Source of the DNA: Fluviicoccus sp.
Lineage (GTDB): Bacteria; Pseudomonadota; Gammaproteobacteria; Pseudomonadales; Moraxellaceae
Direction: 5' to 3'
DNA: 64,000 nt
Assembly (NCBI RefSeq): GCF_030646115.1
Contig: NZ_JAUSMX010000012.1
Coordinates: forward strand, 62,001 to 126,000
Position numbers and translations under genes: made by a program. Every line of letters begins with the position of its first letter. Within the stretch, counting starts at the first letter, position 1. Of the stretch, positions 1 through 64,000 are shown piece after piece. Below the pieces are notes generated by a model. It made no database searches and was not told the DNA's origin. It worked only from the letters and a program-made list of their open reading frames with translations.

Positions 1-1065
1 ACCGCCGATGCCGCCGACGGCTTTGCCATGCTGTTGAAGGTGCATCATTGCGCCTTGGACGGAGTCTCCGCCGAAGCCGTCATCACCGGCCTGCTCGACT
101 TCACCCCCGAGCCGCGCCCGATGACTGCCGACACCTGGCAAGCGGAAAAAGCTCCGACGGTGCGCGACGTGGCGCAACGCCAGCTGGCGGCGGCGAAGGA
201 CGCCCCGGCCCGGCTCACCACCCTGTTGCGCTCCACCGCCGACATTGCCGGTCGTATCGCACTGCGCACGCTGACCGGCAAGGACCAGGGCATTCCCCAC
301 TATTTCATGGCTCCGCGCACCGACTTCAACCGCCCGGTCAGCGCCGATCGCTGCTATTTCAGTGTACAACTGTCACTGACCACGGTGAAGGAAATCAAGA
401 ACACCCAACCCGGTTTCACTGTCAATGATGTGGTGCTCGCCATTTGCGCCGGAGCCACCCGCCGTTACCTGCAGGAGGTCGGCAACCTCCCGGATGCCTC
501 GCTGGTGGCGATGGCCCCGGTGTCGCGCCGCGCTGACACCGAGAAGGGATTGGCGGGCAACAAGGTGTCGTCGATGCTGATCCGCCTCGCCACTGACATT
601 GACGACCCGGTGCAACGCTTGCGCGCCATCCACGCCAGTGCGCAGCACGCCAAGGACTACAACCGCGACGTGCCGGTGGACCGCCTGATGGACCTGTTGC
701 CGTCCGCCGGTCCGGCCGTGGCGTTGAACGCCTATTCGCGCCTGCACCTCAGCCGCCGCCTGCCGCCGATGTTCAATATGGTCATCACCAATGTGCCGGG
801 TTCGCCGCTGCCGTTGTATCTGGACGGCGCGATGCTGCGCAGCATCGGCGGCATGGCCGGGATTTATGACAACACCGGCCTGACGCTGGTGGTGATGAGC
901 TATCTCGACAAGCTGAGCATCAGTGTCACCAGTTCACCGGAGTCGGTGCAGCAGCCGGAGCGGTTGGCACAGTATCTGGAGGAAGCCTTGACGGAGATGG
1001 CGAAAGCGGTACTGCCGGAGAAGGCGGCCGCGAAGCCCGCCGCCCGGCAGGCGCAACCGGCCTGA
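1..1065 (+). CDS. Wax ester synthase/diacylglycerol acyltransferase, C-terminal part (5' end outside window)
   Basis: The reading frame is open from the first base, so the gene begins upstream; about 354 residues are visible against the usual 450-480. The condensing motif HHCALDG, the HHxxxDG active site of WS/DGAT enzymes, lies about 15 residues into the visible part. The C-terminal half carries the family's NVPGSPLPLYL stretch. The family transfers a fatty acyl group from acyl-CoA to a long-chain alcohol or diacylglycerol, making storage wax esters or triacylglycerol at the inner membrane. It ends in a low-complexity Ala/Lys/Pro tail and is followed at once by a terminator shared with the convergent lipase gene. 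Substrate preference cannot be read from the sequence. Confidence 0.9.
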   Translation, partial: TADAADGFAMLLKVHHCALDGVSAEAVITGLLDFTPEPRPMTADTWQAEKAPTVRDVAQRQLAAAKDAPARLTTLLRSTADIAGRIALRTLTGKDQGIPHYFMAPRTDFNRPVSADRCYFSVQLSLTTVKEIKNTQPGFTVNDVVLAICAGATRRYLQEVGNLPDASLVAMAPVSRRADTEKGLAGNKVSSMLIRLATDIDDPVQRLRAIHASAQHAKDYNRDVPVDRLMDLLPSAGPAVALNAYSRLHLSRRLPPMFNMVITNVPGSPLPLYLDGAMLRSIGGMAGIYDNTGLTLVVMSYLDKLSISVTSSPESVQQPERLAQYLEEALTEMAKAVLPEKAAAKPAARQAQPA

Positions 1066-1079
1066 CCACTCCCATAAAA

Positions 1080-1099
1080 AACCCCGCCGTGGCGGGGTT
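1080..1099. terminator. Rho-independent terminator between convergent genes
   Basis: Nine-base arms AACCCCGCC and GGCGGGGTT are separated by two bases, with A-rich sequence on the left and TTCTTT on the right. It lies between the stop codons of the acyltransferase (+) and the lipase (-), so it can serve both strands. Confidence 0.8.
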
Positions 1100-1120
1100 C
1101 TTCTTTGACTCAGCGTAGAA

Positions 1121-2329
1121 TCATCCACCTGCCTTGGCGATGTAGTGGTTGATGGCCGCGTAGAACTCCAGTTCGTCAAAGGTGTCGGGACCGACACCGA
1201 CCACGTCCAGGTGGTCCTGCTTGATGATGGCCGTCTGCGAGGTCATCGCGATGGAAGACGGATTGTTGATGTCATCCACAGCAGTGACGGTGGTTTCAGT
1301 CATGGTATCCAGGAAACCCAGGATCGAGTTGTATTGCAGGCGTCCGCCCATTTGCTGCGAATTCACGCCCACCAGTCCATCGTCGTCCATGTCATAGACC
1401 GAACCGTCGCCGGTGCCCGCCGCGCCGTCGTTGTCGCAGTCGCCGGCGCAGTAGCCGTCGCCGTCGGCGTTATAGCCCAGCACCGTATGCAGCGCGCTCA
1501 GCGCCGGGTTGCGGTTGCCGTCGTCCTGCGCGGTGATCAGCGAGCGGAAGCGGGTGGCCACATAAGCCCCGGCGCTGTTCTTCAGGTTGTACTTGGCATT
1601 GAAGGCCTTGGCGCCGGTGGTGACCCCGTCTTTGGCGTCGAAGTCGTTGAAGACCAGTTGCTTGCCCGCGGCAATGATGTTGTTGCGGGTGGTGACGCTT
1701 TGCTGGTTGACGGCATCGAACAGCACGTCGGCGATCTTGGTGATCAGCACGCCGCAGGGGTCATTGGCGGGGGTGCCGTCCCAAGCCAGGTTCCAGCAGA
1801 AGGACGAGCCGTTCAGGGCGTATTTGTCCAGCAGCTTCTTGGCATAGGGCGAACCGCGATGCGGCGAGGAAATGCTGATCAGGTTGTTGACCACGGTGTA
1901 GCCCTTGCGCGACTTCAGCAGGTGCGCCGCCTTGCGGATGTCGAAACCGCCCTGCGAATGGCCCACCAGGTTGATGTAGCTGACGCCCTTGGTGGTCATG
2001 TAGCTCTGCACCTTGTCGGCCAGTTGCGTGCCCCGGGTTTCTGAATCAGCCAGCGAGGTGACCTGGAAGGCTTCCGCCATCTGGCTGCCGCTGACGTCGT
2101 CATTGCAGCCGTTGATTTCCAGCAATTGGCAACCGTCCAGGGCGAAGACGCCCAGTTCGTTACCGAAATAATCCAGGCCCGCGATCTCGTCCCAGCCGGC
2201 CATGCCGTGCGCCAGGATGATCGGGTACTTGGTTTTCTGTGCTTCTGCGTGCGCCTGTTGCGCCGGGAGCGACAGCCCCAGTGACAACAGCAGGGAAGCG
2301 GCGACTGCCGCCAGTTTTTTGAAGTGCAT
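1121..2329 (-). CDS. Secreted triacylglycerol lipase (Pseudomonas family I type)
   Basis: This is a 402-residue alpha/beta-hydrolase that cleaves long-chain triacylglycerols outside the cell. Residues 1-28 form a Sec signal peptide ending AQQAHA. The oxyanion HG is near residue 41, the nucleophile elbow GHSQGG has Ser125, and a catalytic His is probably in KQDHLDVVG near the C terminus. The start is set at ATG 2329, preceded by AAGGTGG; an in-frame GTG nine bases upstream overlaps that ribosome site. An unusual Asp/Gly/Cys-rich insert of about 35 residues (encoded around 1372-1478, with DGDGYCAGDCDNDG) looks like a calcium-binding loop. Enzymes of this family need a dedicated foldase, and a foldase-like gene lies at 3622-4707 on the other strand. 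Confidence 0.9.
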   Translation of the reverse strand: MHFKKLAAVAASLLLSLGLSLPAQQAHAEAQKTKYPIILAHGMAGWDEIAGLDYFGNELGVFALDGCQLLEINGCNDDVSGSQMAEAFQVTSLADSETRGTQLADKVQSYMTTKGVSYINLVGHSQGGFDIRKAAHLLKSRKGYTVVNNLISISSPHRGSPYAKKLLDKYALNGSSFCWNLAWDGTPANDPCGVLITKIADVLFDAVNQQSVTTRNNIIAAGKQLVFNDFDAKDGVTTGAKAFNAKYNLKNSAGAYVATRFRSLITAQDDGNRNPALSALHTVLGYNADGDGYCAGDCDNDGAAGTGDGSVYDMDDDGLVGVNSQQMGGRLQYNSILGFLDTMTETTVTAVDDINNPSSIAMTSQTAIIKQDHLDVVGVGPDTFDELEFYAAINHYIAKAGG

Positions 2330-2541
2330 GGTGCCCACCTTGTTTTGTTATGTATGGTCAGGCAACACGTCTGGCGGCGCGCTGCAGCCGGGTCCGTCCC
2401 GACCCTGCGCAGCATTCCCGAAGGATTTGCCGTCCCGCGCTTCTGGCGGTTTAACGTGTTGTCGCGTCCGAGCAAAATCACGAATTGGTGATTTTTTAGT
2501 CATCCTGTCCGGAAAAAGATAGAGATCCGTCCGGGCAATTG

Positions 2542-2609
2542 CTTGTAAGTTTTCCTGCCGTTTGTCGGGAAGCCGATCCTGTATTGTCAATAAGCGAAAA
2601 ACTTACAAG
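2542..2609. promoter_or_regulatory. Inverted repeat in the lipase/AraC divergent promoter region
   Basis: CTTGTAAGTTTT (2542-2553) and its perfect complement AAAACTTACAAG (2598-2609) are 44 bases apart in the 417-base gap between the lipase and the AraC gene. Spaced 12-bp arms suit a dimeric or looping regulator, most simply the adjacent AraC protein. No clear -10/-35 pair was recognised, and nothing else was seen in this gap. Confidence 0.45.
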
Positions 2610-2746
2610 TCGGTTTGTCGTGAATTGACTAATCTTTACCAAGCCGGTTCCGGTCCGGTTTTGCGAAGGAACCGGCCTGGCAACGGGAGAACACCCGCCA
2701 TAACAAAAAGAACAGCCTGGACATCAGGCAGGGGGCAACATTGGGC

Positions 2747-3625
2747 ATGGCTATACTGTCGGGCGCCGTTCTGGATCGTGCGCGCGAGGCTGCCGCTTTA
2801 CCGGGGCCGATACACCTTCATCTCTGGCAAGACCGTTCGCTGTTTCTGGGCGTCATTCCCGATCCGGTTGAGTTCACCCCTGCGTGCGCCTGGCTGCTGG
2901 TCGGGCTGGATCTGCCGTTCCACATTGCCGTCAACGACGGGCCTACGGTCAGCACCTCGCTGGCGCTGGTGCCGCCCGGGGCGGAGGTACGCTACTACTC
3001 CGAATCCGGCCTGCTGGGGTGCTGTTTTCTGGATGTGCTGTGCCGGGATTACCGGTTGCTGTCATCGCGTCTGCACGCCGTCAGTGACAACCTGTATTGC
3101 GACGACGGCCCGTTTGCCGCTTCCGTGGTGGAATCCTTCCGCCGGCTGTACCTTGATCCGGTGGACCCCGCCGGGGTCTATGACCGCTTGGTTGAAAGCC
3201 TGTCCCTGCCCTCAGCAGCGCCGGAAGGGCGTGTTGAGCAGGCGGTGGCCGGAGTGGTCGCCTCGGTTCGCCTGACGGCGGCGGCCAACCTGACCAATAG
3301 ACATTATGCCGCGGAGGCCGGGTTGTCGGAGGAAGTGCTGTCGCGCTGGTTCCGGCAGGAAACCGGCCTCACCCTGCGGCGCTACCGCAACTGGCACCGC
3401 TTGTTCCTGGCAGCCTGGATGATGCAACAGGGCATTTCGCTCACGGACGCCGCGCAGGAAGCGGGCTTTTCGGATGCGGCACATTTTAATCATGTCTTTC
3501 GGGAAATGGTCGGGCTGAAGCCTTCGTTCATCCAGCGCGCCATGGCCTACACCCGCATCTATTTTGCGGGCATGCTGGCGGTCGACGGCACGGCAGTGAA
3601 CGAGGCCGGGAGGCGGTTGCCATGA
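2747..3625 (+). CDS. AraC-family transcriptional regulator beside lipase genes
   Basis: This 292-residue protein has an N-terminal effector-type domain without a recognised ligand motif and a C-terminal AraC double helix-turn-helix at about residues 190-275. The typical second-helix signature GISLTDAAQEAGFSDAAHF is followed by FNHVFREMVGLKPS. A TTG at 2741 is an alternative start: AGGGGG at 2730-2735 is 5 bases from TTG and 11 from ATG, so the choice is open. Its stop overlaps the start of the foldase-like gene (ATGA), so the two are translationally coupled. Control of the divergent lipase and of its own operon is inferred from position only. Confidence 0.85.
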   Translation: MAILSGAVLDRAREAAALPGPIHLHLWQDRSLFLGVIPDPVEFTPACAWLLVGLDLPFHIAVNDGPTVSTSLALVPPGAEVRYYSESGLLGCCFLDVLCRDYRLLSSRLHAVSDNLYCDDGPFAASVVESFRRLYLDPVDPAGVYDRLVESLSLPSAAPEGRVEQAVAGVVASVRLTAAANLTNRHYAAEAGLSEEVLSRWFRQETGLTLRRYRNWHRLFLAAWMMQQGISLTDAAQEAGFSDAAHFNHVFREMVGLKPSFIQRAMAYTRIYFAGMLAVDGTAVNEAGRRLP

Positions 3626-4707
3626 AACCGCATCATCCTGAGTCATCCCCGGCCAAGGGTAGGGCCCGCACGTACCGCAAGGCGGTGGCGATGGCCTGCG
3701 GCTTGTTGATGCTGGCCAGCATGGGGGTGCTGGTGTGGTTGGGTGAAGGGGATGGCCGCATCGGAAGCCAGGGGCTCTCCGGGGATTCGGGGGCTGCCGC
3801 CGCATCGTCCGCCGCCACGGGAGCGCAGACCCCGCCATCCGCGGCCACCATGGAGGGCCTGTCTCCCGAGGAACAGCGTCTGGGAGCCTCCCTGCAAAAG
3901 CGTTACGGCGCAAAGCTGGCGCATCCTTACTGGCGCTTGCAGGTGATCGAGTCGCTGAAGCGCTACCTGATGGAAAAATATCCCAATGACTGGCTGGCGC
4001 GGCTGAAGGCCATGCTGAAGCTGTTCTTTCCCACCGACTATGACCAGCTGGCGGCCTCGCTGGAAGCGCTGGAGAGCTATAACGAATGGCTGGCCGGGAT
4101 CAAGCACTCCATGGTCTTCAGCAGCAAGGAAGAGCGGCTGCGTGCCACGTGGGACAAGCGGCTGCAACTGTTCGGCGAGGATGCCAAGGTCATCTGGCAG
4201 GCGCAGCTGAAGCAGGAGAAAGTTGAAGCTGCCCTGCAGCAGCTGGATACGCCCGGCCTGCCGTTGTCCACCAAGGTGGATCGCTATGTGCAGACGTTGG
4301 TGGATGTTTACGGGAAATCGGCAACGGATCCGGACAAGTCGCACCCGGTGCAGCAGATGGAGGGATTGCTGACGTTGAACTCGGTGCAGGAGCAGTTGCA
4401 CAGCCTGCCGCCCGAGCGCCGCAAGGAGGAGTTGCATTACCTGCGCAGCGCGATGGGGCTGGATGACGAGGCGGTGAAACGCTGGGATGAGTTGGATGCC
4501 GAACGGGCAGAACGCGCGGCGGCGGGGGCGTCCTACATGCAGGAGCGGGCGGCGCTGGCGAAGCAGTACGAGGGCGAAACCCTGCAAGTGCAGCTCCAGG
4601 CCTTGCAGAACCGCAAGTTTGGGCCGGAGGAGGCGCAGTACATCCGCAATGAGGAGGAAACCGGGTTTTACCGGTATCAGGAAAGGCAGCAGATCGGGGT
4701 TAATTGA
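3622..4707 (+). CDS. Lipase-specific foldase (Lif)-like membrane-anchored helical protein
   Basis: The 361-residue product has a short basic cytoplasmic N terminus, one membrane segment at about residues 22-42, a Gly/Ala/Ser/Pro-rich linker, then a long highly charged all-helical periplasmic domain. This architecture, the length and the place beside a family I lipase match Lif steric chaperones, which fold the lipase in the periplasm before type II secretion. The typical RxxFDY(F/C)L motif was not recognised; the nearest stretches are LKAMLKLFFPTDYDQL and RNEEETGFYRY. It is therefore a divergent member or an analogue. The start codon overlaps the AraC stop. Confidence 0.65.
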   Translation: MKPHHPESSPAKGRARTYRKAVAMACGLLMLASMGVLVWLGEGDGRIGSQGLSGDSGAAAASSAATGAQTPPSAATMEGLSPEEQRLGASLQKRYGAKLAHPYWRLQVIESLKRYLMEKYPNDWLARLKAMLKLFFPTDYDQLAASLEALESYNEWLAGIKHSMVFSSKEERLRATWDKRLQLFGEDAKVIWQAQLKQEKVEAALQQLDTPGLPLSTKVDRYVQTLVDVYGKSATDPDKSHPVQQMEGLLTLNSVQEQLHSLPPERRKEELHYLRSAMGLDDEAVKRWDELDAERAERAAAGASYMQERAALAKQYEGETLQVQLQALQNRKFGPEEAQYIRNEEETGFYRYQERQQIGVN

Positions 4708-4816
4708 GTCATTTTTATTCCCGCCTCACCCAGTAAAGCTACGGGGGCTGGGCGGGAAGGTCAGCATCCAGGTGGAAATTGGCGGTGAGACGACGACGTT
4801 GGTGAGGGTTTGAGGT

Positions 4817-5347
4817 TTAGGCTGTGAGCCATTCCGACATCAACGCTACCGATTTTGCAGTAATTTCCCGATAACCTGCATTCGTTTCGAGTCGTATGCC
4901 TATGTATCCATCGGACTGTTCTGTGGTTGCTGCACTTAAAATGGTTGGGCAGCCATCAAACGGAATTTCATTGATTGTCATTTGGTGAAATCCCGTAAAC
5001 ACAATGCTTCGCTTGGAAAATTGATTCCTTTCCCAATCCTCAGGATATTCGACAGTCAGAACAAGTTGATCTTTCTCGGGTAGTTCAATGCAGGCCACCA
5101 CCACACAGTCGTGCCAGTGTATCTGAGAGATGCTGACAGGGCTGGATTGAGGTCGAGTGTTGATAACCCTCTGAACGCATTGTTCCCAATCTCCCGATAG
5201 TGCGGGATCAGCACAACTTCCATCTTCTTGTAGGATTAATGAGCTTAGCAGGCAAGCGATTTCTTCGGAGTGACCACGTTCCCAATACATCTCCAGAAAA
5301 GAGTGCATTGCTACCATGGCTTCATCAGGAGTTAGTTTGTCATTCAT
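4817..5347 (-). CDS. Orphan hypothetical protein, AT-richer than neighbours, immunity-protein-like
   Basis: I do not recognise the family. The 176-residue soluble product is acidic and mixed alpha/beta, starting MNDKLTPDEAMVAMHSFLEM; it has no signal peptide or membrane segment. The N terminus resembles small polymorphic-toxin immunity proteins in general character (short, acidic, helical, rich in Trp and Cys), but this is an impression of style, not homology. Base composition and codon use are clearly more AT-rich than in the flanking lipase and gltBD genes. A GTAG-headed inverted-pair repeat lies 23 bases upstream of its start. No toxin gene is adjacent. Recent acquisition is likely. Confidence 0.65.
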   Translation of the reverse strand: MNDKLTPDEAMVAMHSFLEMYWERGHSEEIACLLSSLILQEDGSCADPALSGDWEQCVQRVINTRPQSSPVSISQIHWHDCVVVACIELPEKDQLVLTVEYPEDWERNQFSKRSIVFTGFHQMTINEIPFDGCPTILSAATTEQSDGYIGIRLETNAGYREITAKSVALMSEWLTA

Positions 5348-5370
5348 AGCTCATCGACTCTTTCAGTGAA

Positions 5371-5439
5371 GTAGGGTGGGTCGAGACCCACCATCGGTCT
5401 CCGTTCAGAGATCAGCCGGTGGGTCTTGACCCACCCTAC
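5371..5439. repeat. REPIN-like element, family A (GTAGGGTGGGTC head)
   Basis: A 69-base unit begins GTAGGGTGGGTC with its own small palindrome and ends with the inverted copy, GACCCACCCTAC. It has the same length and layout as the family B element at 33855-33923, though the sequence differs. It sits between the orphan gene and the gltD terminator. Confidence 0.75.
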
Positions 5440-5467
5440 GACAGCTGTTTGACCGATTGTTAAAAGA

Positions 5468-5503
5468 AAACCCCCGCCACAGCTCTCACCATGACGGGGG
5501 TTT
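5468..5503 (-). terminator. Rho-independent terminator of gltBD
   Basis: AAACCCCCG (5468-5476) pairs with CGGGGGTTT (5495-5503) around an 18-base loop, 19 bases beyond the gltD stop. The A-run on the left becomes the U-tract when gltBD is read. Confidence 0.7.
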
Positions 5504-5522
5504 CAGTCCAAGCCGTTGACGC

Positions 5523-6989
5523 TTAACGCGGCAGCACGCTCGATCCCATCAGGAACGCATCGACTTCACGCGCGCACTGACGGCCTTCACGGATCGCCCA
5601 GACCACCAGCGACTGACCGCGACGCATGTCACCGGCGGCGAACACGCCCTTGACGTTGGTGGCGTAGCAGCCCGGACCGTCCGTGGTGGCGGCGGCATTG
5701 CCGCGTGCATCCTTGTTGACGCCGAACGATTCCAGCACGCCGCCCACCGGGTTGGTGAAGCCCATGGCCAGGAACACGTTGTCCGCCGGAATCTCGAACT
5801 CGGAGCCCGGAATCTCGGCCATCTTGCCGCCTTCCCAGGACAGGCGCACGCCTTGCAGCGCCTTCACCCGGCCGTTGCCATCGCTGACAAAGCCCTTGGT
5901 CAGGACGGAGAAGTCGCGCTCACAGCCTTCGTCGTGCGAGCTGGAGGTGCGCAGCTTGATCGGCCAGTACGGCCACACCAGCGGCTTGTTCTCTTCCACC
6001 GGCGGCATCGGCATCACTTCAAACTGGGTGATGGACGCGGCGCCGTGACGGTTGGAGGTGCCGACGCAGTCGGAACCGGTGTCGCCGCCGCCGATGACGA
6101 CGACGTGCTTGCCCTTGACGTTGATCGGGTTGGCCGGACCGCCTTCCACTTCCTTGTTCTGCGGAATCAGGAACTCCAGCGCGTAGTGCACGCCGCCCAG
6201 CTCACGGCCGGGAACGGGCAGGTCACGCGGAACTTCCGAACCGCCGGACAGGATCACGGCGTCAAATTGCGACTTCAGCGTCTCGGCGGAAATCACTTCC
6301 TTGGCGTCGTTGGTGATGCCGGCGGGAATGGAGTCCGGGCCGACCAGCACATTGGTGCGGAACACCACGCCTTCGGCTTCCATCTGCACCACGCGGCGCT
6401 GGACGATGCTCTTTTCCAGCTTGAAGTCCGGAATGCCGCGGCGCAGCAGGCCGCCGATGTGTCCGTTCTTTTCGAACACGGTCACGTCGTGGCCGGCGCG
6501 CGCCAGCTGCTGGGCAGCAGCCAGACCGGCAGGGCCGGAACCGACGACCGCGACCTTCTTGCCGGTCTTGACGCTGGCGGGTTGCGGCGTGATCCAGCCG
6601 TTTTCCCAGCCCTTGTCGATGATGTAGTGCTCGATGGACTTGATGCCGACCGGCTCGGCGTTGATGCCGAGCGTACAGGCCGTTTCACACGGGGCCGGGC
6701 AGATGCGGCCGGTGAAATCGGGGAAGTTGTTGGTCGAGTGCAGCACTTCCAGCGCCTGCTGGGCATTGCCGCGATACACCAGGTCATTCCAGTCCGGAAT
6801 GATGTTGTTCACCGGGCAGCCGTTGTTGCAGAACGGAATGCCGCAGTCCATGCAGCGCGCGCCCTGAGTCTTGGCGTCGCTGTCGGAGAGGCTGCTGACA
6901 AATTCCTTGTAGTGATTCACGCGGGTGTCGGCGGCCTCATAGCCTTCGGACAGACGCTGGAATTCGATGAAACCGGTTGGCTTACCCAT
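5523..6989 (-). CDS. gltD: Glutamate synthase (NADPH), small subunit
   Basis: The 488-residue product matches the GOGAT beta subunit, which takes electrons from NADPH through FAD and passes them to the large subunit. The N-terminal Cys-rich region ([14 protein letters not shown], then CPAPCETAC) ligates the 4Fe-4S clusters at the subunit interface. [17 protein letters not shown] is the FAD dinucleotide fold and GGGDTGSDC the NADPH fold. The start MGKPTGF is typical. It follows gltB with only three bases between stop and start, so the two form one operon that assimilates ammonia with glutamine synthetase. Confidence 0.97.
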
Positions 6990-6992
6990 GGT

Positions 6993-9900
6993 TCAGGCTA
7001 CCTCTTTCTGTTGCTGCGCGGCCAGTTCGGTCAGCGCGCGCTTGTACTCGTGCGGATACACCTTGACGAACTTGTCACGGCTTTCGTCCCAGTTGGCCAG
7101 GATGGCCTTGGCGGTGGTGCTGCCGGTGTATTCGGCATGGCGGCTGATCAGGTCCTTCAGCTGCGCCTCGTCCTTCAGGCCAAGGTGCAGCGGAGCACCG
7201 GCCGGAGCGTCGGCGTCGGCCACGACCTTTTCCAGGGCGACCTGGGCCAGGTTGCAGCGTCCGGCGAAGGAGCCGTCAGCGTCGTAGACGTAGGCGATGC
7301 CGCCGGACATGCCTGCCGCGAAATTGCGGCCGGTGTTGCCCAGCACCACCACGGTGCCGCCGGTCATGTATTCGCAGCCGTGGTCACCCACGCCTTCGAC
7401 CACGGCGGTGCCGCCGGAGTTACGCACGGCAAAGCGTTCGCCGGCAACGCCAGTGAAGAAGCCTTCACCGTCGGTGGCGCCGTACATGACGGTGTTGCCG
7501 AGGATGATGTTCTTCGCGGTGTTGCCACGGAAGTCAGCGTGAGGACGGATGATGATGCGGCCGCCCGACAGGCCCTTGCCGACATAGTCATTGCCTTCGC
7601 CCACCAGCTCCAGCGTCACGCCCTTGGCGAGGAACGCGCCGAAGCTCTGACCGGCGGTGCCGTTCAGCTTCAGGTGGATGGTGTCGTCCGGCAGACCGGC
7701 GATGCCGTAGCGCTTGGCCACTTCGCCCGACAGCATGGTGCCGGCGGTACGGTTGACGTTGCGGATCGGCAGCTCGATGCTGACCTTCTTGCCGTGTTGC
7801 AGCGCGGGCTGGGCCAGTTCGATGAACTTGTGGTCCAGCGCCTTGGCGATGCCGTGGTCCTGGATCTCGGTGTGCTTGCGCGGCACGGAAGCGGGGACTG
7901 ACGGCTGGAAGAAGATCTTCGAGAAGTCGAGGCCTTGAGCCTTCCAGTGGGTGATGCCGGCCTTGGTGTCGAGCAGGTCGGCGCGGCCAACCAGCTCTTC
8001 AAAGGTGCGCACACCCAGCGAAGCCATGATTTCACGCACTTCTTCGGCAATGAAGAAGAAGAAGTTGACCACGTGCTCCGGCTGGCCGGTAAAGCGCTTG
8101 CGCAGCTCGGGGTCTTGCGTGGCCACGCCCACCGGGCAGGTGTTCAGGTGGCACTTGCGCATCATGATGCAGCCTTCCACCACCAGCGGAGCGGTGGCGA
8201 AGCCGAACTCGTCCGCGCCCAGCAGTGCGCCGATGACGACGTCACGACCGGTACGCAGCTGGCCGTCGACCTGCACACGAATACGGCTGCGCAGCTGGTT
8301 CAGCACCAGGGTCTGCTGGGTTTCGGCCAGGCCGAGTTCCCACGGCGCACCGGCGTGCTTGATGGAGGACAGCGGCGAAGCGCCGGTGCCGCCGTCATGA
8401 CCGGCGATGACCACGTGGTCCGCTTTGGCCTTGGACACCCCGGCGGCGACGGTGCCGACACCGACTTCGGACACCAGCTTCACTGACACTGAAGCGGCCG
8501 GGTTGGCGTTCTTCAGGTCATGGATCAGCTGCGCCAGATCTTCAATGGAGTAGATGTCATGGTGCGGGGGCGGCGAGATCAGGCCGACACCGGGCACGGA
8601 ATGACGCAGGAAACCGATGTACTCGGAGACCTTGTGGCCGGGCAGCTGGCCGCCTTCACCGGGCTTGGCGCCCTGGGCCATCTTGATCTGGATCTGGTCG
8701 GCGTTCACCAGATATTCAATCGTGACACCGAAGCGGCCGGAAGCGACCTGCTTGATGGCGGAGCGCAGGCTGTCGCCGGCCTTCAGGGTCAGGTCGCGTT
8801 CAATGCGGCCCTTGCCCAGCACGTCGGACAGTTGCGTGTCCTGCACCACCGGGATGAAGCGCTTGGCGTCTTCGCCGCCCTCACCGGTGTTCGACTTGCC
8901 GCCAATGCGGTTCATGGCGATGGCCAGCGTGCTGTGGGCTTCGGTTGAGATGGAGCCCAGCGACATGGCGCCGGTGGCGAAACGCTTGACGATGTCCTTG
9001 GCGGACTCGACTTCGTCCAGCGGCACCGGGGTAATGCCATCGGTGCGGAACGCGAACAGGCCGCGCAGCGTCAGGTGGCGCTGGGACTGGTCGTTGATGA
9101 TCCGCGAGTACTCCTTGAAGGTGGAGAACTGATTGGTACGGGTCGAATGCTGCAGCTTGGCGATGGCGTCCGGGGTCCACAGGTGCTCTTCACCACGAAT
9201 CCGGAAGGCGTAGTCGCCGCCGGCGTCGAGGGCGTTGGCCAGCACCGGGTCGTTGCCGAAGGCAGCCTTGTGCATGCGGATGGCTTCTTCAGCGACATCA
9301 AACACACCGATGCCTTCGACATTGGTGGGGGTGCCGGTGAAGTACTTCTCGACAAAGGCGCTTTGCAGGCCGATGGCTTCGAAGATTTGCGCGCCGGTGT
9401 AGGACATGTAGGTGGAGATACCCATCTTTGACATGACCTTGCACAGACCCTTGCCCACGGCCTTGGTGAAGTTGTAGACGGCCTTTTCACGCTTGGCGGC
9501 GTCATCACCGGCCAGCGATTGCAGGGTCTCCAGCGCCAGGTAGGGGTGCACGGCTTCCGCGCCGTAGCCGCCCAGCAGCGCGAAGTGGTGGACTTCACGG
9601 GCGGAGCCGGTTTCCACGACCAGACCGGCGCTGGTGCGCAGGCCCTTCTTCACCAGGTGCTGGTGCACGGCGGAGGTGGCCAGCAGTGCCGGGATGGCGA
9701 CATTGACGGCATCCATGCAACGGTCGGAAACGATCAGGATGTTGGCGCCGGAACGCACGGCATCTTCGGCTTCCGCCGCCAGCGAGGCGAGGCGGGCTTC
9801 AACGCCGTCCTTGCCCCAGGCCACCGGGTAGCAGATGTCCAGTTCGTGCGAACGGAACTTGCCGCCGGTGTACTTCTCGATGTGGCGGATCTTCTCAATG

Positions 9901-11633
9901 TCTTCGGCGGTCAGCACCGGCTGCGCCACTTCCAGACGGATCGGCGGGTTGACGTCGGTGATGCCGAGCAGGTTCGGCTTGGGTCCGATGAAGGACACCA
10001 CCGACATCACCAGCTCTTCGCGGATCGGGTCGATCGGCGGGTTGGTGACCTGGGCGAACAGCTGCTTGAAGTAGTTGTACAGCGGCTTCAGCTTGGAGGA
10101 CAGCACCGGCAGGGCGGCATCGTTGCCCATGGAGCCGGTGGCTTCTTCGCCGGTGGCGGCCATCGGTTCGAGGATGAACTTGATGTCTTCCTGCGTATAG
10201 CCAAAGGCTTGCTGGCGGTCGAGCAGCGACACGGCGGACGGCACGGCGGGCTCTTCAGCCACCGGCAGTTCGTCGAGCTTGATGCGGATCTTCTCGATCC
10301 ACTCGCGGTACGGCTTGGCGCTGGCGAGGGAATCCTTCAGTTCCTGGTCGTCGATGATGCGGCCGGCTTCGGTGTCGATGAGGAACATCTTGCCCGGTTG
10401 CAGACGCCATTTCTGGACAATGCGCTTCTCTTCGATCGGCAGCACGCCGGATTCGGAAGCCATGACCACCAGGTCGTCATCGGTGACCAGATAGCGGGCC
10501 GGACGCAGGCCGTTACGGTCCAGCGTGGCGCCGATCTGGCGGCCGTCGGTGAAGGCCACGGCGGCGGGGCCGTCCCACGGCTCCATCATCGCGGCATGGT
10601 ATTCGTAGAAGGCGCGGCGCTTTTCGTCCATCAGCGTGTGCTTTTCCCACGCTTCCGGAATCATCAGCATCATGGCCTGGGCCAGCGAGTAGCCGCCCAT
10701 GACCAGCAGTTCCAGCGCGTTGTCGAACGCGGCGGAGTCGGACTGGCCGGGGTAGTGCAGCGGCCACACCTTCTTCAGGTCGTCGCCGAGAATGGGCGAG
10801 GAGATCGCCTGTTCACGGGCCTTGAACCAGTTGACGTTGCCCTGCACGGTGTTGATTTCGCCGTTGTGGGCGATCATGCGGAACGGGTGCGCCAGGTCCC
10901 AGGTCGGGAAGGTGTTGGTCGAGAAGCGCTGGTGAACCAGGGCCAGGGCCGACACGCAGTCCGGGTTTTGCAGGTCGAGGTAGTACTCGCCGACCTGGTC
11001 GGCCAGCAGCAGGCCCTTGTAGACAATGGTGCGCGCCGAGAACGACGTGACGTAGAATTCCTGGCCGTGCACCAGTTCCAAGGCCTTGATGGCGTTGGCG
11101 GCGCGGCGGCGGATGATGTACAGCTTACGCTCAAGGGCGTCGGTGACGAACACGTCCGGACCGCGGCCGACGAAGACCTGGCGGATCACCGGCTCTTTGG
11201 TCTTGACGGTCGGGGACATCGGCATGGTGGCGGAGACGGGCACATCACGCCAGCCGAGCAGCACCTGGCCTTCGGCGAGGATGGCGCGTTCGATTTCTTC
11301 CTGGCAGGCCATGCGCGATGCGCTTTCCTGCGGCAGGAAGCACATGCCGATACCGTATTCACCGGCTTCCGGCAGGGTGACGCCTTGCTTGGCCATTTCC
11401 CCGCGCAGGAATGCGTCGGGAATCTGGATCAGGATACCAGCGCCATCGCCCATCAGCGGGTCTGCACCCACAGCGCCCCGGTGATCCAGGTTTTTCAGGA
11501 TCAGCAGGCCTTGTTCAATGATGGAATGGCTTTTCTGGCCCTTGATGTGGGCGATGAAGCCGACGCCGCAAGCGTCGTGTTCGTTGGCCGGGTCGTACAA
11601 ACCCTGCTTTTCAGGTACTGCAGTTGCCTTCAC
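6993..11633 (-). CDS. gltB: Glutamate synthase (NADPH), large subunit
   Basis: The product (1546 residues from GTG 11633) converts glutamine and 2-oxoglutarate to two glutamates. It has an N-terminal class II amidotransferase domain whose nucleophile is Cys22 in HDACGVGF after a short propeptide, a central domain, an FMN-binding synthase barrel, the 3Fe-4S ligands in [13 protein letters not shown], and a C-terminal beta-helix. The frame stays open to ATG 11756, but that adds 41 residues with no family likeness. The GTG at 11633 has GAGG upstream and gives the normal propeptide length. Confidence 0.97.
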
Positions 11634-11918
11634 ACTCTGATCCTCATTAAAGCACAAACCCCGGAGCGCACTGGTGCGTACACGCCGGTGGTCAAAAAAA
11701 GCCAGCGTGATGCCAGAAAGGGACTTACCCAGAAAGGGAGTTACACGGGGAAACATTTCATTATACCGTGAAAACGCTGGTATTCAAGAGTAACCCGATG
11801 CATGCTGGCTGATGCCTGTCAATAATATCCATGTGCATTTTGCTTGTGCTGCCTGTTTTTACCCCGGCAACGCAGCGGATCAACGGCAGCCACGGCAGGG
11901 TGGAAGAAAGGAGCTTTC

Positions 11919-12683
11919 ATGTCGGATTTCCTGAAAAAGGCCTTGGGAACGGTGCTGACACCGGTGTTTCTGGTGGTCTGTCTGGGGTGGTTGTGCATTT
12001 TCCATGCCGCCCAGATTGTGGCGCGGCGGCTGGGCGGTCCCCGCCTGCACCGGCACGTCGTCAATGTCCTGAACGGTTTCCTGATGGGGTCGCTGGTGTT
12101 GCTGGGCAACCGTCCGCAGCGGATTGGCGGGGTTCCGGAGGTGACGGGTCGTCCGCTGATTGTCATCGCCAACCATCAAAGCACGCTGGACGTGGTGGGA
12201 CTGGGCTGGTACCTGCGCCGCCTGCTGCCCTCTTTTGTGGCCAAGCGTGAGCTGGGACGGGGCATTCCCAGTGTCTCCTATAACCTGCGCCATAGCGGCG
12301 CGGCGCTGATTGACCGCAGCGATGCCCGGCAGTCGTTGTCGGAAATCGGCAAGCTGGGTGTCCGGCTGAAGGAAAACGGCGGCACTGCGGTGATCTTTCC
12401 GGAAGGCACGCGCTCACGGCGCGGCGGCATCAAGCCGTTTGCCCCGGCGGGGGTGAAGATTTTGCTGAAGAAAGCTCCTGAGGCGCTGGTGCTGCCGGTG
12501 TGCATCCACGGCACCTGGCGGCTGAACCCCTTCGGCAAATTCCCGATGGGCGTGGGCGAGCGTTTTTGCTGGAGCGTGCTGCCGGTGATTGATCCGGCCG
12601 GGATGACGGCGGACGAGGTGGTGGCGAAGGCGGAAGCGATGATCAGGGCGGAGTATGAGCGGTTGGGGGGTGATCCCCCGTAG
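11919..12683 (+). CDS. plsC: 1-acyl-sn-glycerol-3-phosphate acyltransferase (PlsC family)
   Basis: The 254-residue membrane enzyme acylates lysophosphatidic acid to phosphatidic acid, the second step of phospholipid synthesis. A hydrophobic segment lies at about residues 10-30. NHQSTLD is the HX4D catalytic box and FPEGTRS the substrate-binding box, in the usual order. The start is ATG 11919 with AAGGAG upstream; 25 upstream in-frame codons have no ribosome site. The TAG stop is part of the GTAG head of the repeat at 12680. It diverges from gltB. Confidence 0.92.
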   Translation: MSDFLKKALGTVLTPVFLVVCLGWLCIFHAAQIVARRLGGPRLHRHVVNVLNGFLMGSLVLLGNRPQRIGGVPEVTGRPLIVIANHQSTLDVVGLGWYLRRLLPSFVAKRELGRGIPSVSYNLRHSGAALIDRSDARQSLSEIGKLGVRLKENGGTAVIFPEGTRSRRGGIKPFAPAGVKILLKKAPEALVLPVCIHGTWRLNPFGKFPMGVGERFCWSVLPVIDPAGMTADEVVAKAEAMIRAEYERLGGDPP

Positions 12684-12775
12684 GGGCGCATCGCATGCGC
12701 CCTCGTGAACGAACAGAATGCCTGCTTTGAAATGGACGGCGTGTTCTGCGGAGAAGGGCGCAAGCGTTGCGCCCC
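12680..12775. repeat. REPIN-like element, family C (GTAGGGGCGCA head)
   Basis: GTAGGGGCGCATCGCATGCG starts inside the plsC stop codon. About 55 bases later GGGCGCAAGCGTTGCGCCCC closes the inverted pair, with the terminal TAC degraded. Related copies are at 33763-33850 and 41203-41304. Downstream, 12799-12818 holds a further small hairpin, ATCCCCG/CGGGGAT. Confidence 0.7.
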
Positions 12776-12848
12776 AACGTTAAACCGAATAACGTCATCA
12801 TATCCCCGACTGCGCGGGGATGACCCGGAATCGCTATTCCAGCGGCTT

Positions 12849-13799
12849 TCAGCCAAACACCGGAAACCGCCGCTTCGCCGCCAGCCGGTCCATCCCCGCC
12901 TGAATCCGCCGTTCCACTTCCTCATACATTTGCTGCACATAAGCGGCGTCGTCCGCCATCGCCGGGTCCTTCGAAAGATGGATCGGCTCCAGGAATTCGG
13001 TGCGGATCTTGGCGGGCAGCGGAATGTGCTGCAGCGGCGTCACATGCACCGCCAGGCCCAGCGGCCAGCTCAGCGTAATCGGCGCCACTTCCGAGCGCAG
13101 CAGTTTCTTCAGGTTCAGCAATTTCGCCAGCCCGCGTCCTTCCGACAGCACAAACAGCGTGTCATGCCCGCCCACGGTCGCCACCGGCAAAATCGGCCGG
13201 CCACTGCGGATCGCCAGCTTGATGAAGCCGGTGCGTCCGCCCAGTTCCACGGTGTCGCGTTTGCCCCAGCTGCGGAACGAGTCCTTTTCACCACCCGGCC
13301 ACAGGATCACGTCATCGCCTTTCTCAAACGCCGCCTGGATGTTGTCGCGGGTGGGGCTGATAACGCCCATGCGCCGGAAATACCGGCCGAGGCCGGGGGT
13401 CTTCATCAATACGTCGTGGGCGGTGGCGTGCAGGGTGCGCTGCGTGCCGAAATGCCGGTACCAGGCAAAACCGATGGTCCAGGCATCCATGGTCAACGGG
13501 CCGCCGGAGTGGACGCCGATCAGCAGCGCAGGCTCTGCGGGCAGCTTGTCCCAGCCGTCCAGTTCCAGCCGGAAGTAACGGTCCAGCAGGAAGTCGACAA
13601 AGCCGCGCTGCGTGTTCATGAGCCGGGGGTCGGGGCCGTTCAGCCCCTCTGGCGCCCAGGAGGCCGGTGCGGGGGCGGTTTCATGCACTGGCAGCGGTTG
13701 AGGGGCTTTGATCGGGGGCGGTGGGGTTTTGACCACGGAAAGCCGGACCGGGCGGGGGAGGTCCAGTGTCGGGGTGAAACGTTGTTCGGCGGTATTCAT
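12849..13799 (-). CDS. Lysophospholipid/diacylglycerol-type acyltransferase
   Basis: This 316-residue protein is a second acyltransferase, distinct from PlsC. VHSGGPLTMDAW holds the catalytic His-Asp pair, but the second box reads WPGGEKD where PlsC has FPEGTR. A PGG motif there is typical of the DGAT2/monoacylglycerol acyltransferase-like branch. The first 50 residues are Pro-rich and probably disordered. No clear membrane anchor was seen. It converges on plsC, and two related palindromes lie upstream. A role in neutral-lipid or phospholipid remodelling fits the WS/DGAT and lipase nearby; the acceptor is unknown. Confidence 0.8.
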   Translation of the reverse strand: MNTAEQRFTPTLDLPRPVRLSVVKTPPPPIKAPQPLPVHETAPAPASWAPEGLNGPDPRLMNTQRGFVDFLLDRYFRLELDGWDKLPAEPALLIGVHSGGPLTMDAWTIGFAWYRHFGTQRTLHATAHDVLMKTPGLGRYFRRMGVISPTRDNIQAAFEKGDDVILWPGGEKDSFRSWGKRDTVELGGRTGFIKLAIRSGRPILPVATVGGHDTLFVLSEGRGLAKLLNLKKLLRSEVAPITLSWPLGLAVHVTPLQHIPLPAKIRTEFLEPIHLSKDPAMADDAAYVQQMYEEVERRIQAGMDRLAAKRRFPVFG

Positions 13800-13861
13800 G
13801 GCTCGTTTCTCCTGGAGAATATGGCATCAGGAGGTTGGGGTTTCATGATGGCCGCCTGATT

Positions 13862-13877
13862 GTGTACAAGTGTACAC
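13862..13877. promoter_or_regulatory. Palindromic operator candidate, GTGTACA-AG-TGTACAC
   Basis: A perfect 7-bp inverted repeat with a 2-base spacer lies 63 bases upstream of the acyltransferase start. A second, one-mismatch version is at 14061-14076. This form suits a TetR-type dimer. The regulator is not adjacent. Confidence 0.5.
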
Positions 13878-14060
13878 TAATTAGGGTTTTAAATTCGGCA
13901 TATTAAAATTTATCCATAAATTCCCGATGAAATGACGCCTGTCAGGATATTGCCTGTTCTTCAGGGCGTATAGCCTGAAGCCATTGCTATACCGAGCGCT
14001 TGCTAAGCTTCGGGGATTTGGTTTGATATTTTTTCTGGAATGAATGTGGTACGAAAGTAC

Positions 14061-14076
14061 GTGTACGAGCGTGCAC
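14061..14076. promoter_or_regulatory. Second palindromic operator candidate, GTGTACG-AG-CGTGCAC
   Basis: It matches the site at 13862-13877 with the same spacer and one mismatched pair. Both lie in the 507-base gap 13800-14306, which also holds the inverted repeat at 14173-14258. The short frame at 13881-14090 in this gap has no coding character. Confidence 0.4.
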
Positions 14077-14172
14077 TGTATTAATAACAATGGAGGGGTT
14101 TTGCTGCGGGAAAATCATTTTGCAGAAAGGGTGCGGGGTCTAATGCAGCGGCCGGGTTGTTCAAGGCTTGCC

Positions 14173-14258
14173 GTCATTCCCGCGCAGGCGGGAATCCACC
14201 CATGACAAACACCTTGGTGTTCAACGGACTGTGGATTCCCGGTCAAGCCGGGAATGAC
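14173..14258. repeat. Inverted-pair repeat with GTCATTCCCG ends
   Basis: GTCATTCCCGCGCAGGCGGG begins an arm that is answered by an inverted arm ending CGGGAATGAC at 14258; each arm contains its own hairpin. This type (GTCATTCCCGCG..) is common between genes in Proteobacteria. It is a family separate from the GTAG-headed elements. Confidence 0.7.
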
Positions 14259-14306
14259 GTTTTCAGGGGGATAGCCCTGATGCGGACGCCGGGCTTTCCG
14301 TGATGT

Positions 14307-15368
14307 TCAGGTCAGGTCGACGTCAATCATCATGGCGAATTCGTCGGAGTAGGCGTCCTTGATGTCGAGCATGGCCGGCAGGGCGAGCCGGAATGCCGGG
14401 AGCAGGCCCGGATCGAAATGAGCGCCCGACTCCTGCTCAATGTAGCGGATGGATTCTTCCACGGACCAGGCGTGCTTGTGCAGCCGGGAAGAACTCAGGG
14501 CGTCGAAGACGTCGGCGATGGCGGCGATGCGCGCTATCAGCGGAATCTGTTCCCCTTTCAGGCCCTGGGGGTAGCCGCTGCCGTCCCAGCGTTCGTGGTG
14601 GCTGAGGGCAATGGTGCGGGCGGCCTGCATCAGTTCGTCGGGGTGGTTGCCGATGATGTCCGCGCCGAAGGTGGTGTGCTGGGTCATGATGTCCCATTCC
14701 TCCGGCGCCAGCTTGTCGGACTTCAGCATGATGTTGTCGGGAATGCCGATCTTGCCGACATCGTGGGCCGGGGCGGCGTTGAACAGGATGTCGACGGCAT
14801 GGCGGTCCAGACCCGCTGCCTCGGCAATCAGCCGGCTGTAGTGGCTCATGCGGATGATGTGGTTGCCGGTTTCGGTGTCCTTGTATTCGGCAGCGCGGCC
14901 CAGGCGGCGGATCATCACCAGGCGCAGTTTCTCTAGTTCAAGGGTGCGCTGTTCAACCAGCCGGCTCAGGGTGCGGCTGTGCTCGTACACGGCCAGGTGG
15001 GTGCGGACCCGCGCCAGCACCAGCGGCGCGCTGACCGGCCGGGTGATGTAGTCCACGGCGCCCAGGTCCAGCCCGGCCTGCTCCTCGCCGGGTGCGCCGG
15101 GGTCGGTGACAAAAATGACCGGAATATCGCGGCTGGCCGGGTTCTGCTTCAGTTGCCCGCAAGTGTGATGGTGGTTGCAGGCGGAGTCGAGCAATCCCAG
15201 CAGGATCAGGTCCGGTGGATTGCTGGAGCCGGCGATACGGAGCACTTCCTGCCCGTTGGCGACGGCCAGAATGCGGTAGTGCGGCGCCAGTATGCCGCGC
15301 AGCGCCTCGATATTCTTGATGAAATGGTCCGCGATGAGAATGGTTTGCTGCGCGGCGGGTTCGTTCAT
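14307..15368 (-). CDS. HD-GYP phosphodiesterase with a degenerate receiver domain
   Basis: The 353-residue protein joins a receiver-like domain (about 8-125), a coiled linker and an HD-GYP domain (about 150-340). The HD-GYP half keeps HDVGKIGIPD (His202, Asp203) and HHERWDGSGYP, so cyclic-di-GMP hydrolysis is expected. The receiver lacks the residues for phosphorylation: where PDLILLD is usual it reads PDLILLGLL (Gly58), the acidic pair is DH (14-15), and the conserved Lys is Arg110, although Thr88 remains. It probably senses something other than phosphate or acts through dimerisation. It lies 20 bases downstream of the MASE3 HD-GYP gene in one operon. Confidence 0.88.
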   Translation of the reverse strand: MNEPAAQQTILIADHFIKNIEALRGILAPHYRILAVANGQEVLRIAGSSNPPDLILLGLLDSACNHHHTCGQLKQNPASRDIPVIFVTDPGAPGEEQAGLDLGAVDYITRPVSAPLVLARVRTHLAVYEHSRTLSRLVEQRTLELEKLRLVMIRRLGRAAEYKDTETGNHIIRMSHYSRLIAEAAGLDRHAVDILFNAAPAHDVGKIGIPDNIMLKSDKLAPEEWDIMTQHTTFGADIIGNHPDELMQAARTIALSHHERWDGSGYPQGLKGEQIPLIARIAAIADVFDALSSSRLHKHAWSVEESIRYIEQESGAHFDPGLLPAFRLALPAMLDIKDAYSDEFAMMIDVDLT

Positions 15369-15388
15369 GCAATGGCTCCGTGATGGGT

Positions 15389-18300
15389 TCAGTCCGGCAG
15401 GGTGTAATGGTCATGCTGCACCAGATCGAGCATGGCGTCCACCGTTGGTGCGTCGTAGATGGTGTCGCGCCCCCGGATCAGTTCGGCCAGGGCGGCGTCC
15501 AGGCCCAGCGCCGGGCGGTAGGGTCGGTGCGAGGCCATGGATTCCACCACATCCGCCACGGCCAGAATTCGGGCTTCAGGCAGGATTTCGTCACCTTTCA
15601 GCCCGCGTGGATAGCCGCTGCCGTCCATGCGCTCATGATGCTGGTAAATGATTTCGGCCACCGGCGTGGGGAAGGGGATGTCGCGCAGGATGTCATAGCC
15701 CGCCTTGGCATGCCCGCGGATCAGCGCCATTTCCATCGCCGACAGCCTGCTGGGTTTGGTCAGCAGTTCGGATGGCACGGCGATCTTGCCGATGTCGTGC
15801 ACCAGCCCGATCATTTCCAGGTCCGCGCACCGTTCCGGACTCCAGCCGAGCTTGCGGCCCAGCGCACCGGCGATGAGCCCGACGCGACGTTCATGGCCGG
15901 CGGTGTAGGGGTCGCGCAGCTCCACCATGTTGGAGACCGCCAGCATCGTCCCTTTCATGGAGGCTTCCAGCCGTGTCACATACTGGGCGTTCTGCGCTTC
16001 AATACGCTGACGTTCCGTGATGTCCTCCACCATGACGATGGTGCCCGGCAGGCCGTCCCAGTCGATGGGGGAGGCATGCAGGCCCAGCTGGATGACTGCG
16101 CCGTCCTTGCGCCGGAAGGACGTGGTATAGGCGGTCCCGCCGGTGCGTGCGGCCTGTTGCCTCCAGATTTCGCGCAGCCGCTGCTGATCGTCCGGCTCCG
16201 GGATGAATTCCAGGATCGGGTGGCCCGTCAGTTCCTCGGGGGACCAACCGGTCATGGCGCAGAACCGGGGGTTGGCGTAGACGAATTTGTCGTCGCGGCG
16301 GACGGTGATGCCGGAAACCGTGTTTTCGATCATGCCGCGAAAGCGTTGCTCGCTCTCGCGCAAGGCGCTCTCACCACGGCGGATGTCGGTCAGGTCCACC
16401 CAGGCCAGGATGACGTCGCTGCCGACACGGGTGATGTTGGTCCACGCGCTGTGCAGGCTGCCATCCTTGGCGCGGATGGTCATTTCATCGGAGAGCAGGG
16501 GCGCCCCATTCAGGGTGGATGTCTGAAGCTGCTGCTGCCAGCGGTCCCAGATATCCTCGGCATGGTCACGGTTGACCACGATCTTGGCCAGGCAGTCCTC
16601 AATGGTCCAGAGATCGTTCAGTTCGTAGCCCAGCCAGTGCGTGAAAGCGGGGTTGACCGCAAGGTTGTCGCCGGTGTTGCCGGACAGGATGTTCATCGGC
16701 ATCGGCGATGAGGCAAAGACTTCATTGAAGCGGAATTCCGATTCACTGGCCTGCTGTTCGGCGGCCCGCCTGCGTTCTTCCACCAGCATGGCGTTGAGCG
16801 AGAACGTCATGTCGGCGGTCATCTCGTCAAGCAGGCGCCGTTCGGAAGGGTCAAATCCGGCGGGGTTGTCGGTATAGAGTCCGATAATGGCAAATAGGCG
16901 GCCGTGGCACACCAGCGGCAGGATGGCCTGCGAGCGGATGCCTGCGGCGTAAAGGTAGGCTGTCCAGTCATCGGCGGTGGGGTCGACGCCGGGGTCGGGC
17001 AGGGCTGAACACATCAGTCCGCCTTTCATGAAGCCGGCCATCTGCCGCCCGAGTTGGCTGAAGTGGTCGGCCAGATGCAGGGCGAGGATAGCGAGGCCGT
17101 CGGCGTTGATGGCATGCGAGCGCACCACCTGCATCGGCATTTCGCCGGTTTCGGTGCGGGCGATGAACAGTTTGGGGTAGGCCTGATGCGCGATCATGGC
17201 TTCGTAGAGGGCCGTCAGCAACTCATCAACCGTATGGCTGTGGACAATGGCGCGGTTGGTGGCGCTCAGCATTTCGTACAGGTAGGCCAGACGCTGGCGC
17301 TCGGTGACATCGCGGATGACCTGGACATAAATGATCTGGTCATTGCCGTCGTCCACGGGGGCCAGGCTGCATTCCAGCACGGTCTTGTCGCGAAGGATCA
17401 GGATGCCGTCCATGAAGTCCCGGTCGCCCCGGGCCATGCGCGCGCAGATCGGGCATTCAAGGTGGCCGACAGCCGGGTTGTGGAACAGCGGATGGGCATG
17501 GCTGCCGACAAGGCGCTCCGCCGGCAACCCCCTGCTGCGGGCGGCGGCCCGGTTGACTTGCAGGATGATGCCGCGACTGTCGGTGGTCAGCGTTGGATCA
17601 GGAACAGTGTCGTAGCTACTGGCAGTGCGGGCGAGCAGGGTGAACGGTTCGCGCAGGGCGCCCTGCACCAGCGCCAGGTAGATCAGCCAGTCGGCGAGAA
17701 ATTTCAGCAAGTGGCCGATCAGGCTTCCCGGTGAACCCGCCTCCCGAAAGAGGCTGAAGGACAATCCGGACAACAGCATGGCCAGGATGGACAGGCCCAG
17801 CTTGAGGCACAGCCCCTGCGGCATCAGCTTGCGCTCCTTGCAGAGCAGCCCCAGGGCGGTGAGCAGCATGAGGATGGTCAGGATTTCGAGTCCGGACTTG
17901 GAGGAAGCGCATTGCCCTTCACTGAGGCAGATTGGAACAACCGTTGAGGTGACCAGCCAGAAGCCGCTGACGGAGGCCAGTGCAAACAGGCTGTGGGTCA
18001 GGCTGATGGTTACCCGCCGGTACAGAAAGACCGGGGCGCTGATCAACGCCAGCGCCTGGATGAACCGGGCCAGTTCCCATAATTGTAGTGACGGGCCGGG
18101 GCCAATGACCGGGATCAGGCCCAGCGGCGGGTAAGACAGGGTGTGGGCCAGGTCGAGCATGGCGCTCCAGCCGGTACCCACGGCGATCCAGACGATGAAG
18201 TGGTTGCGGGTGAAGACCAGCGAGGTGGAAGCCACCATCAAGGCGGTCAGCGCGATGATTACAGACAGCAGTTCGGCCAGCGTATGGAACAGCGGCTGGC

Positions 18301-18412
18301 TGATGGTCCGGGCCCAGAGGCACAGGCCAATCAGCAATATGGGAACCAGGGAGGCCCGCAGCAGCGGCGTCCAAAGACGCGGCGGCAGCTTCCCGTCTGA
18401 CGTTAATCCCAT
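15389..18412 (-). CDS. MASE3-PAS-GAF-PAS-PAS-HD-GYP membrane sensor, c-di-GMP phosphodiesterase
   Basis: A 1007-residue protein. Residues 15-260 hold about seven membrane helices with the MASE3-like pattern (HTLAELLSVIIA, LDLAHTLSYPP, LWELARFIQAL). Then come PAS (about 270-390, with ECPICARM), GAF (about 410-560), two PAS domains to about 830, and HD-GYP with LVHDIGKIAVPSELL and HHERMDGSGYPRGL. It should hydrolyse cyclic di-GMP in response to a membrane or small-molecule signal. The start is ATG 18412 with AAAGGA upstream; the frame runs 58 codons further without family likeness. From the first PAS onward it is clearly homologous to the protein at 51126-53417. Confidence 0.9.
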   Translation of the reverse strand: MGLTSDGKLPPRLWTPLLRASLVPILLIGLCLWARTISQPLFHTLAELLSVIIALTALMVASTSLVFTRNHFIVWIAVGTGWSAMLDLAHTLSYPPLGLIPVIGPGPSLQLWELARFIQALALISAPVFLYRRVTISLTHSLFALASVSGFWLVTSTVVPICLSEGQCASSKSGLEILTILMLLTALGLLCKERKLMPQGLCLKLGLSILAMLLSGLSFSLFREAGSPGSLIGHLLKFLADWLIYLALVQGALREPFTLLARTASSYDTVPDPTLTTDSRGIILQVNRAAARSRGLPAERLVGSHAHPLFHNPAVGHLECPICARMARGDRDFMDGILILRDKTVLECSLAPVDDGNDQIIYVQVIRDVTERQRLAYLYEMLSATNRAIVHSHTVDELLTALYEAMIAHQAYPKLFIARTETGEMPMQVVRSHAINADGLAILALHLADHFSQLGRQMAGFMKGGLMCSALPDPGVDPTADDWTAYLYAAGIRSQAILPLVCHGRLFAIIGLYTDNPAGFDPSERRLLDEMTADMTFSLNAMLVEERRRAAEQQASESEFRFNEVFASSPMPMNILSGNTGDNLAVNPAFTHWLGYELNDLWTIEDCLAKIVVNRDHAEDIWDRWQQQLQTSTLNGAPLLSDEMTIRAKDGSLHSAWTNITRVGSDVILAWVDLTDIRRGESALRESEQRFRGMIENTVSGITVRRDDKFVYANPRFCAMTGWSPEELTGHPILEFIPEPDDQQRLREIWRQQAARTGGTAYTTSFRRKDGAVIQLGLHASPIDWDGLPGTIVMVEDITERQRIEAQNAQYVTRLEASMKGTMLAVSNMVELRDPYTAGHERRVGLIAGALGRKLGWSPERCADLEMIGLVHDIGKIAVPSELLTKPSRLSAMEMALIRGHAKAGYDILRDIPFPTPVAEIIYQHHERMDGSGYPRGLKGDEILPEARILAVADVVESMASHRPYRPALGLDAALAELIRGRDTIYDAPTVDAMLDLVQHDHYTLPD

Positions 18413-18613
18413 ATTAAAAGTCCTTTTGTCAATACAACAAAATATAATACTCGTGAAGATAAGCGGTTTCCACGATAAATAAGGAGAACCCTTACGCACT
18501 TCCGCGTATTTTCTGGACGCTGATGTTGCGGAGGCGCACTTGGCGGGAGCACTCCCCGATGCCGTTGCATCGCCCCCCTGTTGCACAAGATGGAAGGGTT
18601 TTCACCGAATAAC

Positions 18614-18627
18614 TTGATAATAATCAA
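18614..18627. promoter_or_regulatory. FNR/ANR box upstream of the glycyl radical enzyme operon
   Basis: TTGATAATAATCAA is a perfect match to the FNR-family consensus TTGATnnnnATCAA. It lies about 120 bases before the glycyl radical enzyme start, in the divergent gap 18413-18747. Anaerobic activation is expected because the enzyme's radical is destroyed by oxygen. Effects on the divergent HD-GYP operon cannot be excluded. Nothing else in the gap was recognised. Confidence 0.8.
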
Positions 18628-18747
18628 TGATTACTCACCGTCCACCGCAATGGCGATTTATGTCAAAAATACGGCGAGCTATGTCAATATTTAATTCAAG
18701 CCCGGATAAATACTAAGGTCATTCCCGACTGTCCAGAGGACATGGCC

Positions 18748-21171
18748 ATGACCGCATCCCTTACCATCCATCCCGCCGCCGCCAACGACCTGATTCCACC
18801 GCCCGGCCCGCGCGCCCTGCGCCTGAAGGCCGCCCTGCATGACGCCGGTTACTCCGTGTGCCTGGAGCGCCCGCGCCTGCTGAAGGAATTCCGTAAATCC
18901 GGTGCAGGCCGGGGCGAGCATCCGCTGGTGAGGCGCGCCATGGCGCTGGCCTACGTGATGTCGCACCGCCAGCCGCGCCTGTATGACGACGAACTGGTCA
19001 TCGGCAACGTCACCTCGAAGCGGGTGGCGGCGAATTACTACCCCGAAGGCACCTCGGTCAACATCGTCGAGGATCTGCTGAAACTGGAAGACCGCCCGAT
19101 CAAGCTGAAGCTGACCCCGCGCGAGAAGCTGGAACTGGCGGCGCTGGCCGCCGAAAACACCTTCACCAATATGGGCGTGCGCGCTTTCGGGCGGCCGGGC
19201 TATATCGGCGAATTGCGGGAGCTCCTGATTCCCAAGCGCTACATCGTCACCGAGGAGGCCGGGGTAGGCCATCAGGTGGGGGATTATCGCCGTCTGGTGG
19301 CGGAAGGCTTGGTGGAAACGGATCGCATCGCCGCACGGTGCCTGGAAATGCATACCCTGCCGGACGGCGCTCCCGCCGACGCCGACCAGCTGGCCTTCTA
19401 TCGTTCGCTGCGCATCACCATCGACGGCATTCGCACCATGGCCTCGAATCTGTCCGAGGCCGCCGAGCGTGAGGCGCTGCGCGCCGACATCTCCGACACC
19501 CGCCGCGCCGAGCTGCTGGCCGCCGCCCAGGCCTGCCGCCGCGTGCCTTATTACCCGCCCACCACCTTTCAGGAGGGCTTGCAGGCCTGCTGGCTGCTGC
19601 ACATCGCCATGCTGATGGAAGATTTTGAACAGGGCATGTCCTTCGGTCGGCTGGATCAGGCGCTGATCCATCTTTACGAAGCCGACCTGGCGCGCGGTTC
19701 GTTGACCCGTGAACAGGCGCTGGAATTGTGGGTCAGTTTCGAGGCCAAGACCGGCGAAACCATCCCGCTGTATTCCAACCGCATGGATGTCTATTTCAGC
19801 GGCAACTGCGTCGGCCAGTCGATCACCGTCGGCGGGGTGGATGCGGAAGGCAACGATGTCCGCAACGAACTGTCCGAGCTGGTACTGGAAGCCTTCGGCC
19901 AGCTGGGCACCCGCGAACCGGCGCTGCATGTGCGTGTGCACGCCAATACGCCGAAGAGCCTGCTGGACAAGGCGGTGGCGGTGATGCAGCGCACCGGCGG
20001 CCGTCCGACGCTGATGGGTGACGACACCGTGATCCGCAGCCTGCAAAACACCGGCATGACGCTCGAACACGCCCGCGACTACGCCATCATCGGCTGCGTG
20101 GAACTGGCCAGCCAGGGCCGCACCTACAACTCCGCCGACGCAGCGCTGTTCAACCTGCCGCTGTGCCTGGAGCTGGCGCTGAACCGGGGCAACAGCTTCG
20201 GGGGCGAAACGTTGGGCCTGTTGACGCCGCCGCTGGCCGCCATGCATGACTTCGGCGATGTGCTGGCCGCCTTCCGTGCGCAGGTGGCGCATCAGGTGGG
20301 GCGCATGCAACGGGCCATCAACCGGCTGGAAGAAACCTACCGCGTGCACCGCACCACGCCGGTGAATTCGATCATGACGCAGGGCTGTCTGACCACCGGC
20401 AAGGACGTGACCTGGGGCGGCGGGCTGTATGACTACACCTCGGTGCAGGCAGTGGGTCTGGCCGACGCCGGGGATTCGCTGTACGCATTAAACAAGCTGG
20501 TGTTTGAGGAAAAGCGTTTCACGCTGGCGCAGTTTGTCGAAATATTGAAGCACGACTTTGCCGGGCACGAGCCGCTGCGGGTGGAACTGAGTCGCCGCTT
20601 CGCCCGTTTCGGTAACGGCGATAAGGCCGCCGACGCCATGACCCAGCGCGCCGCCGACGCCTTCACCGATGCCGTCACCCCGCGCCGCAACACCCGCGGC
20701 GGCAAGTGGATCGCCGGGTTTTATTCCATGTCCTGCGGTGTCGGTTTCGGCAGGCACACCGGCGCCTTGCCGAACGGGCGCAAGGCGGCGCAGCGGCTGT
20801 CGAACGGGGTGTCGCCCAGTGACGGCTCCGACCGCAAGGGACCGACGGCGGCGCTGCGCAGCGTCGCCGGGCTGGACAAGTCGCAGTGGGGCAACGCCCA
20901 CGTGCTGAACATCAAATTCGACCAGAAGCTGGTGAAGGGGGCGGCAGGCATCCGCAACATGGGCACGCTGTTCCGCGACTATCTGGTGCGGCAGGACGGC
21001 ATGCAGGTGCAGGTGAACGTCCAGGACGCCGAGGTGCTGCGAGCCGCCAAGCTGAATCCGGCGGCGTATCCCGACCTGCTGGTGCGGGTGTCCGGCTACT
21101 GTTCCTACTTCAGCGACCTGCGTCCCGAGGTGCAGGACGAAATCATCGAGCGCATGAGCCATGGCCTCTGA
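18748..21171 (+). CDS. Glycyl radical enzyme of unassigned substrate (pyruvate formate-lyase superfamily)
   Basis: The 807-residue enzyme has the radical-bearing RVSGYCSYF loop (Gly783) near the C terminus and the active-site Cys450 in IIGCVELAS. The Glu two residues after the Cys (GCVE) is shared by the dehydratases, lyases and decarboxylases of this superfamily (glycerol and diol dehydratases, choline lyase, 4-hydroxyphenylacetate decarboxylase) and differs from alkyl- or benzylsuccinate synthases. I cannot assign the substrate. No microcompartment shell or aldehyde dehydrogenase is nearby. Start: AGAGGA at 18735-18740 fits ATG 18748 (7 bases) better than ATG 18742 (1 base). The activase start overlaps its stop by 11 bases. 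Confidence 0.9.
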   Translation: MTASLTIHPAAANDLIPPPGPRALRLKAALHDAGYSVCLERPRLLKEFRKSGAGRGEHPLVRRAMALAYVMSHRQPRLYDDELVIGNVTSKRVAANYYPEGTSVNIVEDLLKLEDRPIKLKLTPREKLELAALAAENTFTNMGVRAFGRPGYIGELRELLIPKRYIVTEEAGVGHQVGDYRRLVAEGLVETDRIAARCLEMHTLPDGAPADADQLAFYRSLRITIDGIRTMASNLSEAAEREALRADISDTRRAELLAAAQACRRVPYYPPTTFQEGLQACWLLHIAMLMEDFEQGMSFGRLDQALIHLYEADLARGSLTREQALELWVSFEAKTGETIPLYSNRMDVYFSGNCVGQSITVGGVDAEGNDVRNELSELVLEAFGQLGTREPALHVRVHANTPKSLLDKAVAVMQRTGGRPTLMGDDTVIRSLQNTGMTLEHARDYAIIGCVELASQGRTYNSADAALFNLPLCLELALNRGNSFGGETLGLLTPPLAAMHDFGDVLAAFRAQVAHQVGRMQRAINRLEETYRVHRTTPVNSIMTQGCLTTGKDVTWGGGLYDYTSVQAVGLADAGDSLYALNKLVFEEKRFTLAQFVEILKHDFAGHEPLRVELSRRFARFGNGDKAADAMTQRAADAFTDAVTPRRNTRGGKWIAGFYSMSCGVGFGRHTGALPNGRKAAQRLSNGVSPSDGSDRKGPTAALRSVAGLDKSQWGNAHVLNIKFDQKLVKGAAGIRNMGTLFRDYLVRQDGMQVQVNVQDAEVLRAAKLNPAAYPDLLVRVSGYCSYFSDLRPEVQDEIIERMSHGL

Positions 21172-22204
21172 CCTGAACGTGGCCGGCGCGACGCCACGCA
21201 TTACGGTCGCCAACCTCAGCGCCGTCACCTGCGCCGTGCAGCACTTCTGCCTGCACGACGGCCCCGGCATCCGCAGCACGGTGTTCTTCAAGGGTTGCCC
21301 GCTGCGCTGTGACTGGTGCCAGAACCCGGAGTCGATCAGCCCGGAGCCACAACTGGCGTTCAAGTCGCATTTGTGTGTGGAAGGGTGCAGGGCCTGCGTG
21401 GAGGTTTGCCCGGAAGGGGCGATGACCGCGCCCGGCGACTGGGACATGGACAGTTGCACGCTGTGCCGGGCCTGTGTCGATGCCTGTCCGTCGCAGGCGA
21501 TGGTGGCCTATGGCGACACGCAGGCGGTGGACGACATTCTGGCCGAACTGGAACCGGAATTCGGGCTGCACCGCAGCGCCGGAGGGGGTGTCACATTCAG
21601 CGGCGGTGAGGCGACGATGCATGCGGCGGCGCTGGCGGAACTGACGGTGCGGTTGAAATCGGAACAACTGCATTTGACGCTGGAAACCAGCGGCCAGTTC
21701 CGGCTGAAGCATTTGACCGTTGCGATGGTGCAGCCGGGCAGTGTGTTCGATCCGCGCTTTGAGCGGCAGCCGTTGTGGCAGGCGCTGAGCCACCTGGATC
21801 TGATCCTGTTTGACCTGAAGCTGTTTGACCGTGAGGCGCATATTCGCCATTGCGGTGCGACGAATGTGCATATCCAGATCAATTTCCACTGGTTGACAGC
21901 GCTGGCGGCGCAGGGGCGGGGGCCGCAGGTGTGGCCGCGCATTCCGCTGGTGCCGGGGCTGACAGATACACCGGAAAATTTGCGTGGGCTGGCGGGGTTG
22001 ATCCGGGAGGCGGGGCTGACGGCAGTGACGGTGCTGCCGTATCACCCGTTGGGGAACAGCAAGCGAGAATGGTTGGGGGTTGAGGAATTCGGCGTGCAGG
22101 GGATGATGAGTGAGGCGGCGGTGCAGGCGGCCCGGGCGATCCTGGAAGCGGAGGGGTTAAGGACGTTCTTGGCGGGGGAGGAGGCTGACGGCTGTTTTCA
22201 ATGA
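21161..22204 (+). CDS. Glycyl radical enzyme activating enzyme (radical SAM)
   Basis: The 347-residue protein uses S-adenosylmethionine and a 4Fe-4S cluster to place the radical on the partner enzyme. The cluster motif is C46xxxC50xxC53 in KGCPLRCDWCQNPE. A ferredoxin-like insert with two more four-Cys sets (C72, C76, C79, C83; C99, C102, C105, C109) marks it as an activase of the dehydratase/lyase type rather than PflA. FSGGEATM is the SAM-binding GGE region. Overlap with the enzyme gene means coupled translation. Confidence 0.92.
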   Translation: MASDLNVAGATPRITVANLSAVTCAVQHFCLHDGPGIRSTVFFKGCPLRCDWCQNPESISPEPQLAFKSHLCVEGCRACVEVCPEGAMTAPGDWDMDSCTLCRACVDACPSQAMVAYGDTQAVDDILAELEPEFGLHRSAGGGVTFSGGEATMHAAALAELTVRLKSEQLHLTLETSGQFRLKHLTVAMVQPGSVFDPRFERQPLWQALSHLDLILFDLKLFDREAHIRHCGATNVHIQINFHWLTALAAQGRGPQVWPRIPLVPGLTDTPENLRGLAGLIREAGLTAVTVLPYHPLGNSKREWLGVEEFGVQGMMSEAAVQAARAILEAEGLRTFLAGEEADGCFQ

Positions 22205-22219
22205 AAAGTGCGCGTCCCT

Positions 22220-22284
22220 GTAGGTCGGGTTTCAACCCGACAATAACCTTCGATCAGAGAGTGTTGTCGGGCTGAAGCCCGATC
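22220..22284. repeat. REPIN-like element, family B, right end lost
   Basis: It starts GTAGGTCGGGTTTCAACCCG and its interior matches the element at 33855-33923 (shared CTTCGATC and AGAGTGTTGTCGGG), but the closing CCTAC is missing. The right edge runs into the stop codon of the AbrB-like gene. Confidence 0.75.
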
Positions 22285-22453
22285 AGGCAATCGGCAAAAC
22301 CCCCGTTGGAGTCCCGGAAAAGGCGATGAATTCAAAACGACCGGGGGCAACCTCGACGAATTCAATGCGGTCACCGGCGCTGACGTGCAGTGCTTCGCGC
22401 ATGGCGAAGGGGATGGTGATCTGGCCTTTGCGGATGACGGTGGCGGTGGTCAT
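22283..22453 (-). CDS. AbrB/MazE-type antitoxin-like DNA-binding protein (56 aa)
   Basis: A short frame encodes 56 residues starting MTTATVIRKGQITIPFAMRE and continuing VSAGDRIEFVEVAPGRFEF. This is the swapped-hairpin SpoVT/AbrB fold of antitoxins such as MazE and VapB. Such genes usually precede a PIN or MazF toxin, but the strand downstream holds only the family B repeat and then the oppositely oriented activase gene. It is therefore an orphan, or the toxin was lost, perhaps when the repeat arrived. The start lies next to the upstream region of the divergent radical SAM gene, so it might regulate that promoter. Confidence 0.8.
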   Translation of the reverse strand: MTTATVIRKGQITIPFAMREALHVSAGDRIEFVEVAPGRFEFIAFSGTPTGVLPIA

Positions 22454-22545
22454 GAGCTTCAAGGCATTACTTGCCTACGACTGGGCCGGAATTCAACCTA
22501 TACTGCGCAACATCCAACAGTCCTTAATGCGGCGGGCAGATTCAG

Positions 22546-23559
22546 GTGAAGGGTTTCTCTGGAGACACGAGTTTGGTTAATGCATCCGCTCCAGTGCCTT
22601 GCACCCGCGTCATCGTTATCGAAACCACCACCCGCTGCAACCTGTCCTGCGGTTTCTGCGCCCATGACAACCGGCTCGCGCTGGCGCGCCGGACACACTC
22701 GGCCGACTCCCTCCGGCAACTGGTGCAGGTCATTGGCGAACATGCACTGAACAGCGGTGAACGGATTCTGCTCAGCTGGCTGGGCGGTGAACCCTTTTTG
22801 CTGAAATTCCTGTTTGGCATTACCGAACACGCCCGGCGGAAATATCCGCTGTCCTTCAGCGCCACGACCAACGGCACCCGACTGCATGAAGCGGCAATCC
22901 GCCGCCATATCGTGGAGCACTACGCGGAAATCACGGTCAGTGTCGACGGACAGGCCGACTTTCATGACCGGATGCGCGGACGGATCGGCTTGTTCGATTC
23001 CCTCAGGCGCGGCGTGCAACAGCTGGCGCAGGAAGCTCCCGATCTGAAGATACGGGTCAACACGGTGCTGATGCGGGAAAACTTTGCCGGGTTTCCCGAG
23101 CTGTGCCATGAACTGGCCGGCTGGGGTGTTTCGGAAATCACTGTCAACCCGCTGGGCGGCCGTGACCGGCCGGAATTCTTTCCCGGAAACCGGCTGACCC
23201 CGGACTTGGCCGACCAGTTGCCGGATATGGTCGACAGCATCCGGGCAGCCCTGTCGCACAAGACTACGCAACTGATCTTCACCGAGGGCTACCTGAAACG
23301 GATCCAGGCCTCTGTACGCGATATCCGGCTGCCGATCGGTGATTGCAGGCCGGGTGCGGGCTACCTGTTTGTCAGCGCTTCGGGCACGATATCACCCTGC
23401 GCGTTTACGGCCGGGGAATATGGCATTGCGATGGAGAGTGTGCTGACTCCCGCAGCCTTCGCCGTCCTGCCTGATGCATTCCGGAGCATGCGGCAGTCGT
23501 TACGGGCGCAGGCCTGCGGGGACTGCCCCTGTACGAATGTACACGGGAAATTTTCCTGA
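22546..23559 (+). CDS. Radical SAM protein with extra C-terminal cysteines (operon gene 1)
   Basis: In this 337-residue protein the cluster motif CNLSCGFC (C31, C35, C38) follows IETTTR, and LSWLGGEPFLLKF is the GGEP SAM site. C-terminal cysteines (GDC, SPCAF, then ACGDCPC) suggest a SPASM or twitch auxiliary cluster as in peptide- or protein-modifying enzymes. The start is uncertain: GTG 22546 gives the full frame, but TTG 22573 has GGAG eight bases upstream. A TATACT at 22499-22504 may be the -10 element. No clear precursor peptide gene lies beside it. It heads the same-strand series that continues to 29966; the reaction is unknown. Confidence 0.82.
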   Translation: MKGFSGDTSLVNASAPVPCTRVIVIETTTRCNLSCGFCAHDNRLALARRTHSADSLRQLVQVIGEHALNSGERILLSWLGGEPFLLKFLFGITEHARRKYPLSFSATTNGTRLHEAAIRRHIVEHYAEITVSVDGQADFHDRMRGRIGLFDSLRRGVQQLAQEAPDLKIRVNTVLMRENFAGFPELCHELAGWGVSEITVNPLGGRDRPEFFPGNRLTPDLADQLPDMVDSIRAALSHKTTQLIFTEGYLKRIQASVRDIRLPIGDCRPGAGYLFVSASGTISPCAFTAGEYGIAMESVLTPAAFAVLPDAFRSMRQSLRAQACGDCPCTNVHGKFS

Positions 23560-23728
23560 AGGCTGCGGGACAGACCGCGCAGCCGCCGGCTATGTTCCCG
23601 CCTCCGGTTTTGAGGCACACTATTCAGGCCGCCAACGTCCATGATATCAGCGGCATGACATGAATCACGATGCTCCGTCCTGAACGGGGCTGACTTTGGC
23701 GTAACCGCCCCAACGGAATGGCAAACCC

Positions 23729-25309
23729 ATGGCTTTCAGTCTCTTTCAACACCTCTCCAAGGCCCCGACCAATCCCGGCAAGGCCATCGCCGAACGACAG
23801 TTTGATGTAGCCGACCTGTACCGGGGGCCATTGGGCGAAGAGCCCGGAGCAGCCGCTCCCGAGATGCCCGCCCTGGATGAAAAACTCCGGCAGGCGTATT
23901 TCTGGATCATCAATTCCGCCATTATCAGCCCGCATTACGATATCGAGTACAACGATGCGCCGCCGCAGGTGTTCACGCTGGGCGACAGCCACAGCCCGCT
24001 GACCCTGCCCTCGGCGCAAAGTTACTCCAGCTTTATCCTGCTGCCGCTGCTGACCTTTGCTACCCGGGGCAAATGCCTGCTGATCGGCGGGCCCGGCCGC
24101 GGGAAAACGGCCAGTGCGCTGCTGATGGGTATCCTGGGCGGATACTCGGTGAAGGAAGTCCGCCGGGCCATGCAGCATGGACACCCCCAGATGACTGTGG
24201 CTGACCTGCTCGGCAACCCGCTGCCGGCGGACCTGGTCCAGGCCCAGTCCATGAGCGACATCCGGATTGCGTGGCGGGAATGGCTGGGCATGCGCGTCAA
24301 GATTGTTGATGAGTACAACCGCATTCCAACCCGCACCCAGAGCGCGCTGCTGACCGTGATGGGCGACAACTACGCCGAAATGCTGAATCACCTGTATGAG
24401 TGTCCGGATGCCGCTTGGTACCTGACCGCCAATGATGACCGCGGGGGAGGCACCTATCAGGTGATTGAGGCGCTTCGGGATCGCATCGACGTAGTGGTGC
24501 AGGCGCTGGCCTTCAACCCCCGCTTCCTGGGCGACCTGCTGGCGCGCATCGAGGAAAACGTGCGGCCTGAAACCCTGGTTCCGCCGCAAATCATCTTCAC
24601 CCGGGAAGAAGTGGACCAGTTGCAGAACCTGATCCGCCAGGTCGAGGTTCCGGAAGGCGTCCGGCGCCGGATCGAGTTCTTCGCCAGCCAGTTCGAATTC
24701 TGTGAGCTTGGGGGAGCCCAGTTCGAATACAAGACCAAGGATACGGTGCGGCTGGCCGGCGTGGAGTGGAGCGCCATCACCGGTGCCGATACCGGCCGCG
24801 ACCGCCTCAAGGACCTGGGTTGCCAGACCACCAACGGTCTTTCTGTCCGCGCCCTGATGTCCCTGCTGCTCTATGCCAAGGCCATGGCCTACTTCAGGGG
24901 TGATTCGACGGTGATGCTGGAAGATATCCGTCAGATACTCCCCTTCGTCCTGCATGACCGGTTGACACCGGACCTGGACGCCCCTTTCTTTGAGCAGCCG
25001 GGCCACAGTATCTACCGCAGCGACCGGTTCAGTTGGTTGCGCCGCCTGTTTGACCTGTCCTGCGACGAGTTCAACCGGCTGAACCTGGATCATGATGATC
25101 CGGTGGGCGCCTTGTCCGCCGAATTCCGGAACGGGCTGGACGGGTTGGGCGCGGCGGAAGTGCGCGGACGCCTGCAGAAAATTGAACGCCTGATCAATGA
25201 CTGGGGGAACGGCAAGAAACTCTACGGGCATCTCTATGATGACCTGCTGAAACTGAAATACCTGCACCAGCGTTATACCAACTACCTTCGCTGGCTGAGA
25301 ACGCGCTAA
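23729..25309 (+). CDS. MoxR-type AAA+ ATPase (operon gene 2)
   Basis: The 526-residue protein has Walker A GGPGRGKT (120-127), Walker B VKIVDEYNR (Asp194, Glu195), sensor-1 Asn235 in YLTANDD and an arginine finger in EALRDRID. These mark the MoxR branch, whose members work with von Willebrand A proteins to insert cofactors into or remodel target complexes (CoxD/CoxE, CbbQ/CbbO, NorQ/NorD). The 65 residues before the ATPase core and the C-terminal 200 residues are not standard and may bind partners. It starts 170 bases after the radical SAM gene and shares one base with the next gene (TAATG). Confidence 0.9.
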   Translation: MAFSLFQHLSKAPTNPGKAIAERQFDVADLYRGPLGEEPGAAAPEMPALDEKLRQAYFWIINSAIISPHYDIEYNDAPPQVFTLGDSHSPLTLPSAQSYSSFILLPLLTFATRGKCLLIGGPGRGKTASALLMGILGGYSVKEVRRAMQHGHPQMTVADLLGNPLPADLVQAQSMSDIRIAWREWLGMRVKIVDEYNRIPTRTQSALLTVMGDNYAEMLNHLYECPDAAWYLTANDDRGGGTYQVIEALRDRIDVVVQALAFNPRFLGDLLARIEENVRPETLVPPQIIFTREEVDQLQNLIRQVEVPEGVRRRIEFFASQFEFCELGGAQFEYKTKDTVRLAGVEWSAITGADTGRDRLKDLGCQTTNGLSVRALMSLLLYAKAMAYFRGDSTVMLEDIRQILPFVLHDRLTPDLDAPFFEQPGHSIYRSDRFSWLRRLFDLSCDEFNRLNLDHDDPVGALSAEFRNGLDGLGAAEVRGRLQKIERLINDWGNGKKLYGHLYDDLLKLKYLHQRYTNYLRWLRTR

Positions 25310-26301
25310 TGATCTCCGCCGCATTTGCCCGGCTGTTAAGGGACGGCCGGAACGACCTGAATACGCGCTTCCAGACAGCGCGACATCGCTATCCGGACCT
25401 GGATGCGGCCCGCTTCCGGCGTTTTCTGGAAGAGGTGGTCGATCCCCTGGTTTTACGGATGGCGGCGGTTACTCCCGCTGCCATCCCGGATCTGCTCAAT
25501 GCCAGTTACGATGTCGCGCTGGATCTGTGCGGCCAGCGCCTGGTCGGCAGCGAGGCCCGCTATCCGGAAATGAACGCATTGTGGCGGGAGTTGCTGCCTG
25601 TCTCGCTGCCCTTGCTTGCACCAGTGCCGTCCCGGGTTCTGGTGGCGCTGGGCAATGCAATCCATCAACTGGCCACCACGCCCGGCGCGCGCCCGGGCGA
25701 ATGGCTTGACCTGATGGCCGCCATGGCATCCCGGACAAGCGATACCCCGACCTGGTTGCAACTGGGACAAGTGGCCGCCTGGCGATGCGGACTCAGCCAC
25801 TACCGGACAAGTGCGTTGCGGCTTGCCGACCGGCTGCCCGGGCCGCTGGTCGCCCATATCCTGGGTGCGGAAGGCCGCAGTTGGCCTGAATTGAGACAGG
25901 CCCTGAGTACAGACCCCTGGTGGACCCCGGCAGGGCATCCCCGCCTGGAAGAGGTCACCCGTTTTGGCGGCTTCAGCGGCCTGGGCGGGATATTCCAGAG
26001 CCTGCCTGCCGTCAGCGCCTGTGAAGACCAGCTGTTTGTCTTCAGCGGTCCGGATTGCTGGCTGGTCATTGCCGACCGCTTCGGAGTCACCCTCCACCGG
26101 ACAACCCCGGCGGAAAGGCAGGTCGTGGTGGACGGCTCGCGGGTGGATATCCGGAGCAATCTGGTGACGTTGCAGGGGAAAAAACGGAGTTTCGATGACA
26201 TCAGCCGAATCAGCAGCCATGCGGCCACGGAGCATACCCTGCTGCTGTGCTCCCCCGACAGCTATCAGGTGATCGTCGTGGCGCTGAGCGGATCCCTGTA
26301 A
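25309..26301 (+). CDS. Uncharacterised operon protein with beta-rich C terminus (operon gene 3)
   Basis: I do not recognise the family. Of 330 residues, about 1-220 are predicted largely helical by composition (DLNTRFQTARHRYPDLDAA onward), and 235-330 look like successive short beta strands (LFVFSGPDCWLVIADRFG, then VVVDGSRVDI). There is no signal peptide, membrane segment or metal motif. It lies between the MoxR and vWA genes and overlaps both by one base, so it is probably the third partner of that pair. Published MoxR-vWA ternary systems often carry a beta-propeller protein; the strand-rich part here is too short for a whole propeller. Confidence 0.75.
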   Translation: MISAAFARLLRDGRNDLNTRFQTARHRYPDLDAARFRRFLEEVVDPLVLRMAAVTPAAIPDLLNASYDVALDLCGQRLVGSEARYPEMNALWRELLPVSLPLLAPVPSRVLVALGNAIHQLATTPGARPGEWLDLMAAMASRTSDTPTWLQLGQVAAWRCGLSHYRTSALRLADRLPGPLVAHILGAEGRSWPELRQALSTDPWWTPAGHPRLEEVTRFGGFSGLGGIFQSLPAVSACEDQLFVFSGPDCWLVIADRFGVTLHRTTPAERQVVVDGSRVDIRSNLVTLQGKKRSFDDISRISSHAATEHTLLLCSPDSYQVIVVALSGSL

Positions 26302-28067
26302 TGAACGCCGCCATGATGGAACTTCAGGCCCGCTGGCAGCACGCCTGGCCCGAAGCGCTGGCGGTCTGGAGCCGCTATACCCGGCTGCGCGATCCCCGGC
26401 TCTGCCTGAGTACGGACGAGGCGCGTGCGGAAGGGCTCAACGGCAGTTTTGCAATGATCCGGTTGGAGGATCAACGCGTTGTCATCGACCTTGAAAAAAT
26501 AGCCGGCAATGGCCTTGGCGACTATGCGCGGGAAATCCTGGCCCACGAGATCGGACACCATATCCTGGCCCCGGCCACGCTCTCTGATCATGTGCGACTG
26601 CTGGCCAGGATGCGGCCCGCCCTGCCCACCCGGGAAGCTGACGTGGGTCTGATTGCAAACCTGTACAGCGACCTGCTGATCAATGACCGGCTTCAGCGCA
26701 GTTCCCGGCTGCGCATGGCGGATATCTTCAAGGCGCTGCCCCGGGATACGTCATCCTCCCGCCTGTGGCCTCTCTACCAGCGCATCTACGAACATTTGTG
26801 GCAGTTGCGCAAAGGGACGCTGACCTCCGCCGCGCTCGACGATGCCACGGAAGGGGATGCCTGGCTGGGCGCCCGGCTCGTCCGCTGTTATGCCCGGGAC
26901 TGGCTGGAAGGCGCCGCCGGCTTTGCCGCCCTGTGCCTGCCCTACCTGATGGACAACGGGGGAATGGCAGAGGCCTTGCGGGCGCTCCACGACACGGACT
27001 CCGCCGCTCGCGGGGGATGGCCGGGGGGGCTGGTGCAGGTGGAGCCCGCCGAACTCCGGCCGGCAGTGCATCCGGCGAATGATCCCCGGGTGACGGGGGA
27101 GGTGGCGGCAAAGCCCCTGATATCAGCGTCCGATGTCTCCCCCGCGCCCGCCGCTCCGGTTCAGTCCTCGGCAGGTCAATGCCGCGAACCTTTCGAGTAT
27201 GGTGAAATCCTGCGCGCCTGCGGCATTGACCTCAGCCAGCATGATATTGCCGTCCGGTATTATCGGGAGCGCGCACTTCCGCATCTGGTGCGCTTTCCCG
27301 CCCGGCCGCAGGAAATGCAGACAGACCCTGTTCCGGAAGGACTGGACCTGTGGGCGCCGGGCGATGCACTGGACCAGATCGACTGGCTGCAAAGCCTGTT
27401 GCAGAGTCCAACCCTGATTCCGGGACTGACAACCGTCCAGAGGCACTGGGGAACCGAAACGCATATTCCCCCCACCCGGCAGGCCGTGGACCTGGATTTG
27501 TATGTCGATTCCTCGGGCTCCATGCCCAACCCGCAATTTTCAACCTCCTTCACCACCCTGGCCGGGGCCATTCTTTGCCTGTCGGCGCTGCGGGCAGGCG
27601 CGCGCGTGCAGGTCACGCTCTGGAGCGGCAAGCAGCAATTCACCGCCACGCCGGGCTTTGTTCGTGATGAGCATGCCGTGCTGGCGGTGCTGACCGGCCA
27701 TTTTGGCGGCGGGACGGCATTCCCGATCCACTTGCTGCGGGACACCTATGCCAACCCGAGGAAACGCCCGACCCACATCGTGGTGCTGTCTGATGACGGC
27801 ATCAGCACCCTTTATGATCAGGATGAACAGGGAAATGACGGTTATCAGGTCGCCGGGAAAGCCCTGCAACATGCGGGCACCGGCGGCACTCTGGTACTGA
27901 ACCTGCCCAGGGCATGGAGCGCTTTAAATGGCTATGCCCCGGTCCAGCGTGCGCGCGACCAGGGTTGGGCGGTCTACAGCGTCCAGAGCTGGGAAGACAT
28001 GGTGGGATTCGCTCGCCGGTTCAGCCAGTCACATTACGCCCCGGAAGGAGAGACACATGCCCTTTAG
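26301..28067 (+). CDS. von Willebrand A protein with N-terminal HEXXH metallopeptidase-like domain (operon gene 4)
   Basis: The 588-residue protein has HEIGHH (82-87) followed by NLYSDLLINDRL, the arrangement of the metallopeptidase-like domain that precedes vWA in DUF2201-type proteins. A Pro/Ala-rich linker (about 255-300) leads to a C-terminal vWA domain with a complete DxSGS metal site (Asp403) and a downstream SDDG. vWA proteins of this kind are the obligate partners of MoxR ATPases. The start is ATG 26301, sharing one base with the preceding stop; the frame is open 18 codons further upstream. Whether the HEXXH site cleaves protein or is structural is unknown. Confidence 0.87.
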   Translation: MNAAMMELQARWQHAWPEALAVWSRYTRLRDPRLCLSTDEARAEGLNGSFAMIRLEDQRVVIDLEKIAGNGLGDYAREILAHEIGHHILAPATLSDHVRLLARMRPALPTREADVGLIANLYSDLLINDRLQRSSRLRMADIFKALPRDTSSSRLWPLYQRIYEHLWQLRKGTLTSAALDDATEGDAWLGARLVRCYARDWLEGAAGFAALCLPYLMDNGGMAEALRALHDTDSAARGGWPGGLVQVEPAELRPAVHPANDPRVTGEVAAKPLISASDVSPAPAAPVQSSAGQCREPFEYGEILRACGIDLSQHDIAVRYYRERALPHLVRFPARPQEMQTDPVPEGLDLWAPGDALDQIDWLQSLLQSPTLIPGLTTVQRHWGTETHIPPTRQAVDLDLYVDSSGSMPNPQFSTSFTTLAGAILCLSALRAGARVQVTLWSGKQQFTATPGFVRDEHAVLAVLTGHFGGGTAFPIHLLRDTYANPRKRPTHIVVLSDDGISTLYDQDEQGNDGYQVAGKALQHAGTGGTLVLNLPRAWSALNGYAPVQRARDQGWAVYSVQSWEDMVGFARRFSQSHYAPEGETHAL

Positions 28068-28614
28068 TCAGGAAGGTCCGGCCCTGGAAAGCCTGCAGCA
28101 TCGCCTGGCGGAAATCCCCGCAGAGCTCTTTGCACAGCCCGATGCTGGCGCATTGCTGCACGATACGCTGCGTATGCTGGGTATTCCCATCCTTGGGGAG
28201 CACCTGTCGCAATGGCGTAACCGCGCCCTCCGCGAAAATCATGGATTGTTGCCGCTTTTTTGCTGGCTGCTCATTGCTCCGGAGTTGATCCGGAGCAACC
28301 CGCCGGGCCCATCAGTCTGGCGACTGCTGACGGAAACCAGTCCCCAATTGGCTGCGCAGGCCGGGGTTCGCCCGTTCCTGGACGATCCGGACCGACGGGA
28401 AGAACTGCTGCGGCTGGCGCTGGCGGAGCTGGACATGCGACCCGCCGGTGAAACCCCGGAACAGGCGCAAGACCGGCTGGGCAGCATCAGTTCCCTGGAG
28501 CGCGCCCGGGTGTTCGAAGCGGCGAGGGCCGCCGAAGCGCGCGCCCGGGAGATCCGCGAAGCCTTGCTGAAAAGGAAAGCACGGGAAGGTGCCGACAAGT
28601 GGGCGCGGGAATAG
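28057..28614 (+). CDS. Small helical operon protein with C-terminal coiled coil (operon gene 5)
   Basis: I do not recognise this 185-residue protein. It is all-helical in composition; from about residue 145 an Ala/Glu/Arg-rich stretch (ERARVFEAARAAEARAREI) should form a coiled coil. There is no membrane segment or signal. ATG 28057 has AGGAG upstream and overlaps the vWA stop by 11 bases, while the next gene overlaps its own stop by 16. Such tight packing suggests it is made in fixed ratio with its neighbours, perhaps as an adaptor. Confidence 0.75.
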   Translation: MPFSQEGPALESLQHRLAEIPAELFAQPDAGALLHDTLRMLGIPILGEHLSQWRNRALRENHGLLPLFCWLLIAPELIRSNPPGPSVWRLLTETSPQLAAQAGVRPFLDDPDRREELLRLALAELDMRPAGETPEQAQDRLGSISSLERARVFEAARAAEARAREIREALLKRKAREGADKWARE

Positions 28615-29966
28615 CGGACGGATCGTACCGGGATCCTTATCGCCTGCCGGGACTCAGCGACTCCGGGCACGCCCTGCTATTGCGCATGATCAACCACCCC
28701 ATGGCGCCCCGCTACCGGAATCGCAGCGGGCACAAGCTGACACCGGCTGAATTGCAGCAGGCCGTCGCCTTTGAGAAACAGGTTGCCGCAACACCCCCCG
28801 GGCATCTTCCGGACGCTTATCCCGGCTGGTTGCAGGAATTTATCGAGAAGAGCTGCCGCTGGGTTCCCGCCTACAAACCGCTGCGGGGGAAACCGTTTCA
28901 AGAACTGCCTACCTGGACACGCGCTGACCTGTCGCATAGCGTGGAGCGCTACGTCCCCGACACGGTTGATGTCAGCCGCCTGATTCTGTTCAGCACCAGT
29001 GGGACCACCGGCCATCCGCTGGTGGTGCCGTCACTGCCGCTGGTGGCTTCCCGTTATCTGGCTTTTTATCTGGCGGCCCTGCGCGAAATCGGCATCGAAC
29101 CTGCCCGGGGCGCCGACCATGTCGGCATCCTGCTGGCCGGTTACCAGGAAAAGTGTTTTACCTACGTATCGGTCAACCCGACGCTGGGCGAGTCCGGGCT
29201 GGCCAAGCTGAACCTGCATCCCAATGATTGGCGTTCTGAAAGTCATCGCGGGCCGTATCTGGACGACATGGCCCCCGAGGTGATCAGCGGTGATCCCATT
29301 TCACTGGCGGAGTTGGCGCGCGTCGGGATGCAGCACAAACCGAGGGCAATCATCAGCACTTCCATGGTGCTGCTGCCGGCGCAGCGTGAGTATCTTGAAA
29401 CTTGCTTTGCGTGCCCGCTGCTGGACATCTACTCCATGAACGAGGCCGGCCCCATTGCGGTGTATGACACGGCAAGGCAGGGTTACCGGTTGCTCCAGCC
29501 ATGGCTCCATGTCGAAACCCTGGATGCATCCGGACAAGCCGTAGCCCCGGGAGAAGTCGGCGAAATTACGATTACCGGCGGATTCAACGACTGCCTACCC
29601 TTGCTCCGCTATCGAACCGGTGACTACGGCATTCTGGCGATGAGCGCTGACGGCCGCCCGCTGCTCCGGGCGCTCCAGGGCCGCCCGCCGGTCCGCTTTC
29701 GCACCCCGCAAGGCCACTGGCTCAACAATCTGGAGATCACCCACGCCCTGAAGCACTGCGCGCTGGCGCAATATGCCCTGCATCAGGATGCGTCAGGGCA
29801 ACTGATCCTGCGTATCTTTGGCCCCTCGGCAGGCATGGCGCTGGCGAGAATAGCCCTTCACACACTCTTCGGCCCCCGGCAACCGCTCAGAATCGAGCAT
29901 CTGCCACTGCCCACCGCCAAGGTCATTCAGTACACCTCGGATCTGGCAGGATCCGGTCCACTGTGA
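28599..29966 (+). CDS. Phenylacetate-CoA-ligase-like adenylate-forming enzyme (operon gene 6)
   Basis: The 455-residue protein carries the AMP-binding P-loop STSGTTGHPLVVP, the A5-like region DIYSMNEAGPIAVYD and LRYRTGDYGIL, in the order found in PaaK-type ligases. These enzymes activate an aryl or other carboxylate as an acyl-AMP and pass it to CoA, a carrier or an amine. The C-terminal subdomain is short. The N-terminal 90 residues resemble the helical lead of PaaK proteins. It starts at GTG 28599 inside the preceding gene. No CoA-ester pathway genes are in the operon, so the substrate and acceptor are open. Confidence 0.85.
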   Translation: MGAGIADGSYRDPYRLPGLSDSGHALLLRMINHPMAPRYRNRSGHKLTPAELQQAVAFEKQVAATPPGHLPDAYPGWLQEFIEKSCRWVPAYKPLRGKPFQELPTWTRADLSHSVERYVPDTVDVSRLILFSTSGTTGHPLVVPSLPLVASRYLAFYLAALREIGIEPARGADHVGILLAGYQEKCFTYVSVNPTLGESGLAKLNLHPNDWRSESHRGPYLDDMAPEVISGDPISLAELARVGMQHKPRAIISTSMVLLPAQREYLETCFACPLLDIYSMNEAGPIAVYDTARQGYRLLQPWLHVETLDASGQAVAPGEVGEITITGGFNDCLPLLRYRTGDYGILAMSADGRPLLRALQGRPPVRFRTPQGHWLNNLEITHALKHCALAQYALHQDASGQLILRIFGPSAGMALARIALHTLFGPRQPLRIEHLPLPTAKVIQYTSDLAGSGPL

Positions 29967-30101
29967 GATTCCGTAAATCGGGGCGTGGCGCCATTCTTTG
30001 ACAGCCAGTCGTAATCCCACATTTTTTATCGTAGATTGTCCCCTAATGATAATTCCATGACACCAAATCACCTACAAATCACATGGTAATTGCCGATAGG
30101 A

Positions 30102-30119
30102 TGACATTGTTCAATGTCA
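30102..30119. promoter_or_regulatory. Palindrome TGACATTG-TT-CAATGTCA before the monooxygenase
   Basis: Perfect 8-bp arms with a 2-base spacer end 18 bases before the ATG of the flavoprotein monooxygenase. Place and symmetry suit a repressor operator. No regulator gene adjoins. Confidence 0.5.
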
Positions 30120-30137
30120 CATCAATCAGGAAAAGCC

Positions 30138-31604
30138 ATGACCACGCAACGCAAGCAAGTTGATGTCGCCATCATCGGAGCCGGTTTCGCCGGTCTGGGC
30201 ACGGGTATCGAACTGAAGAAAGCCGGTATCCTCAATTTCGTGATTTTTGAAGGTGAAGAGGGCGTGGGCGGCTCCTGGCGCACCAACACCTATCCGGGTT
30301 GCGCCTGTGACGTGCCTTCGCACCTGTACAGCTATTCCTTCGCACCCAACCCCAAGTGGCCGGAAGCTTTTTCGCGACAGGAAGATATCCGCCAGTACAT
30401 CGAGGAATGCGCCAGCCAGTACGGTATGGACCCCTACATCCGCTTCTCCACCCGCGTCACCGACGCCAGCTTTGACGAGAAGTCCGGCCGCTGGATCATC
30501 ACTACCAATGACGGCCAGATCACGGAAGCGCGGGTGCTGGTGCCTGCCACCGGCGCGCTGAGCCACCCCAAGTATCCCGATATCAAGGGCATGGACCGCT
30601 TTAAAGGCAAGGCGCTGCACGCCGCCCGCTGGGACCCGACGGTGGATTTGCGCGGCAAGCACGTGGGTGTCATCGGCTCCGGAGCTTCCGCCATCCAGGT
30701 GGTGCCGAATGTGGCCGGTGAAGTGGCCGACCTGAAAGTTTTCCAGCGTACGCCATCGTGGGTCATGCCGAAGTTCAACCGCACCTTCAGCGACAAGGAC
30801 CACCGCGACTGGGTGAAACATCCGTGGAAACAGAAGGCGCACCGGCTGGGCCTGTACTGGACCATGGAATCGGCGTTGCCGGCAATCCTGTGGTATCCGA
30901 AGTTGCTGAAGGTGGGCGAGCTGATGCACAAGCGCGCGCTGAACAAGCATATCCAGGACCCGGCCCTGCGCCGCAAGCTGACGCCGGATTACAAGGTGGG
31001 CTGCAAACGCACGCTGGTGTCGGATGACTGGTTCCCGGCTTTTGCGCGACCGAACGTTCATCTGATTACTGACGGCATCAAGGAAATTACCGAGGCAGGC
31101 GTTCGCACCAGCGACGGCGTGGAGCACGCGCTGGACGTGATTATCTATTGCACCGGCTACGAGATCGGCGCACCGGCCTATCCCTTTGCCATCAAGGGCA
31201 TCGGCGGGCTGTCGCTGGCGGATTATTGGGGCGGTCAGTCCAAGGCCTATTACGGCATGAACGTGAGCCATTTTCCGAACATGCTGCTGACCATGGGCCC
31301 CAATTCCGGGCCGGGCCACACCTCGGTGCTGATCTATCAGGAGGCGCAGTACAAGTACATTGCCAAGTACACCAAGACGCTGCTTAAGCAAAAGCTGCGT
31401 TATCTGGATGTGAAGGAAGAGGTGATGCAGGAGCAGTTCCAGAGCTTCCAGGACCGGATGCGCAACAGTTCATGGCTGTCAGGCTGCCAGAGCTGGTATC
31501 TGAATGCGGACGGCACAAATTCGACGATGTGGCCGGGGTTCAGCTTTGAGTATGTGTTAAGGACGCGGAATATGGATATGGGGGCGTATAACGTGGTGGC
31601 GTGA
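30138..31604 (+). CDS. Flavin-containing (Baeyer-Villiger-type) monooxygenase
   Basis: The 488-residue protein has an FAD fold GAGFAGLGTGIE, a second nucleotide fold GSGASAIQVV for NADPH, and FKGKALHAARWD, close to the FxGxxxHxxxW(P/D) fingerprint of type I Baeyer-Villiger enzymes. Such enzymes insert oxygen next to a carbonyl in ketones, including cyclic and steroid ketones, giving esters or lactones. ATG 30138 has AGGA seven bases upstream; ATG 30114 in the same frame lacks a good site. It is a single-gene unit between a palindromic operator candidate and a strong terminator. Confidence 0.9.
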   Translation: MTTQRKQVDVAIIGAGFAGLGTGIELKKAGILNFVIFEGEEGVGGSWRTNTYPGCACDVPSHLYSYSFAPNPKWPEAFSRQEDIRQYIEECASQYGMDPYIRFSTRVTDASFDEKSGRWIITTNDGQITEARVLVPATGALSHPKYPDIKGMDRFKGKALHAARWDPTVDLRGKHVGVIGSGASAIQVVPNVAGEVADLKVFQRTPSWVMPKFNRTFSDKDHRDWVKHPWKQKAHRLGLYWTMESALPAILWYPKLLKVGELMHKRALNKHIQDPALRRKLTPDYKVGCKRTLVSDDWFPAFARPNVHLITDGIKEITEAGVRTSDGVEHALDVIIYCTGYEIGAPAYPFAIKGIGGLSLADYWGGQSKAYYGMNVSHFPNMLLTMGPNSGPGHTSVLIYQEAQYKYIAKYTKTLLKQKLRYLDVKEEVMQEQFQSFQDRMRNSSWLSGCQSWYLNADGTNSTMWPGFSFEYVLRTRNMDMGAYNVVA

Positions 31605-31650
31605 GCGGTCCAAATCCGATGCCCGGATACTGAGTTTCACGACTTCTTTG

Positions 31651-31687
31651 GCCGCCCACCCCGATCAGGGGTCTGGGCGGCTTTTTT
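31651..31687 (+). terminator. Rho-independent terminator after the monooxygenase
   Basis: GCCGCCCA and TGGGCGGC form the stem, with an extra CCCC/GGGG pairing inside, followed by six Ts. It lies about 45 bases past the stop. Confidence 0.9.
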
Positions 31688-31720
31688 CAGAGGGGAGGAA
31701 TCGAAGATATTCCCACCGGT

Positions 31721-32749
31721 CTAAAACCGCATCCGCCGCACCCGGTTGTACGGGGCGCCATCCCCGACATTGCCATCCGCCATCCACAGCTGGCCGCCGT
31801 TGCGCGACACGGCAATGCCTTCCAGCCCGAAGAAGCCGGCCGCCGGTCCGCCGCCATCGTCGTTGCCTTCGGCAAAGCCGGCCAGGCCATTGCCTGCCAC
31901 CGTCGTCACCACATGGCCTTCAATCCGGCGGATGACATGATTCCCCTGATCCGACACATACACCCGGTTCCACGCCACCGCCACATCCTGCGGACTGCGG
32001 AAGCTGGCTCCCGTCACCAGATCATCCTGGTTTCCCGCAGTTCCTGTCCCGGCAAAGGTGCTGACCTCCCCAGCCAGCGTCACCCGGCGAATGCGGTGAT
32101 TGTTCTGGTCCGCCACCAGCAAGGCCCCGTCCGCCGCCAGCGCCAGCCCGTAAGGGCGGTCAAAGCGGGCGTTGGCTCCCTGGGCATCGGCATAGCCGGG
32201 CTGCTCCGCCGCCCCGGCCAGCGGTTCAATGACGCCGGTTGCAGGGTTCAGCAGTGAAATCACGTGATGCGCCAGATCGCTCAGGGCAATCCGTCCGTCC
32301 GGCAAGGCCTGCAGGCCGCGCGGCCGCCCGATGTTGCGCACCACCACCGTGGCAGCACCGGTGTTGGTATTGACAGCCCAAATAGTGCCGGTGCCAGCGT
32401 CCCTTTGGCCGGTATCATTGCCGTCGGTCTGCACGTAGAGCACGCCGTTGCCGGCAAGCGTCAGGCCAAAGGGCCGATTGAAGCCGGCCTGTTGCACCAA
32501 CGTGCTGACCCTGCCGCTGGGGGCGATGACGCGGATGGCGCTGTTGTCGAAATCGGCGACATAGACCGTGCCGTCGGGAGCGGTTTCCACATTCACCGGG
32601 TTGCTGAAGCGGGCGGTTTCCGGCGCACCGTCCACCAATCCGGCGTCGGCTGAGCCCCATGTCCGGGTGAACGGGTCGGGGTCGCCGAAGAAGTTACAGG
32701 CGCTAAGCAACACGCTCAGGCAAACGGGCAGCAAACGGGGCAGGCGCAT
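31721..32749 (-). CDS. NHL-repeat beta-propeller lipoprotein
   Basis: The 342-residue exported lipoprotein has a signal peptide that ends in lipobox LLSAC (Cys18). The rest is built of NHL repeats (PDGTVYVADFDNSAIRVI, ADGALLVADQNNHRIRRV, WNRVYVSDQGNHVIRRI), enough for a six-bladed propeller. Such propellers bind ligands or proteins at the outer membrane; some are enzymes, but no catalytic motif was seen. It diverges from the START protein gene at 32981. Confidence 0.88.
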   Translation of the reverse strand: MRLPRLLPVCLSVLLSACNFFGDPDPFTRTWGSADAGLVDGAPETARFSNPVNVETAPDGTVYVADFDNSAIRVIAPSGRVSTLVQQAGFNRPFGLTLAGNGVLYVQTDGNDTGQRDAGTGTIWAVNTNTGAATVVVRNIGRPRGLQALPDGRIALSDLAHHVISLLNPATGVIEPLAGAAEQPGYADAQGANARFDRPYGLALAADGALLVADQNNHRIRRVTLAGEVSTFAGTGTAGNQDDLVTGASFRSPQDVAVAWNRVYVSDQGNHVIRRIEGHVVTTVAGNGLAGFAEGNDDGGGPAAGFFGLEGIAVSRNGGQLWMADGNVGDGAPYNRVRRMRF

Positions 32750-32980
32750 GGGAGTACATCTCGTCAGGGTCTTCTTAGACTATAGCACCGGCCGGGAGTT
32801 TGACCGGATGATCTTTACGGGCAGTCCATCCTATTCTCTCCCCAAAGGGGCGAGGCGCTCCAAAATCACCCTTCCTGCCCTCTGCGTCCTATTGCCCGCG
32901 CCCCGAGCTAATGTCATCCTTGAAGGCCTGCCATTTCCACTAGATGCCGACCCACGGCACACACCGGGAGTTCTCCCCCC

Positions 32981-33709
32981 ATGCGCTTGACCGCTTACCT
33001 TAACATGCTGCTGCTGGCAGCCGTGCTGCCCCTGACTGTCCCTGCCGTAGTCCATGCCGCCGAAGACGATGACCTGGATTCTTTACAGGATAAGCTGACC
33101 AATGAGTGGCGGCTGGTGCGCAATGACCGGATGCGCAGTATCAAGACGTGGGTGAAGCAGGAAGACGGCAAGCGTTTCCGCTCCTTCAAGGCGGAAGCCA
33201 CGCTGGACGGGACGTTGGAGGCCTATGTCCGGGTGCTGCTGGATTTTGACAATTACAAGAAATGGTACTGGGAAGTGCTGGAGGCAAAAATCCTGCACAA
33301 GGTCTCGGCCACCGAATATCAGTTCTACATCAAACACCGGGCACCCTATGGTGTTCCCAACCGGGATGTGCCCGGCGTGCTGAAGCTGGAGCCGCAGAGC
33401 CGGGAAAACCGGACCTTCATCATTCGGGTCAAGGCCTTTCCTGACCTGATTCCGGAAGCGCCGCCGCTGGTGCGGATGAAGGCGGAGGATATGCTGATCC
33501 GGCTGACGCCGTTGGCGGGTAACCGGGTTTTCGTGGAGGCGGAAGGCTATGTGGATCCGGGCGGCCGGGTGCCGGGCTGGGCCAACAATTACATCCAGCG
33601 CGCAGCGCCTTACAGCATCCTGGTCGGGTTCCTGCGCATGATGGAGAACAAGGAGTATATGGAGGACAAGCGGCCGTTGCCGTTTGCGGTGTTCAATACG
33701 CCTTCATAA
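32981..33709 (+). CDS. Exported START-domain lipid-binding protein
   Basis: The 242-residue protein has a signal peptide of about 26 residues (cleavage after VVHAA) and a START fold. Key stretches are WVKQEDGKRFRSFKAEATLDG, DFDNYKKWYW and EGYVDPGGRVPGWANNYIQR. START proteins bind sterols, phospholipids or other hydrophobic molecules; in the periplasm this one could shuttle lipids. It is clearly homologous along its length to the protein at 58075-58803. Confidence 0.88.
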   Translation: MRLTAYLNMLLLAAVLPLTVPAVVHAAEDDDLDSLQDKLTNEWRLVRNDRMRSIKTWVKQEDGKRFRSFKAEATLDGTLEAYVRVLLDFDNYKKWYWEVLEAKILHKVSATEYQFYIKHRAPYGVPNRDVPGVLKLEPQSRENRTFIIRVKAFPDLIPEAPPLVRMKAEDMLIRLTPLAGNRVFVEAEGYVDPGGRVPGWANNYIQRAAPYSILVGFLRMMENKEYMEDKRPLPFAVFNTPS

Positions 33710-33724
33710 GGGGTGTTTCTTCCG

Positions 33725-33850
33725 GTAGGGGCGGAAATGTTCCGTAGGGGCGGAAATGTTCCGTAGGGGCGCAGTCCCTGCGCCCTCTCAACCAAACATG
33801 CTTCCGTCAACCCTGACAACCGTCGTGTTCTGCCTCGAGGGCGCACGCAG
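33725..33850. repeat. Family C REPIN-like element with tandem duplicated head, truncated
   Basis: The 19-base unit GTAGGGGCGGAAATGTTCC occurs twice (33725-33743, 33744-33762), then a true family C head GTAGGGGCGCAGTCCCTGCG (33763 onward). The inverted arm breaks off at GAGGGCGCACGCAG (33837-33850), where a family B element begins. Confidence 0.7.
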
Positions 33851-33854
33851 TTCT

Positions 33855-33923
33855 GTAGGTCGGGCTTCAGCCCGACAAGCATCCTTCGATCGGAGAGTGT
33901 TGTCGGGCTGAAGCCCGACCTAC
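33855..33923. repeat. REPIN-like element, family B, complete
   Basis: This 69-base inverted pair starts GTAGGTCGGGCTTCAGCCCG and ends CTGAAGCCCGACCTAC. It is the intact version of the element at 22220-22284 and lies just beyond the ferredoxin reductase stop. Confidence 0.85.
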
Positions 33924-33941
33924 AGCAAAAGAGGAAAGCCC

Positions 33942-34709
33942 TCACCAATAATTCTCCACCGCAATATTCCCCACCCCCTTCCGGTTCATCGTCAATCCCC
34001 GCGCCATCAACGCCTGCCGCGTATCCTCCACCATCGCCGGATTCCCGCACAGCATGATGTGCGACCGGTCCGGTCGCAGGCTCAGCGCCGCCGCCTGCTC
34101 CAGCCCGCCATCAGCCACCAGCGCCGGAAAACGCTGGTGCAACGCCGCCTCCGGATCACGGGTAATGATCGGTAAAAACCGGAATTCCGCGCCATTTTCG
34201 CCAAACGTGGCGGCAATGTCGGTAATCTCCGTCTTATACGCCAGTTCATCCTCTGTGCGCACGCTGTAGGCCAGCACAATGCGCCGGTACTGCTTCCACA
34301 CGTCAAAGTCCTGCAAAATCGACAGGAAGGGTGCCAGCCCCGTGCCGGTGGCCAGCAACCACAGGTCGCGCGGGGCGGGTTGCTGGAAGCGGGCCAGTGT
34401 CAGGAAACCGTAGGGGATTTTTTCCAGCAGCACCGTGTCGCCGGGTTTCAGGTGTTGCAGGCGCGAGGTGAAGGCGCCATCCGGCACCACGATGGAGAAG
34501 AATTCCAGGGTATCGGCGAAGGGGGAGGAGACAATCGAATAGGCCCGGAACACCGGCGCTTCGCCGCCGCCGGGTTCCACGCCCAGCCGCGCAAACTGAC
34601 CGGCAGTGAAACGGAGGCCGGACGGGCGGGTCATCGTGAAGCTGAACAGCTTGGGCGTCCAGCGCCGCACCGAGAGTACGGTTTCGGTGGTGTATTTGGG
34701 TTCGGCCAT
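33942..34709 (-). CDS. fpr: Ferredoxin--NADP+ reductase
   Basis: In this 255-residue flavoprotein RAYSIVSS is the RxYS FAD motif, ATGTGLAPFLSIL the NADP-binding glycine loop, and the C terminus ends VENYW, a bacterial Fpr-type ending with an aromatic residue over the flavin. It moves electrons between NADPH and ferredoxin or flavodoxin. The start is ATG 34709; an in-frame GTG nine bases upstream is possible. It is the last gene of the MarR-ACAD-ADC group and may supply electrons to an oxygenase. Confidence 0.9.
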   Translation of the reverse strand: MAEPKYTTETVLSVRRWTPKLFSFTMTRPSGLRFTAGQFARLGVEPGGGEAPVFRAYSIVSSPFADTLEFFSIVVPDGAFTSRLQHLKPGDTVLLEKIPYGFLTLARFQQPAPRDLWLLATGTGLAPFLSILQDFDVWKQYRRIVLAYSVRTEDELAYKTEITDIAATFGENGAEFRFLPIITRDPEAALHQRFPALVADGGLEQAAALSLRPDRSHIMLCGNPAMVEDTRQALMARGLTMNRKGVGNIAVENYW

Positions 34710-34772
34710 GAAGCGCACCGGTGAAAACGGGAGGCTGCAAGCATACTCCCGTTTTACCGTCGCCGGATTACC

Positions 34773-35582
34773 CTAAACCACCACCCCGCCGTTCAGCCGC
34801 GACTGGAAATCATGCGTCCAGCTCACCGCAAACGGTTCCGCGCCATCCAGCCCCAGCGCGTGCAGCCGTTGCGCCATGGGGTGCAGGCTATTGGGCACCG
34901 TCAGCTTCAGTGATCCCGGCAAGGCCATCTTCGACGCCCCGCGCACGTTCACCGTCGCCCGCACCATTTCCCCTTCCCGCAACGACAACAGCGTCAAACT
35001 CAGCGGCGCAGTGGGGAAGGACGGCCCCATCCGCCCGGTCAGTTGCATCAGCGTGCCGCCTTCCGGGGTTTTCACCGAGCAGTCGAAATGCCGCCCGTTC
35101 AGCGTAAACGGAATCTCGGTGACGAACTTCGGATAACCCCAGATTTCGCGCCCGGCGGCGTTGGCGGCGGCGGTGGTCACCGGCAGGTCGAGGATGTGGA
35201 AGGCGACGCGGCGTTCTTCCGGCTGGCGTAGCGTGGCCAGCAGGTCCTGCCAGCCACCCAGCGGCAGCGCCTCGCCGGTGCGGGTGACGGCGGCGGCAAC
35301 GCCCACTTCGTTGTACACGCCCACCGAGGTATCGCGGTACTCGAAGCAGGCCAGCGCCACCAGCGCCTTGCCGCCGATGGTCAGCGCCGGGCTAAGGCCG
35401 GTGCCTTTCAGTACGGCTTCCACCTTGGCCTGGTCCACCAGGAAGAAGGCGTTCAGCGTGGAGGTGTCGTAATAGAGGATCGGCAGTTCCACCGCGCCTT
35501 GCGAGGTCTGCACGCGCTGGCGCGGCACCTGGAAGAAGGGGGCGTTGTGGGTGAGGGTGGTGATGGGGGTGGGGGCGTTCAT
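34773..35582 (-). CDS. Acetoacetate decarboxylase-family protein
   Basis: The 269-residue protein has GREIWGYPKFVTEIPF, the region holding the Schiff-base Lys of acetoacetate decarboxylases, and VGVYNEVGVAAAV, also typical. Classical members turn acetoacetate into acetone; many relatives act on other keto acids or are aldolase-like. It starts two bases after the acyl-CoA dehydrogenase stop, so it is co-translated with that unusual fusion. A role in degrading a specific acyl or keto acid is inferred. Confidence 0.85.
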   Translation of the reverse strand: MNAPTPITTLTHNAPFFQVPRQRVQTSQGAVELPILYYDTSTLNAFFLVDQAKVEAVLKGTGLSPALTIGGKALVALACFEYRDTSVGVYNEVGVAAAVTRTGEALPLGGWQDLLATLRQPEERRVAFHILDLPVTTAAANAAGREIWGYPKFVTEIPFTLNGRHFDCSVKTPEGGTLMQLTGRMGPSFPTAPLSLTLLSLREGEMVRATVNVRGASKMALPGSLKLTVPNSLHPMAQRLHALGLDGAEPFAVSWTHDFQSRLNGGVVV

Positions 35583-35584
35583 GG

Positions 35585-38095
35585 TCAGGCTCCGGTAACA
35601 GCGCGGTTGACGCGCCGGGCGATGCGGTCGAGAAGACCGGCCTGCTGGTCTTCAATGACCGCCAGCCGGTTGATTTGATTGGTGCCTTCAAAGATGCGGG
35701 TAAGGCGATTGTCGCGGAAGGTGCGCTCCAGCCGGTTGCCATGCAGGATGGCGGCGGACCCCAGCAGGTCCATCGCGGTTTCGATGACGACCTGGGCGCG
35801 GTCGGTTGCCTGGAATTTGCAGAGTGCGGCCCCGTCCTGACGCGGTGTCCAGCCCCTGGCGTGCTGCCACACCAGCGCGCGGATGGCCCCGGTTTCGGCC
35901 TGGAGGTCGGCAATGACCGCCTGAACCTGCTGGTAGTGGATCAACGGCTTGCCCGCCAGCGTTTGTTCGCAGGCGAAGGCGGTGGCCAGGTCCACGGCTT
36001 GCTGGGCGAACCCCACCGCCATGGCCGCCACCGGCAGCCGTGACAGGTTGAGGGTGGCGCGCGCCAGCCCCCAGCCATTGCGCAGGCCGCCCACCACGCG
36101 GTTGTGCGGCACGAAGCAGTCGTCGAATTCCAGTTCTGCCGCGCCGGAGGCGCGCATGCCCATCTTCAGTTCGCAGCGCGTGACGCGGAAACCGGCGCTG
36201 CGGCTGTCCACCAGGAAGCAGGTCCAGCTGTCGTAGCCTTCGCCCTCCAGCGCCGCAAACACCGAGATATAACGCGCCACGTCGCCGCCGCTGATGAATA
36301 CTTTCCGTCCGGTCAGCCGCCAGCCGCCGGGCGCGCGCCGCGCCTTGACCCCGGCCTTTTGGTGCAAGGCGCCGTGGCCGTCCTCGGCATCCGACCCGGC
36401 AGCGGGTTCGGTTATGGCGAAGGCGAAAATCTGCGGCTGCCCGGCCTGGGTGGCGCGGAAGGCGGGCAGCACCACCTCGCGCAGGATGTTAAGGTCACCG
36501 GAGAGCAGCAGCGGGCACAGGCCCAGACTGTGCGCGGACAACAGCAGCATCAGGCCGCCGTCCACTCGCGCCAGTTCCTCCACGCGAATGGCCTGTTGCA
36601 GCGCCAGCGAGTGCCGGAACTGGAATGGCGACGCGCCGCCCAGCGGGGCGGGCAGCAGGTCGGTGAGCAGTCCGGCCTTGCCTGCTTCCGCCAGCAGTTG
36701 GCGCAGGGCAGCGCTGTCGTGGTGGCCTTCGCGCTGTTCGCGGTCGCTGGCATTGGCCAAGGGCAGGCAATGGCACTCGGCAAACTGCCGCACCTTGCGC
36801 CGCATGCGGCCCAGCGTCAGCGGCAGGCGTGCGGTTTCCCCTTCCCAGGGATCGGCGGCGGCATAAGCGGAGACGGCGCGCAGCAGCGGTCCCCGGCGCA
36901 AGGCGGCAAAAGGTGACAGTGCGTGGTCGGGCGAGAGGTAGCCGGGCAGGTGGTCGCGTGCAGCGGCTTCGGATTCGGGCAGCGCTGCGTGGTCGCTGGC
37001 CAGACCGGCCGCCACCAGCGCCAGTTCGGGCGGTGAGCCGCCCATCACCCGCAATACATTGACGGCGCGCAGCCGGTGTTCAATGCCGGTGTCACGCATG
37101 TAGCCGATGCCGCCGTGCACCTGCATGGCGGCATTGATGGCGCGGCCCAGCAGCGGCATGGCTTCACGGCGCAAGGCGAGGGTGGATTCCGCCGTCAGCG
37201 GCTGCCGTCCGGCATCGCGCAGCAGCGCATCGACGGTGAGGCAGGGGGTGTCGATATCGGCCAGCAGCAGCGCCACGCTGTCGTGCTGTTCAATGGTGTG
37301 TGCACCCTGCACGCGGATTTCGGCATAACGGCGGGCCAGCGTGGCGGCGGCTTCCACCGCGCCGCGCGCCAGCGCCACTTGCGCCAGTTGTTGCGCAGCG
37401 AACAGCGTGGTCAGCTGGTCGAGGGTGAGCGGGCCGTGCGGTACCGGCTCGGCGGACGGGGTCCAGTGCAGGGCGTGGCAGCCGTCCAGACCGTGGGGGA
37501 ATTCGTCGCGATCAACGCCGCCAGCTGCCAGTGGCTGCAGATCCAGTTGCAACATCTGGTCGCGGTAGTGCAACACGGCCAGCCGTTTGATGCCCGGTGC
37601 GGCCAGGGCTATGCGGCGGCTGACGCCGAAGACATCGGCGAGCAGGACACTGTCACGGTGGTGCAGCGGGCGGCCCGCCAGCAGGCGGCCCAGCGCGCTG
37701 CGGCCGATGCCCCAGGCGCCGTCCAGACAGAAGGCGGTTTGAAAGTCGGCCTCCAGCCCGGCGAAGCGGGCCGCCAGCGCCGCCAGCGCCACACTTTGCA
37801 GGTGCCAGGCGGCCGAGACGTTGGCCAGCGCCAGTTGCCGCAGCGCCATCAGCGTGAAGCCGGGAGCTTCACCGCGCGCGCATTCGCTCCACAGGCCGTA
37901 ACCCTGATCGCTGTTGTCCAGCAGACCGGCGGTGTCGGCGGCGGCGGTGATGGCGTGAAAGTCATCGGCGGAGAGCGCTTGTTCGGGGCGCGGCGAGCGT
38001 GACAGGATTTCCTGGTCGGCGAAGGCGGACACCCCGGCCAGCAGGGCGTCCAGTTCTTCCGGCAGCAAAACGGGAGGCAGGGCTTGTGGCAGCAT
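35585..38095 (-). CDS. Tandem (double-module) acyl-CoA dehydrogenase
   Basis: At 836 residues this is twice the usual length. Residues about 10-385 are a divergent acyl-CoA dehydrogenase module ending QVHGGIGYMRDTGIEHRLRA. Residues about 400-836 are a complete module with ITEPAAGSDAEDG, WRLTGRKVFISGG and the terminal RIFEGTNQINRLAV, whose Glu is the likely base. The first module lacks an obvious catalytic Glu and flavin motif, so it may be structural or bind substrate. The enzyme should introduce a double bond into an acyl-CoA with FAD. It is co-transcribed with the decarboxylase and ferredoxin reductase genes and follows marR. Confidence 0.88.
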   Translation of the reverse strand: MLPQALPPVLLPEELDALLAGVSAFADQEILSRSPRPEQALSADDFHAITAAADTAGLLDNSDQGYGLWSECARGEAPGFTLMALRQLALANVSAAWHLQSVALAALAARFAGLEADFQTAFCLDGAWGIGRSALGRLLAGRPLHHRDSVLLADVFGVSRRIALAAPGIKRLAVLHYRDQMLQLDLQPLAAGGVDRDEFPHGLDGCHALHWTPSAEPVPHGPLTLDQLTTLFAAQQLAQVALARGAVEAAATLARRYAEIRVQGAHTIEQHDSVALLLADIDTPCLTVDALLRDAGRQPLTAESTLALRREAMPLLGRAINAAMQVHGGIGYMRDTGIEHRLRAVNVLRVMGGSPPELALVAAGLASDHAALPESEAAARDHLPGYLSPDHALSPFAALRRGPLLRAVSAYAAADPWEGETARLPLTLGRMRRKVRQFAECHCLPLANASDREQREGHHDSAALRQLLAEAGKAGLLTDLLPAPLGGASPFQFRHSLALQQAIRVEELARVDGGLMLLLSAHSLGLCPLLLSGDLNILREVVLPAFRATQAGQPQIFAFAITEPAAGSDAEDGHGALHQKAGVKARRAPGGWRLTGRKVFISGGDVARYISVFAALEGEGYDSWTCFLVDSRSAGFRVTRCELKMGMRASGAAELEFDDCFVPHNRVVGGLRNGWGLARATLNLSRLPVAAMAVGFAQQAVDLATAFACEQTLAGKPLIHYQQVQAVIADLQAETGAIRALVWQHARGWTPRQDGAALCKFQATDRAQVVIETAMDLLGSAAILHGNRLERTFRDNRLTRIFEGTNQINRLAVIEDQQAGLLDRIARRVNRAVTGA

Positions 38096-38214
38096 GGGGG
38101 TGACTCCCCGGTGGATGGGCTTAGCGTGAGACTAGGCCTAACTGGTACGATGGTACTTGATCGGGGTCATTTTTCGGGCGGTGGCAGCGGCGGCGGATTG
38201 ATCGTTCCGGCCAG

Positions 38215-38667
38215 TCAGTCCGCTGCGGGGGCGGTGGCGTTGTTAAAAGCGGTGATGTTGGCGACCTGGAAAGTGCCTTGCAGCGAGCGCAGTTCCGCCT
38301 CGTGCAGCGCCGCCAGCCGCGTCAGGATGGCTTCGCCCTTCGGCAGCAGGTGCACTTCCATTTGGCGGCGGTCGGCCAGGCTCTGACGCCGTTCCACCAG
38401 TCCCGCGGCTTCACAGCGGCCAAGCAGCGCCACCGCACCGTGCGGTTTCACCTGCAAGCGCTCCGCCAGTTCGCCCACCGATGCCCAGTCGCGGCCGGGG
38501 AAGCCGCGCAAGTGCAGCAGCAACTGGTATTGCAGCGGCGTTATGCCTTCGCGGTCGGCGGCCACTTCGCTGAAATGCAGGAAGCGGCGCAACTGGTAGC
38601 GGAATTCCGACAGCGCTTCATACTGTTTTTTGTTCAGTCCGTCGGAAGCCGGGGGTGGGGCGGCCAT
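38215..38667 (-). CDS. MarR-family transcriptional regulator
   Basis: The 150-residue winged-helix protein has LQYQLLLHLRGFPGRDWASVGELAERLQVKPHGAVALLGRCEAAGLV as its helix-turn-helix region (about residues 43-90) and DRRQMEVHLLPKGEAIL as the wing. It lies 119 bases upstream of the ACAD operon on the same strand and next to a palindrome (38685-38699) in the divergent promoter with the HPP gene. It probably represses itself and the lipid genes until an aromatic or acyl ligand binds. Confidence 0.9.
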   Translation of the reverse strand: MAAPPPASDGLNKKQYEALSEFRYQLRRFLHFSEVAADREGITPLQYQLLLHLRGFPGRDWASVGELAERLQVKPHGAVALLGRCEAAGLVERRQSLADRRQMEVHLLPKGEAILTRLAALHEAELRSLQGTFQVANITAFNNATAPAAD

Positions 38668-38684
38668 GCCATTCTCCTGGTATT

Positions 38685-38699
38685 TATCATATTATGATA
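38685..38699. promoter_or_regulatory. MarR operator candidate TATCATA-T-TATGATA
   Basis: This perfect 15-bp palindrome sits 17 bases upstream of the marR start and 52 bases upstream of the divergent HPP-CBS gene. Its size and AT-rich core are usual for MarR sites. Confidence 0.55.
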
Positions 38700-38751
38700 T
38701 ATTTGCCGGCCCTCATTCACGGCTGCAGCGGCGCAGCCACGGGATGTTTCC

Positions 38752-39855
38752 ATGTTAACGGGGTTTGGGCAGCGGCTGCGGGCATTCATACCGCAACCGC
38801 TGCACGCGGGCAACCGCGAAATCTGGACGGCCTGTGTGGGCGTGCTGCTGGGACTGGCCGTAACGGAAGCGGTTTGCCGTTACCTGCCTGGCGGCGGTCC
38901 GGCGCTGGTGGCGTCGATGGGAGCCTCGGCGCTGCTGGCCTTTGCGCTGCCCTCCAGCCCGCTGGCGCAGCCCTGGGCGATGATCGGCGGCAATGTGCTG
39001 TCGGCGTTGGTAGGGCTGGCTTGTGCCGCCGTCTTCCCCCATACCGGGCTGGCGGCGGGCATGGCGGTGGCGCTGTCGATTGCCGCCATGTTCCTGCTGC
39101 GCTGCCTGCATCCGCCCGGCGGCGCGCTGGCAATGGCCATGGTGCTGACGCCCGCCAGTCACGGGGCGGCGTTCATTGCCGGGCCGGTGCTGGCCAACGC
39201 CGTGCTGTTGACGCTGTTGGCCGACGCCTTCAACCGGCAGCTGCGTCGCGGCCGGTTTCAGCCGCTGTCACCCGCGCCCTCCGCTCACCGCACCGCCGAC
39301 CCGCTGCCGGGTGAACGCATCGGCTTCAGCCCCGAGGATCTGGACCGGGCGCTGGACGAACACGGCGAGCTGCTGGATATCCGTCGAGAGGATTTGCTAG
39401 GGGTGTTCCGCAGCGCCGAATGGCATGCCTATCACCGCCGTTTCGGTCAGGTGCGTTGTCTGGACATCATGGCCCGTGATGTGGTCAGCGTGCACGAAGA
39501 CACACCGCTGGCGGAAGTCTGGACGCGGCTGGCGCTGCACAAGGTCAAGGCGCTGCCGGTGGTGGACGGGGAAAACCGCCTGCGGGGTATTGTCACCGTG
39601 CATGACATCCTATTGGGAGGGCAGGGCCATGCCTTTGCGCCGTCGTTGTCAGTGCGGCAGGGAGACGAGCCGGTGAGCGTCGTGATGACAGCAGAGGTGC
39701 GGAGCGTTACCCCCGCGCAGTCCATCGCTGATCTGGCCGGATTGTTCAGCGACGGCGGCCTGCACCACCTGCCGGTGATTGATGGCGAACGCCGGGTGGT
39801 GGGCATGATCAGCCAGTCCGATCTGGTGGCGGCGCTGTTCAAGGTCCATCTCTGA
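38752..39855 (+). CDS. HPP-family membrane protein with C-terminal CBS pair
   Basis: The 367-residue protein has an N-terminal HPP domain with about four membrane helices, including the name-giving motif in LRCLHPPGGALAMAM (about residue 121). Two CBS domains follow (about 230-290 and 305-365: MARDVVSVHEDTPLAEVW, then VRSVTPAQSIADLAGLF). HPP proteins are implicated in nitrite or small-ion transport in plants and cyanobacteria; CBS pairs sense adenyl nucleotides. It precedes NnrS, so a link to nitrogen oxides is possible but not shown. Confidence 0.88.
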   Translation: MLTGFGQRLRAFIPQPLHAGNREIWTACVGVLLGLAVTEAVCRYLPGGGPALVASMGASALLAFALPSSPLAQPWAMIGGNVLSALVGLACAAVFPHTGLAAGMAVALSIAAMFLLRCLHPPGGALAMAMVLTPASHGAAFIAGPVLANAVLLTLLADAFNRQLRRGRFQPLSPAPSAHRTADPLPGERIGFSPEDLDRALDEHGELLDIRREDLLGVFRSAEWHAYHRRFGQVRCLDIMARDVVSVHEDTPLAEVWTRLALHKVKALPVVDGENRLRGIVTVHDILLGGQGHAFAPSLSVRQGDEPVSVVMTAEVRSVTPAQSIADLAGLFSDGGLHHLPVIDGERRVVGMISQSDLVAALFKVHL

Positions 39856-39926
39856 ACCCGGCTCCCCCGCCATCCGGCGAGTATCCTACGGCAGCCGTCG
39901 GGATTATGCTGCCCTCATCCTCCTCC

Positions 39927-39962
39927 CGGTTCCGGCATGAAGATCGCCGGAACCGCTTTTTC
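39927..39962 (+). terminator. Rho-independent terminator between HPP-CBS and NnrS genes
   Basis: Perfect 10-bp arms CGGTTCCGGC and GCCGGAACCG enclose nine bases and are followed by CTTTTTCTT. It ends 16 bases before the NnrS start codon, so NnrS may depend on read-through or a promoter close by. Confidence 0.75.
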
Positions 39963-39977
39963 TTCGAGGTCGCTGCC

Positions 39978-41168
39978 ATGCAAGTCATTGATCGCAAAAA
40001 GGCGCTGGCCATTCCACCGCTGTTCCGGTTGGGCTTCCGCCCTTTCTTTCTGGGCGGCGCCGTGCTGGCGCTGCTGGCCATTCCCGTATGGCTGCTGGCC
40101 TGGCATGGTTATCTGTCCGGCTGGAACCCGGCGGGCGGCTGGCTGGCCTGGCACCGCCATGAAATGCTGTTCGGTTTCGGGCTGGCTATTGTTGCCGGGT
40201 TCCTACTGACGGCGGTGCAGAACTGGACCGGGCAACCCAGCCTCAGCGGCAAACCGGTGGCGCTGCTTGCTGGGGTGTGGCTGGCGGCGCGTATCGCCTG
40301 GCTGGTGGATGCTCCTTTGGGCGTGCTGGTCCCGCTGGAACTGGCCTTCCCGCTGCTGACGGCGGCGGTAATGGGCCGCCTGCTTTGGCAGGTGAAACAG
40401 ACGCGTAATTACCCGATTGTGGGTGTGCTGGTGCTGCTGGCGGCGGCCGATGCAGTGACGTTTTTCGGTCTGGCGCGGGCTGATGACTCCTTGCAGCGCC
40501 AGGGCGTGTGGGCCGGCATCTGGCTGGTAGCGGCCATGATGACGATCATCGGCGGCCGGGTGATTCCGTTTTTCACCCGTCGCGGCCTGCGGCGGCCGGG
40601 CGACGCGCCGCCCGCCGTGCGGCAGGATCAGGCCTTGCTGGGCGGGTCAGTGCTGACGGCGGTGCTGATGGCGACCGGTATGGCGCTGACGCCGCAGCCG
40701 TGGCTGGCCGTGCTGTTTGCTGCGCTGGGTGTGGGCCATGCGCTGCGGCTGGTGCGATGGTTTGACCGTGAGTTGCATACCGTGGCGCTGTTGTGGTCGC
40801 TGCATGCCGCGTATGCCTGGCTGGTGGCGGCGTGTTTCGGCATGGCGGGCTGGCATCTGGGGTTGTTCGCCTCGCCCAGCCCGGCGCTGCATGCGCTGAC
40901 CGTGGGCGGCATGAGCGGGCTGATCCTGGCGATGATGTCGCGGGTCAGCCTCGGCCATACCGGGCGTGATCTGGTGCCGCCAAAGGGTATGGCGATAGGC
41001 TTCGGTCTGTTGCAGTTGGGTGCGCTGGCGCGGGTGTTCCTGGCGCTGGTTGCGCCGGCGGCGGGGTTGTGGCTGGCGGGTGGTTGCTGGACGCTGGCCT
41101 TCGGGATTTTTGTGTGGCGCTATGGGCCGATGCTGGTGCAGGCGAGGGTGGACGGGCATCCGGGTTGA
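39978..41168 (+). CDS. NnrS-family heme/copper membrane protein
   Basis: The 396-residue polytopic protein has about 12 hydrophobic segments. The start region LFRLGFRPFFLGGA, WHRHEMLFGFGLAIVAGFL, GGRVIPFFTRRG, HALTVGGMSGLILAMMSRVSLGHTGR are all NnrS signatures; the His residues bind heme and copper in characterised members. NnrS protects against nitric oxide stress. ATG 39978 has GAGG upstream, and 24 codons of open frame before it overlap the terminator and are not used. No FNR/DNR box was seen upstream. Confidence 0.93.
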   Translation: MQVIDRKKALAIPPLFRLGFRPFFLGGAVLALLAIPVWLLAWHGYLSGWNPAGGWLAWHRHEMLFGFGLAIVAGFLLTAVQNWTGQPSLSGKPVALLAGVWLAARIAWLVDAPLGVLVPLELAFPLLTAAVMGRLLWQVKQTRNYPIVGVLVLLAAADAVTFFGLARADDSLQRQGVWAGIWLVAAMMTIIGGRVIPFFTRRGLRRPGDAPPAVRQDQALLGGSVLTAVLMATGMALTPQPWLAVLFAALGVGHALRLVRWFDRELHTVALLWSLHAAYAWLVAACFGMAGWHLGLFASPSPALHALTVGGMSGLILAMMSRVSLGHTGRDLVPPKGMAIGFGLLQLGALARVFLALVAPAAGLWLAGGCWTLAFGIFVWRYGPMLVQARVDGHPG

Positions 41169-41202
41169 ATTGTGGCTGCCGCATTAGCCGGATAAATCAC
41201 CC

Positions 41203-41304
41203 GTAGGGGCGCACTGCGTGCGCCCTGGTTCGCTGAACACCACCGTTGTGTTCCGTGACCACCTGTCGTGTTCGGATGAGAGGGCGCACGCAGTGCGCCC
41301 CTAC
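41203..41304. repeat. REPIN-like element, family C, complete
   Basis: GTAGGGGCGCACTGCGTGCG opens and CGCAGTGCGCCCCTAC closes this 102-base inverted pair, the best-preserved family C copy. The interior shares GTCGTGTTC with the copy at 33763-33850. It lies between the convergent NnrS and RetSat-like genes. Confidence 0.85.
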
Positions 41305-41314
41305 GGCCGGATGG

Positions 41315-42988
<1,674 letters not shown>

Positions 42989-43023
42989 GGGTGCTCTCCG
43001 GTGCGGGGTGGTTTTTCAGAAGT

Positions 43024-43043
43024 ATATGCAATTTTTTGCATAT
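43024..43043. promoter_or_regulatory. PadR operator candidate ATATGCAA-N4-TTGCATAT
   Basis: Perfect 8-bp arms around TTTT lie in the 117-base divergent gap between the RetSat-like gene and padR. This strongly suggests autoregulation and joint control. Confidence 0.6.
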
Positions 43044-43105
43044 GGCAAGTATGCTAGACTGTGCCATCCGACAAACGGTCTGACCAATCAAGAATAGGGG
43101 AAACT

Positions 43106-43648
43106 ATGTCACTGCGCCTGGCGGTACTGGCGATGCTGGATGTGGAGCCGGGTTCCGGTTACGCCCTGCTGCGCCGTTTCCAGAATTCGGTGGGCTTCTT
43201 CTGGCAGACCACGCACCAGCAGCTGTACAAGGAGCTGCACGGCCTGCACGCCGAGGGGCTGGTGGATTGTCTGGAAGTGGAGCAGGACGGCAAGCCGGAC
43301 AAGAAGGTCTATTCCCTGAACGCGGCGGGCGGGGCGGAGCTTGACCGTCTGCTGGCCGAGGCCGCCAATCCCGGCAAGATCCGCGATCCCTTGCTGGTGA
43401 AGGTGTTTGCCGGCCGGCGGCTGCCACCGGACGCGGTGAAGGCGGAGTTACTGCGTCACCGCGCGCTGCATGAGCAGACGCTGGCGACCTATCGCGGGCT
43501 GATGCAGTCCTTCGAGATGGTCCCGGCGGAGCGGCGGGAACGCTATTTTTATCCGTTGCAGACGCTGCGTCTGGGCGTGCTGTACGAACAGGCCTGGCTG
43601 CAATGGTGCAGCGACGTGCTGGCAGACATCGCGAAACGCCCTGTCTGA
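43106..43648 (+). CDS. PadR-family transcriptional regulator
   Basis: The 180-residue protein has an N-terminal winged helix (LAVLAMLDVEPGSGYALLRRF ... QLYKELHGLHAEGLVD) and a C-terminal coiled dimerisation arm with LLRHRALHEQTLATYRG, the VirR/PadR-s layout. ATG 43106 has AGGGG five bases upstream. It probably represses itself and the divergent oxidoreductase through the palindrome at 43024. A parS-like site follows seven bases after its stop. Confidence 0.9.
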   Translation: MSLRLAVLAMLDVEPGSGYALLRRFQNSVGFFWQTTHQQLYKELHGLHAEGLVDCLEVEQDGKPDKKVYSLNAAGGAELDRLLAEAANPGKIRDPLLVKVFAGRRLPPDAVKAELLRHRALHEQTLATYRGLMQSFEMVPAERRERYFYPLQTLRLGVLYEQAWLQWCSDVLADIAKRPV

Positions 43649-43655
43649 AGGCGGG

Positions 43656-43671
43656 TGTTCCACGTGGAACA
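43656..43671. other. parS centromere site
   Basis: TGTTCCACGTGGAACA is a perfect 16-bp palindrome identical in core to the ParB-binding parS sites of Pseudomonas and close to the general bacterial consensus TGTTNCACGTGAAACA. It lies eight bases after the padR stop and is not part of a terminator. Chromosomal parS sites cluster near oriC, so this window may lie in the origin-proximal part of the chromosome. Confidence 0.8.
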
Positions 43672-43804
43672 TTTGTATGTAAATCAATCAGTTCTGGCGA
43701 TCCACGGAGGGTGTGGTTTCAATGGTGAAGCGGGGCTGGCTGTTCCATTGAGCGGTGCACGGGCCGATATTCGCTCAACCGGCACAACACCGGCCTTGTC
43801 TAAC

Positions 43805-43848
43805 GGAAATTGAAGGGAATTCGTGATAAAACACTCCCTTGAATTTCC
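43805..43848. promoter_or_regulatory. Inverted repeat in the frmA leader
   Basis: GGAAATTGAAGGGA and TCCCTTGAATTTCC pair at 13 of 14 positions around a 16-base loop, ending nine bases before the AAAGGA ribosome site of frmA. It could be a repressor site or a leader hairpin. Confidence 0.5.
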
Positions 43849-43868
43849 CTCTCCCAAAGGACGCCCCC

Positions 43869-44975
43869 ATGAAAACCCGCGCCGCTGTCGCCTGGAAAGC
43901 CGGACAACCCCTCACCATTGAAGAAGTCGATCTGGCCGGCCCGCGCGCCGGGGAAGTGCTGGTCGAAGTGAAGGCCACCGGCATCTGTCATACCGATTAT
44001 TACACCCTGTCCGGGGCGGATCCCGAAGGCGCTTTCCCGGCCATCCTCGGTCACGAAGGCGCGGGCGTAGTGCTCGAAGTGGGCGCGGGCGTCACCACCC
44101 TCAAGCCCGGCGACCACGTGATTCCCCTCTACACCCCGGAATGCCGCCAGTGCAAATACTGCCTGTCGCGGAAGACCAACCTCTGCCAGGCCATCCGCAG
44201 CACGCAGGGTCGCGGGCTGATGCCGGACGGCACGTCGCGCTTCTCGCTGAACGGGGAGCCGCTGCTGCACTACATGGGCACTTCCACCTTCTCCAACCAT
44301 ATCGTGGTGCCGGAAATCGCCCTCGCCAAGATCCGTGAGGACGCGCCCTTCGACAAGGTCTGCTACATCGGCTGCGGCGTCACCACCGGCGTCGGCGCGG
44401 TGGTGTTCACCGCCAAGGTGGAAGCGGGCGCCAACGTGGTGGTGTTCGGGCTGGGCGGCATCGGCCTGAACGTGATCCAGGGCGCGAAGATGGTGGGCGC
44501 GGACAAGATCATCGGCGTCGACATCAACCCGTCGCGGCAGGCGCTGGCCCGTCAGTTCGGCATGACCCACTTCATCAATCCCAACGAAGTCGAGAACGTG
44601 GTCGACACCATCATCCAGCTTACCGATGGCGGTGCGGACTACAGCTTCGAGTGCATCGGCAACACCAAGGTGATGCGGCAGGCGCTGGAGTGCTGTCACA
44701 AGGGCTGGGGCCAGTCGATCATCATCGGCGTGGCGGAAGCGGGTGCGGAAATTTCGACGCGGCCGTTCCAGCTGGTCACCGGCCGGGTGTGGAAAGGCTC
44801 CGCCTTCGGTGGCGCGCGCGGACGGACGGACGTGCCGAAGATCGTGGATTGGTATATGGACGGCAAGCTCAACATCGACAGCCTGATTACGCACAAGCTG
44901 CGGCTGGACCAGATCAATGAAGGTTTTGATTTGATGAAGCGCGGTGAGTCGATCCGGTCGGTGGTGGTTTTCTGA
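43869..44975 (+). CDS. frmA: S-(hydroxymethyl)glutathione dehydrogenase (class III alcohol dehydrogenase)
   Basis: The 368-residue zinc enzyme oxidises the adduct of formaldehyde and glutathione to S-formylglutathione with [24 protein letters not shown] and GHEGAG hold the catalytic zinc ligands, [15 protein letters not shown] the structural zinc, and [14 protein letters not shown] the NAD fold. ATG 43869 has AAAGGA seven bases upstream. Its stop overlaps the fghA start (TGATG), completing the two-step detoxification unit. Confidence 0.97.
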
Positions 44976-45826
44976 TGTCGGCCCTGCAATTGTTGAATGA
45001 ACACCGCTGTTTCGGCGGTGTTCAGCACTTTTACCGGCACGATAGCTGCGAGATTGGCCTGTCGATGCAGTTTGCGGTCTACCTGCCGCCGCAGGCAGAG
45101 CAGGGGCCGGTGCCCGTCCTGATCTATCTGGCCGGGCTGACCTGCAACGAGGAAACCGCGATGATCAAGGCCGGGGCGCAGCAGTGGGCGGCGCAACACG
45201 GGCTGGCGCTGATGATGCCGGACACCAGTCCGCGCGCGGCCAACTTGCCGGGGGACAGTGACAGTTGGGATTTCGGGGTGGGTGCGGGTTTCTATCTGGA
45301 TGCCACGCAGTCGCCGTGGGCAACGCATTACCGCATGGAAAGCTATATTGTCCGTGAACTGCCGGAGTTGTTGCGCGGGTTGCCACTGGATACGTCACGG
45401 ATGGGCATTTGCGGCCACTCCATGGGCGGCCATGGCGCGCTGACGCTGGCGCTGAAGCATCCGGGCGTGTTCCGTTCAGTCTCGGCCTTCGCGCCGATCG
45501 CCGCCCCGACGCGCTGCCCGTGGGGGCAGAAGGCGTTCAGCGGCTATCTGGGGGAAGACCGGGAGGCGTGGGCGCGGCATGATGCCAGTGAGCTGATGGC
45601 GAAGGCCGTGAATCCTTTCCCCGAGGGCATCCTGATTGACCAAGGGCTGGCCGATAAATTCCTGGCGGAGCAGCTGTATCCGGAAGCTTTCGAAGCAGCC
45701 TGTGCCGAGGCCGGGCAGCCGCTGACGCTACGCCGCCATGCCGGTTATGACCACGGCTACTACTTCATCCAGACCTTCATGGCGGACCATGTGGCGCACC
45801 ATGCGCGAGTCCTTGGTCAGTCCTGA
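44975..45826 (+). CDS. fghA: S-formylglutathione hydrolase
   Basis: The 283-residue esterase-D-type alpha/beta hydrolase has the nucleophile in GICGHSMGGHGAL, Asp in LIDQGLADKF and His in AGYDHGYYFI. It splits S-formylglutathione to formate and glutathione after FrmA. Starts on the frmA stop. Its 3' end overlaps the convergent AraC gene by 10 bases. Confidence 0.97.
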   Translation: MSALQLLNEHRCFGGVQHFYRHDSCEIGLSMQFAVYLPPQAEQGPVPVLIYLAGLTCNEETAMIKAGAQQWAAQHGLALMMPDTSPRAANLPGDSDSWDFGVGAGFYLDATQSPWATHYRMESYIVRELPELLRGLPLDTSRMGICGHSMGGHGALTLALKHPGVFRSVSAFAPIAAPTRCPWGQKAFSGYLGEDREAWARHDASELMAKAVNPFPEGILIDQGLADKFLAEQLYPEAFEAACAEAGQPLTLRRHAGYDHGYYFIQTFMADHVAHHARVLGQS

Positions 45827-46848
45827 CTGCCCCGGAATTCACCCGGGGTCTGCCCCGTTCGCTGGCGAAAGGCGCGGGTAAATGCGGCCAGACTACTGAA
45901 CCCGGCGTTCTGCGCCACCACCTTGATCGGCAGCGGCGTGTTGCGCAGTTGCTGCCGGGCAATGTCCAGCCGCACCTCGCTCTGGATCTCCCGGAAATGC
46001 ACGTTTTCCTGCTGCAGGCGGCGGGTCAGAGTGCGTACGGACAGGAACATCTGGTCGGCCACTTCCTGCAAGGTGCAGGAATCGCCCTTCTGGGCATAGG
46101 CCGAGACAATCTGGTGTACCCGTTGCCGCAGGTTGTCGTATTGCTTTGCATTCTTCGCCAGCAGTTCGCAGTCGGCCAGGGCCTGCTGATGCTGCATCGG
46201 CGTGTGGTGCACATTGATGCAGTCAATGGCGTCCCGGTCGAAGGTGAGGCTGTTTTCCGGGGCGTTGAAGACCGGTTCGAAGCCGAAGGCCTCACGATGG
46301 AAATCCGGGCCAAAGGGATTGGCGTGGCTAAAACATACCTCGATCTTCATCGACGAGCTGCCCTGCAGCAGGAACTTGCGGAAGACCAGCACCGACAATT
46401 CGGTGTACATGTCCTCGACGTAGTCCATGTCCACCGTGTTTTTGAACAACAGGCTGTAGCGGTGGCTGTCGTGCCTTAGCTGGATGTCGATGGATGGAAT
46501 CAGCAGCGGCACAAAGCGCACCAGCAGGTCCAGGCCCTCACGCACGGTGGGGGCGGTGCGCGCCACCAGTCCGATGGGTCCCAGATGATGGGCTTCGGTG
46601 TCCTCGATGTACCAGCGCAGGAAATTGTCCAGGCCATAGGCGCGGCTGGCCACGGTGAGTATCTGGCGGTGCTGGTCCAGACTGATGAAGGTATTGAGGT
46701 AATTGCAGGTGCGCGGGTCAATGCCGCAAAACGACTGCACCAGCATTTCCCAGTTCTCGGTGGTCATGCCCAGACGTGACAGGGTGAGGCGCGGCACCTG
46801 GGTGACATACAGCGGCACGCACAGGTTGCGTTCGGCGGCGGTTGTCAT
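45817..46848 (-). CDS. AraC-family regulator (OruR/PF12625 type)
   Basis: The 343-residue protein has an N-terminal ligand domain typical of OruR/ArgR-like AraC proteins (YLNTFISLDQHRQILTVASRAYG ... LGPIGLVARTAPTVREGLD) and a C-terminal double helix-turn-helix (LQEVADQMFLSVRTLTRRLQQE and KVVAQNAGFSSLAAFTRAFR). Such regulators often control lipid or fatty-acid genes. Its target is unknown; neighbours are fghA (overlapping tails) and, 217 bases upstream, the PF10118 gene, in a gap where nothing was recognised. Confidence 0.9.
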   Translation of the reverse strand: MTTAAERNLCVPLYVTQVPRLTLSRLGMTTENWEMLVQSFCGIDPRTCNYLNTFISLDQHRQILTVASRAYGLDNFLRWYIEDTEAHHLGPIGLVARTAPTVREGLDLLVRFVPLLIPSIDIQLRHDSHRYSLLFKNTVDMDYVEDMYTELSVLVFRKFLLQGSSSMKIEVCFSHANPFGPDFHREAFGFEPVFNAPENSLTFDRDAIDCINVHHTPMQHQQALADCELLAKNAKQYDNLRQRVHQIVSAYAQKGDSCTLQEVADQMFLSVRTLTRRLQQENVHFREIQSEVRLDIARQQLRNTPLPIKVVAQNAGFSSLAAFTRAFRQRTGQTPGEFRGSQD

Positions 46849-47064
46849 GAGGTTCCTGCCATGCGGCGGTTGGGGCAGGGGAGGTAGAGGGAGTGGTGTT
46901 GCCGTAAAACCGGTCTTGTCATTTTGTAATGATGTCAGTGCCTTCGTCTGACTTGGATTAGGCGTCTTCCTCCTTCAAATTGCAATACTTCGCGAGGACA
47001 CAGCGGATGGCAGACGGTGGTTTGGGGATGAATGTCCGTCTGCCTTGTATGTAAACGATGTGGC

Positions 47065-47910
47065 TCAGGCCTTGTCGCCCAGATACTTCTGCTTGATACG
47101 CTCCACCTGGGCGCGGCTGTCGTGCTGCCAGGGATGGAAGTCGCGGCGGTAGTATTGCAGGTAGGCCGGGATCATCTTGCGGAACACACCCTTGCGGCCC
47201 CAGTAGTAATCCAGCCCCTTAAGCCACATCTTTGCATCACCCGCATGGCCGGACTCGCGCACCAGCGTGTAGAAGTCATAACTGGTAAAGCCCACGAACA
47301 GCACCGAGGCCATCGCCATGGCCGACAGCCGGGTCCATTCATCGCCGCCGATGGTCTTGTAGACATCAAAGGCCACCGCCTTGTGCTCGGTTTCCTCGAT
47401 CGCGTGCCAAGCCCACAGCGTCACCATGCGCGGGTCGAATTCACTCAGGATCTCTTCATTCAGCAGGTACTGCTCGGACATCAGCGCCGTGAAGTGCTCA
47501 ACGGCCGCGGTGTGCGCCAGTTGGCGTTCCGGGCTGAATTTGGTGCGGAACATCTTCATGGCCCCGCGCACGCCGCGCTCAATGCGGCCGATGTTGTAGC
47601 CGCGCTTCTTCATCAGCGTGTTCAGCACATCGTGTTCCTTGGAATGATGCGCTTCCTGACCGATGAAGGCGGAGACGGCCTGTTGTAATTCCGGGTCGGT
47701 GATGCGGTCGCGGAACTGGCGCACCGAGTCGATGAAGAAGCGTTCGCCTTCGGGGAAACCGGCGGACATGGCCGCCATCAGCAAGGTGCGGAAGGGGTCG
47801 TTGCCGTACCAGAATTCGGGAATGTCGTCGGAAAATTCGAAGTCCATGCGGCGGACCTTGAGGTTGTGCCGGTGTTCGGGAATATTCTTGATCTTGGCGG
47901 CGGCGGTCAT
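47065..47910 (-). CDS. PF10118-type predicted metal-dependent hydrolase
   Basis: The 281-residue helical protein has QEAHHSKEHD and WHAIEETEHKAVAFDVY, two His/Glu-rich helices resembling a ferritin-like di-metal site. These are the hallmarks of the predicted metal-dependent hydrolase family PF10118, whose reaction is not established. It lies downstream of the tetR gene on the same strand (106 bases), and family members are often beside lipid oxidation genes, as here with MpaB. Confidence 0.88.
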   Translation of the reverse strand: MTAAAKIKNIPEHRHNLKVRRMDFEFSDDIPEFWYGNDPFRTLLMAAMSAGFPEGERFFIDSVRQFRDRITDPELQQAVSAFIGQEAHHSKEHDVLNTLMKKRGYNIGRIERGVRGAMKMFRTKFSPERQLAHTAAVEHFTALMSEQYLLNEEILSEFDPRMVTLWAWHAIEETEHKAVAFDVYKTIGGDEWTRLSAMAMASVLFVGFTSYDFYTLVRESGHAGDAKMWLKGLDYYWGRKGVFRKMIPAYLQYYRRDFHPWQHDSRAQVERIKQKYLGDKA

Positions 47911-48016
47911 GGCGGTTCTCCCGACAATGCGGTGTCTGCTGGAATGTTGACCAGCATAGCGGCCCTGCCGTTCGCGCCGTGAGGGTCAGGGCGGACAAGT
48001 CGCTTGTCATTCGCGG

Positions 48017-48634
48017 TCAGGGCCGGAAATAGCCGGTGATCAGCCGCACCACCTCGCCAATGATCTGCTCGTCGCGGTAATAGGGCACGGGGTCGGTCAA
48101 CTGCCGCAACAGCACGGCGGCAGCGGCTGTGTACGCCGTCTGGATGCCCAGGTCGAGATCGGGCGTTGCCAGCGAGTCGCGGCGGGGCAGCAGGAAACGG
48201 CGCATGATCTCCATCAACCGCAGTTCCAGCTGCCGCGCCGCCGGCCAGTCTTCCGGCCGGTCACGCACCCGCAGCAGCAGCGCCAGCAGCGCCGGGCGTT
48301 GCCGGAAATACATCAGCCCGGCTTGGCACCACAGATGGGTGGATTCTGCGATGGGCATGTCCATCGCCGGGGACAGCATGTCGCCCAGCTGCCGCGTCAC
48401 TTCCTGCAACCACGACTCCACCAGCGCCGCGACAATGGCGTCCTTGTGCGGAAAATACTGGTAGAGCGAGGCGATATTCACCCCGGCGTGCTCGGCAATG
48501 CGGTTGGTGGTGAGTGTCTCCAGACCGTGGTCCTCGATCAGCTCGGCAGCGGCGTCCAGCAGGCGCTGCACGGTCTGGCGGGCGCGCTGCTGGCGCGGTT
48601 GTTTGCGGGGCGATGACGGCGGGTTGTCGCTCAT
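48017..48634 (-). CDS. TetR-family regulator
   Basis: The 205-residue protein has an N-terminal helix-turn-helix (VQRLLDAAAELIEDHGLETLTTNRIAEHAGVNIASLYQYFPHKDAI compressed here to its pattern) and a helical ligand domain. It diverges from the MpaB-type oxygenase, with an operator-like inverted repeat at 48650-48673 between them. Repression of itself and of the oxygenase is likely. Confidence 0.9.
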   Translation of the reverse strand: MSDNPPSSPRKQPRQQRARQTVQRLLDAAAELIEDHGLETLTTNRIAEHAGVNIASLYQYFPHKDAIVAALVESWLQEVTRQLGDMLSPAMDMPIAESTHLWCQAGLMYFRQRPALLALLLRVRDRPEDWPAARQLELRLMEIMRRFLLPRRDSLATPDLDLGIQTAYTAAAAVLLRQLTDPVPYYRDEQIIGEVVRLITGYFRP

Positions 48635-48649
48635 GCTGTAAAAGTCAGT

Positions 48650-48673
48650 TTAATGTAAGTATTGACTTGCATT
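48650..48673. promoter_or_regulatory. TetR operator candidate TAATGTAAGT-N4-ACTTGCATTA
   Basis: Ten-base arms match at 9 of 10 positions around ATTG. It sits between the divergent tetR (starts 48634) and MpaB-type gene (starts 48718) and overlaps a TTGACT that could be a -35 element. Confidence 0.6.
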
Positions 48674-48717
48674 ATGCTGAGGGTCATTCGAAACTGCAAT
48701 GCCGGGAGACCTTCACC

Positions 48718-49809
48718 ATGACCACCGCCACCGATGGGGCCCACAAGTACCGGACTGAAGAATTGGAACGCATGCGCCACGTCTGCGACCCGCTGGCCGA
48801 CGCGGTGGCGGCGCGCATTGACCGCCAGCGCCCGACGGCGATGCTGGAGGAAGTGGAACGCCGCGCCCGCGAGGAGGGCGGTCCGTTCCAGGCCTTTCTC
48901 GACACCGTCAACACCGTGCCGGACTGGGTGGATTGGGACAAGATCGAGCAGGCGCGCCAGGTCAGCCTGGCCTTCACCAATGTGCGCTCACTGGCGCTGC
49001 TGACCGGCTCGCTGGTGGAAGGCTACATGGGCAGCAAGGCGGTGCATGTGCTGGTGGCCACCGGCCGTTTGCAGCAGGACGTGCTGCACCGCCTGAACGA
49101 AACCGCGCAGATGACCCATAACATGCACCAGCCCGACGGCATGCGGCCGGGCGGCGCCGGGCACCGCATTTCCCTGGAAGTGCGGCTGCTGCACGCCATG
49201 GTGCGCAAGTACCTGCGGGCGCGCGGTTGGGACACCACCCTCTACGACGAGCCGATCAACCAGGAAGACATGGCCTTCACCATCATCGAATTCGATTATC
49301 TGGCGGTGCGCGGCATGGAGCGGCTGGGCGCGTCGCTGTCACGCGAGGACCGGGAGGCGCTGCATCATTTCTGGCGCTATGCGGGCTGGCTGCACGGCGT
49401 CGATGAATTCTTCCTGACGGAATCCATCGAAGAGGAAATCGACCTCTACGAACGGGTCTGCGCGCACCAGTACCACCCCAGCGAGGAAAGCCGGATGATG
49501 GCGCGCACGGTGCTGTCGGCCGTAGCCGGACAACCGCCGTTCTTCCTGAAGGAAGGCTTCCTGCATGCGCTGGCGCGCATCTGTCTGGGGCAGGGGGCGG
49601 CCGAGTTCTACGGGTTGACCGATGACCGCCGTTGGCAGCCCGTAGTGCTCGCCTTGCAGGCGGCCAACCGGGCGGCGACCTTGGCCCACTATCACCTGCC
49701 GGGTCATGCCGCCGCCAGCCGCGCCCTCAACTTCCGCTGGATTCGCCGGATGCTGGAAAACGGGCTGGAAGCGGAACCGCGCAAGCGCGCCTTCAAGGAC
49801 ATCGCCTGA
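48718..49809 (+). CDS. MpaB/Lcp-type oxygenase (DUF2236 family)
   Basis: The 363-residue helical protein has the DUF2236 pattern: NVRSLALLTGSLVEGYMGSKA, RLNETAQMTHNMHQP, EDMAFTIIEFDYLAVRGMERLG, and HHFWRYAGWLHGVDEF with its conserved His/Trp. The family includes fungal MpaB, which cleaves a prenyl chain, and the latex-clearing rubber oxygenases; heme-dependent cleavage of isoprenoid chains is therefore a fair guess. ATG 48718 has GGGAG nine bases upstream; the frame before it overlaps tetR. It is controlled by the divergent TetR. Confidence 0.88.
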   Translation: MTTATDGAHKYRTEELERMRHVCDPLADAVAARIDRQRPTAMLEEVERRAREEGGPFQAFLDTVNTVPDWVDWDKIEQARQVSLAFTNVRSLALLTGSLVEGYMGSKAVHVLVATGRLQQDVLHRLNETAQMTHNMHQPDGMRPGGAGHRISLEVRLLHAMVRKYLRARGWDTTLYDEPINQEDMAFTIIEFDYLAVRGMERLGASLSREDREALHHFWRYAGWLHGVDEFFLTESIEEEIDLYERVCAHQYHPSEESRMMARTVLSAVAGQPPFFLKEGFLHALARICLGQGAAEFYGLTDDRRWQPVVLALQAANRAATLAHYHLPGHAAASRALNFRWIRRMLENGLEAEPRKRAFKDIA

Positions 49810-49922
49810 GTTTAGGGGCGTTCGGCACCGCCTTCCGGCAGTTCATCGTTCCGGCCATTGCCAGCGCGCGGCATCCGTGACAGTCTCGGCAGACAAGTAG
49901 CTTGTCATTCGTGGCCATTGCG

Positions 49923-50963
49923 ATGTCGATCAAGGAAAAACAGGACTGGTTGCGCCAGCCGCACATGCCGGTCACTTACTCAAAACTGTATCTGGAGCGC
50001 GCCCGCGAACGCGGCGTGCCGCCGGAACAGGTGCTGCGCGTGGCGGGGCTGTCCACCGGGCTGCTGGCCGATCCGGCCGGGCGTATTTCCCCGCACGATT
50101 TCACGCATCTGGTGGCGACGGTCCTGCAACTGACCGGTGATGAAGGTCTGGGTTTTGAAGTGGGTTCGCACCAGCCGCTGACCGCGCACGGCAGCCTGGG
50201 TTATGCGCTGTTGTGCAGCGGTACGGTGGACGAGGCGGCGCTGCTGCTGCAACGGTTCTGGCACTTGCGCGGGCGCGGCATTGCCCTGCGCTATCTGGAG
50301 CAGGGCGACTGGCTGGTGTTCGAGCTGCGCTGCGAGCAGCCGTTGCCGCCGCTGTTGCAGCAGGTGACGATGCAGGCGGTGGTGACCAGTTGCTACCGGG
50401 GGTTGCAGTTGCTGCTGGGTGGCACGGATCCGCAGGCTGAATTCTGGCTGGAGCATCCGCAACCATCGTATTTTGAGCGTTTCCGCCAGCGTTTGCCGGG
50501 CGTGCGTTTTGACATGCCCGCCACGCAGTTGCGGGTGCCGCGCGCGCTGCGCGACCTGCGCCTGCCCATGGCCAGCCCCGATGCACTGGAGCTGGCGGTG
50601 GCGCAATGCGAGCGGGAACTGGCGCTGCTGGGGGAGTGGCAGGACGATACGCTGGCCGGGGTGCGGGCGGCGATGACGCCGGGGCCGGAGGGTTATCCCG
50701 ATCCGGATGTGCTGGCGGAGCGGCTGCATATGTCGCCGCGCACGCTGCGCCGCAAGCTGCAGGCGCAGGGCGGCAGTTACCGCCGTTTGCTGGAGGATGT
50801 GCGGCGGCGGGACGCGGTGCAGTTGCTGGAGAACCCGGCGCTGGAAATCCAGAAGGTGGCGGAGCTGCTGGGGTATGCGGATCCGGCGAATTTTACGCGG
50901 GCGTTCAGGTTGTGGACGGGGAAGACGCCGAGTCAGTTTCGGGCGATGCGGGTGGGGGGGTGA
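49923..50963 (+). CDS. AraC-family regulator (OruR type)
   Basis: The 346-residue protein has the OruR-type ligand domain (AHGSLGYALLCSGTVDEAALL) and C-terminal AraC helices (LAERLHMSPRTLRRKLQAQG, VAELLGYADPANFTRAFRLWTG). The start is uncertain: ATG 49923 is preferred, TTG 49902 extends the frame. It lies 113 bases after the MpaB-type oxygenase on the same strand and may be a local regulator of the lipid genes. Confidence 0.88.
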   Translation: MSIKEKQDWLRQPHMPVTYSKLYLERARERGVPPEQVLRVAGLSTGLLADPAGRISPHDFTHLVATVLQLTGDEGLGFEVGSHQPLTAHGSLGYALLCSGTVDEAALLLQRFWHLRGRGIALRYLEQGDWLVFELRCEQPLPPLLQQVTMQAVVTSCYRGLQLLLGGTDPQAEFWLEHPQPSYFERFRQRLPGVRFDMPATQLRVPRALRDLRLPMASPDALELAVAQCERELALLGEWQDDTLAGVRAAMTPGPEGYPDPDVLAERLHMSPRTLRRKLQAQGGSYRRLLEDVRRRDAVQLLENPALEIQKVAELLGYADPANFTRAFRLWTGKTPSQFRAMRVGG

Positions 50964-51125
50964 GGCGTGAGCCGATGCATCCATGTGAAAGTATCGGATA
51001 CGGTTTGCAATAAACCTTCATCCCCGAATCGCGCCAAAAAACGGTGAGCAAAGTATCAAGGCAACCGCCTTGCCGTAAGCAGAGTCCGCAATACCTCAAG
51101 CCGGTTCCACCACACCGCAACAGCC

Positions 51126-53417
51126 TCAATCCGGCAAACAGTAACCCTGATGCCGCACCATCTCCAGCAGGGCATCCACCACACCGGCATCGTAAATCAC
51201 CCCCCGACCGCCCTCCAGTTCCGCCAGTGCAGCATCCACCCCCAATGCCGGGCGGTAAGGCCGGTGCGATGCCATTGATTCCAGAACATCCGCCACGGCA
51301 ATCACCCGCGCGGCGGGCAGGATATCATCCCCCTTGAGACCGCGCGGGTAGCCGCTGCCATCCATGCGCTCGTGGTGCTGGTACACAACCTCAGCCACCG
51401 GCGCGTTGAACGGGATGTCACGCAGGATCTCGAAGCCGGTATGCGCGTGCTCGCGGATCAGGTCCATTTCAATATCATTCAGGCGGCGGGGACGGGTCAG
51501 CAATTCCGAAGGCACGGCAATCTTGCCGATGTCATGGATGAGACCGATCATCTCCAGTTCCCGGCAGCGCGGTTCATCCCAGCCCAGATGCCGTCCAATG
51601 GCGCCCGCAATCAGGCTGACGCGGCGTTCATGACCCGCCGTGTAGGGGTCCCGCAATTCCACCATGTTGGACAGCGCCAGCAAGGTGCCCTGCATGGAGG
51701 TTTCCAGCTGCTGAAGATACCGCGCGTTCTGCTGCTCCATGCGGGTGCGCTCGGTAATGTCCTCGGCCATTACGATGGTTGCCGGTTGACCGTCCCAGAG
51801 TATCGGGCCGCTTTTGAGACCCAGCTCAATCAAACGGCCGTCCCGGTGATGGCAGTGGACGGTCAGCAGTTCTCCGTGGGCGAGGGAGGACAGCGTTGGT
51901 GAACTGTCGGGGGACAGGGGGGTGAATGTCTGGAAATCTTCGCCGGTGAGTTCCCCGGCGTTGCGGCCAAGCATGCTGCAATAACGCGGATTGACGTAGA
52001 CGTAGCGCCCGTCGCGATGAACGAAGATGCCAGTGATGGTCTGCTCGATCATGCCCCGGAAACGCTGCTCGCTTTCCTGAAGCGCCGAGGCGCTGCGGCG
52101 GATTTCGGTGAGGTCGTCCCAGGCAATGATGGCGTCCGTGCCGACCAAGGTCATGGTGGCGCGGGCGATGCGCAGGGAGCCGTCCTTGCATCGCAGGGTC
52201 AATTCCGGCGAACGTACGGATGTTCCGGTGGCGGAAATGGTGGCGATATCCTGCTGCCACAGCGTCCAGACGCTGCGGGCCATCTCCGGGTTTGCATAAA
52301 CGCGCTCGAAGCAGGCTTCAACGGTGCGGATTTCCTCCAGGGTATAACCCAGCCACGCCCGGATGGCCGGATTGACGGCCAGATTTTCACCGGTCAGGGT
52401 GGACATGATGTGCATGGGCGTGGGGGAGGACTCAAACACTTCGCGGAAACGCAGATCCGACAGGTCCGCCTGCGCCCGTATCGCCTGATGGCGTTCCTCG
52501 GCCTGCATGCCGTTCAGAGCAAAGGTGATGTCTTCCGCCATTTCGTGCAGCAGGCGCATTTCGGCCGCATCAAAGGCCTCCGGATGGTCTGCGTACAACC
52601 CGATGGCGCCGCAGACCTTGCCATTACACAGGACGGAAAGCACGGTGCGGTTGGTGATGCCTTTGCGGAGCAGGTATTGCGTCCACGCATCGTCAGCGGC
52701 GGCCACCGGGAAGCAGATCAGGCGCTCTTCAGCCAATCGGGGAAAGGCCTGTCCGAATACGCTGTCAGGAGTACCCAGGTTCAGGGCCAGTCGCGGCAAC
52801 AGCGCGGGGTCAATGCCGTGCTCGCGGATGATCTGCATCGGCAAGTCGCCGGTGTCGGTTCTGGCCATGAACAGCAGGGTGTAGGTGCGGCTGGTGACCA
52901 GCGCCTCGAAAACGGCGTTCATCAGGGTTTCGGCAGTCTGGCTGTGAATGATGGCGCGGTTGGTGGCGCTCAGCATTTCATACAGATGGTTCAGGCGCCG
53001 GTTCTGGGTGACGTCACGCACGACCTGGACATAGACCGCCTCTTCACGGACGCCGGCCAATGGCGTCAGGCTGAACTCCAGGACGGTGCGCCCCAGCCGG
53101 ATCTCCAGGTTGTCGTGAGTGTCTGTGGCGGTGTCAACCATGCGTGAGCAGACCGGGCAGTCGCGAATGGATAGCGTACGGTCATGAAAAACCGTGTGTG
53201 CGGATTGTCCGTGCAGTCGGCCCGCAGGCTGGGCGGCATGCCGACCGGCGGCGGCGTTGGCCTGGAGGATGACGCCATCCGCATGTGTCAGCACAACCGG
53301 AAAGGGGATGGCATCATAGAAGCAGCCCGCCGTGTGCGACAGTGCAGGCTGTGGGTTCGTGCCAGCGCCGGTAGGGCCAGTGCAGGCCTCTGTGTCCTGC
53401 AAAAGTGAGGATTCCAT
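51126..53417 (-). CDS. PAS-GAF-PAS-PAS-HD-GYP cyclic-di-GMP phosphodiesterase (soluble paralogue)
   Basis: The 763-residue protein has the same domain order as the later part of the MASE3 protein at 15389-18412 without any membrane segment: PAS (with DCPVCSRM), GAF (LYEMLSATNRAIIHSQ onward), two PAS domains, then HD-GYP with LIHDIGKIAVPSELL and HHERMDGSGYPRGL. The two are near-collinear, down to the ending YCLPD/YTLPD, so they arose by duplication with gain or loss of the membrane sensor. Catalytic residues are intact. The first PAS keeps a CPxC pair that may bind a metal or respond to redox. Confidence 0.9.
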   Translation of the reverse strand: MESSLLQDTEACTGPTGAGTNPQPALSHTAGCFYDAIPFPVVLTHADGVILQANAAAGRHAAQPAGRLHGQSAHTVFHDRTLSIRDCPVCSRMVDTATDTHDNLEIRLGRTVLEFSLTPLAGVREEAVYVQVVRDVTQNRRLNHLYEMLSATNRAIIHSQTAETLMNAVFEALVTSRTYTLLFMARTDTGDLPMQIIREHGIDPALLPRLALNLGTPDSVFGQAFPRLAEERLICFPVAAADDAWTQYLLRKGITNRTVLSVLCNGKVCGAIGLYADHPEAFDAAEMRLLHEMAEDITFALNGMQAEERHQAIRAQADLSDLRFREVFESSPTPMHIMSTLTGENLAVNPAIRAWLGYTLEEIRTVEACFERVYANPEMARSVWTLWQQDIATISATGTSVRSPELTLRCKDGSLRIARATMTLVGTDAIIAWDDLTEIRRSASALQESEQRFRGMIEQTITGIFVHRDGRYVYVNPRYCSMLGRNAGELTGEDFQTFTPLSPDSSPTLSSLAHGELLTVHCHHRDGRLIELGLKSGPILWDGQPATIVMAEDITERTRMEQQNARYLQQLETSMQGTLLALSNMVELRDPYTAGHERRVSLIAGAIGRHLGWDEPRCRELEMIGLIHDIGKIAVPSELLTRPRRLNDIEMDLIREHAHTGFEILRDIPFNAPVAEVVYQHHERMDGSGYPRGLKGDDILPAARVIAVADVLESMASHRPYRPALGVDAALAELEGGRGVIYDAGVVDALLEMVRHQGYCLPD

Positions 53418-53502
53418 TTCGGTAGAAAAATATCCGTATCAGGTCTGATGATGATACGCCGGGTTTATGCTGGATTCCATGGAATCTGTTGGTAACCCGG
53501 CC

Positions 53503-53994
53503 TCACACATACCCCGGCAACATCCCCAGCGTCACCGCCGTATCCTTCGCGAATTTCACCTTCAAATCATCCGCCAGCAGCTTCTCCAGCTTGCCGCCAA
53601 TCAGCGGCACATTCACCTTGATGTCGAAGTGCAGGTCTTCCACGGCCTTGCCCGCCACATCCTTCAGCAACAGCTCGCAATGCACCCTCACCGGGATGCC
53701 CACGAACTCGATATCCAGCGAACCCACCCCCCGTTCCAGATCCCAGCTGTCGGTCTGGATCAGCGTGATGTCCTGCGGCACCAGGCTGCGCGCAAAGGAC
53801 GGGATGGGCACATCGGTGGGCACCTTGCGACTGACCTTGATGCGGAAGCGGCCGTTGCCGTGTTCCGTTTCCAGCACACGGATGTCATGCGCGCCGCTGG
53901 CGGCGTACTTGGCTTCGAAGAAGGCCGGGTTGCTGAACACCGGCAGCAGTTGGGCGGCGGTTTGCGGGTAGTCGATGCGTTCGCTGTATTTCAT
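53503..53994 (-). CDS. DUF2505-family protein
   Basis: The 163-residue protein fits the DUF2505 pattern, an SRPBCC/START-like fold: MKYSERIDYPQTAAQLLPVFSNPAFFEAKY and a strand-rich body ending in LADDLKVKFAKD. Members probably bind a hydrophobic ligand. ATG 53994 has GGAG five bases upstream; the frame extends 23 codons further without support. It diverges from the SDR gene at 54197 and, with the START protein downstream, adds a second lipid-binding-type protein to this cluster. Confidence 0.8.
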   Translation of the reverse strand: MKYSERIDYPQTAAQLLPVFSNPAFFEAKYAASGAHDIRVLETEHGNGRFRIKVSRKVPTDVPIPSFARSLVPQDITLIQTDSWDLERGVGSLDIEFVGIPVRVHCELLLKDVAGKAVEDLHFDIKVNVPLIGGKLEKLLADDLKVKFAKDTAVTLGMLPGYV

Positions 53995-54196
53995 GGGGGC
54001 TCCGGGATGGGTGCGGCGCGCATCCGATGAACGGGGCTTGCGGGCCTGAAAAAAATCAAACAATATACGTAACAGCAGTGTTTCGTTAAATTAACAGCGC
54101 CGCGCCGATCCTGCAAGCACCGCCCGTCGAATCTTCCCTGGAAGTGTTGGCCGGTGCGGCCGGTTCTGCGGCGGCGTATCAAAAAGGGGAAAGGAG

Positions 54197-55012
54197 ATGG
54201 CGGCACCGCGTCGAATCGTGATTACCGGCGGTTCATCGGGCCTGGGGCTGGCGCTGGCCCGCGCCTGCGTCCTTCGGGGGGATCATGTGGCCTTGCTGGC
54301 CCGTGATCCGGTCAAGCTGGAACTTGCCGCCGAAGAGCTGCGCCTGTTGCGGCCGAACGCGCGGGTCGCGGTCAGCGCCACCGATGTCCAGAACCCGGCG
54401 GGGCTGCAGCAGGCATGCGAACAGATCGCCAAGACGCTGGGCGGCATCGATGTGCTGGTGAATTCAGCCGGGGTCTTGCGCGAGGGCTATTTCGAGACGC
54501 TGCCGTTGCGTGTGCATCGCGAGGTGATGGACATCAATTACTTCGGCACGCTGAATACCATTCACGCCGCCTTGCCGCAGCTCAAGCATTCCTCGCAGCC
54601 GCGCATCGTCAATATCGCCTCCATTGCCGGGCTGACCGGGGTGTTCGGTTACAGCGCCTACTGCGCCTCGAAGCATGCCTTGGTGGGCTTGTCGGAAGTA
54701 TTGCGCTACGAACTGGCCCCGCAGGGCATCACAGTGCAACTGGTCTGCCCGCCGGAGTTCGATTCGCCGATGGTGGACGCGCTGGACCGCACCCGCACCC
54801 CGGAAAACCGCGAACACACCCTGACCATTCCCAAGGTGGCGGTGGAGGTGATTGTGGCCGATGTGCTGCGCGCCCTGGACCACCAGACCTTCCTGACCGT
54901 GCCGGGCCGACTGGCGCGTCTCACCTCGCTGGGCCTGCGCCATTTCCCCGCCCTCAGCCGTTTCATTGGCGACACGCGGGTGCGCAAGGCCTACATCGGC
55001 CCCACCCTGTAA
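54197..55012 (+). CDS. Short-chain dehydrogenase, 3-ketodihydrosphingosine-reductase-like
   Basis: The 271-residue SDR has TGGSSGLGLALA for NADP(H), NSAG, an active-site Ser in NIASIAGL and YCASK. The pattern is near 3-dehydrosphinganine reductase and other long-chain ketone reductases. AAAGGAG directly precedes the ATG. It is first in a string of same-strand genes (SDR, SDR, small protein, GMC oxidoreductase, START) that looks like an operon for oxidation and transport of a hydrophobic alcohol or ketone. Confidence 0.88.
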   Translation: MAAPRRIVITGGSSGLGLALARACVLRGDHVALLARDPVKLELAAEELRLLRPNARVAVSATDVQNPAGLQQACEQIAKTLGGIDVLVNSAGVLREGYFETLPLRVHREVMDINYFGTLNTIHAALPQLKHSSQPRIVNIASIAGLTGVFGYSAYCASKHALVGLSEVLRYELAPQGITVQLVCPPEFDSPMVDALDRTRTPENREHTLTIPKVAVEVIVADVLRALDHQTFLTVPGRLARLTSLGLRHFPALSRFIGDTRVRKAYIGPTL

Positions 55013-55025
55013 CCGGAGATTCAAC

Positions 55026-55865
55026 ATGTATGCATTAAGTGGAAAAGTGGTGGCGATTACCGGCGCGGGCAACGGCATCGGCCGCGCGCTGGCGCTGGCA
55101 TGTGCCACGCGCGGCGCGCAACTGGCGCTGAGCGATATCAAGGAAGAGCCCTTGCAGGAGACGGCGCGTCTGGTGGAAAAGCTGGGCGGCCGGGCGGTGA
55201 TCCGCCTTGTGGATGTGGCGAAGCGCGACGAGGTCGAGGCCTGGGCGGCCGCGGCGGCGGCGGAATTGGGCGGGGTGGATGTCATCATCAACAACGCCGG
55301 GGTGGCGCTGCTCGATACGCTGGAGGACGTGCCTTACGAGGAATTCCGCTGGGTGTTCGACATCCTGTTCTGGGGCGTGGTGCACGGTACGCGCGCCTTC
55401 CTGCCGCAGGTGCGGGCGCGCAAGGGCGTGGTGGTCAACCTGGGCAGCATCCATTCCTTCATCGCCGCACCCAACAACGGCCCGTACTGCGCCGCCAAGA
55501 GCGCCGTACGCGGTTTCTGCGATGCGCTGCGCGAGGAAGTGCGTGACGCCGGGGTGCAGGTGCTGCTGGTGATGCCCGGCGGCATCAAGACCGAGATCGT
55601 GCGCAATTCCAAGGTACGCAAATTCATCAATGCCGGTGCCTCGCAGGAAGACGTGCACCGCGCCCACAACGCCGCTTCGCTGACCTCGCCGGAACAGGCG
55701 GCGCGCATCATTCTCGATGCGGTGGAAGCCCGCAACCCCCGGCAGCTGGTCGGTATCGATGCGGTGTTCTATGACGGCCTGACCCGGCTGATGCCCTCGC
55801 TGGCGCACCGGCTCTATGCCTGGGGCGCCAAACGCATGGCCGTGCAGCGCCCGGCCCGCGCTTGA
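55026..55865 (+). CDS. Short-chain dehydrogenase/reductase
   Basis: The 279-residue SDR has TGAGNGIGRALA, NNAGVALL, NLGSIHSF and YCAAK in the standard order. ATG 55026 has GGAG seven bases upstream and starts 13 bases after the first SDR stop. The C-terminal extension (RLMPSLAHRLYAWGAKRM) is hydrophobic and might touch the membrane. The partner SDR and GMC enzyme suggest sequential steps on a sterol-like or long-chain substrate. Confidence 0.88.
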   Translation: MYALSGKVVAITGAGNGIGRALALACATRGAQLALSDIKEEPLQETARLVEKLGGRAVIRLVDVAKRDEVEAWAAAAAAELGGVDVIINNAGVALLDTLEDVPYEEFRWVFDILFWGVVHGTRAFLPQVRARKGVVVNLGSIHSFIAAPNNGPYCAAKSAVRGFCDALREEVRDAGVQVLLVMPGGIKTEIVRNSKVRKFINAGASQEDVHRAHNAASLTSPEQAARIILDAVEARNPRQLVGIDAVFYDGLTRLMPSLAHRLYAWGAKRMAVQRPARA

Positions 55866-55899
55866 TCGTTCTTTTTTCCTTTTCCGGAGTCGCCCCGCC

Positions 55900-56358
55900 A
55901 TGTCCCCGATTGACCCGAAAATCTCCCTGGCCGGCCTGAAGCAACGCTTCGCCACCGCCACCCTGCCCACCGAGGCTCAGCGCCAAGGCTTCTGGAAAGC
56001 GCGTTTTGTCGGCCCGCTGTGGCTGCGGCTGGGCGGCATGCCGAGTTGTTATCTGGGCGGGTTGTGGGGCTGGCTGGGCAAGAAGTTCCTGACCCCGGAC
56101 AGCGCCACCAATGTACTGGCGCGCGGGCCGGGCACGATTGACGCGCTGTCGATGCAGGCGCGTGTCCAGCCCTCCACACTGGACGGCGGGGCGGTGGTGG
56201 CGCTGACCTACGGTGCGTCCGGTCCGGTGCCCTGGCGCTGGGTGACGGATGAGTTGCGCGCCCTGGACGAGCACACCCTGTTGGGCATGACCCGCCTCGA
56301 CCTGCCGCTGCTGCGCGGTTTCGTCTTTCCCTTCCTGCTGGAGCGTGAGCCGTCATGA
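55900..56358 (+). CDS. Small uncharacterised protein coupled to the GMC oxidoreductase
   Basis: I do not recognise this 152-residue protein. It has a Trp/Gly-rich centre (LGGLWGWLGKKF) and no signal peptide. Its stop overlaps the next start (ATGA), so it is made together with the GMC enzyme and may be a partner, for example a substrate-binding or membrane-association factor. GGAG lies 11 bases before the ATG. Confidence 0.75.
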   Translation: MSPIDPKISLAGLKQRFATATLPTEAQRQGFWKARFVGPLWLRLGGMPSCYLGGLWGWLGKKFLTPDSATNVLARGPGTIDALSMQARVQPSTLDGGAVVALTYGASGPVPWRWVTDELRALDEHTLLGMTRLDLPLLRGFVFPFLLEREPS

Positions 56359-58010
56359 GCGCTGAATTCGATTACGACGTGCTGATTGTCGGCTCCGGTT
56401 TCGGCGGCAGCGTCAGCGCGCTGCGCTTGGCGCAAAAGGGCTGGAAGGTCGGCGTGCTGGAAATGGGCCGCCGCCTTACCCCCGAGGATTTCGAGGCGGC
56501 GGCGGTCAGCAACACTGCGCTGAGCTGGATGCCCGCGCTGGGGATGAAGGGCTTCTTTGCCCAGGAAGTCTTCCGGCACGTGGCCATCTTGCGCGGGGTC
56601 GGGGTTGGCGGCGGCAGCAATGTCTATGGCGCGGTGCTGCTGGAACCCAAAGAAGCATTTTACCAAGATCCGGCGTGGTCGGGGCTAAATGCCGACTGGC
56701 GCGCGGAACTGGCCCCGCATTACGTCACCGCACGGCGCATGCTGGGCATCAGCGACAACCCCTATCGCGGCATCCAGGACCAGTGGCTGGAACAGGCCGC
56801 CGAACGGCTCGGCGCGGCCCACACGTTCGGGTCGGTGCCGCAGGGCATCTTCTTCGGTTTCCCGGAGGGCGTCACCCCCGACCCCTATTTCAACGGTCAG
56901 GGTCCCGACCGTCAGGGCTGCACGCAGTGCGGGCGCTGCTTCACCGGCTGTGCCTACGGGGCGAAGAATTCGCTGGATAAGAACTACCTGTATTTTGCCG
57001 AGCGCGACGGGGTGAAGGTGATGCCGGAACGCAAAGTCACCCATATCGAACCGCTGTCGGAGGGCGGTTACCGGCTGCACCTGGATCATCCCTGGGAAAA
57101 AGGGCAGAGCTATGCCCCGCTGACGGCGCGGCGGGTGATCCTGGCGGCGGGGGCGCTGGGCACGCAGGAACTGCTGTTTGCCTCGCGTGACCGCTACCGC
57201 ACCCTGCCGAAAGTCTCCCCGGCGCTGGGCGAGCATGTGCGCACCAACAGCGAGGCGCTGGTGGGCATCCTCGCCCGCGACCCGGAGGTTGACGTGACGA
57301 AAGGCGCGGCCATTTCCACCCACTTCTACGCCGACGACAAGACCCACCTGACGCAGAACCGCCTGCCCCCCAGCTACAGCCTGATGAAGTTCTACATGGT
57401 GCCGATGGTGGATGACGCCAACCCCGTCCGCCGTGCCGCGCTGACGCTGTGGGCTTACCTGCGCCATCCCTTCAACGCCTTCCGCGTCTACTTCGCCCGC
57501 AACTGGCACAAGCGCACCACCTACCTGACGGTGATGCAGCAGGCCGACAACGAAATGCGCTTCCGTTACGGCCGCACGCTGTTGCGCGGTTTCCGCTTCG
57601 GGCTGAAGTCGGAACCGGCCAAGGGCGGGCGCACGCCGTCCTACCTGCCGCAGGCCAACGCCGCCGCCCGCGCCGTGGCCGAGGTCAGCAACGGCATTCC
57701 GCAGAACATGATCGTGGAAAGTCTGGGCAATATGTCGGTGACGGCGCACATCCTGGGCGGGGCGGTGATGGCGGCTTCACCGGATAACGGGGTGATCGAC
57801 AGCAACCATGAAGTTTTCGGCTACCCCGGCCTCTTTGTGGTGGACGGCGCGGCCATTCCCGCCAATGTCGGGGTGAATCCCAGCCTGACGATCACGGCGA
57901 TGGCGGAGCGCTTTGCGGCGGGGTTTCCGTTGCGGGTTGTGACATCCGCCGCGGCCGTCGTGGACGCCGAACGCGACTTAACCCGCTTCATGCCGGTAGT
58001 GACCGTGTGA
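56355..58010 (+). CDS. GMC-family oxidoreductase, cholesterol-oxidase-like
   Basis: In this 551-residue FAD enzyme, DVLIVGSGFGGSVSALRLAQ is the flavin fold, GVGVGGGSNVYGAVL the GMC loop, and VVDGAAIPANVGVNPSLTITAMAER the C-terminal signature shared with cholesterol oxidases. An internal CTQCGRCFTGCAYGAKNS is a Cys-rich stretch found in sterol- and alcohol-oxidising bacterial GMC proteins. It should oxidise a hydroxyl on a sterol-like or long-chain alcohol. Coupled to the preceding small gene. Confidence 0.9.
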   Translation: MSAEFDYDVLIVGSGFGGSVSALRLAQKGWKVGVLEMGRRLTPEDFEAAAVSNTALSWMPALGMKGFFAQEVFRHVAILRGVGVGGGSNVYGAVLLEPKEAFYQDPAWSGLNADWRAELAPHYVTARRMLGISDNPYRGIQDQWLEQAAERLGAAHTFGSVPQGIFFGFPEGVTPDPYFNGQGPDRQGCTQCGRCFTGCAYGAKNSLDKNYLYFAERDGVKVMPERKVTHIEPLSEGGYRLHLDHPWEKGQSYAPLTARRVILAAGALGTQELLFASRDRYRTLPKVSPALGEHVRTNSEALVGILARDPEVDVTKGAAISTHFYADDKTHLTQNRLPPSYSLMKFYMVPMVDDANPVRRAALTLWAYLRHPFNAFRVYFARNWHKRTTYLTVMQQADNEMRFRYGRTLLRGFRFGLKSEPAKGGRTPSYLPQANAAARAVAEVSNGIPQNMIVESLGNMSVTAHILGGAVMAASPDNGVIDSNHEVFGYPGLFVVDGAAIPANVGVNPSLTITAMAERFAAGFPLRVVTSAAAVVDAERDLTRFMPVVTV

Positions 58011-58074
58011 CAGCACATCCACCCGGTGTTGGGAGACATACACCGTCAGTCTTGAATTGATGCGAGAAACCAGA

Positions 58075-58803
58075 ATGAACCTGAGATTCGTTACCCGCTG
58101 GACTTTACCAGCCTTGATGTTTGCTGTGAGCCAGACGGCGCTTGCCGCCCGTGACAGCGATTTGGATGAGTTGCGCGATGGTGCGGCCGACCCCAACCAA
58201 TGGCAAGTGGTCAAGAAAGATAAACGGCACGGCATTACCGCTTGGGCGAGGCGCGAGGATGGCAAGTCGCTGCGATCCTTCAAGATTGAATACGAGGTCG
58301 AGGGTACGCTGGATGACATCGCCCGCGTATCCTTTGATTTACCCAATTACAAGCGTTGGTACTATCAGCTCAAGGAGGCGCGACTGTTGAAGCGGGTCTC
58401 GGATCGCGAGTTTTACTGGTACATCGTCCATGAAGCCCCGGCCACGCTGCCGGACCGGGATGCGGTGCTGCGCGCCACCATCACTCCGTACTCGCCCAAA
58501 ACGGGTTATGCCTTGATGAAGATCGAATCCGTACCTGATTTCATGCCGCCGAAACCGCCGCTGGTGCGTATGGTGGCGGAAAACATGACGGTGAAGTGGT
58601 CACCGGCGGGCAAGAACCGCTGGCGCAATGTCTCAGAAGGTTTTATCGATCCGGGTGGAAGCGCGCCGGACTGGGCGACCAATTTCGTGCAGCGGATGGC
58701 GCCCTACCAGACGGTGTTGGGCTTGCAGCGCATGATCCAGTCGGAGGAAAACCGCAATTCCAAGGAAGCCCCGGTCTTTTCCTACGGGGTTTACAACGAC
58801 TGA
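58075..58803 (+). CDS. Exported START-domain protein, paralogue of 32981-33709
   Basis: The 242-residue protein has a signal peptide (MNLRFVTRWTLPALMFAVSQ) and a START fold (AWARREDGKSLRSFKIEYEVEG, FDLPNYKRWYYQLKEA, EGFIDPGGSAPDWATNFVQR). It shares length and key motifs with the protein at 32981. ATG 58075 gives the cleanest signal peptide; two other starts lie six and five codons upstream. It ends the oxidoreductase cluster and could deliver the hydrophobic substrate across the periplasm. Confidence 0.87.
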   Translation: MNLRFVTRWTLPALMFAVSQTALAARDSDLDELRDGAADPNQWQVVKKDKRHGITAWARREDGKSLRSFKIEYEVEGTLDDIARVSFDLPNYKRWYYQLKEARLLKRVSDREFYWYIVHEAPATLPDRDAVLRATITPYSPKTGYALMKIESVPDFMPPKPPLVRMVAENMTVKWSPAGKNRWRNVSEGFIDPGGSAPDWATNFVQRMAPYQTVLGLQRMIQSEENRNSKEAPVFSYGVYND

Positions 58804-58809
58804 CCGGGC

Positions 58810-59472
58810 TCAGTCCAGCGTGATGCCATGGTCTGCCATCAGCTGGCGCAACATGGTCAGGAACATGCGGGTGGTCATCTCACACTGGTCGTCCACATCA
58901 TCACGGCTGACCGGATAGTGACGGAAGATCACCGCCCCCGCGGTTTCCACCCAGCTGACCAGCGTTTCAATATGGCTCGGTTTAATGCCGCCCAAGCCGA
59001 TCCCCTCGGCTTGGCTGCCAATCAGGGCAATGGCCGAATCGATCGTCTGGCGGCGGTAACGCTGGGCGATTGACCCTTCCGTAAAGCCTTCCCGATAAAT
59101 ACCCGCCACCACGGGTCCCTGCGCCAGCCCCCAGTCAAAATAAGCGCGGACACCGGTGCGGATGCGTGCCTCTGTGGATTCAACGCGAGCGACTTCTGTC
59201 AACAGGCGCGAGACCAGATCCGAATTCGCCTGTGCGATTACCTGTTCAAACACCTGCTCCATGCCACCGGGAAACCAGCGGTAGAATGACGGCCGCGATG
59301 TCCCGGTTTCCTGCAACAACAATTCGACACTGATGTCGCCGGAAGCCCGGGTCGCCAGCAAACGTCCGGCAGCTTCCAGTACAGGCGCCTGACGGGTTGT
59401 GAGCTCATCGCCGGCGATGCGTGGACGGCCGCGCGAGCGGGGAGGGGTTTCGAGGGGGGCGGAGTCAGTCAT
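58810..59472 (-). CDS. TetR-family regulator
   Basis: The 220-residue protein has a basic lead (PPRSRGRPRIAGDELTTR), the TetR helix-turn-helix (LLQETGTSRPSFYRWFPGGMEQV) and a helical ligand domain. ATG 59472 is chosen; the open frame upstream adds 26 codons that overlap the intergenic space. It lies 61 bases after the acyl-CoA synthetase and may regulate it in a feedback loop with acyl-CoA as ligand. Its tail converges on the START gene six bases away. Confidence 0.88.
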   Translation of the reverse strand: MTDSAPLETPPRSRGRPRIAGDELTTRQAPVLEAAGRLLATRASGDISVELLLQETGTSRPSFYRWFPGGMEQVFEQVIAQANSDLVSRLLTEVARVESTEARIRTGVRAYFDWGLAQGPVVAGIYREGFTEGSIAQRYRRQTIDSAIALIGSQAEGIGLGGIKPSHIETLVSWVETAGAVIFRHYPVSRDDVDDQCEMTTRMFLTMLRQLMADHGITLD

Positions 59473-59533
59473 GGCCTGATGATGCCACAGCCCTGTCGGC
59501 GGGTTGAAGCCAAACTTGCCCGGTCTTGCCTTT

Positions 59534-61348
59534 TCATAACCGAAGCCCACCCTGTGTGATGCGCACGAACAGTTCGGCCGTCAGCGGCTGGTAGCCTTGT
59601 GCGCGATCTGCCAGCACATACAAAGGCTCACCGACCACGCCCGGATCAAAGCCTTCCTGCTTCAGCTCCACCTTGCGGTACTTGAAGGTGCCGGTGGTCT
59701 GCTGCTCCGTCTGCAGGCGGATGAACAGCGGCACCGCATAGGCGGGCAACGCCTGGTCGAAACTGTCCGCCAGTGCCTTGCCGTCAAAGCTGACACCGGG
59801 CTTCAGCGTAATCGCCGCCATGCCCGCGCGCCCGTCGCAACCCGGCACGCTGACGCCGTAGACCACGCCATGATCGACTGACGGCTCACGCGCCAGCACG
59901 CCCTCGATTTCCCCGGTCGCCACGTTCTCGCCCTTCCAGCGGAAGGTATCGCCCACGCGGTCAACAAACTGGATATGGCGCAGCCCCTGGTCACGCACCA
60001 GATCGCCGCTGTTGAACCAGACATCGCCCTGCTTGAAAACATCGCGGAACAGCTTCTTTTCCCCGGCGGCGGGGTCGGTGTAGCCGTCGAAGGGTCGCCG
60101 AGCCGTCACCTCGCTGATTAGCAGTCCGACGCCGCCCTTGGCCACGCGCTGCATGTGGCCGCGCACGTCACGCAGCGGGGTTTCGCTTTCCGCATCGAAT
60201 TCGACAATGGCGAAGGGCAGCGGCGTAAAGCCCGCCGTCTGTGTCACCCCGAAGGCGTTGATGAAGGCGATGTTCGACTCGCTGGCGCCGTAGAATTCAA
60301 AAATGCGGGTAATGCCGAAGCGCTGCTCGAAGGCTTCCCAGATTTCCGGGCGCAGGCCGTTGCCGGTTATGGCGCGGATGCGGTGGTTGCGGTCGCCCGC
60401 GCTTTCCGGCCGGTTCAGCAGGTAACGCAGCAGCTCGCCGATATAGCAGAAGGCGGTGGCGTCGAAGTGGCGGACGCGGTCCCAGAAACGGCTGGCGCTG
60501 AACTTGCGGTCCAGCGCCAGCGTCGCGCCCACCGACAGCACGCAGCCCAGCGACACGGTGAGGGCGTTGTTGTGGTACAGCGGCAGGCAGCAATAGAACA
60601 CATCGTCGCGGCGCAGGCGCACGGTCAGGCCGCCCACTCCGGCCATCGACGCCAGCCAGCGGTAGTGCGTCATCACCGAGGCCTTGGGCATGCCGGTGGT
60701 GCCGGAAGTGAAGATGTAGAAGCAGGGCTGATGGGCGCGCACGTCGCCGGTGGTGGCCGGATTGCCGGAATCGCAGCCGGCGCTGGCCTGTTCCAGATCC
60801 AGCCAGCCGTCCGGGGCGGGCTCGGCGCTGTCGCCGCCGCACCAGAAGCAGGGCAGGTTGGGGCTGCCTTGCGGGGTATAGACGGTGCTTTCGATGGCGT
60901 CGCGGCATTCGCTGCTGATCACCAGCAGTTTCATGCGCACCAGGCCGATACTGTGGCTGAGCACCTCGGCGCGCTGGTGGTGGTTGAGCATGGCGGCAAT
61001 GGCCCCCAGCTTCATGGCGGCGATGACGCAGGCCAGCACCTCCGGCCGGTTTTCCATGAGGATGGCGACGGTGTCGCCGCTGCGGATGCCGCGCGCGGCC
61101 CACAGGTTGGCAAGGCGGTTGGCCCAGGCGTTGAGTTCGCGGTAGGTCCAGGCGCGGTCGTCGAAGCGCAGCGCCACCCGGTCCGGGGTCCAGCGCGCCC
61201 AGAATTCCACGACCTTGCCGATGGACTGGCGGCTGTCCGGGTTCAGTCCGGCCAGGCGCAGCAGGTTGCCGCGGTTGAGGTCGAGCATTTCCGGGGCGGC
61301 TTGAAGTATGCCGCGGGCGATGTCGCGGAATCCGATCTGGGTGGCCAT
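59534..61348 (-). CDS. Long-chain acyl-CoA synthetase (very-long-chain/ACSVL type)
   Basis: The 604-residue AMP-forming ligase has FYIFTSGTTGMPKASVMTH, the A5 motif EFYGASESNI, FNSGDLVRDQGLRHIQFVDRVGDTFRWKGENV and the Lys-bearing FKYRKVEL. The combination, with a long N terminus, resembles bacterial FadD6 and animal fatty-acid-transport/very-long-chain synthetases, which also activate bile acids. It turns a free acid into acyl-CoA for beta-oxidation. Upstream, 61435-61448 holds a small TAACA-TGCG-TGTTA palindrome. Otherwise the gap 61349-61549 looks empty. Confidence 0.92.
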   Translation of the reverse strand: MATQIGFRDIARGILQAAPEMLDLNRGNLLRLAGLNPDSRQSIGKVVEFWARWTPDRVALRFDDRAWTYRELNAWANRLANLWAARGIRSGDTVAILMENRPEVLACVIAAMKLGAIAAMLNHHQRAEVLSHSIGLVRMKLLVISSECRDAIESTVYTPQGSPNLPCFWCGGDSAEPAPDGWLDLEQASAGCDSGNPATTGDVRAHQPCFYIFTSGTTGMPKASVMTHYRWLASMAGVGGLTVRLRRDDVFYCCLPLYHNNALTVSLGCVLSVGATLALDRKFSASRFWDRVRHFDATAFCYIGELLRYLLNRPESAGDRNHRIRAITGNGLRPEIWEAFEQRFGITRIFEFYGASESNIAFINAFGVTQTAGFTPLPFAIVEFDAESETPLRDVRGHMQRVAKGGVGLLISEVTARRPFDGYTDPAAGEKKLFRDVFKQGDVWFNSGDLVRDQGLRHIQFVDRVGDTFRWKGENVATGEIEGVLAREPSVDHGVVYGVSVPGCDGRAGMAAITLKPGVSFDGKALADSFDQALPAYAVPLFIRLQTEQQTTGTFKYRKVELKQEGFDPGVVGEPLYVLADRAQGYQPLTAELFVRITQGGLRL

Positions 61349-61549
61349 GGGGGGGCTCCGGGCGGGTTGGTGGTGGGGGTGAGGATAGACGGTTTGCCCG
61401 GGGTGTGGGAGGGCTGTCTGAATCCATTTATGTGTAACATGCGTGTTATGTTTATTTTGCAGGAAAAGGCGGGGGGTGGCAACGGTAGGGATTTCAGGTT
61501 GCTATCGCGGGTGGGGGTGATTATTGTAGCTGGACATGGATTGACGGAT

Positions 61550-61628
61550 GTAGGATGGGTTGACGAATGAAACCCATCACGTTGATTTTATTGCAGAATG
61601 ATGGGTTTCGTGCCTCTACCCATCCTAC
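61550..61628. repeat. REPIN-like element, family D (GTAGGATGGGTT head)
   Basis: This 79-base inverted pair opens GTAGGATGGGTT and closes ACCCATCCTAC; a second copy with the same length is at 62116-62194. The right end continues into the 9-base tandem array. Confidence 0.8.
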
Positions 61629-61746
61629 CCATCCTACCCATCCTACCCATCCTACCCATCCTACCCATCCTACCCATCCTACCCATCCTACCCATCCTAC
61701 CCATCCTACCCATCCTACCCATCCTACCCATCCTACCCATCCTACC
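61621..61746. repeat. Tandem repeat, 14 copies of CATCCTACC
   Basis: The 9-base unit is repeated 14 times without a mismatch (126 bases). The unit is the last nine bases of the family D element's right end, so the array probably grew there by slippage. It gives long repetitive open frames on both strands that are not genes. Confidence 0.95.
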
Positions 61747-61762
61747 AAGCTGGAGTCTGAAG

Positions 61763-62080
61763 ATGGAGCTTAAATTGTCCCCAAACGCGGATGACGACGA
61801 ATTTTTTCTTTTTGAGCGCGTCATTGGGCATTTGCAGCACTCATATAGTCATGGACATGAACATGCCACTATGTTGGTGAATCAGTACTATTCCAAATTT
61901 ACAGATGCTGCCTATTGCCACAAATATCAAATCCCGGTCCAAACGGTGGATTTCTTTTGTCATATTGAGGCCAGGGGCATGGCTGATAGAGTGCAGTACT
62001 ACGAAGTGCTTGATCATCTTCCAGATGAGGCAGCATTTATTGTCTGGCAGAGAAAACAATTTCAGTCGTCGGGCTCATAG
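61763..62080 (+). CDS. Orphan hypothetical protein, AT-richer, between two repeat copies
   Basis: I do not recognise this 105-residue acidic, His-rich protein (SYSHGHEHATMLVNQYYSKF, then QTVDFFCHIEARGMADRVQYY). Small size, acidic charge and orphan status resemble immunity or antitoxin proteins, but no toxin is nearby. ATG 61763 has GGAG seven bases upstream; the frame is open further back only because the tandem repeat has no stops. It is clearly more AT-rich than neighbouring genes and is flanked by two family D repeat copies in the same orientation, suggesting it arrived with or between them. Confidence 0.6.
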   Translation: MELKLSPNADDDEFFLFERVIGHLQHSYSHGHEHATMLVNQYYSKFTDAAYCHKYQIPVQTVDFFCHIEARGMADRVQYYEVLDHLPDEAAFIVWQRKQFQSSGS

Positions 62081-62115
62081 CTCTATTGCCAAGCTACGTT
62101 GGTAAGATCAGTTTT

Positions 62116-62194
62116 GTAGGATGGGTTGACGCAGGAAACCCATCACGTTGATCTAATTACAAAATGATGGGTTTCGTTCCTCAACCCATCCTAC
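62116..62194. repeat. REPIN-like element, family D, second copy
   Basis: A 79-base inverted pair GTAGGATGGGTT...AACCCATCCTAC in direct orientation with the copy at 61550-61628. It lacks the tandem expansion. Confidence 0.85.
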
Positions 62195-62232
62195 GCCAAT
62201 CACCTTGAATCTATTCTCGGGAGACCCCCTTC

Positions 62233-62622
62233 ATGCTCACCGGCTCCTGCCACTGCGGCGCCCTCCATTGGCAACTCCGCGACATCCCCGAATCCGCCAC
62301 CGCCTGCAACTGCACCGTCTGCCGCCGCTACGGCGTACTCTGGGCCTATGACCACGAAGGCGAGGGCATCCATGTCTCCGGCCCCAGCAAAGCCTATATG
62401 CGCGGCAAGGCCATCGAATTCCACTTCTGCCCCGACTGCGGTTGCGTCGCCTTCTGGCGCGCCCGCTCGCTCACCCCGGAAGGCAAGCGCCGCATCGCCG
62501 TCAACCTGCGCCTGACCGAGCCGGAGGCTGTCGCCCATGTTCCCATCGACCATTTCGACGGGCTCGACACCTTCGACGACCTGCCGCGCGACGGCCGCTG
62601 CGTCGGGGATTATTGGTTCTGA
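62233..62622 (+). CDS. GFA-family (glutathione-dependent formaldehyde-activating-like) zinc protein
   Basis: The 129-residue protein has the three Cys sets of the family: CHCGAL, CNCTVCRR and CPDCGC, which bind two zinc ions. The name member adds glutathione to formaldehyde, but most relatives have no proven reaction. A frmA-fghA pair elsewhere in the window makes a formaldehyde role possible. Its tail converges on the acyl-CoA synthetase gene, ten bases away. Confidence 0.9.
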   Translation: MLTGSCHCGALHWQLRDIPESATACNCTVCRRYGVLWAYDHEGEGIHVSGPSKAYMRGKAIEFHFCPDCGCVAFWRARSLTPEGKRRIAVNLRLTEPEAVAHVPIDHFDGLDTFDDLPRDGRCVGDYWF

Positions 62623-62632
62623 ACTGGCCGTC

Positions 62633-64000
62633 TCACCCCGCCCATTCCACCGCAAAAGCATACTGCCCCAGCCGTTCCCGCAGCGCAGCCCCGTCCCCGC
62701 TGACAGCCAGCCGCACCAACAGCCCGCGCTTGCTGTCCTGAACCACCGCCAGCGACGCCAGACTCACCCCGGCGGCTTCGCACTCGCGCCGCACTACTCC
62801 TTCGATCTCCCGCATCTGCAGGGTCGGCTTGAAAATCTTGCCGACGGCCGTTACCGGCATCGTGTCGATGAGGCGGACATGCTTCGGTTGTGCCGCCCGC
62901 TCAGGGATGTGCTCGCCGAGGAAGGCCAGCAGTTCCTCTTCCGTCGCGAAACACCCCGGCTTCAGCTGCACATAAGCCACCGGCAATTCCCCGGCATAGG
63001 CGTCTGGCATGCCCACCGCCGCTGCGACCGCCACGGCGGGATGCTGGTGCAACGGTTCCTCGATCTGCTTCGGGTCGATATTGTGGCCACCCCGGATGAT
63101 CAGTTCCTTCTTGCGGCCGGTCAGCCAGAAATAACCGTCGTCATCCTGACGTCCCAGGTCGCCGGTGTTCATCCAGCGCTCGCCGTCGATATCCACCCAC
63201 AAGCCCTGGTTGTGCACCGGCGTCAGGTAACCGGCGAACACGTTCGGGCCGCGAATCACGATCACGCCCGGCTCATCCGTACCGGCATCGCGGACATAAG
63301 CGCCGTCGTCGTCCAGGATCACCGCTTTCATCGGCTGCCAGGGCAGGCGCAGGCCGATGGAGCCGATGCGCGACTCGCCCCCCGGTGGGTTCAGGGAGGA
63401 GACGCAGGCCCCTTCGGTCAGGCCGTAACCTTCCAGGATGCGCACGCCGGTTTCTGCTTCGAACTGGCGGAACAACTCCCCCGGCATCGGAGCCGCGCCG
63501 CAAATGGCGTATTCCAGCGAGGACAGGTCTTGGTTGCCGCGTTCCTGTTGCAGCAGGGCCGCAAACAGGGTCGGCACCCCGGAGAACAGGTTGATCCGGT
63601 AATGCGCCACGATTTCCCGGAATCGCTTGACCACATTGGGGCCCCGATAGCCCTGAGGTGTTCCGAGGATCACATGGTCGCCGCGCATCCAGCTCATCAA
63701 CCCGGTCACCAATTGGCCGTTGACGTGGAATAGCGGCAGGCCGCAGAAGATGGTGCGTGTCCGCTCGCTGCCTTCGCCGGTCATCAACTGCTGCACCGCC
63801 CAGGCATCAAAGACTTCGCAGCCGTGGGTGCGGACCGCGATTTTCGGCAGGCCGGTGGTGCCGCCGGTACAGAAGTAGGAGGAAAAGTCCCCGGCCATGA
63901 TTACCCGACCGCTTAGCAGCCGGTCGGCTGGCTGCTGCTTCATCAGCGAACGCAGGTCGGCGATGGTCAGGTTACGGATGCCGTGCCGCTCGTGCATCGC
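62633..64000 (-). CDS. AMP-forming acyl-CoA synthetase, partial (5' end outside window)
   Basis: About 455 C-terminal residues are visible and the frame runs off the right edge. SYFCTGGTTGLPKIAVRTH is the P-loop (TGGTTG rather than TSGTTG), EGYGLTEGACVSSLNPP the A5 region, WMNTGDLGRQDDDGYFWLTGRKKELI the hinge, and TAVGKIFKPTLQ holds the catalytic Lys. The family activates fatty or other carboxylic acids for CoA transfer. The extra C-terminal 50 residues are less usual. The substrate is unknown. Confidence 0.9.
   Translation of the reverse strand, partial: AMHERHGIRNLTIADLRSLMKQQPADRLLSGRVIMAGDFSSYFCTGGTTGLPKIAVRTHGCEVFDAWAVQQLMTGEGSERTRTIFCGLPLFHVNGQLVTGLMSWMRGDHVILGTPQGYRGPNVVKRFREIVAHYRINLFSGVPTLFAALLQQERGNQDLSSLEYAICGAAPMPGELFRQFEAETGVRILEGYGLTEGACVSSLNPPGGESRIGSIGLRLPWQPMKAVILDDDGAYVRDAGTDEPGVIVIRGPNVFAGYLTPVHNQGLWVDIDGERWMNTGDLGRQDDDGYFWLTGRKKELIIRGGHNIDPKQIEEPLHQHPAVAVAAAVGMPDAYAGELPVAYVQLKPGCFATEEELLAFLGEHIPERAAQPKHVRLIDTMPVTAVGKIFKPTLQMREIEGVVRRECEAAGVSLASLAVVQDSKRGLLVRLAVSGDGAALRERLGQYAFAVEWAG

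Follow-up and report, generated by a model that had tools for sequence, protein, structure and literature searches.

A conserved MoxR AAA+ and HEXXH-vWA gene system with a PaaK-like ligase and a recurring NadR neighbour

Several chaperone pairs are built from a MoxR AAA+ ATPase and a vWA protein, namely NorQ-NorD, CbbQ-CbbO, CoxD-CoxE and RavA-ViaA, and MoxR-vWA pairs in general are widespread, mostly without a known client. In one source (PMC9976466), the NorQ-NorD pair is described as a maturation factor that acts in FeB insertion. A second group is formed by the MoxR-vWA ternary conflict systems of Kaur et al. 2020 (PMC7159879), which have third components; among them, the FtsH ternary systems include a radical SAM enzyme. 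The locus described here shares with the chaperone pairs a MoxR AAA+ gene adjoining one whose vWA product contains a MIDAS motif, and with the ternary conflict systems the joint presence of MoxR, vWA and further components. It differs from the chaperone pairs in the HEXXH domain added to its vWA protein, in having no client enzyme encoded alongside, and in the addition of two proteins without named relatives (genes 3 and 5), a PaaK-like ligase and NadR.

The locus lies in the window, by which we mean the whole stretch of 64,000 nucleotides that was analysed, at positions 22546-29966, where the open reading frame listing and the raw junctions place six genes, all on the plus strand. Gene 1 (22546-23559) encodes a radical SAM enzyme that is an accessory member of the set, and a gap of 170 bases separates it from gene 2 (23729-25309), which encodes a MoxR-type AAA+ ATPase that is extended at both its N and its C terminus. 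Gene 3 (25309-26301) belongs to a family without named relatives and has a predicted helical N-terminal domain followed by about three propeller blades. In the product of gene 4 (26301-28067) a HEXXH (zincin-like) domain is joined to a vWA domain whose MIDAS is intact. Gene 5 (28057-28614) encodes a helical protein without named relatives, and gene 6 (28599-29966) a PaaK-like adenylate-forming ligase with intact catalytic motifs. From gene 2 onward each gene overlaps the next, by 1 base at the 2/3 and 3/4 junctions (TAATG at both), 11 bases at 4/5 and 16 bases at 5/6, so that the single direction, overlaps and gap listed in the earlier note on this DNA are exact. The longest open reading frames of genes 4 and 5 begin earlier, at 26247 and 27928; because these points lie upstream of the homologue starts in the alignments, 26301 and 28057 are the likely starts. 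Pfam and NCBIfam scans of the six genes gave radical SAM, AAA_3 with AAA_lid_2, a weak VWA_2 and an AMP-binding match of the PaaK/DVU_1553 type, and no family for genes 3 and 5.

When 84,980 species genomes were scanned with an alignment of the MoxR protein as query, 184 relatives were recovered, a number that is a lower bound because the scan is pattern-based. A contig scan with the single vWA protein as query had found no relative; the MoxR alignment scan later succeeded. The best 80 of the 184, with 67-88% identity in MoxR, were kept, and many of the loci come from metagenome bins. By phylum, these best 80 of 184 belong to Pseudomonadota (63), Verrucomicrobiota (8), Chloroflexota (3) and, with one locus each, Acidobacteriota, Gemmatimonadota and Thermodesulfobacteriota; the other three have no phylum label, one of them being titled KSB1. 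At least six phyla carry the system in near-identical order, and the hosts include the culturable Janthinobacterium, Lysobacter and Dyella. In nearly all of these loci the five core genes are present and identically ordered. Clustering of the open reading frames over the loci gave one unit, which runs MoxR, gene 3, vWA, radical SAM (where present), gene 5, ligase, PnuC (where present) and NadR. A sample of the window's phylum (n=299, window genome included) held two relatives whose vWA proteins are 57-59% identical to that of the window; the gene set is the same in both, except that one has no gene 1, and the system was found in 3 of 369 sampled genomes of the class. Among 195 Verrucomicrobiota the query genome alone has it.

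In a profile search of the best 80 of 184 loci, MoxR was found in 80, gene 3 in 79, the vWA gene in 76, gene 5 and the ligase in 74 each and the radical SAM gene in 31, and several of the absences are contigs that end within the unit. Genes 3 and 5, on whose spread beyond this lineage the earlier note had made the case for a system depend, are thus carried across phyla. The 16-base overlap between gene 5 and the ligase gene is identical in 38 loci, and since the order recurs in distant phyla and the exact overlap in so many loci, this goes far past what chance would produce. The proposal that genes 2 to 6 act as a unit is supported by the recurrence of the same set and order in distant phyla. 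Judged from sequence, this core is conserved and ordered, its catalytic motifs are intact and the overlap of gene 5 with the ligase gene is fixed. The five genes for MoxR, gene 3, HEXXH-vWA, gene 5 and the PaaK-like ligase are a real, uncharacterised bacterial gene system. The six-gene set as first described needs to be redrawn, however, with gene 1 as its least firmly attached member and with a neighbourhood that elsewhere runs on to pnuC and nadR. Likewise, the expectation that both the ligase and the radical SAM gene would be found beside MoxR-vWA holds for the ligase, whereas the radical SAM gene is present in only 31 of 75 ligase-bearing loci (window included).

The product of gene 2 scores 27.7 bits against AAA_3 (cut-off 27) and 35.9 against AAA_lid_2. 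Across the 81 sequences of its family, Walker A and B, sensors 1 and 2 and the arginine finger are kept at 94-100% at the key residues, and by these features it can be classed as a MoxR AAA+ ATPase. It is also the most conserved member, with a mean pairwise identity of 75%. All 76 homologues of gene 4 contain HEXXH, and nearly all of them also have the DxSxS motif of the MIDAS, which makes both a metal-dependent peptidase activity and joint action with MoxR plausible. Of 31 members of the family, 19 matched VWA_2 and 3 gave a weak match to Peptidase_M48. The DUF2201 (PF13203) zincin-vWA proteins have, like gene 4, a HEXXH domain followed by vWA, and the NLYxDLLINDRL stretch after the HEXXH region of gene 4 resembles NIACDIVVNG of DUF2201. 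However, Pfam gave no PF13203 match and hhalign with one DUF2201 sequence gave a weak alignment of 21 columns, which falls short of establishing a relationship.

The earlier note had suggested that the unit might be related to the MoxR-vWA ternary conflict systems, and there are points of likeness beyond the MoxR-vWA core itself: those systems have propeller and FtsH variants (PMC7159879), of which the half propeller of gene 3 and the radical SAM gene are reminiscent. Read in this way, the locus would be an NAD-linked conflict or defence module in which NadR restores NAD after the action of an NAD-consuming effector. Its patchy distribution, both in the class and among the Verrucomicrobiota, would suit such a module, as would the radical SAM enzyme of the FtsH ternary systems (PMC7159879). 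Other observations speak against this reading, however. Pfam scans of 54 gene 3 and 49 gene 5 sequences contained none of the VMAP, iSTAND, FtsH and bpX third components, a search that very distant relatives could escape. The ternary systems have a variable effector domain or a C-terminal beta-propeller on the vWA protein, whereas gene 4 has neither; it keeps one constant zincin-vWA architecture and ends soon after the vWA domain. The P-loop GXXXTAKS is described as frequent in the ternary systems of the FtsH and propeller types, and the MoxR family here has GGPGRGKT instead. No system was returned by PADLOC-DB, where nothing was seen beyond a viperin-type similarity of gene 1 and a weak match of NadR to mad8, and a search of phages, IMG/VR and plasmids gave no copy. 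Given this, and an architecture that stays constant across phyla, we regard a conflict module as quite improbable and the proposed relationship as unsupported.

Among the remaining core members, gene 6 has AMP-binding and DVU_1553/PaaK similarity and matches PaaK structures. Its motifs SGTTG, Y-S-x-N-E and Y-R-T-G-D are conserved and Lys441 is kept at 97%, so that its sequence, catalytic lysine included, is that expected of a PaaK-like adenylate-forming enzyme of the ANL type. Gene 5 and the ligase gene are duplicated as a pair in L083 and L088. This joint duplication and the overlap of exactly 16 bases that 38 loci share suggest that the two proteins form a stoichiometric pair. In these two Chloroflexota loci (L083:15704-21160 and L088:14379-19246) two such pairs flank the radical SAM gene. 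The open reading frames of the second pair of L083 are irregular, and the same locus has a gene of the proline racemase family (L083:12709-13860) inside the unit, between gene 3 and the vWA gene.

For the two proteins without named relatives we relied on predicted structures. The AlphaFold2 model of gene 3 (pLDDT 95.5) has a helical domain and half a beta-propeller, and its residues 208-328 align to WD40 propellers with a Z of about 10 over about 107 residues (VIA-align). The model of gene 5 (pLDDT 93.3) is helical and VIA-align gave helix matches only. Neither fold had a Foldseek match at E<=0.001, and neither profile matched a PDB sequence. Conservation in gene 5 is uneven, with a mean identity of 67% over residues 110-185 (the last 76) against 40% over residues 1-109, so that a variable N-terminal part is joined to a highly conserved C-terminal helix. 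The possibility that this tail is a tag common to other proteins was discarded, as gene 5 alone matches it in its own genome.

Gene 1 scores 48 bits against the Pfam Radical_SAM family. In an alignment of 27 sequences the cysteines C31, C35 and C38 of the CxxxCxxC motif are kept at >=90% and the auxiliary cysteines C267, C285, C324 and C327 are invariant, the pattern of a radical SAM enzyme with auxiliary-cluster cysteines. Its best full-length PDB match is 5wgg, the radical SAM peptide maturase CteB (E 2e-13). Attachment of the gene to the system appears loose. On the MoxR tree its presence requires 11 changes, and the checked genomes without a linked copy have weak matches in three cases and none in the rest. 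Its position upstream of MoxR in the window is also unusual, since 25 of the 29 complete loci with a radical SAM gene have it between vWA and gene 5. For a joint occurrence of the radical SAM gene and PnuC the loci provide few independent pairs. The peptide maturase match, along with the conserved C-terminus and variable N-terminal part of gene 5, could suggest a RiPP-like system in which the radical SAM enzyme modifies gene 5 and the zincin domain cleaves it. However, 43 of the 74 loci with gene 5 have no radical SAM gene, and the gene 5 model is that of a folded helical protein. In addition, a look for radical SAM substrate residues gave no column that tracks the presence of the radical SAM gene cleanly. 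We consider a RiPP-like system very unlikely.

The strongest functional clue is the link to NadR and PnuC, which lies outside the coordinates covered by the earlier note. NadR is an NMN adenylyltransferase and nicotinamide riboside kinase and PnuC a transporter. Among those of the best 80 of 184 loci in which the core is complete and the downstream sequence is 1.5 kb or longer, 67 of 73 have a NadR-type gene beside them, 62 of them with NadR directly downstream on the same strand; PnuC is also present in 38 loci. The six loci without this linkage (L017, L018, L022, L051, L075 and L089) each have a NadR-like match elsewhere in the genome, which in L022 is to the kinase half alone, and every system-bearing genome checked has such a match. 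The window itself has no NadR linkage, which counts against an NAD-coupled reading; in its genome, PnuC and NadR are paired on contig C23, at 121474-123095 (L092), away from the system. Among sampled genomes of the class, a NadR match (E<=1e-15) was found in 3 of 3 with the system and 7 of 366 without it (Fisher p 1.4e-5, a value that ignores kinship and depends on the threshold, just as the background figure varies with the E-value and the genome sample).

More than one NadR lineage is linked to the system in the NadR tree. Besides the main one, a 30%-identical lineage is linked upstream of MoxR in L032, L034 and L043, whose hosts are Chitinimonas, Uliginosibacterium and a Rhodocyclaceae genome, and the NadR of the window genome groups with this lineage with a support of 100. 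There is also a deep lineage made up of Chloroflexota and a Rhodobacteraceae bin, although its long branches leave the grouping unsure. Different NadR lineages in different positions argue for a functional tie rather than for one inherited arrangement, and yet NadR and PnuC might merely share regulation with the system. The linked NadR matches TIGR01526 over its full length at 154.6 bits, below the curated 341, and the linked PnuC scores 80.2 bits against TIGR01528, above the cut-off of 42.45. The NMNAT HxGH motif and the kinase P-loop are both present in most linked NadR proteins; together with the transporter, these resemble the parts of PnuC-NadR nicotinamide riboside salvage.

L083 and L087 retain just the NMN adenylyltransferase half of NadR, in a frame that shares 4 bases with the end of the ligase gene. 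This could be expected if the genes formed a pathway to a small molecule or cofactor derived from a nicotinamide nucleotide, in which the ligase and the radical SAM enzyme (where present) modify a building block, the adenylyltransferase makes a dinucleotide, and MoxR-vWA inserts the product into its enzyme. A radical SAM enzyme, a ligase and a nucleotidyltransferase do resemble such a route. The usual form of the linked gene is however a full NadR with an intact kinase P-loop, which together with PnuC amounts to ordinary riboside salvage, and no further conserved biosynthetic enzymes accompany the system. We therefore think a cofactor pathway unlikely, while taking it more seriously than a conflict module.

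The explanation we favour, tentatively and with somewhat less than even confidence, is an undescribed MoxR AAA+/vWA machine, acting in remodelling or as a protease on a putative client, that is coupled to NAD synthesis by NadR. This assignment of function is drawn from gene neighbourhood and co-occurrence. The remodelling or protease complex would consist of MoxR, whose family forms hexamers, together with the vWA-zincin protein. Conservation and the predicted folds suggest that gene 3 could be its adaptor and that gene 5 may dock the ligase to it through the conserved C-terminal helix. The ligase would adenylate a carboxylic acid; as MoxR opens the client, this acid would be transferred either to the client itself or to a small molecule. 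NadR, often with PnuC, could supply NAD, or recycle NMN or nicotinamide riboside, for an NAD-dependent client or reaction. In a subset of lineages the radical SAM enzyme may tailor the substrate. A bolder proposal is a new kind of machine that joins AAA+ remodelling and carboxylate activation to NAD, in which the MoxR/vWA-zincin complex with gene 3 and the gene 5-ligase pair attaches an acyl or NAD-derived group to a client or else governs the synthesis of NAD; it seems to us conceivable yet rather doubtful. The earlier idea that the unit loads a modified group onto a target is possible, and we keep it as a putative role. In the open-access literature that was searched we found no MoxR-vWA system tied to NAD salvage, PnuC or NadR, and a NAD-coupled MoxR/vWA machine, if true, would newly connect protein remodelling with NAD metabolism. 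Given five constant parts, two families without named relatives, a near-constant NadR and culturable hosts, both client and role are directly testable.

The window has neighbouring genes that could be looked at as partners. A glycyl radical enzyme of 809 aa lies with its activase at 18742-22204; it falls below every NCBIfam cut-off, that of subfamily TIGR01774 included, and among solved structures it comes closest to 2f3o, pyruvate formate-lyase 2. The gene that follows the unit directly downstream, at 30114-31604, encodes an FMO-like or Baeyer-Villiger-type monooxygenase. Both are adjacent to the unit on the same strand, and a MoxR-like protein, BssE, adjoins benzylsuccinate synthase, so the unit might mature the glycyl radical enzyme (18742-21171) or act with the monooxygenase. 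However, the best 80 of 184 loci gave a single 30% match to the former (L089, on the opposite strand) and two matches of 31-36% to the latter (L037 and L073), and L010, at 88% identity, has a match to neither. With only scattered weak matches, neither gene is conserved with the system; both were set aside as partners, and we give this reading very little credence. Elsewhere in the window, a 384-aa open reading frame at 12705-13859 has no Pfam match at E<=1e-5, and an NnrS-family gene at 39906-41168 suggests that the host may handle NO or denitrify. Two HD-domain (HD_5) proteins are encoded at 14307-15368 and, on the minus strand, at 51126-53417, one with a response regulator receiver domain and one with PAS and GAF domains.
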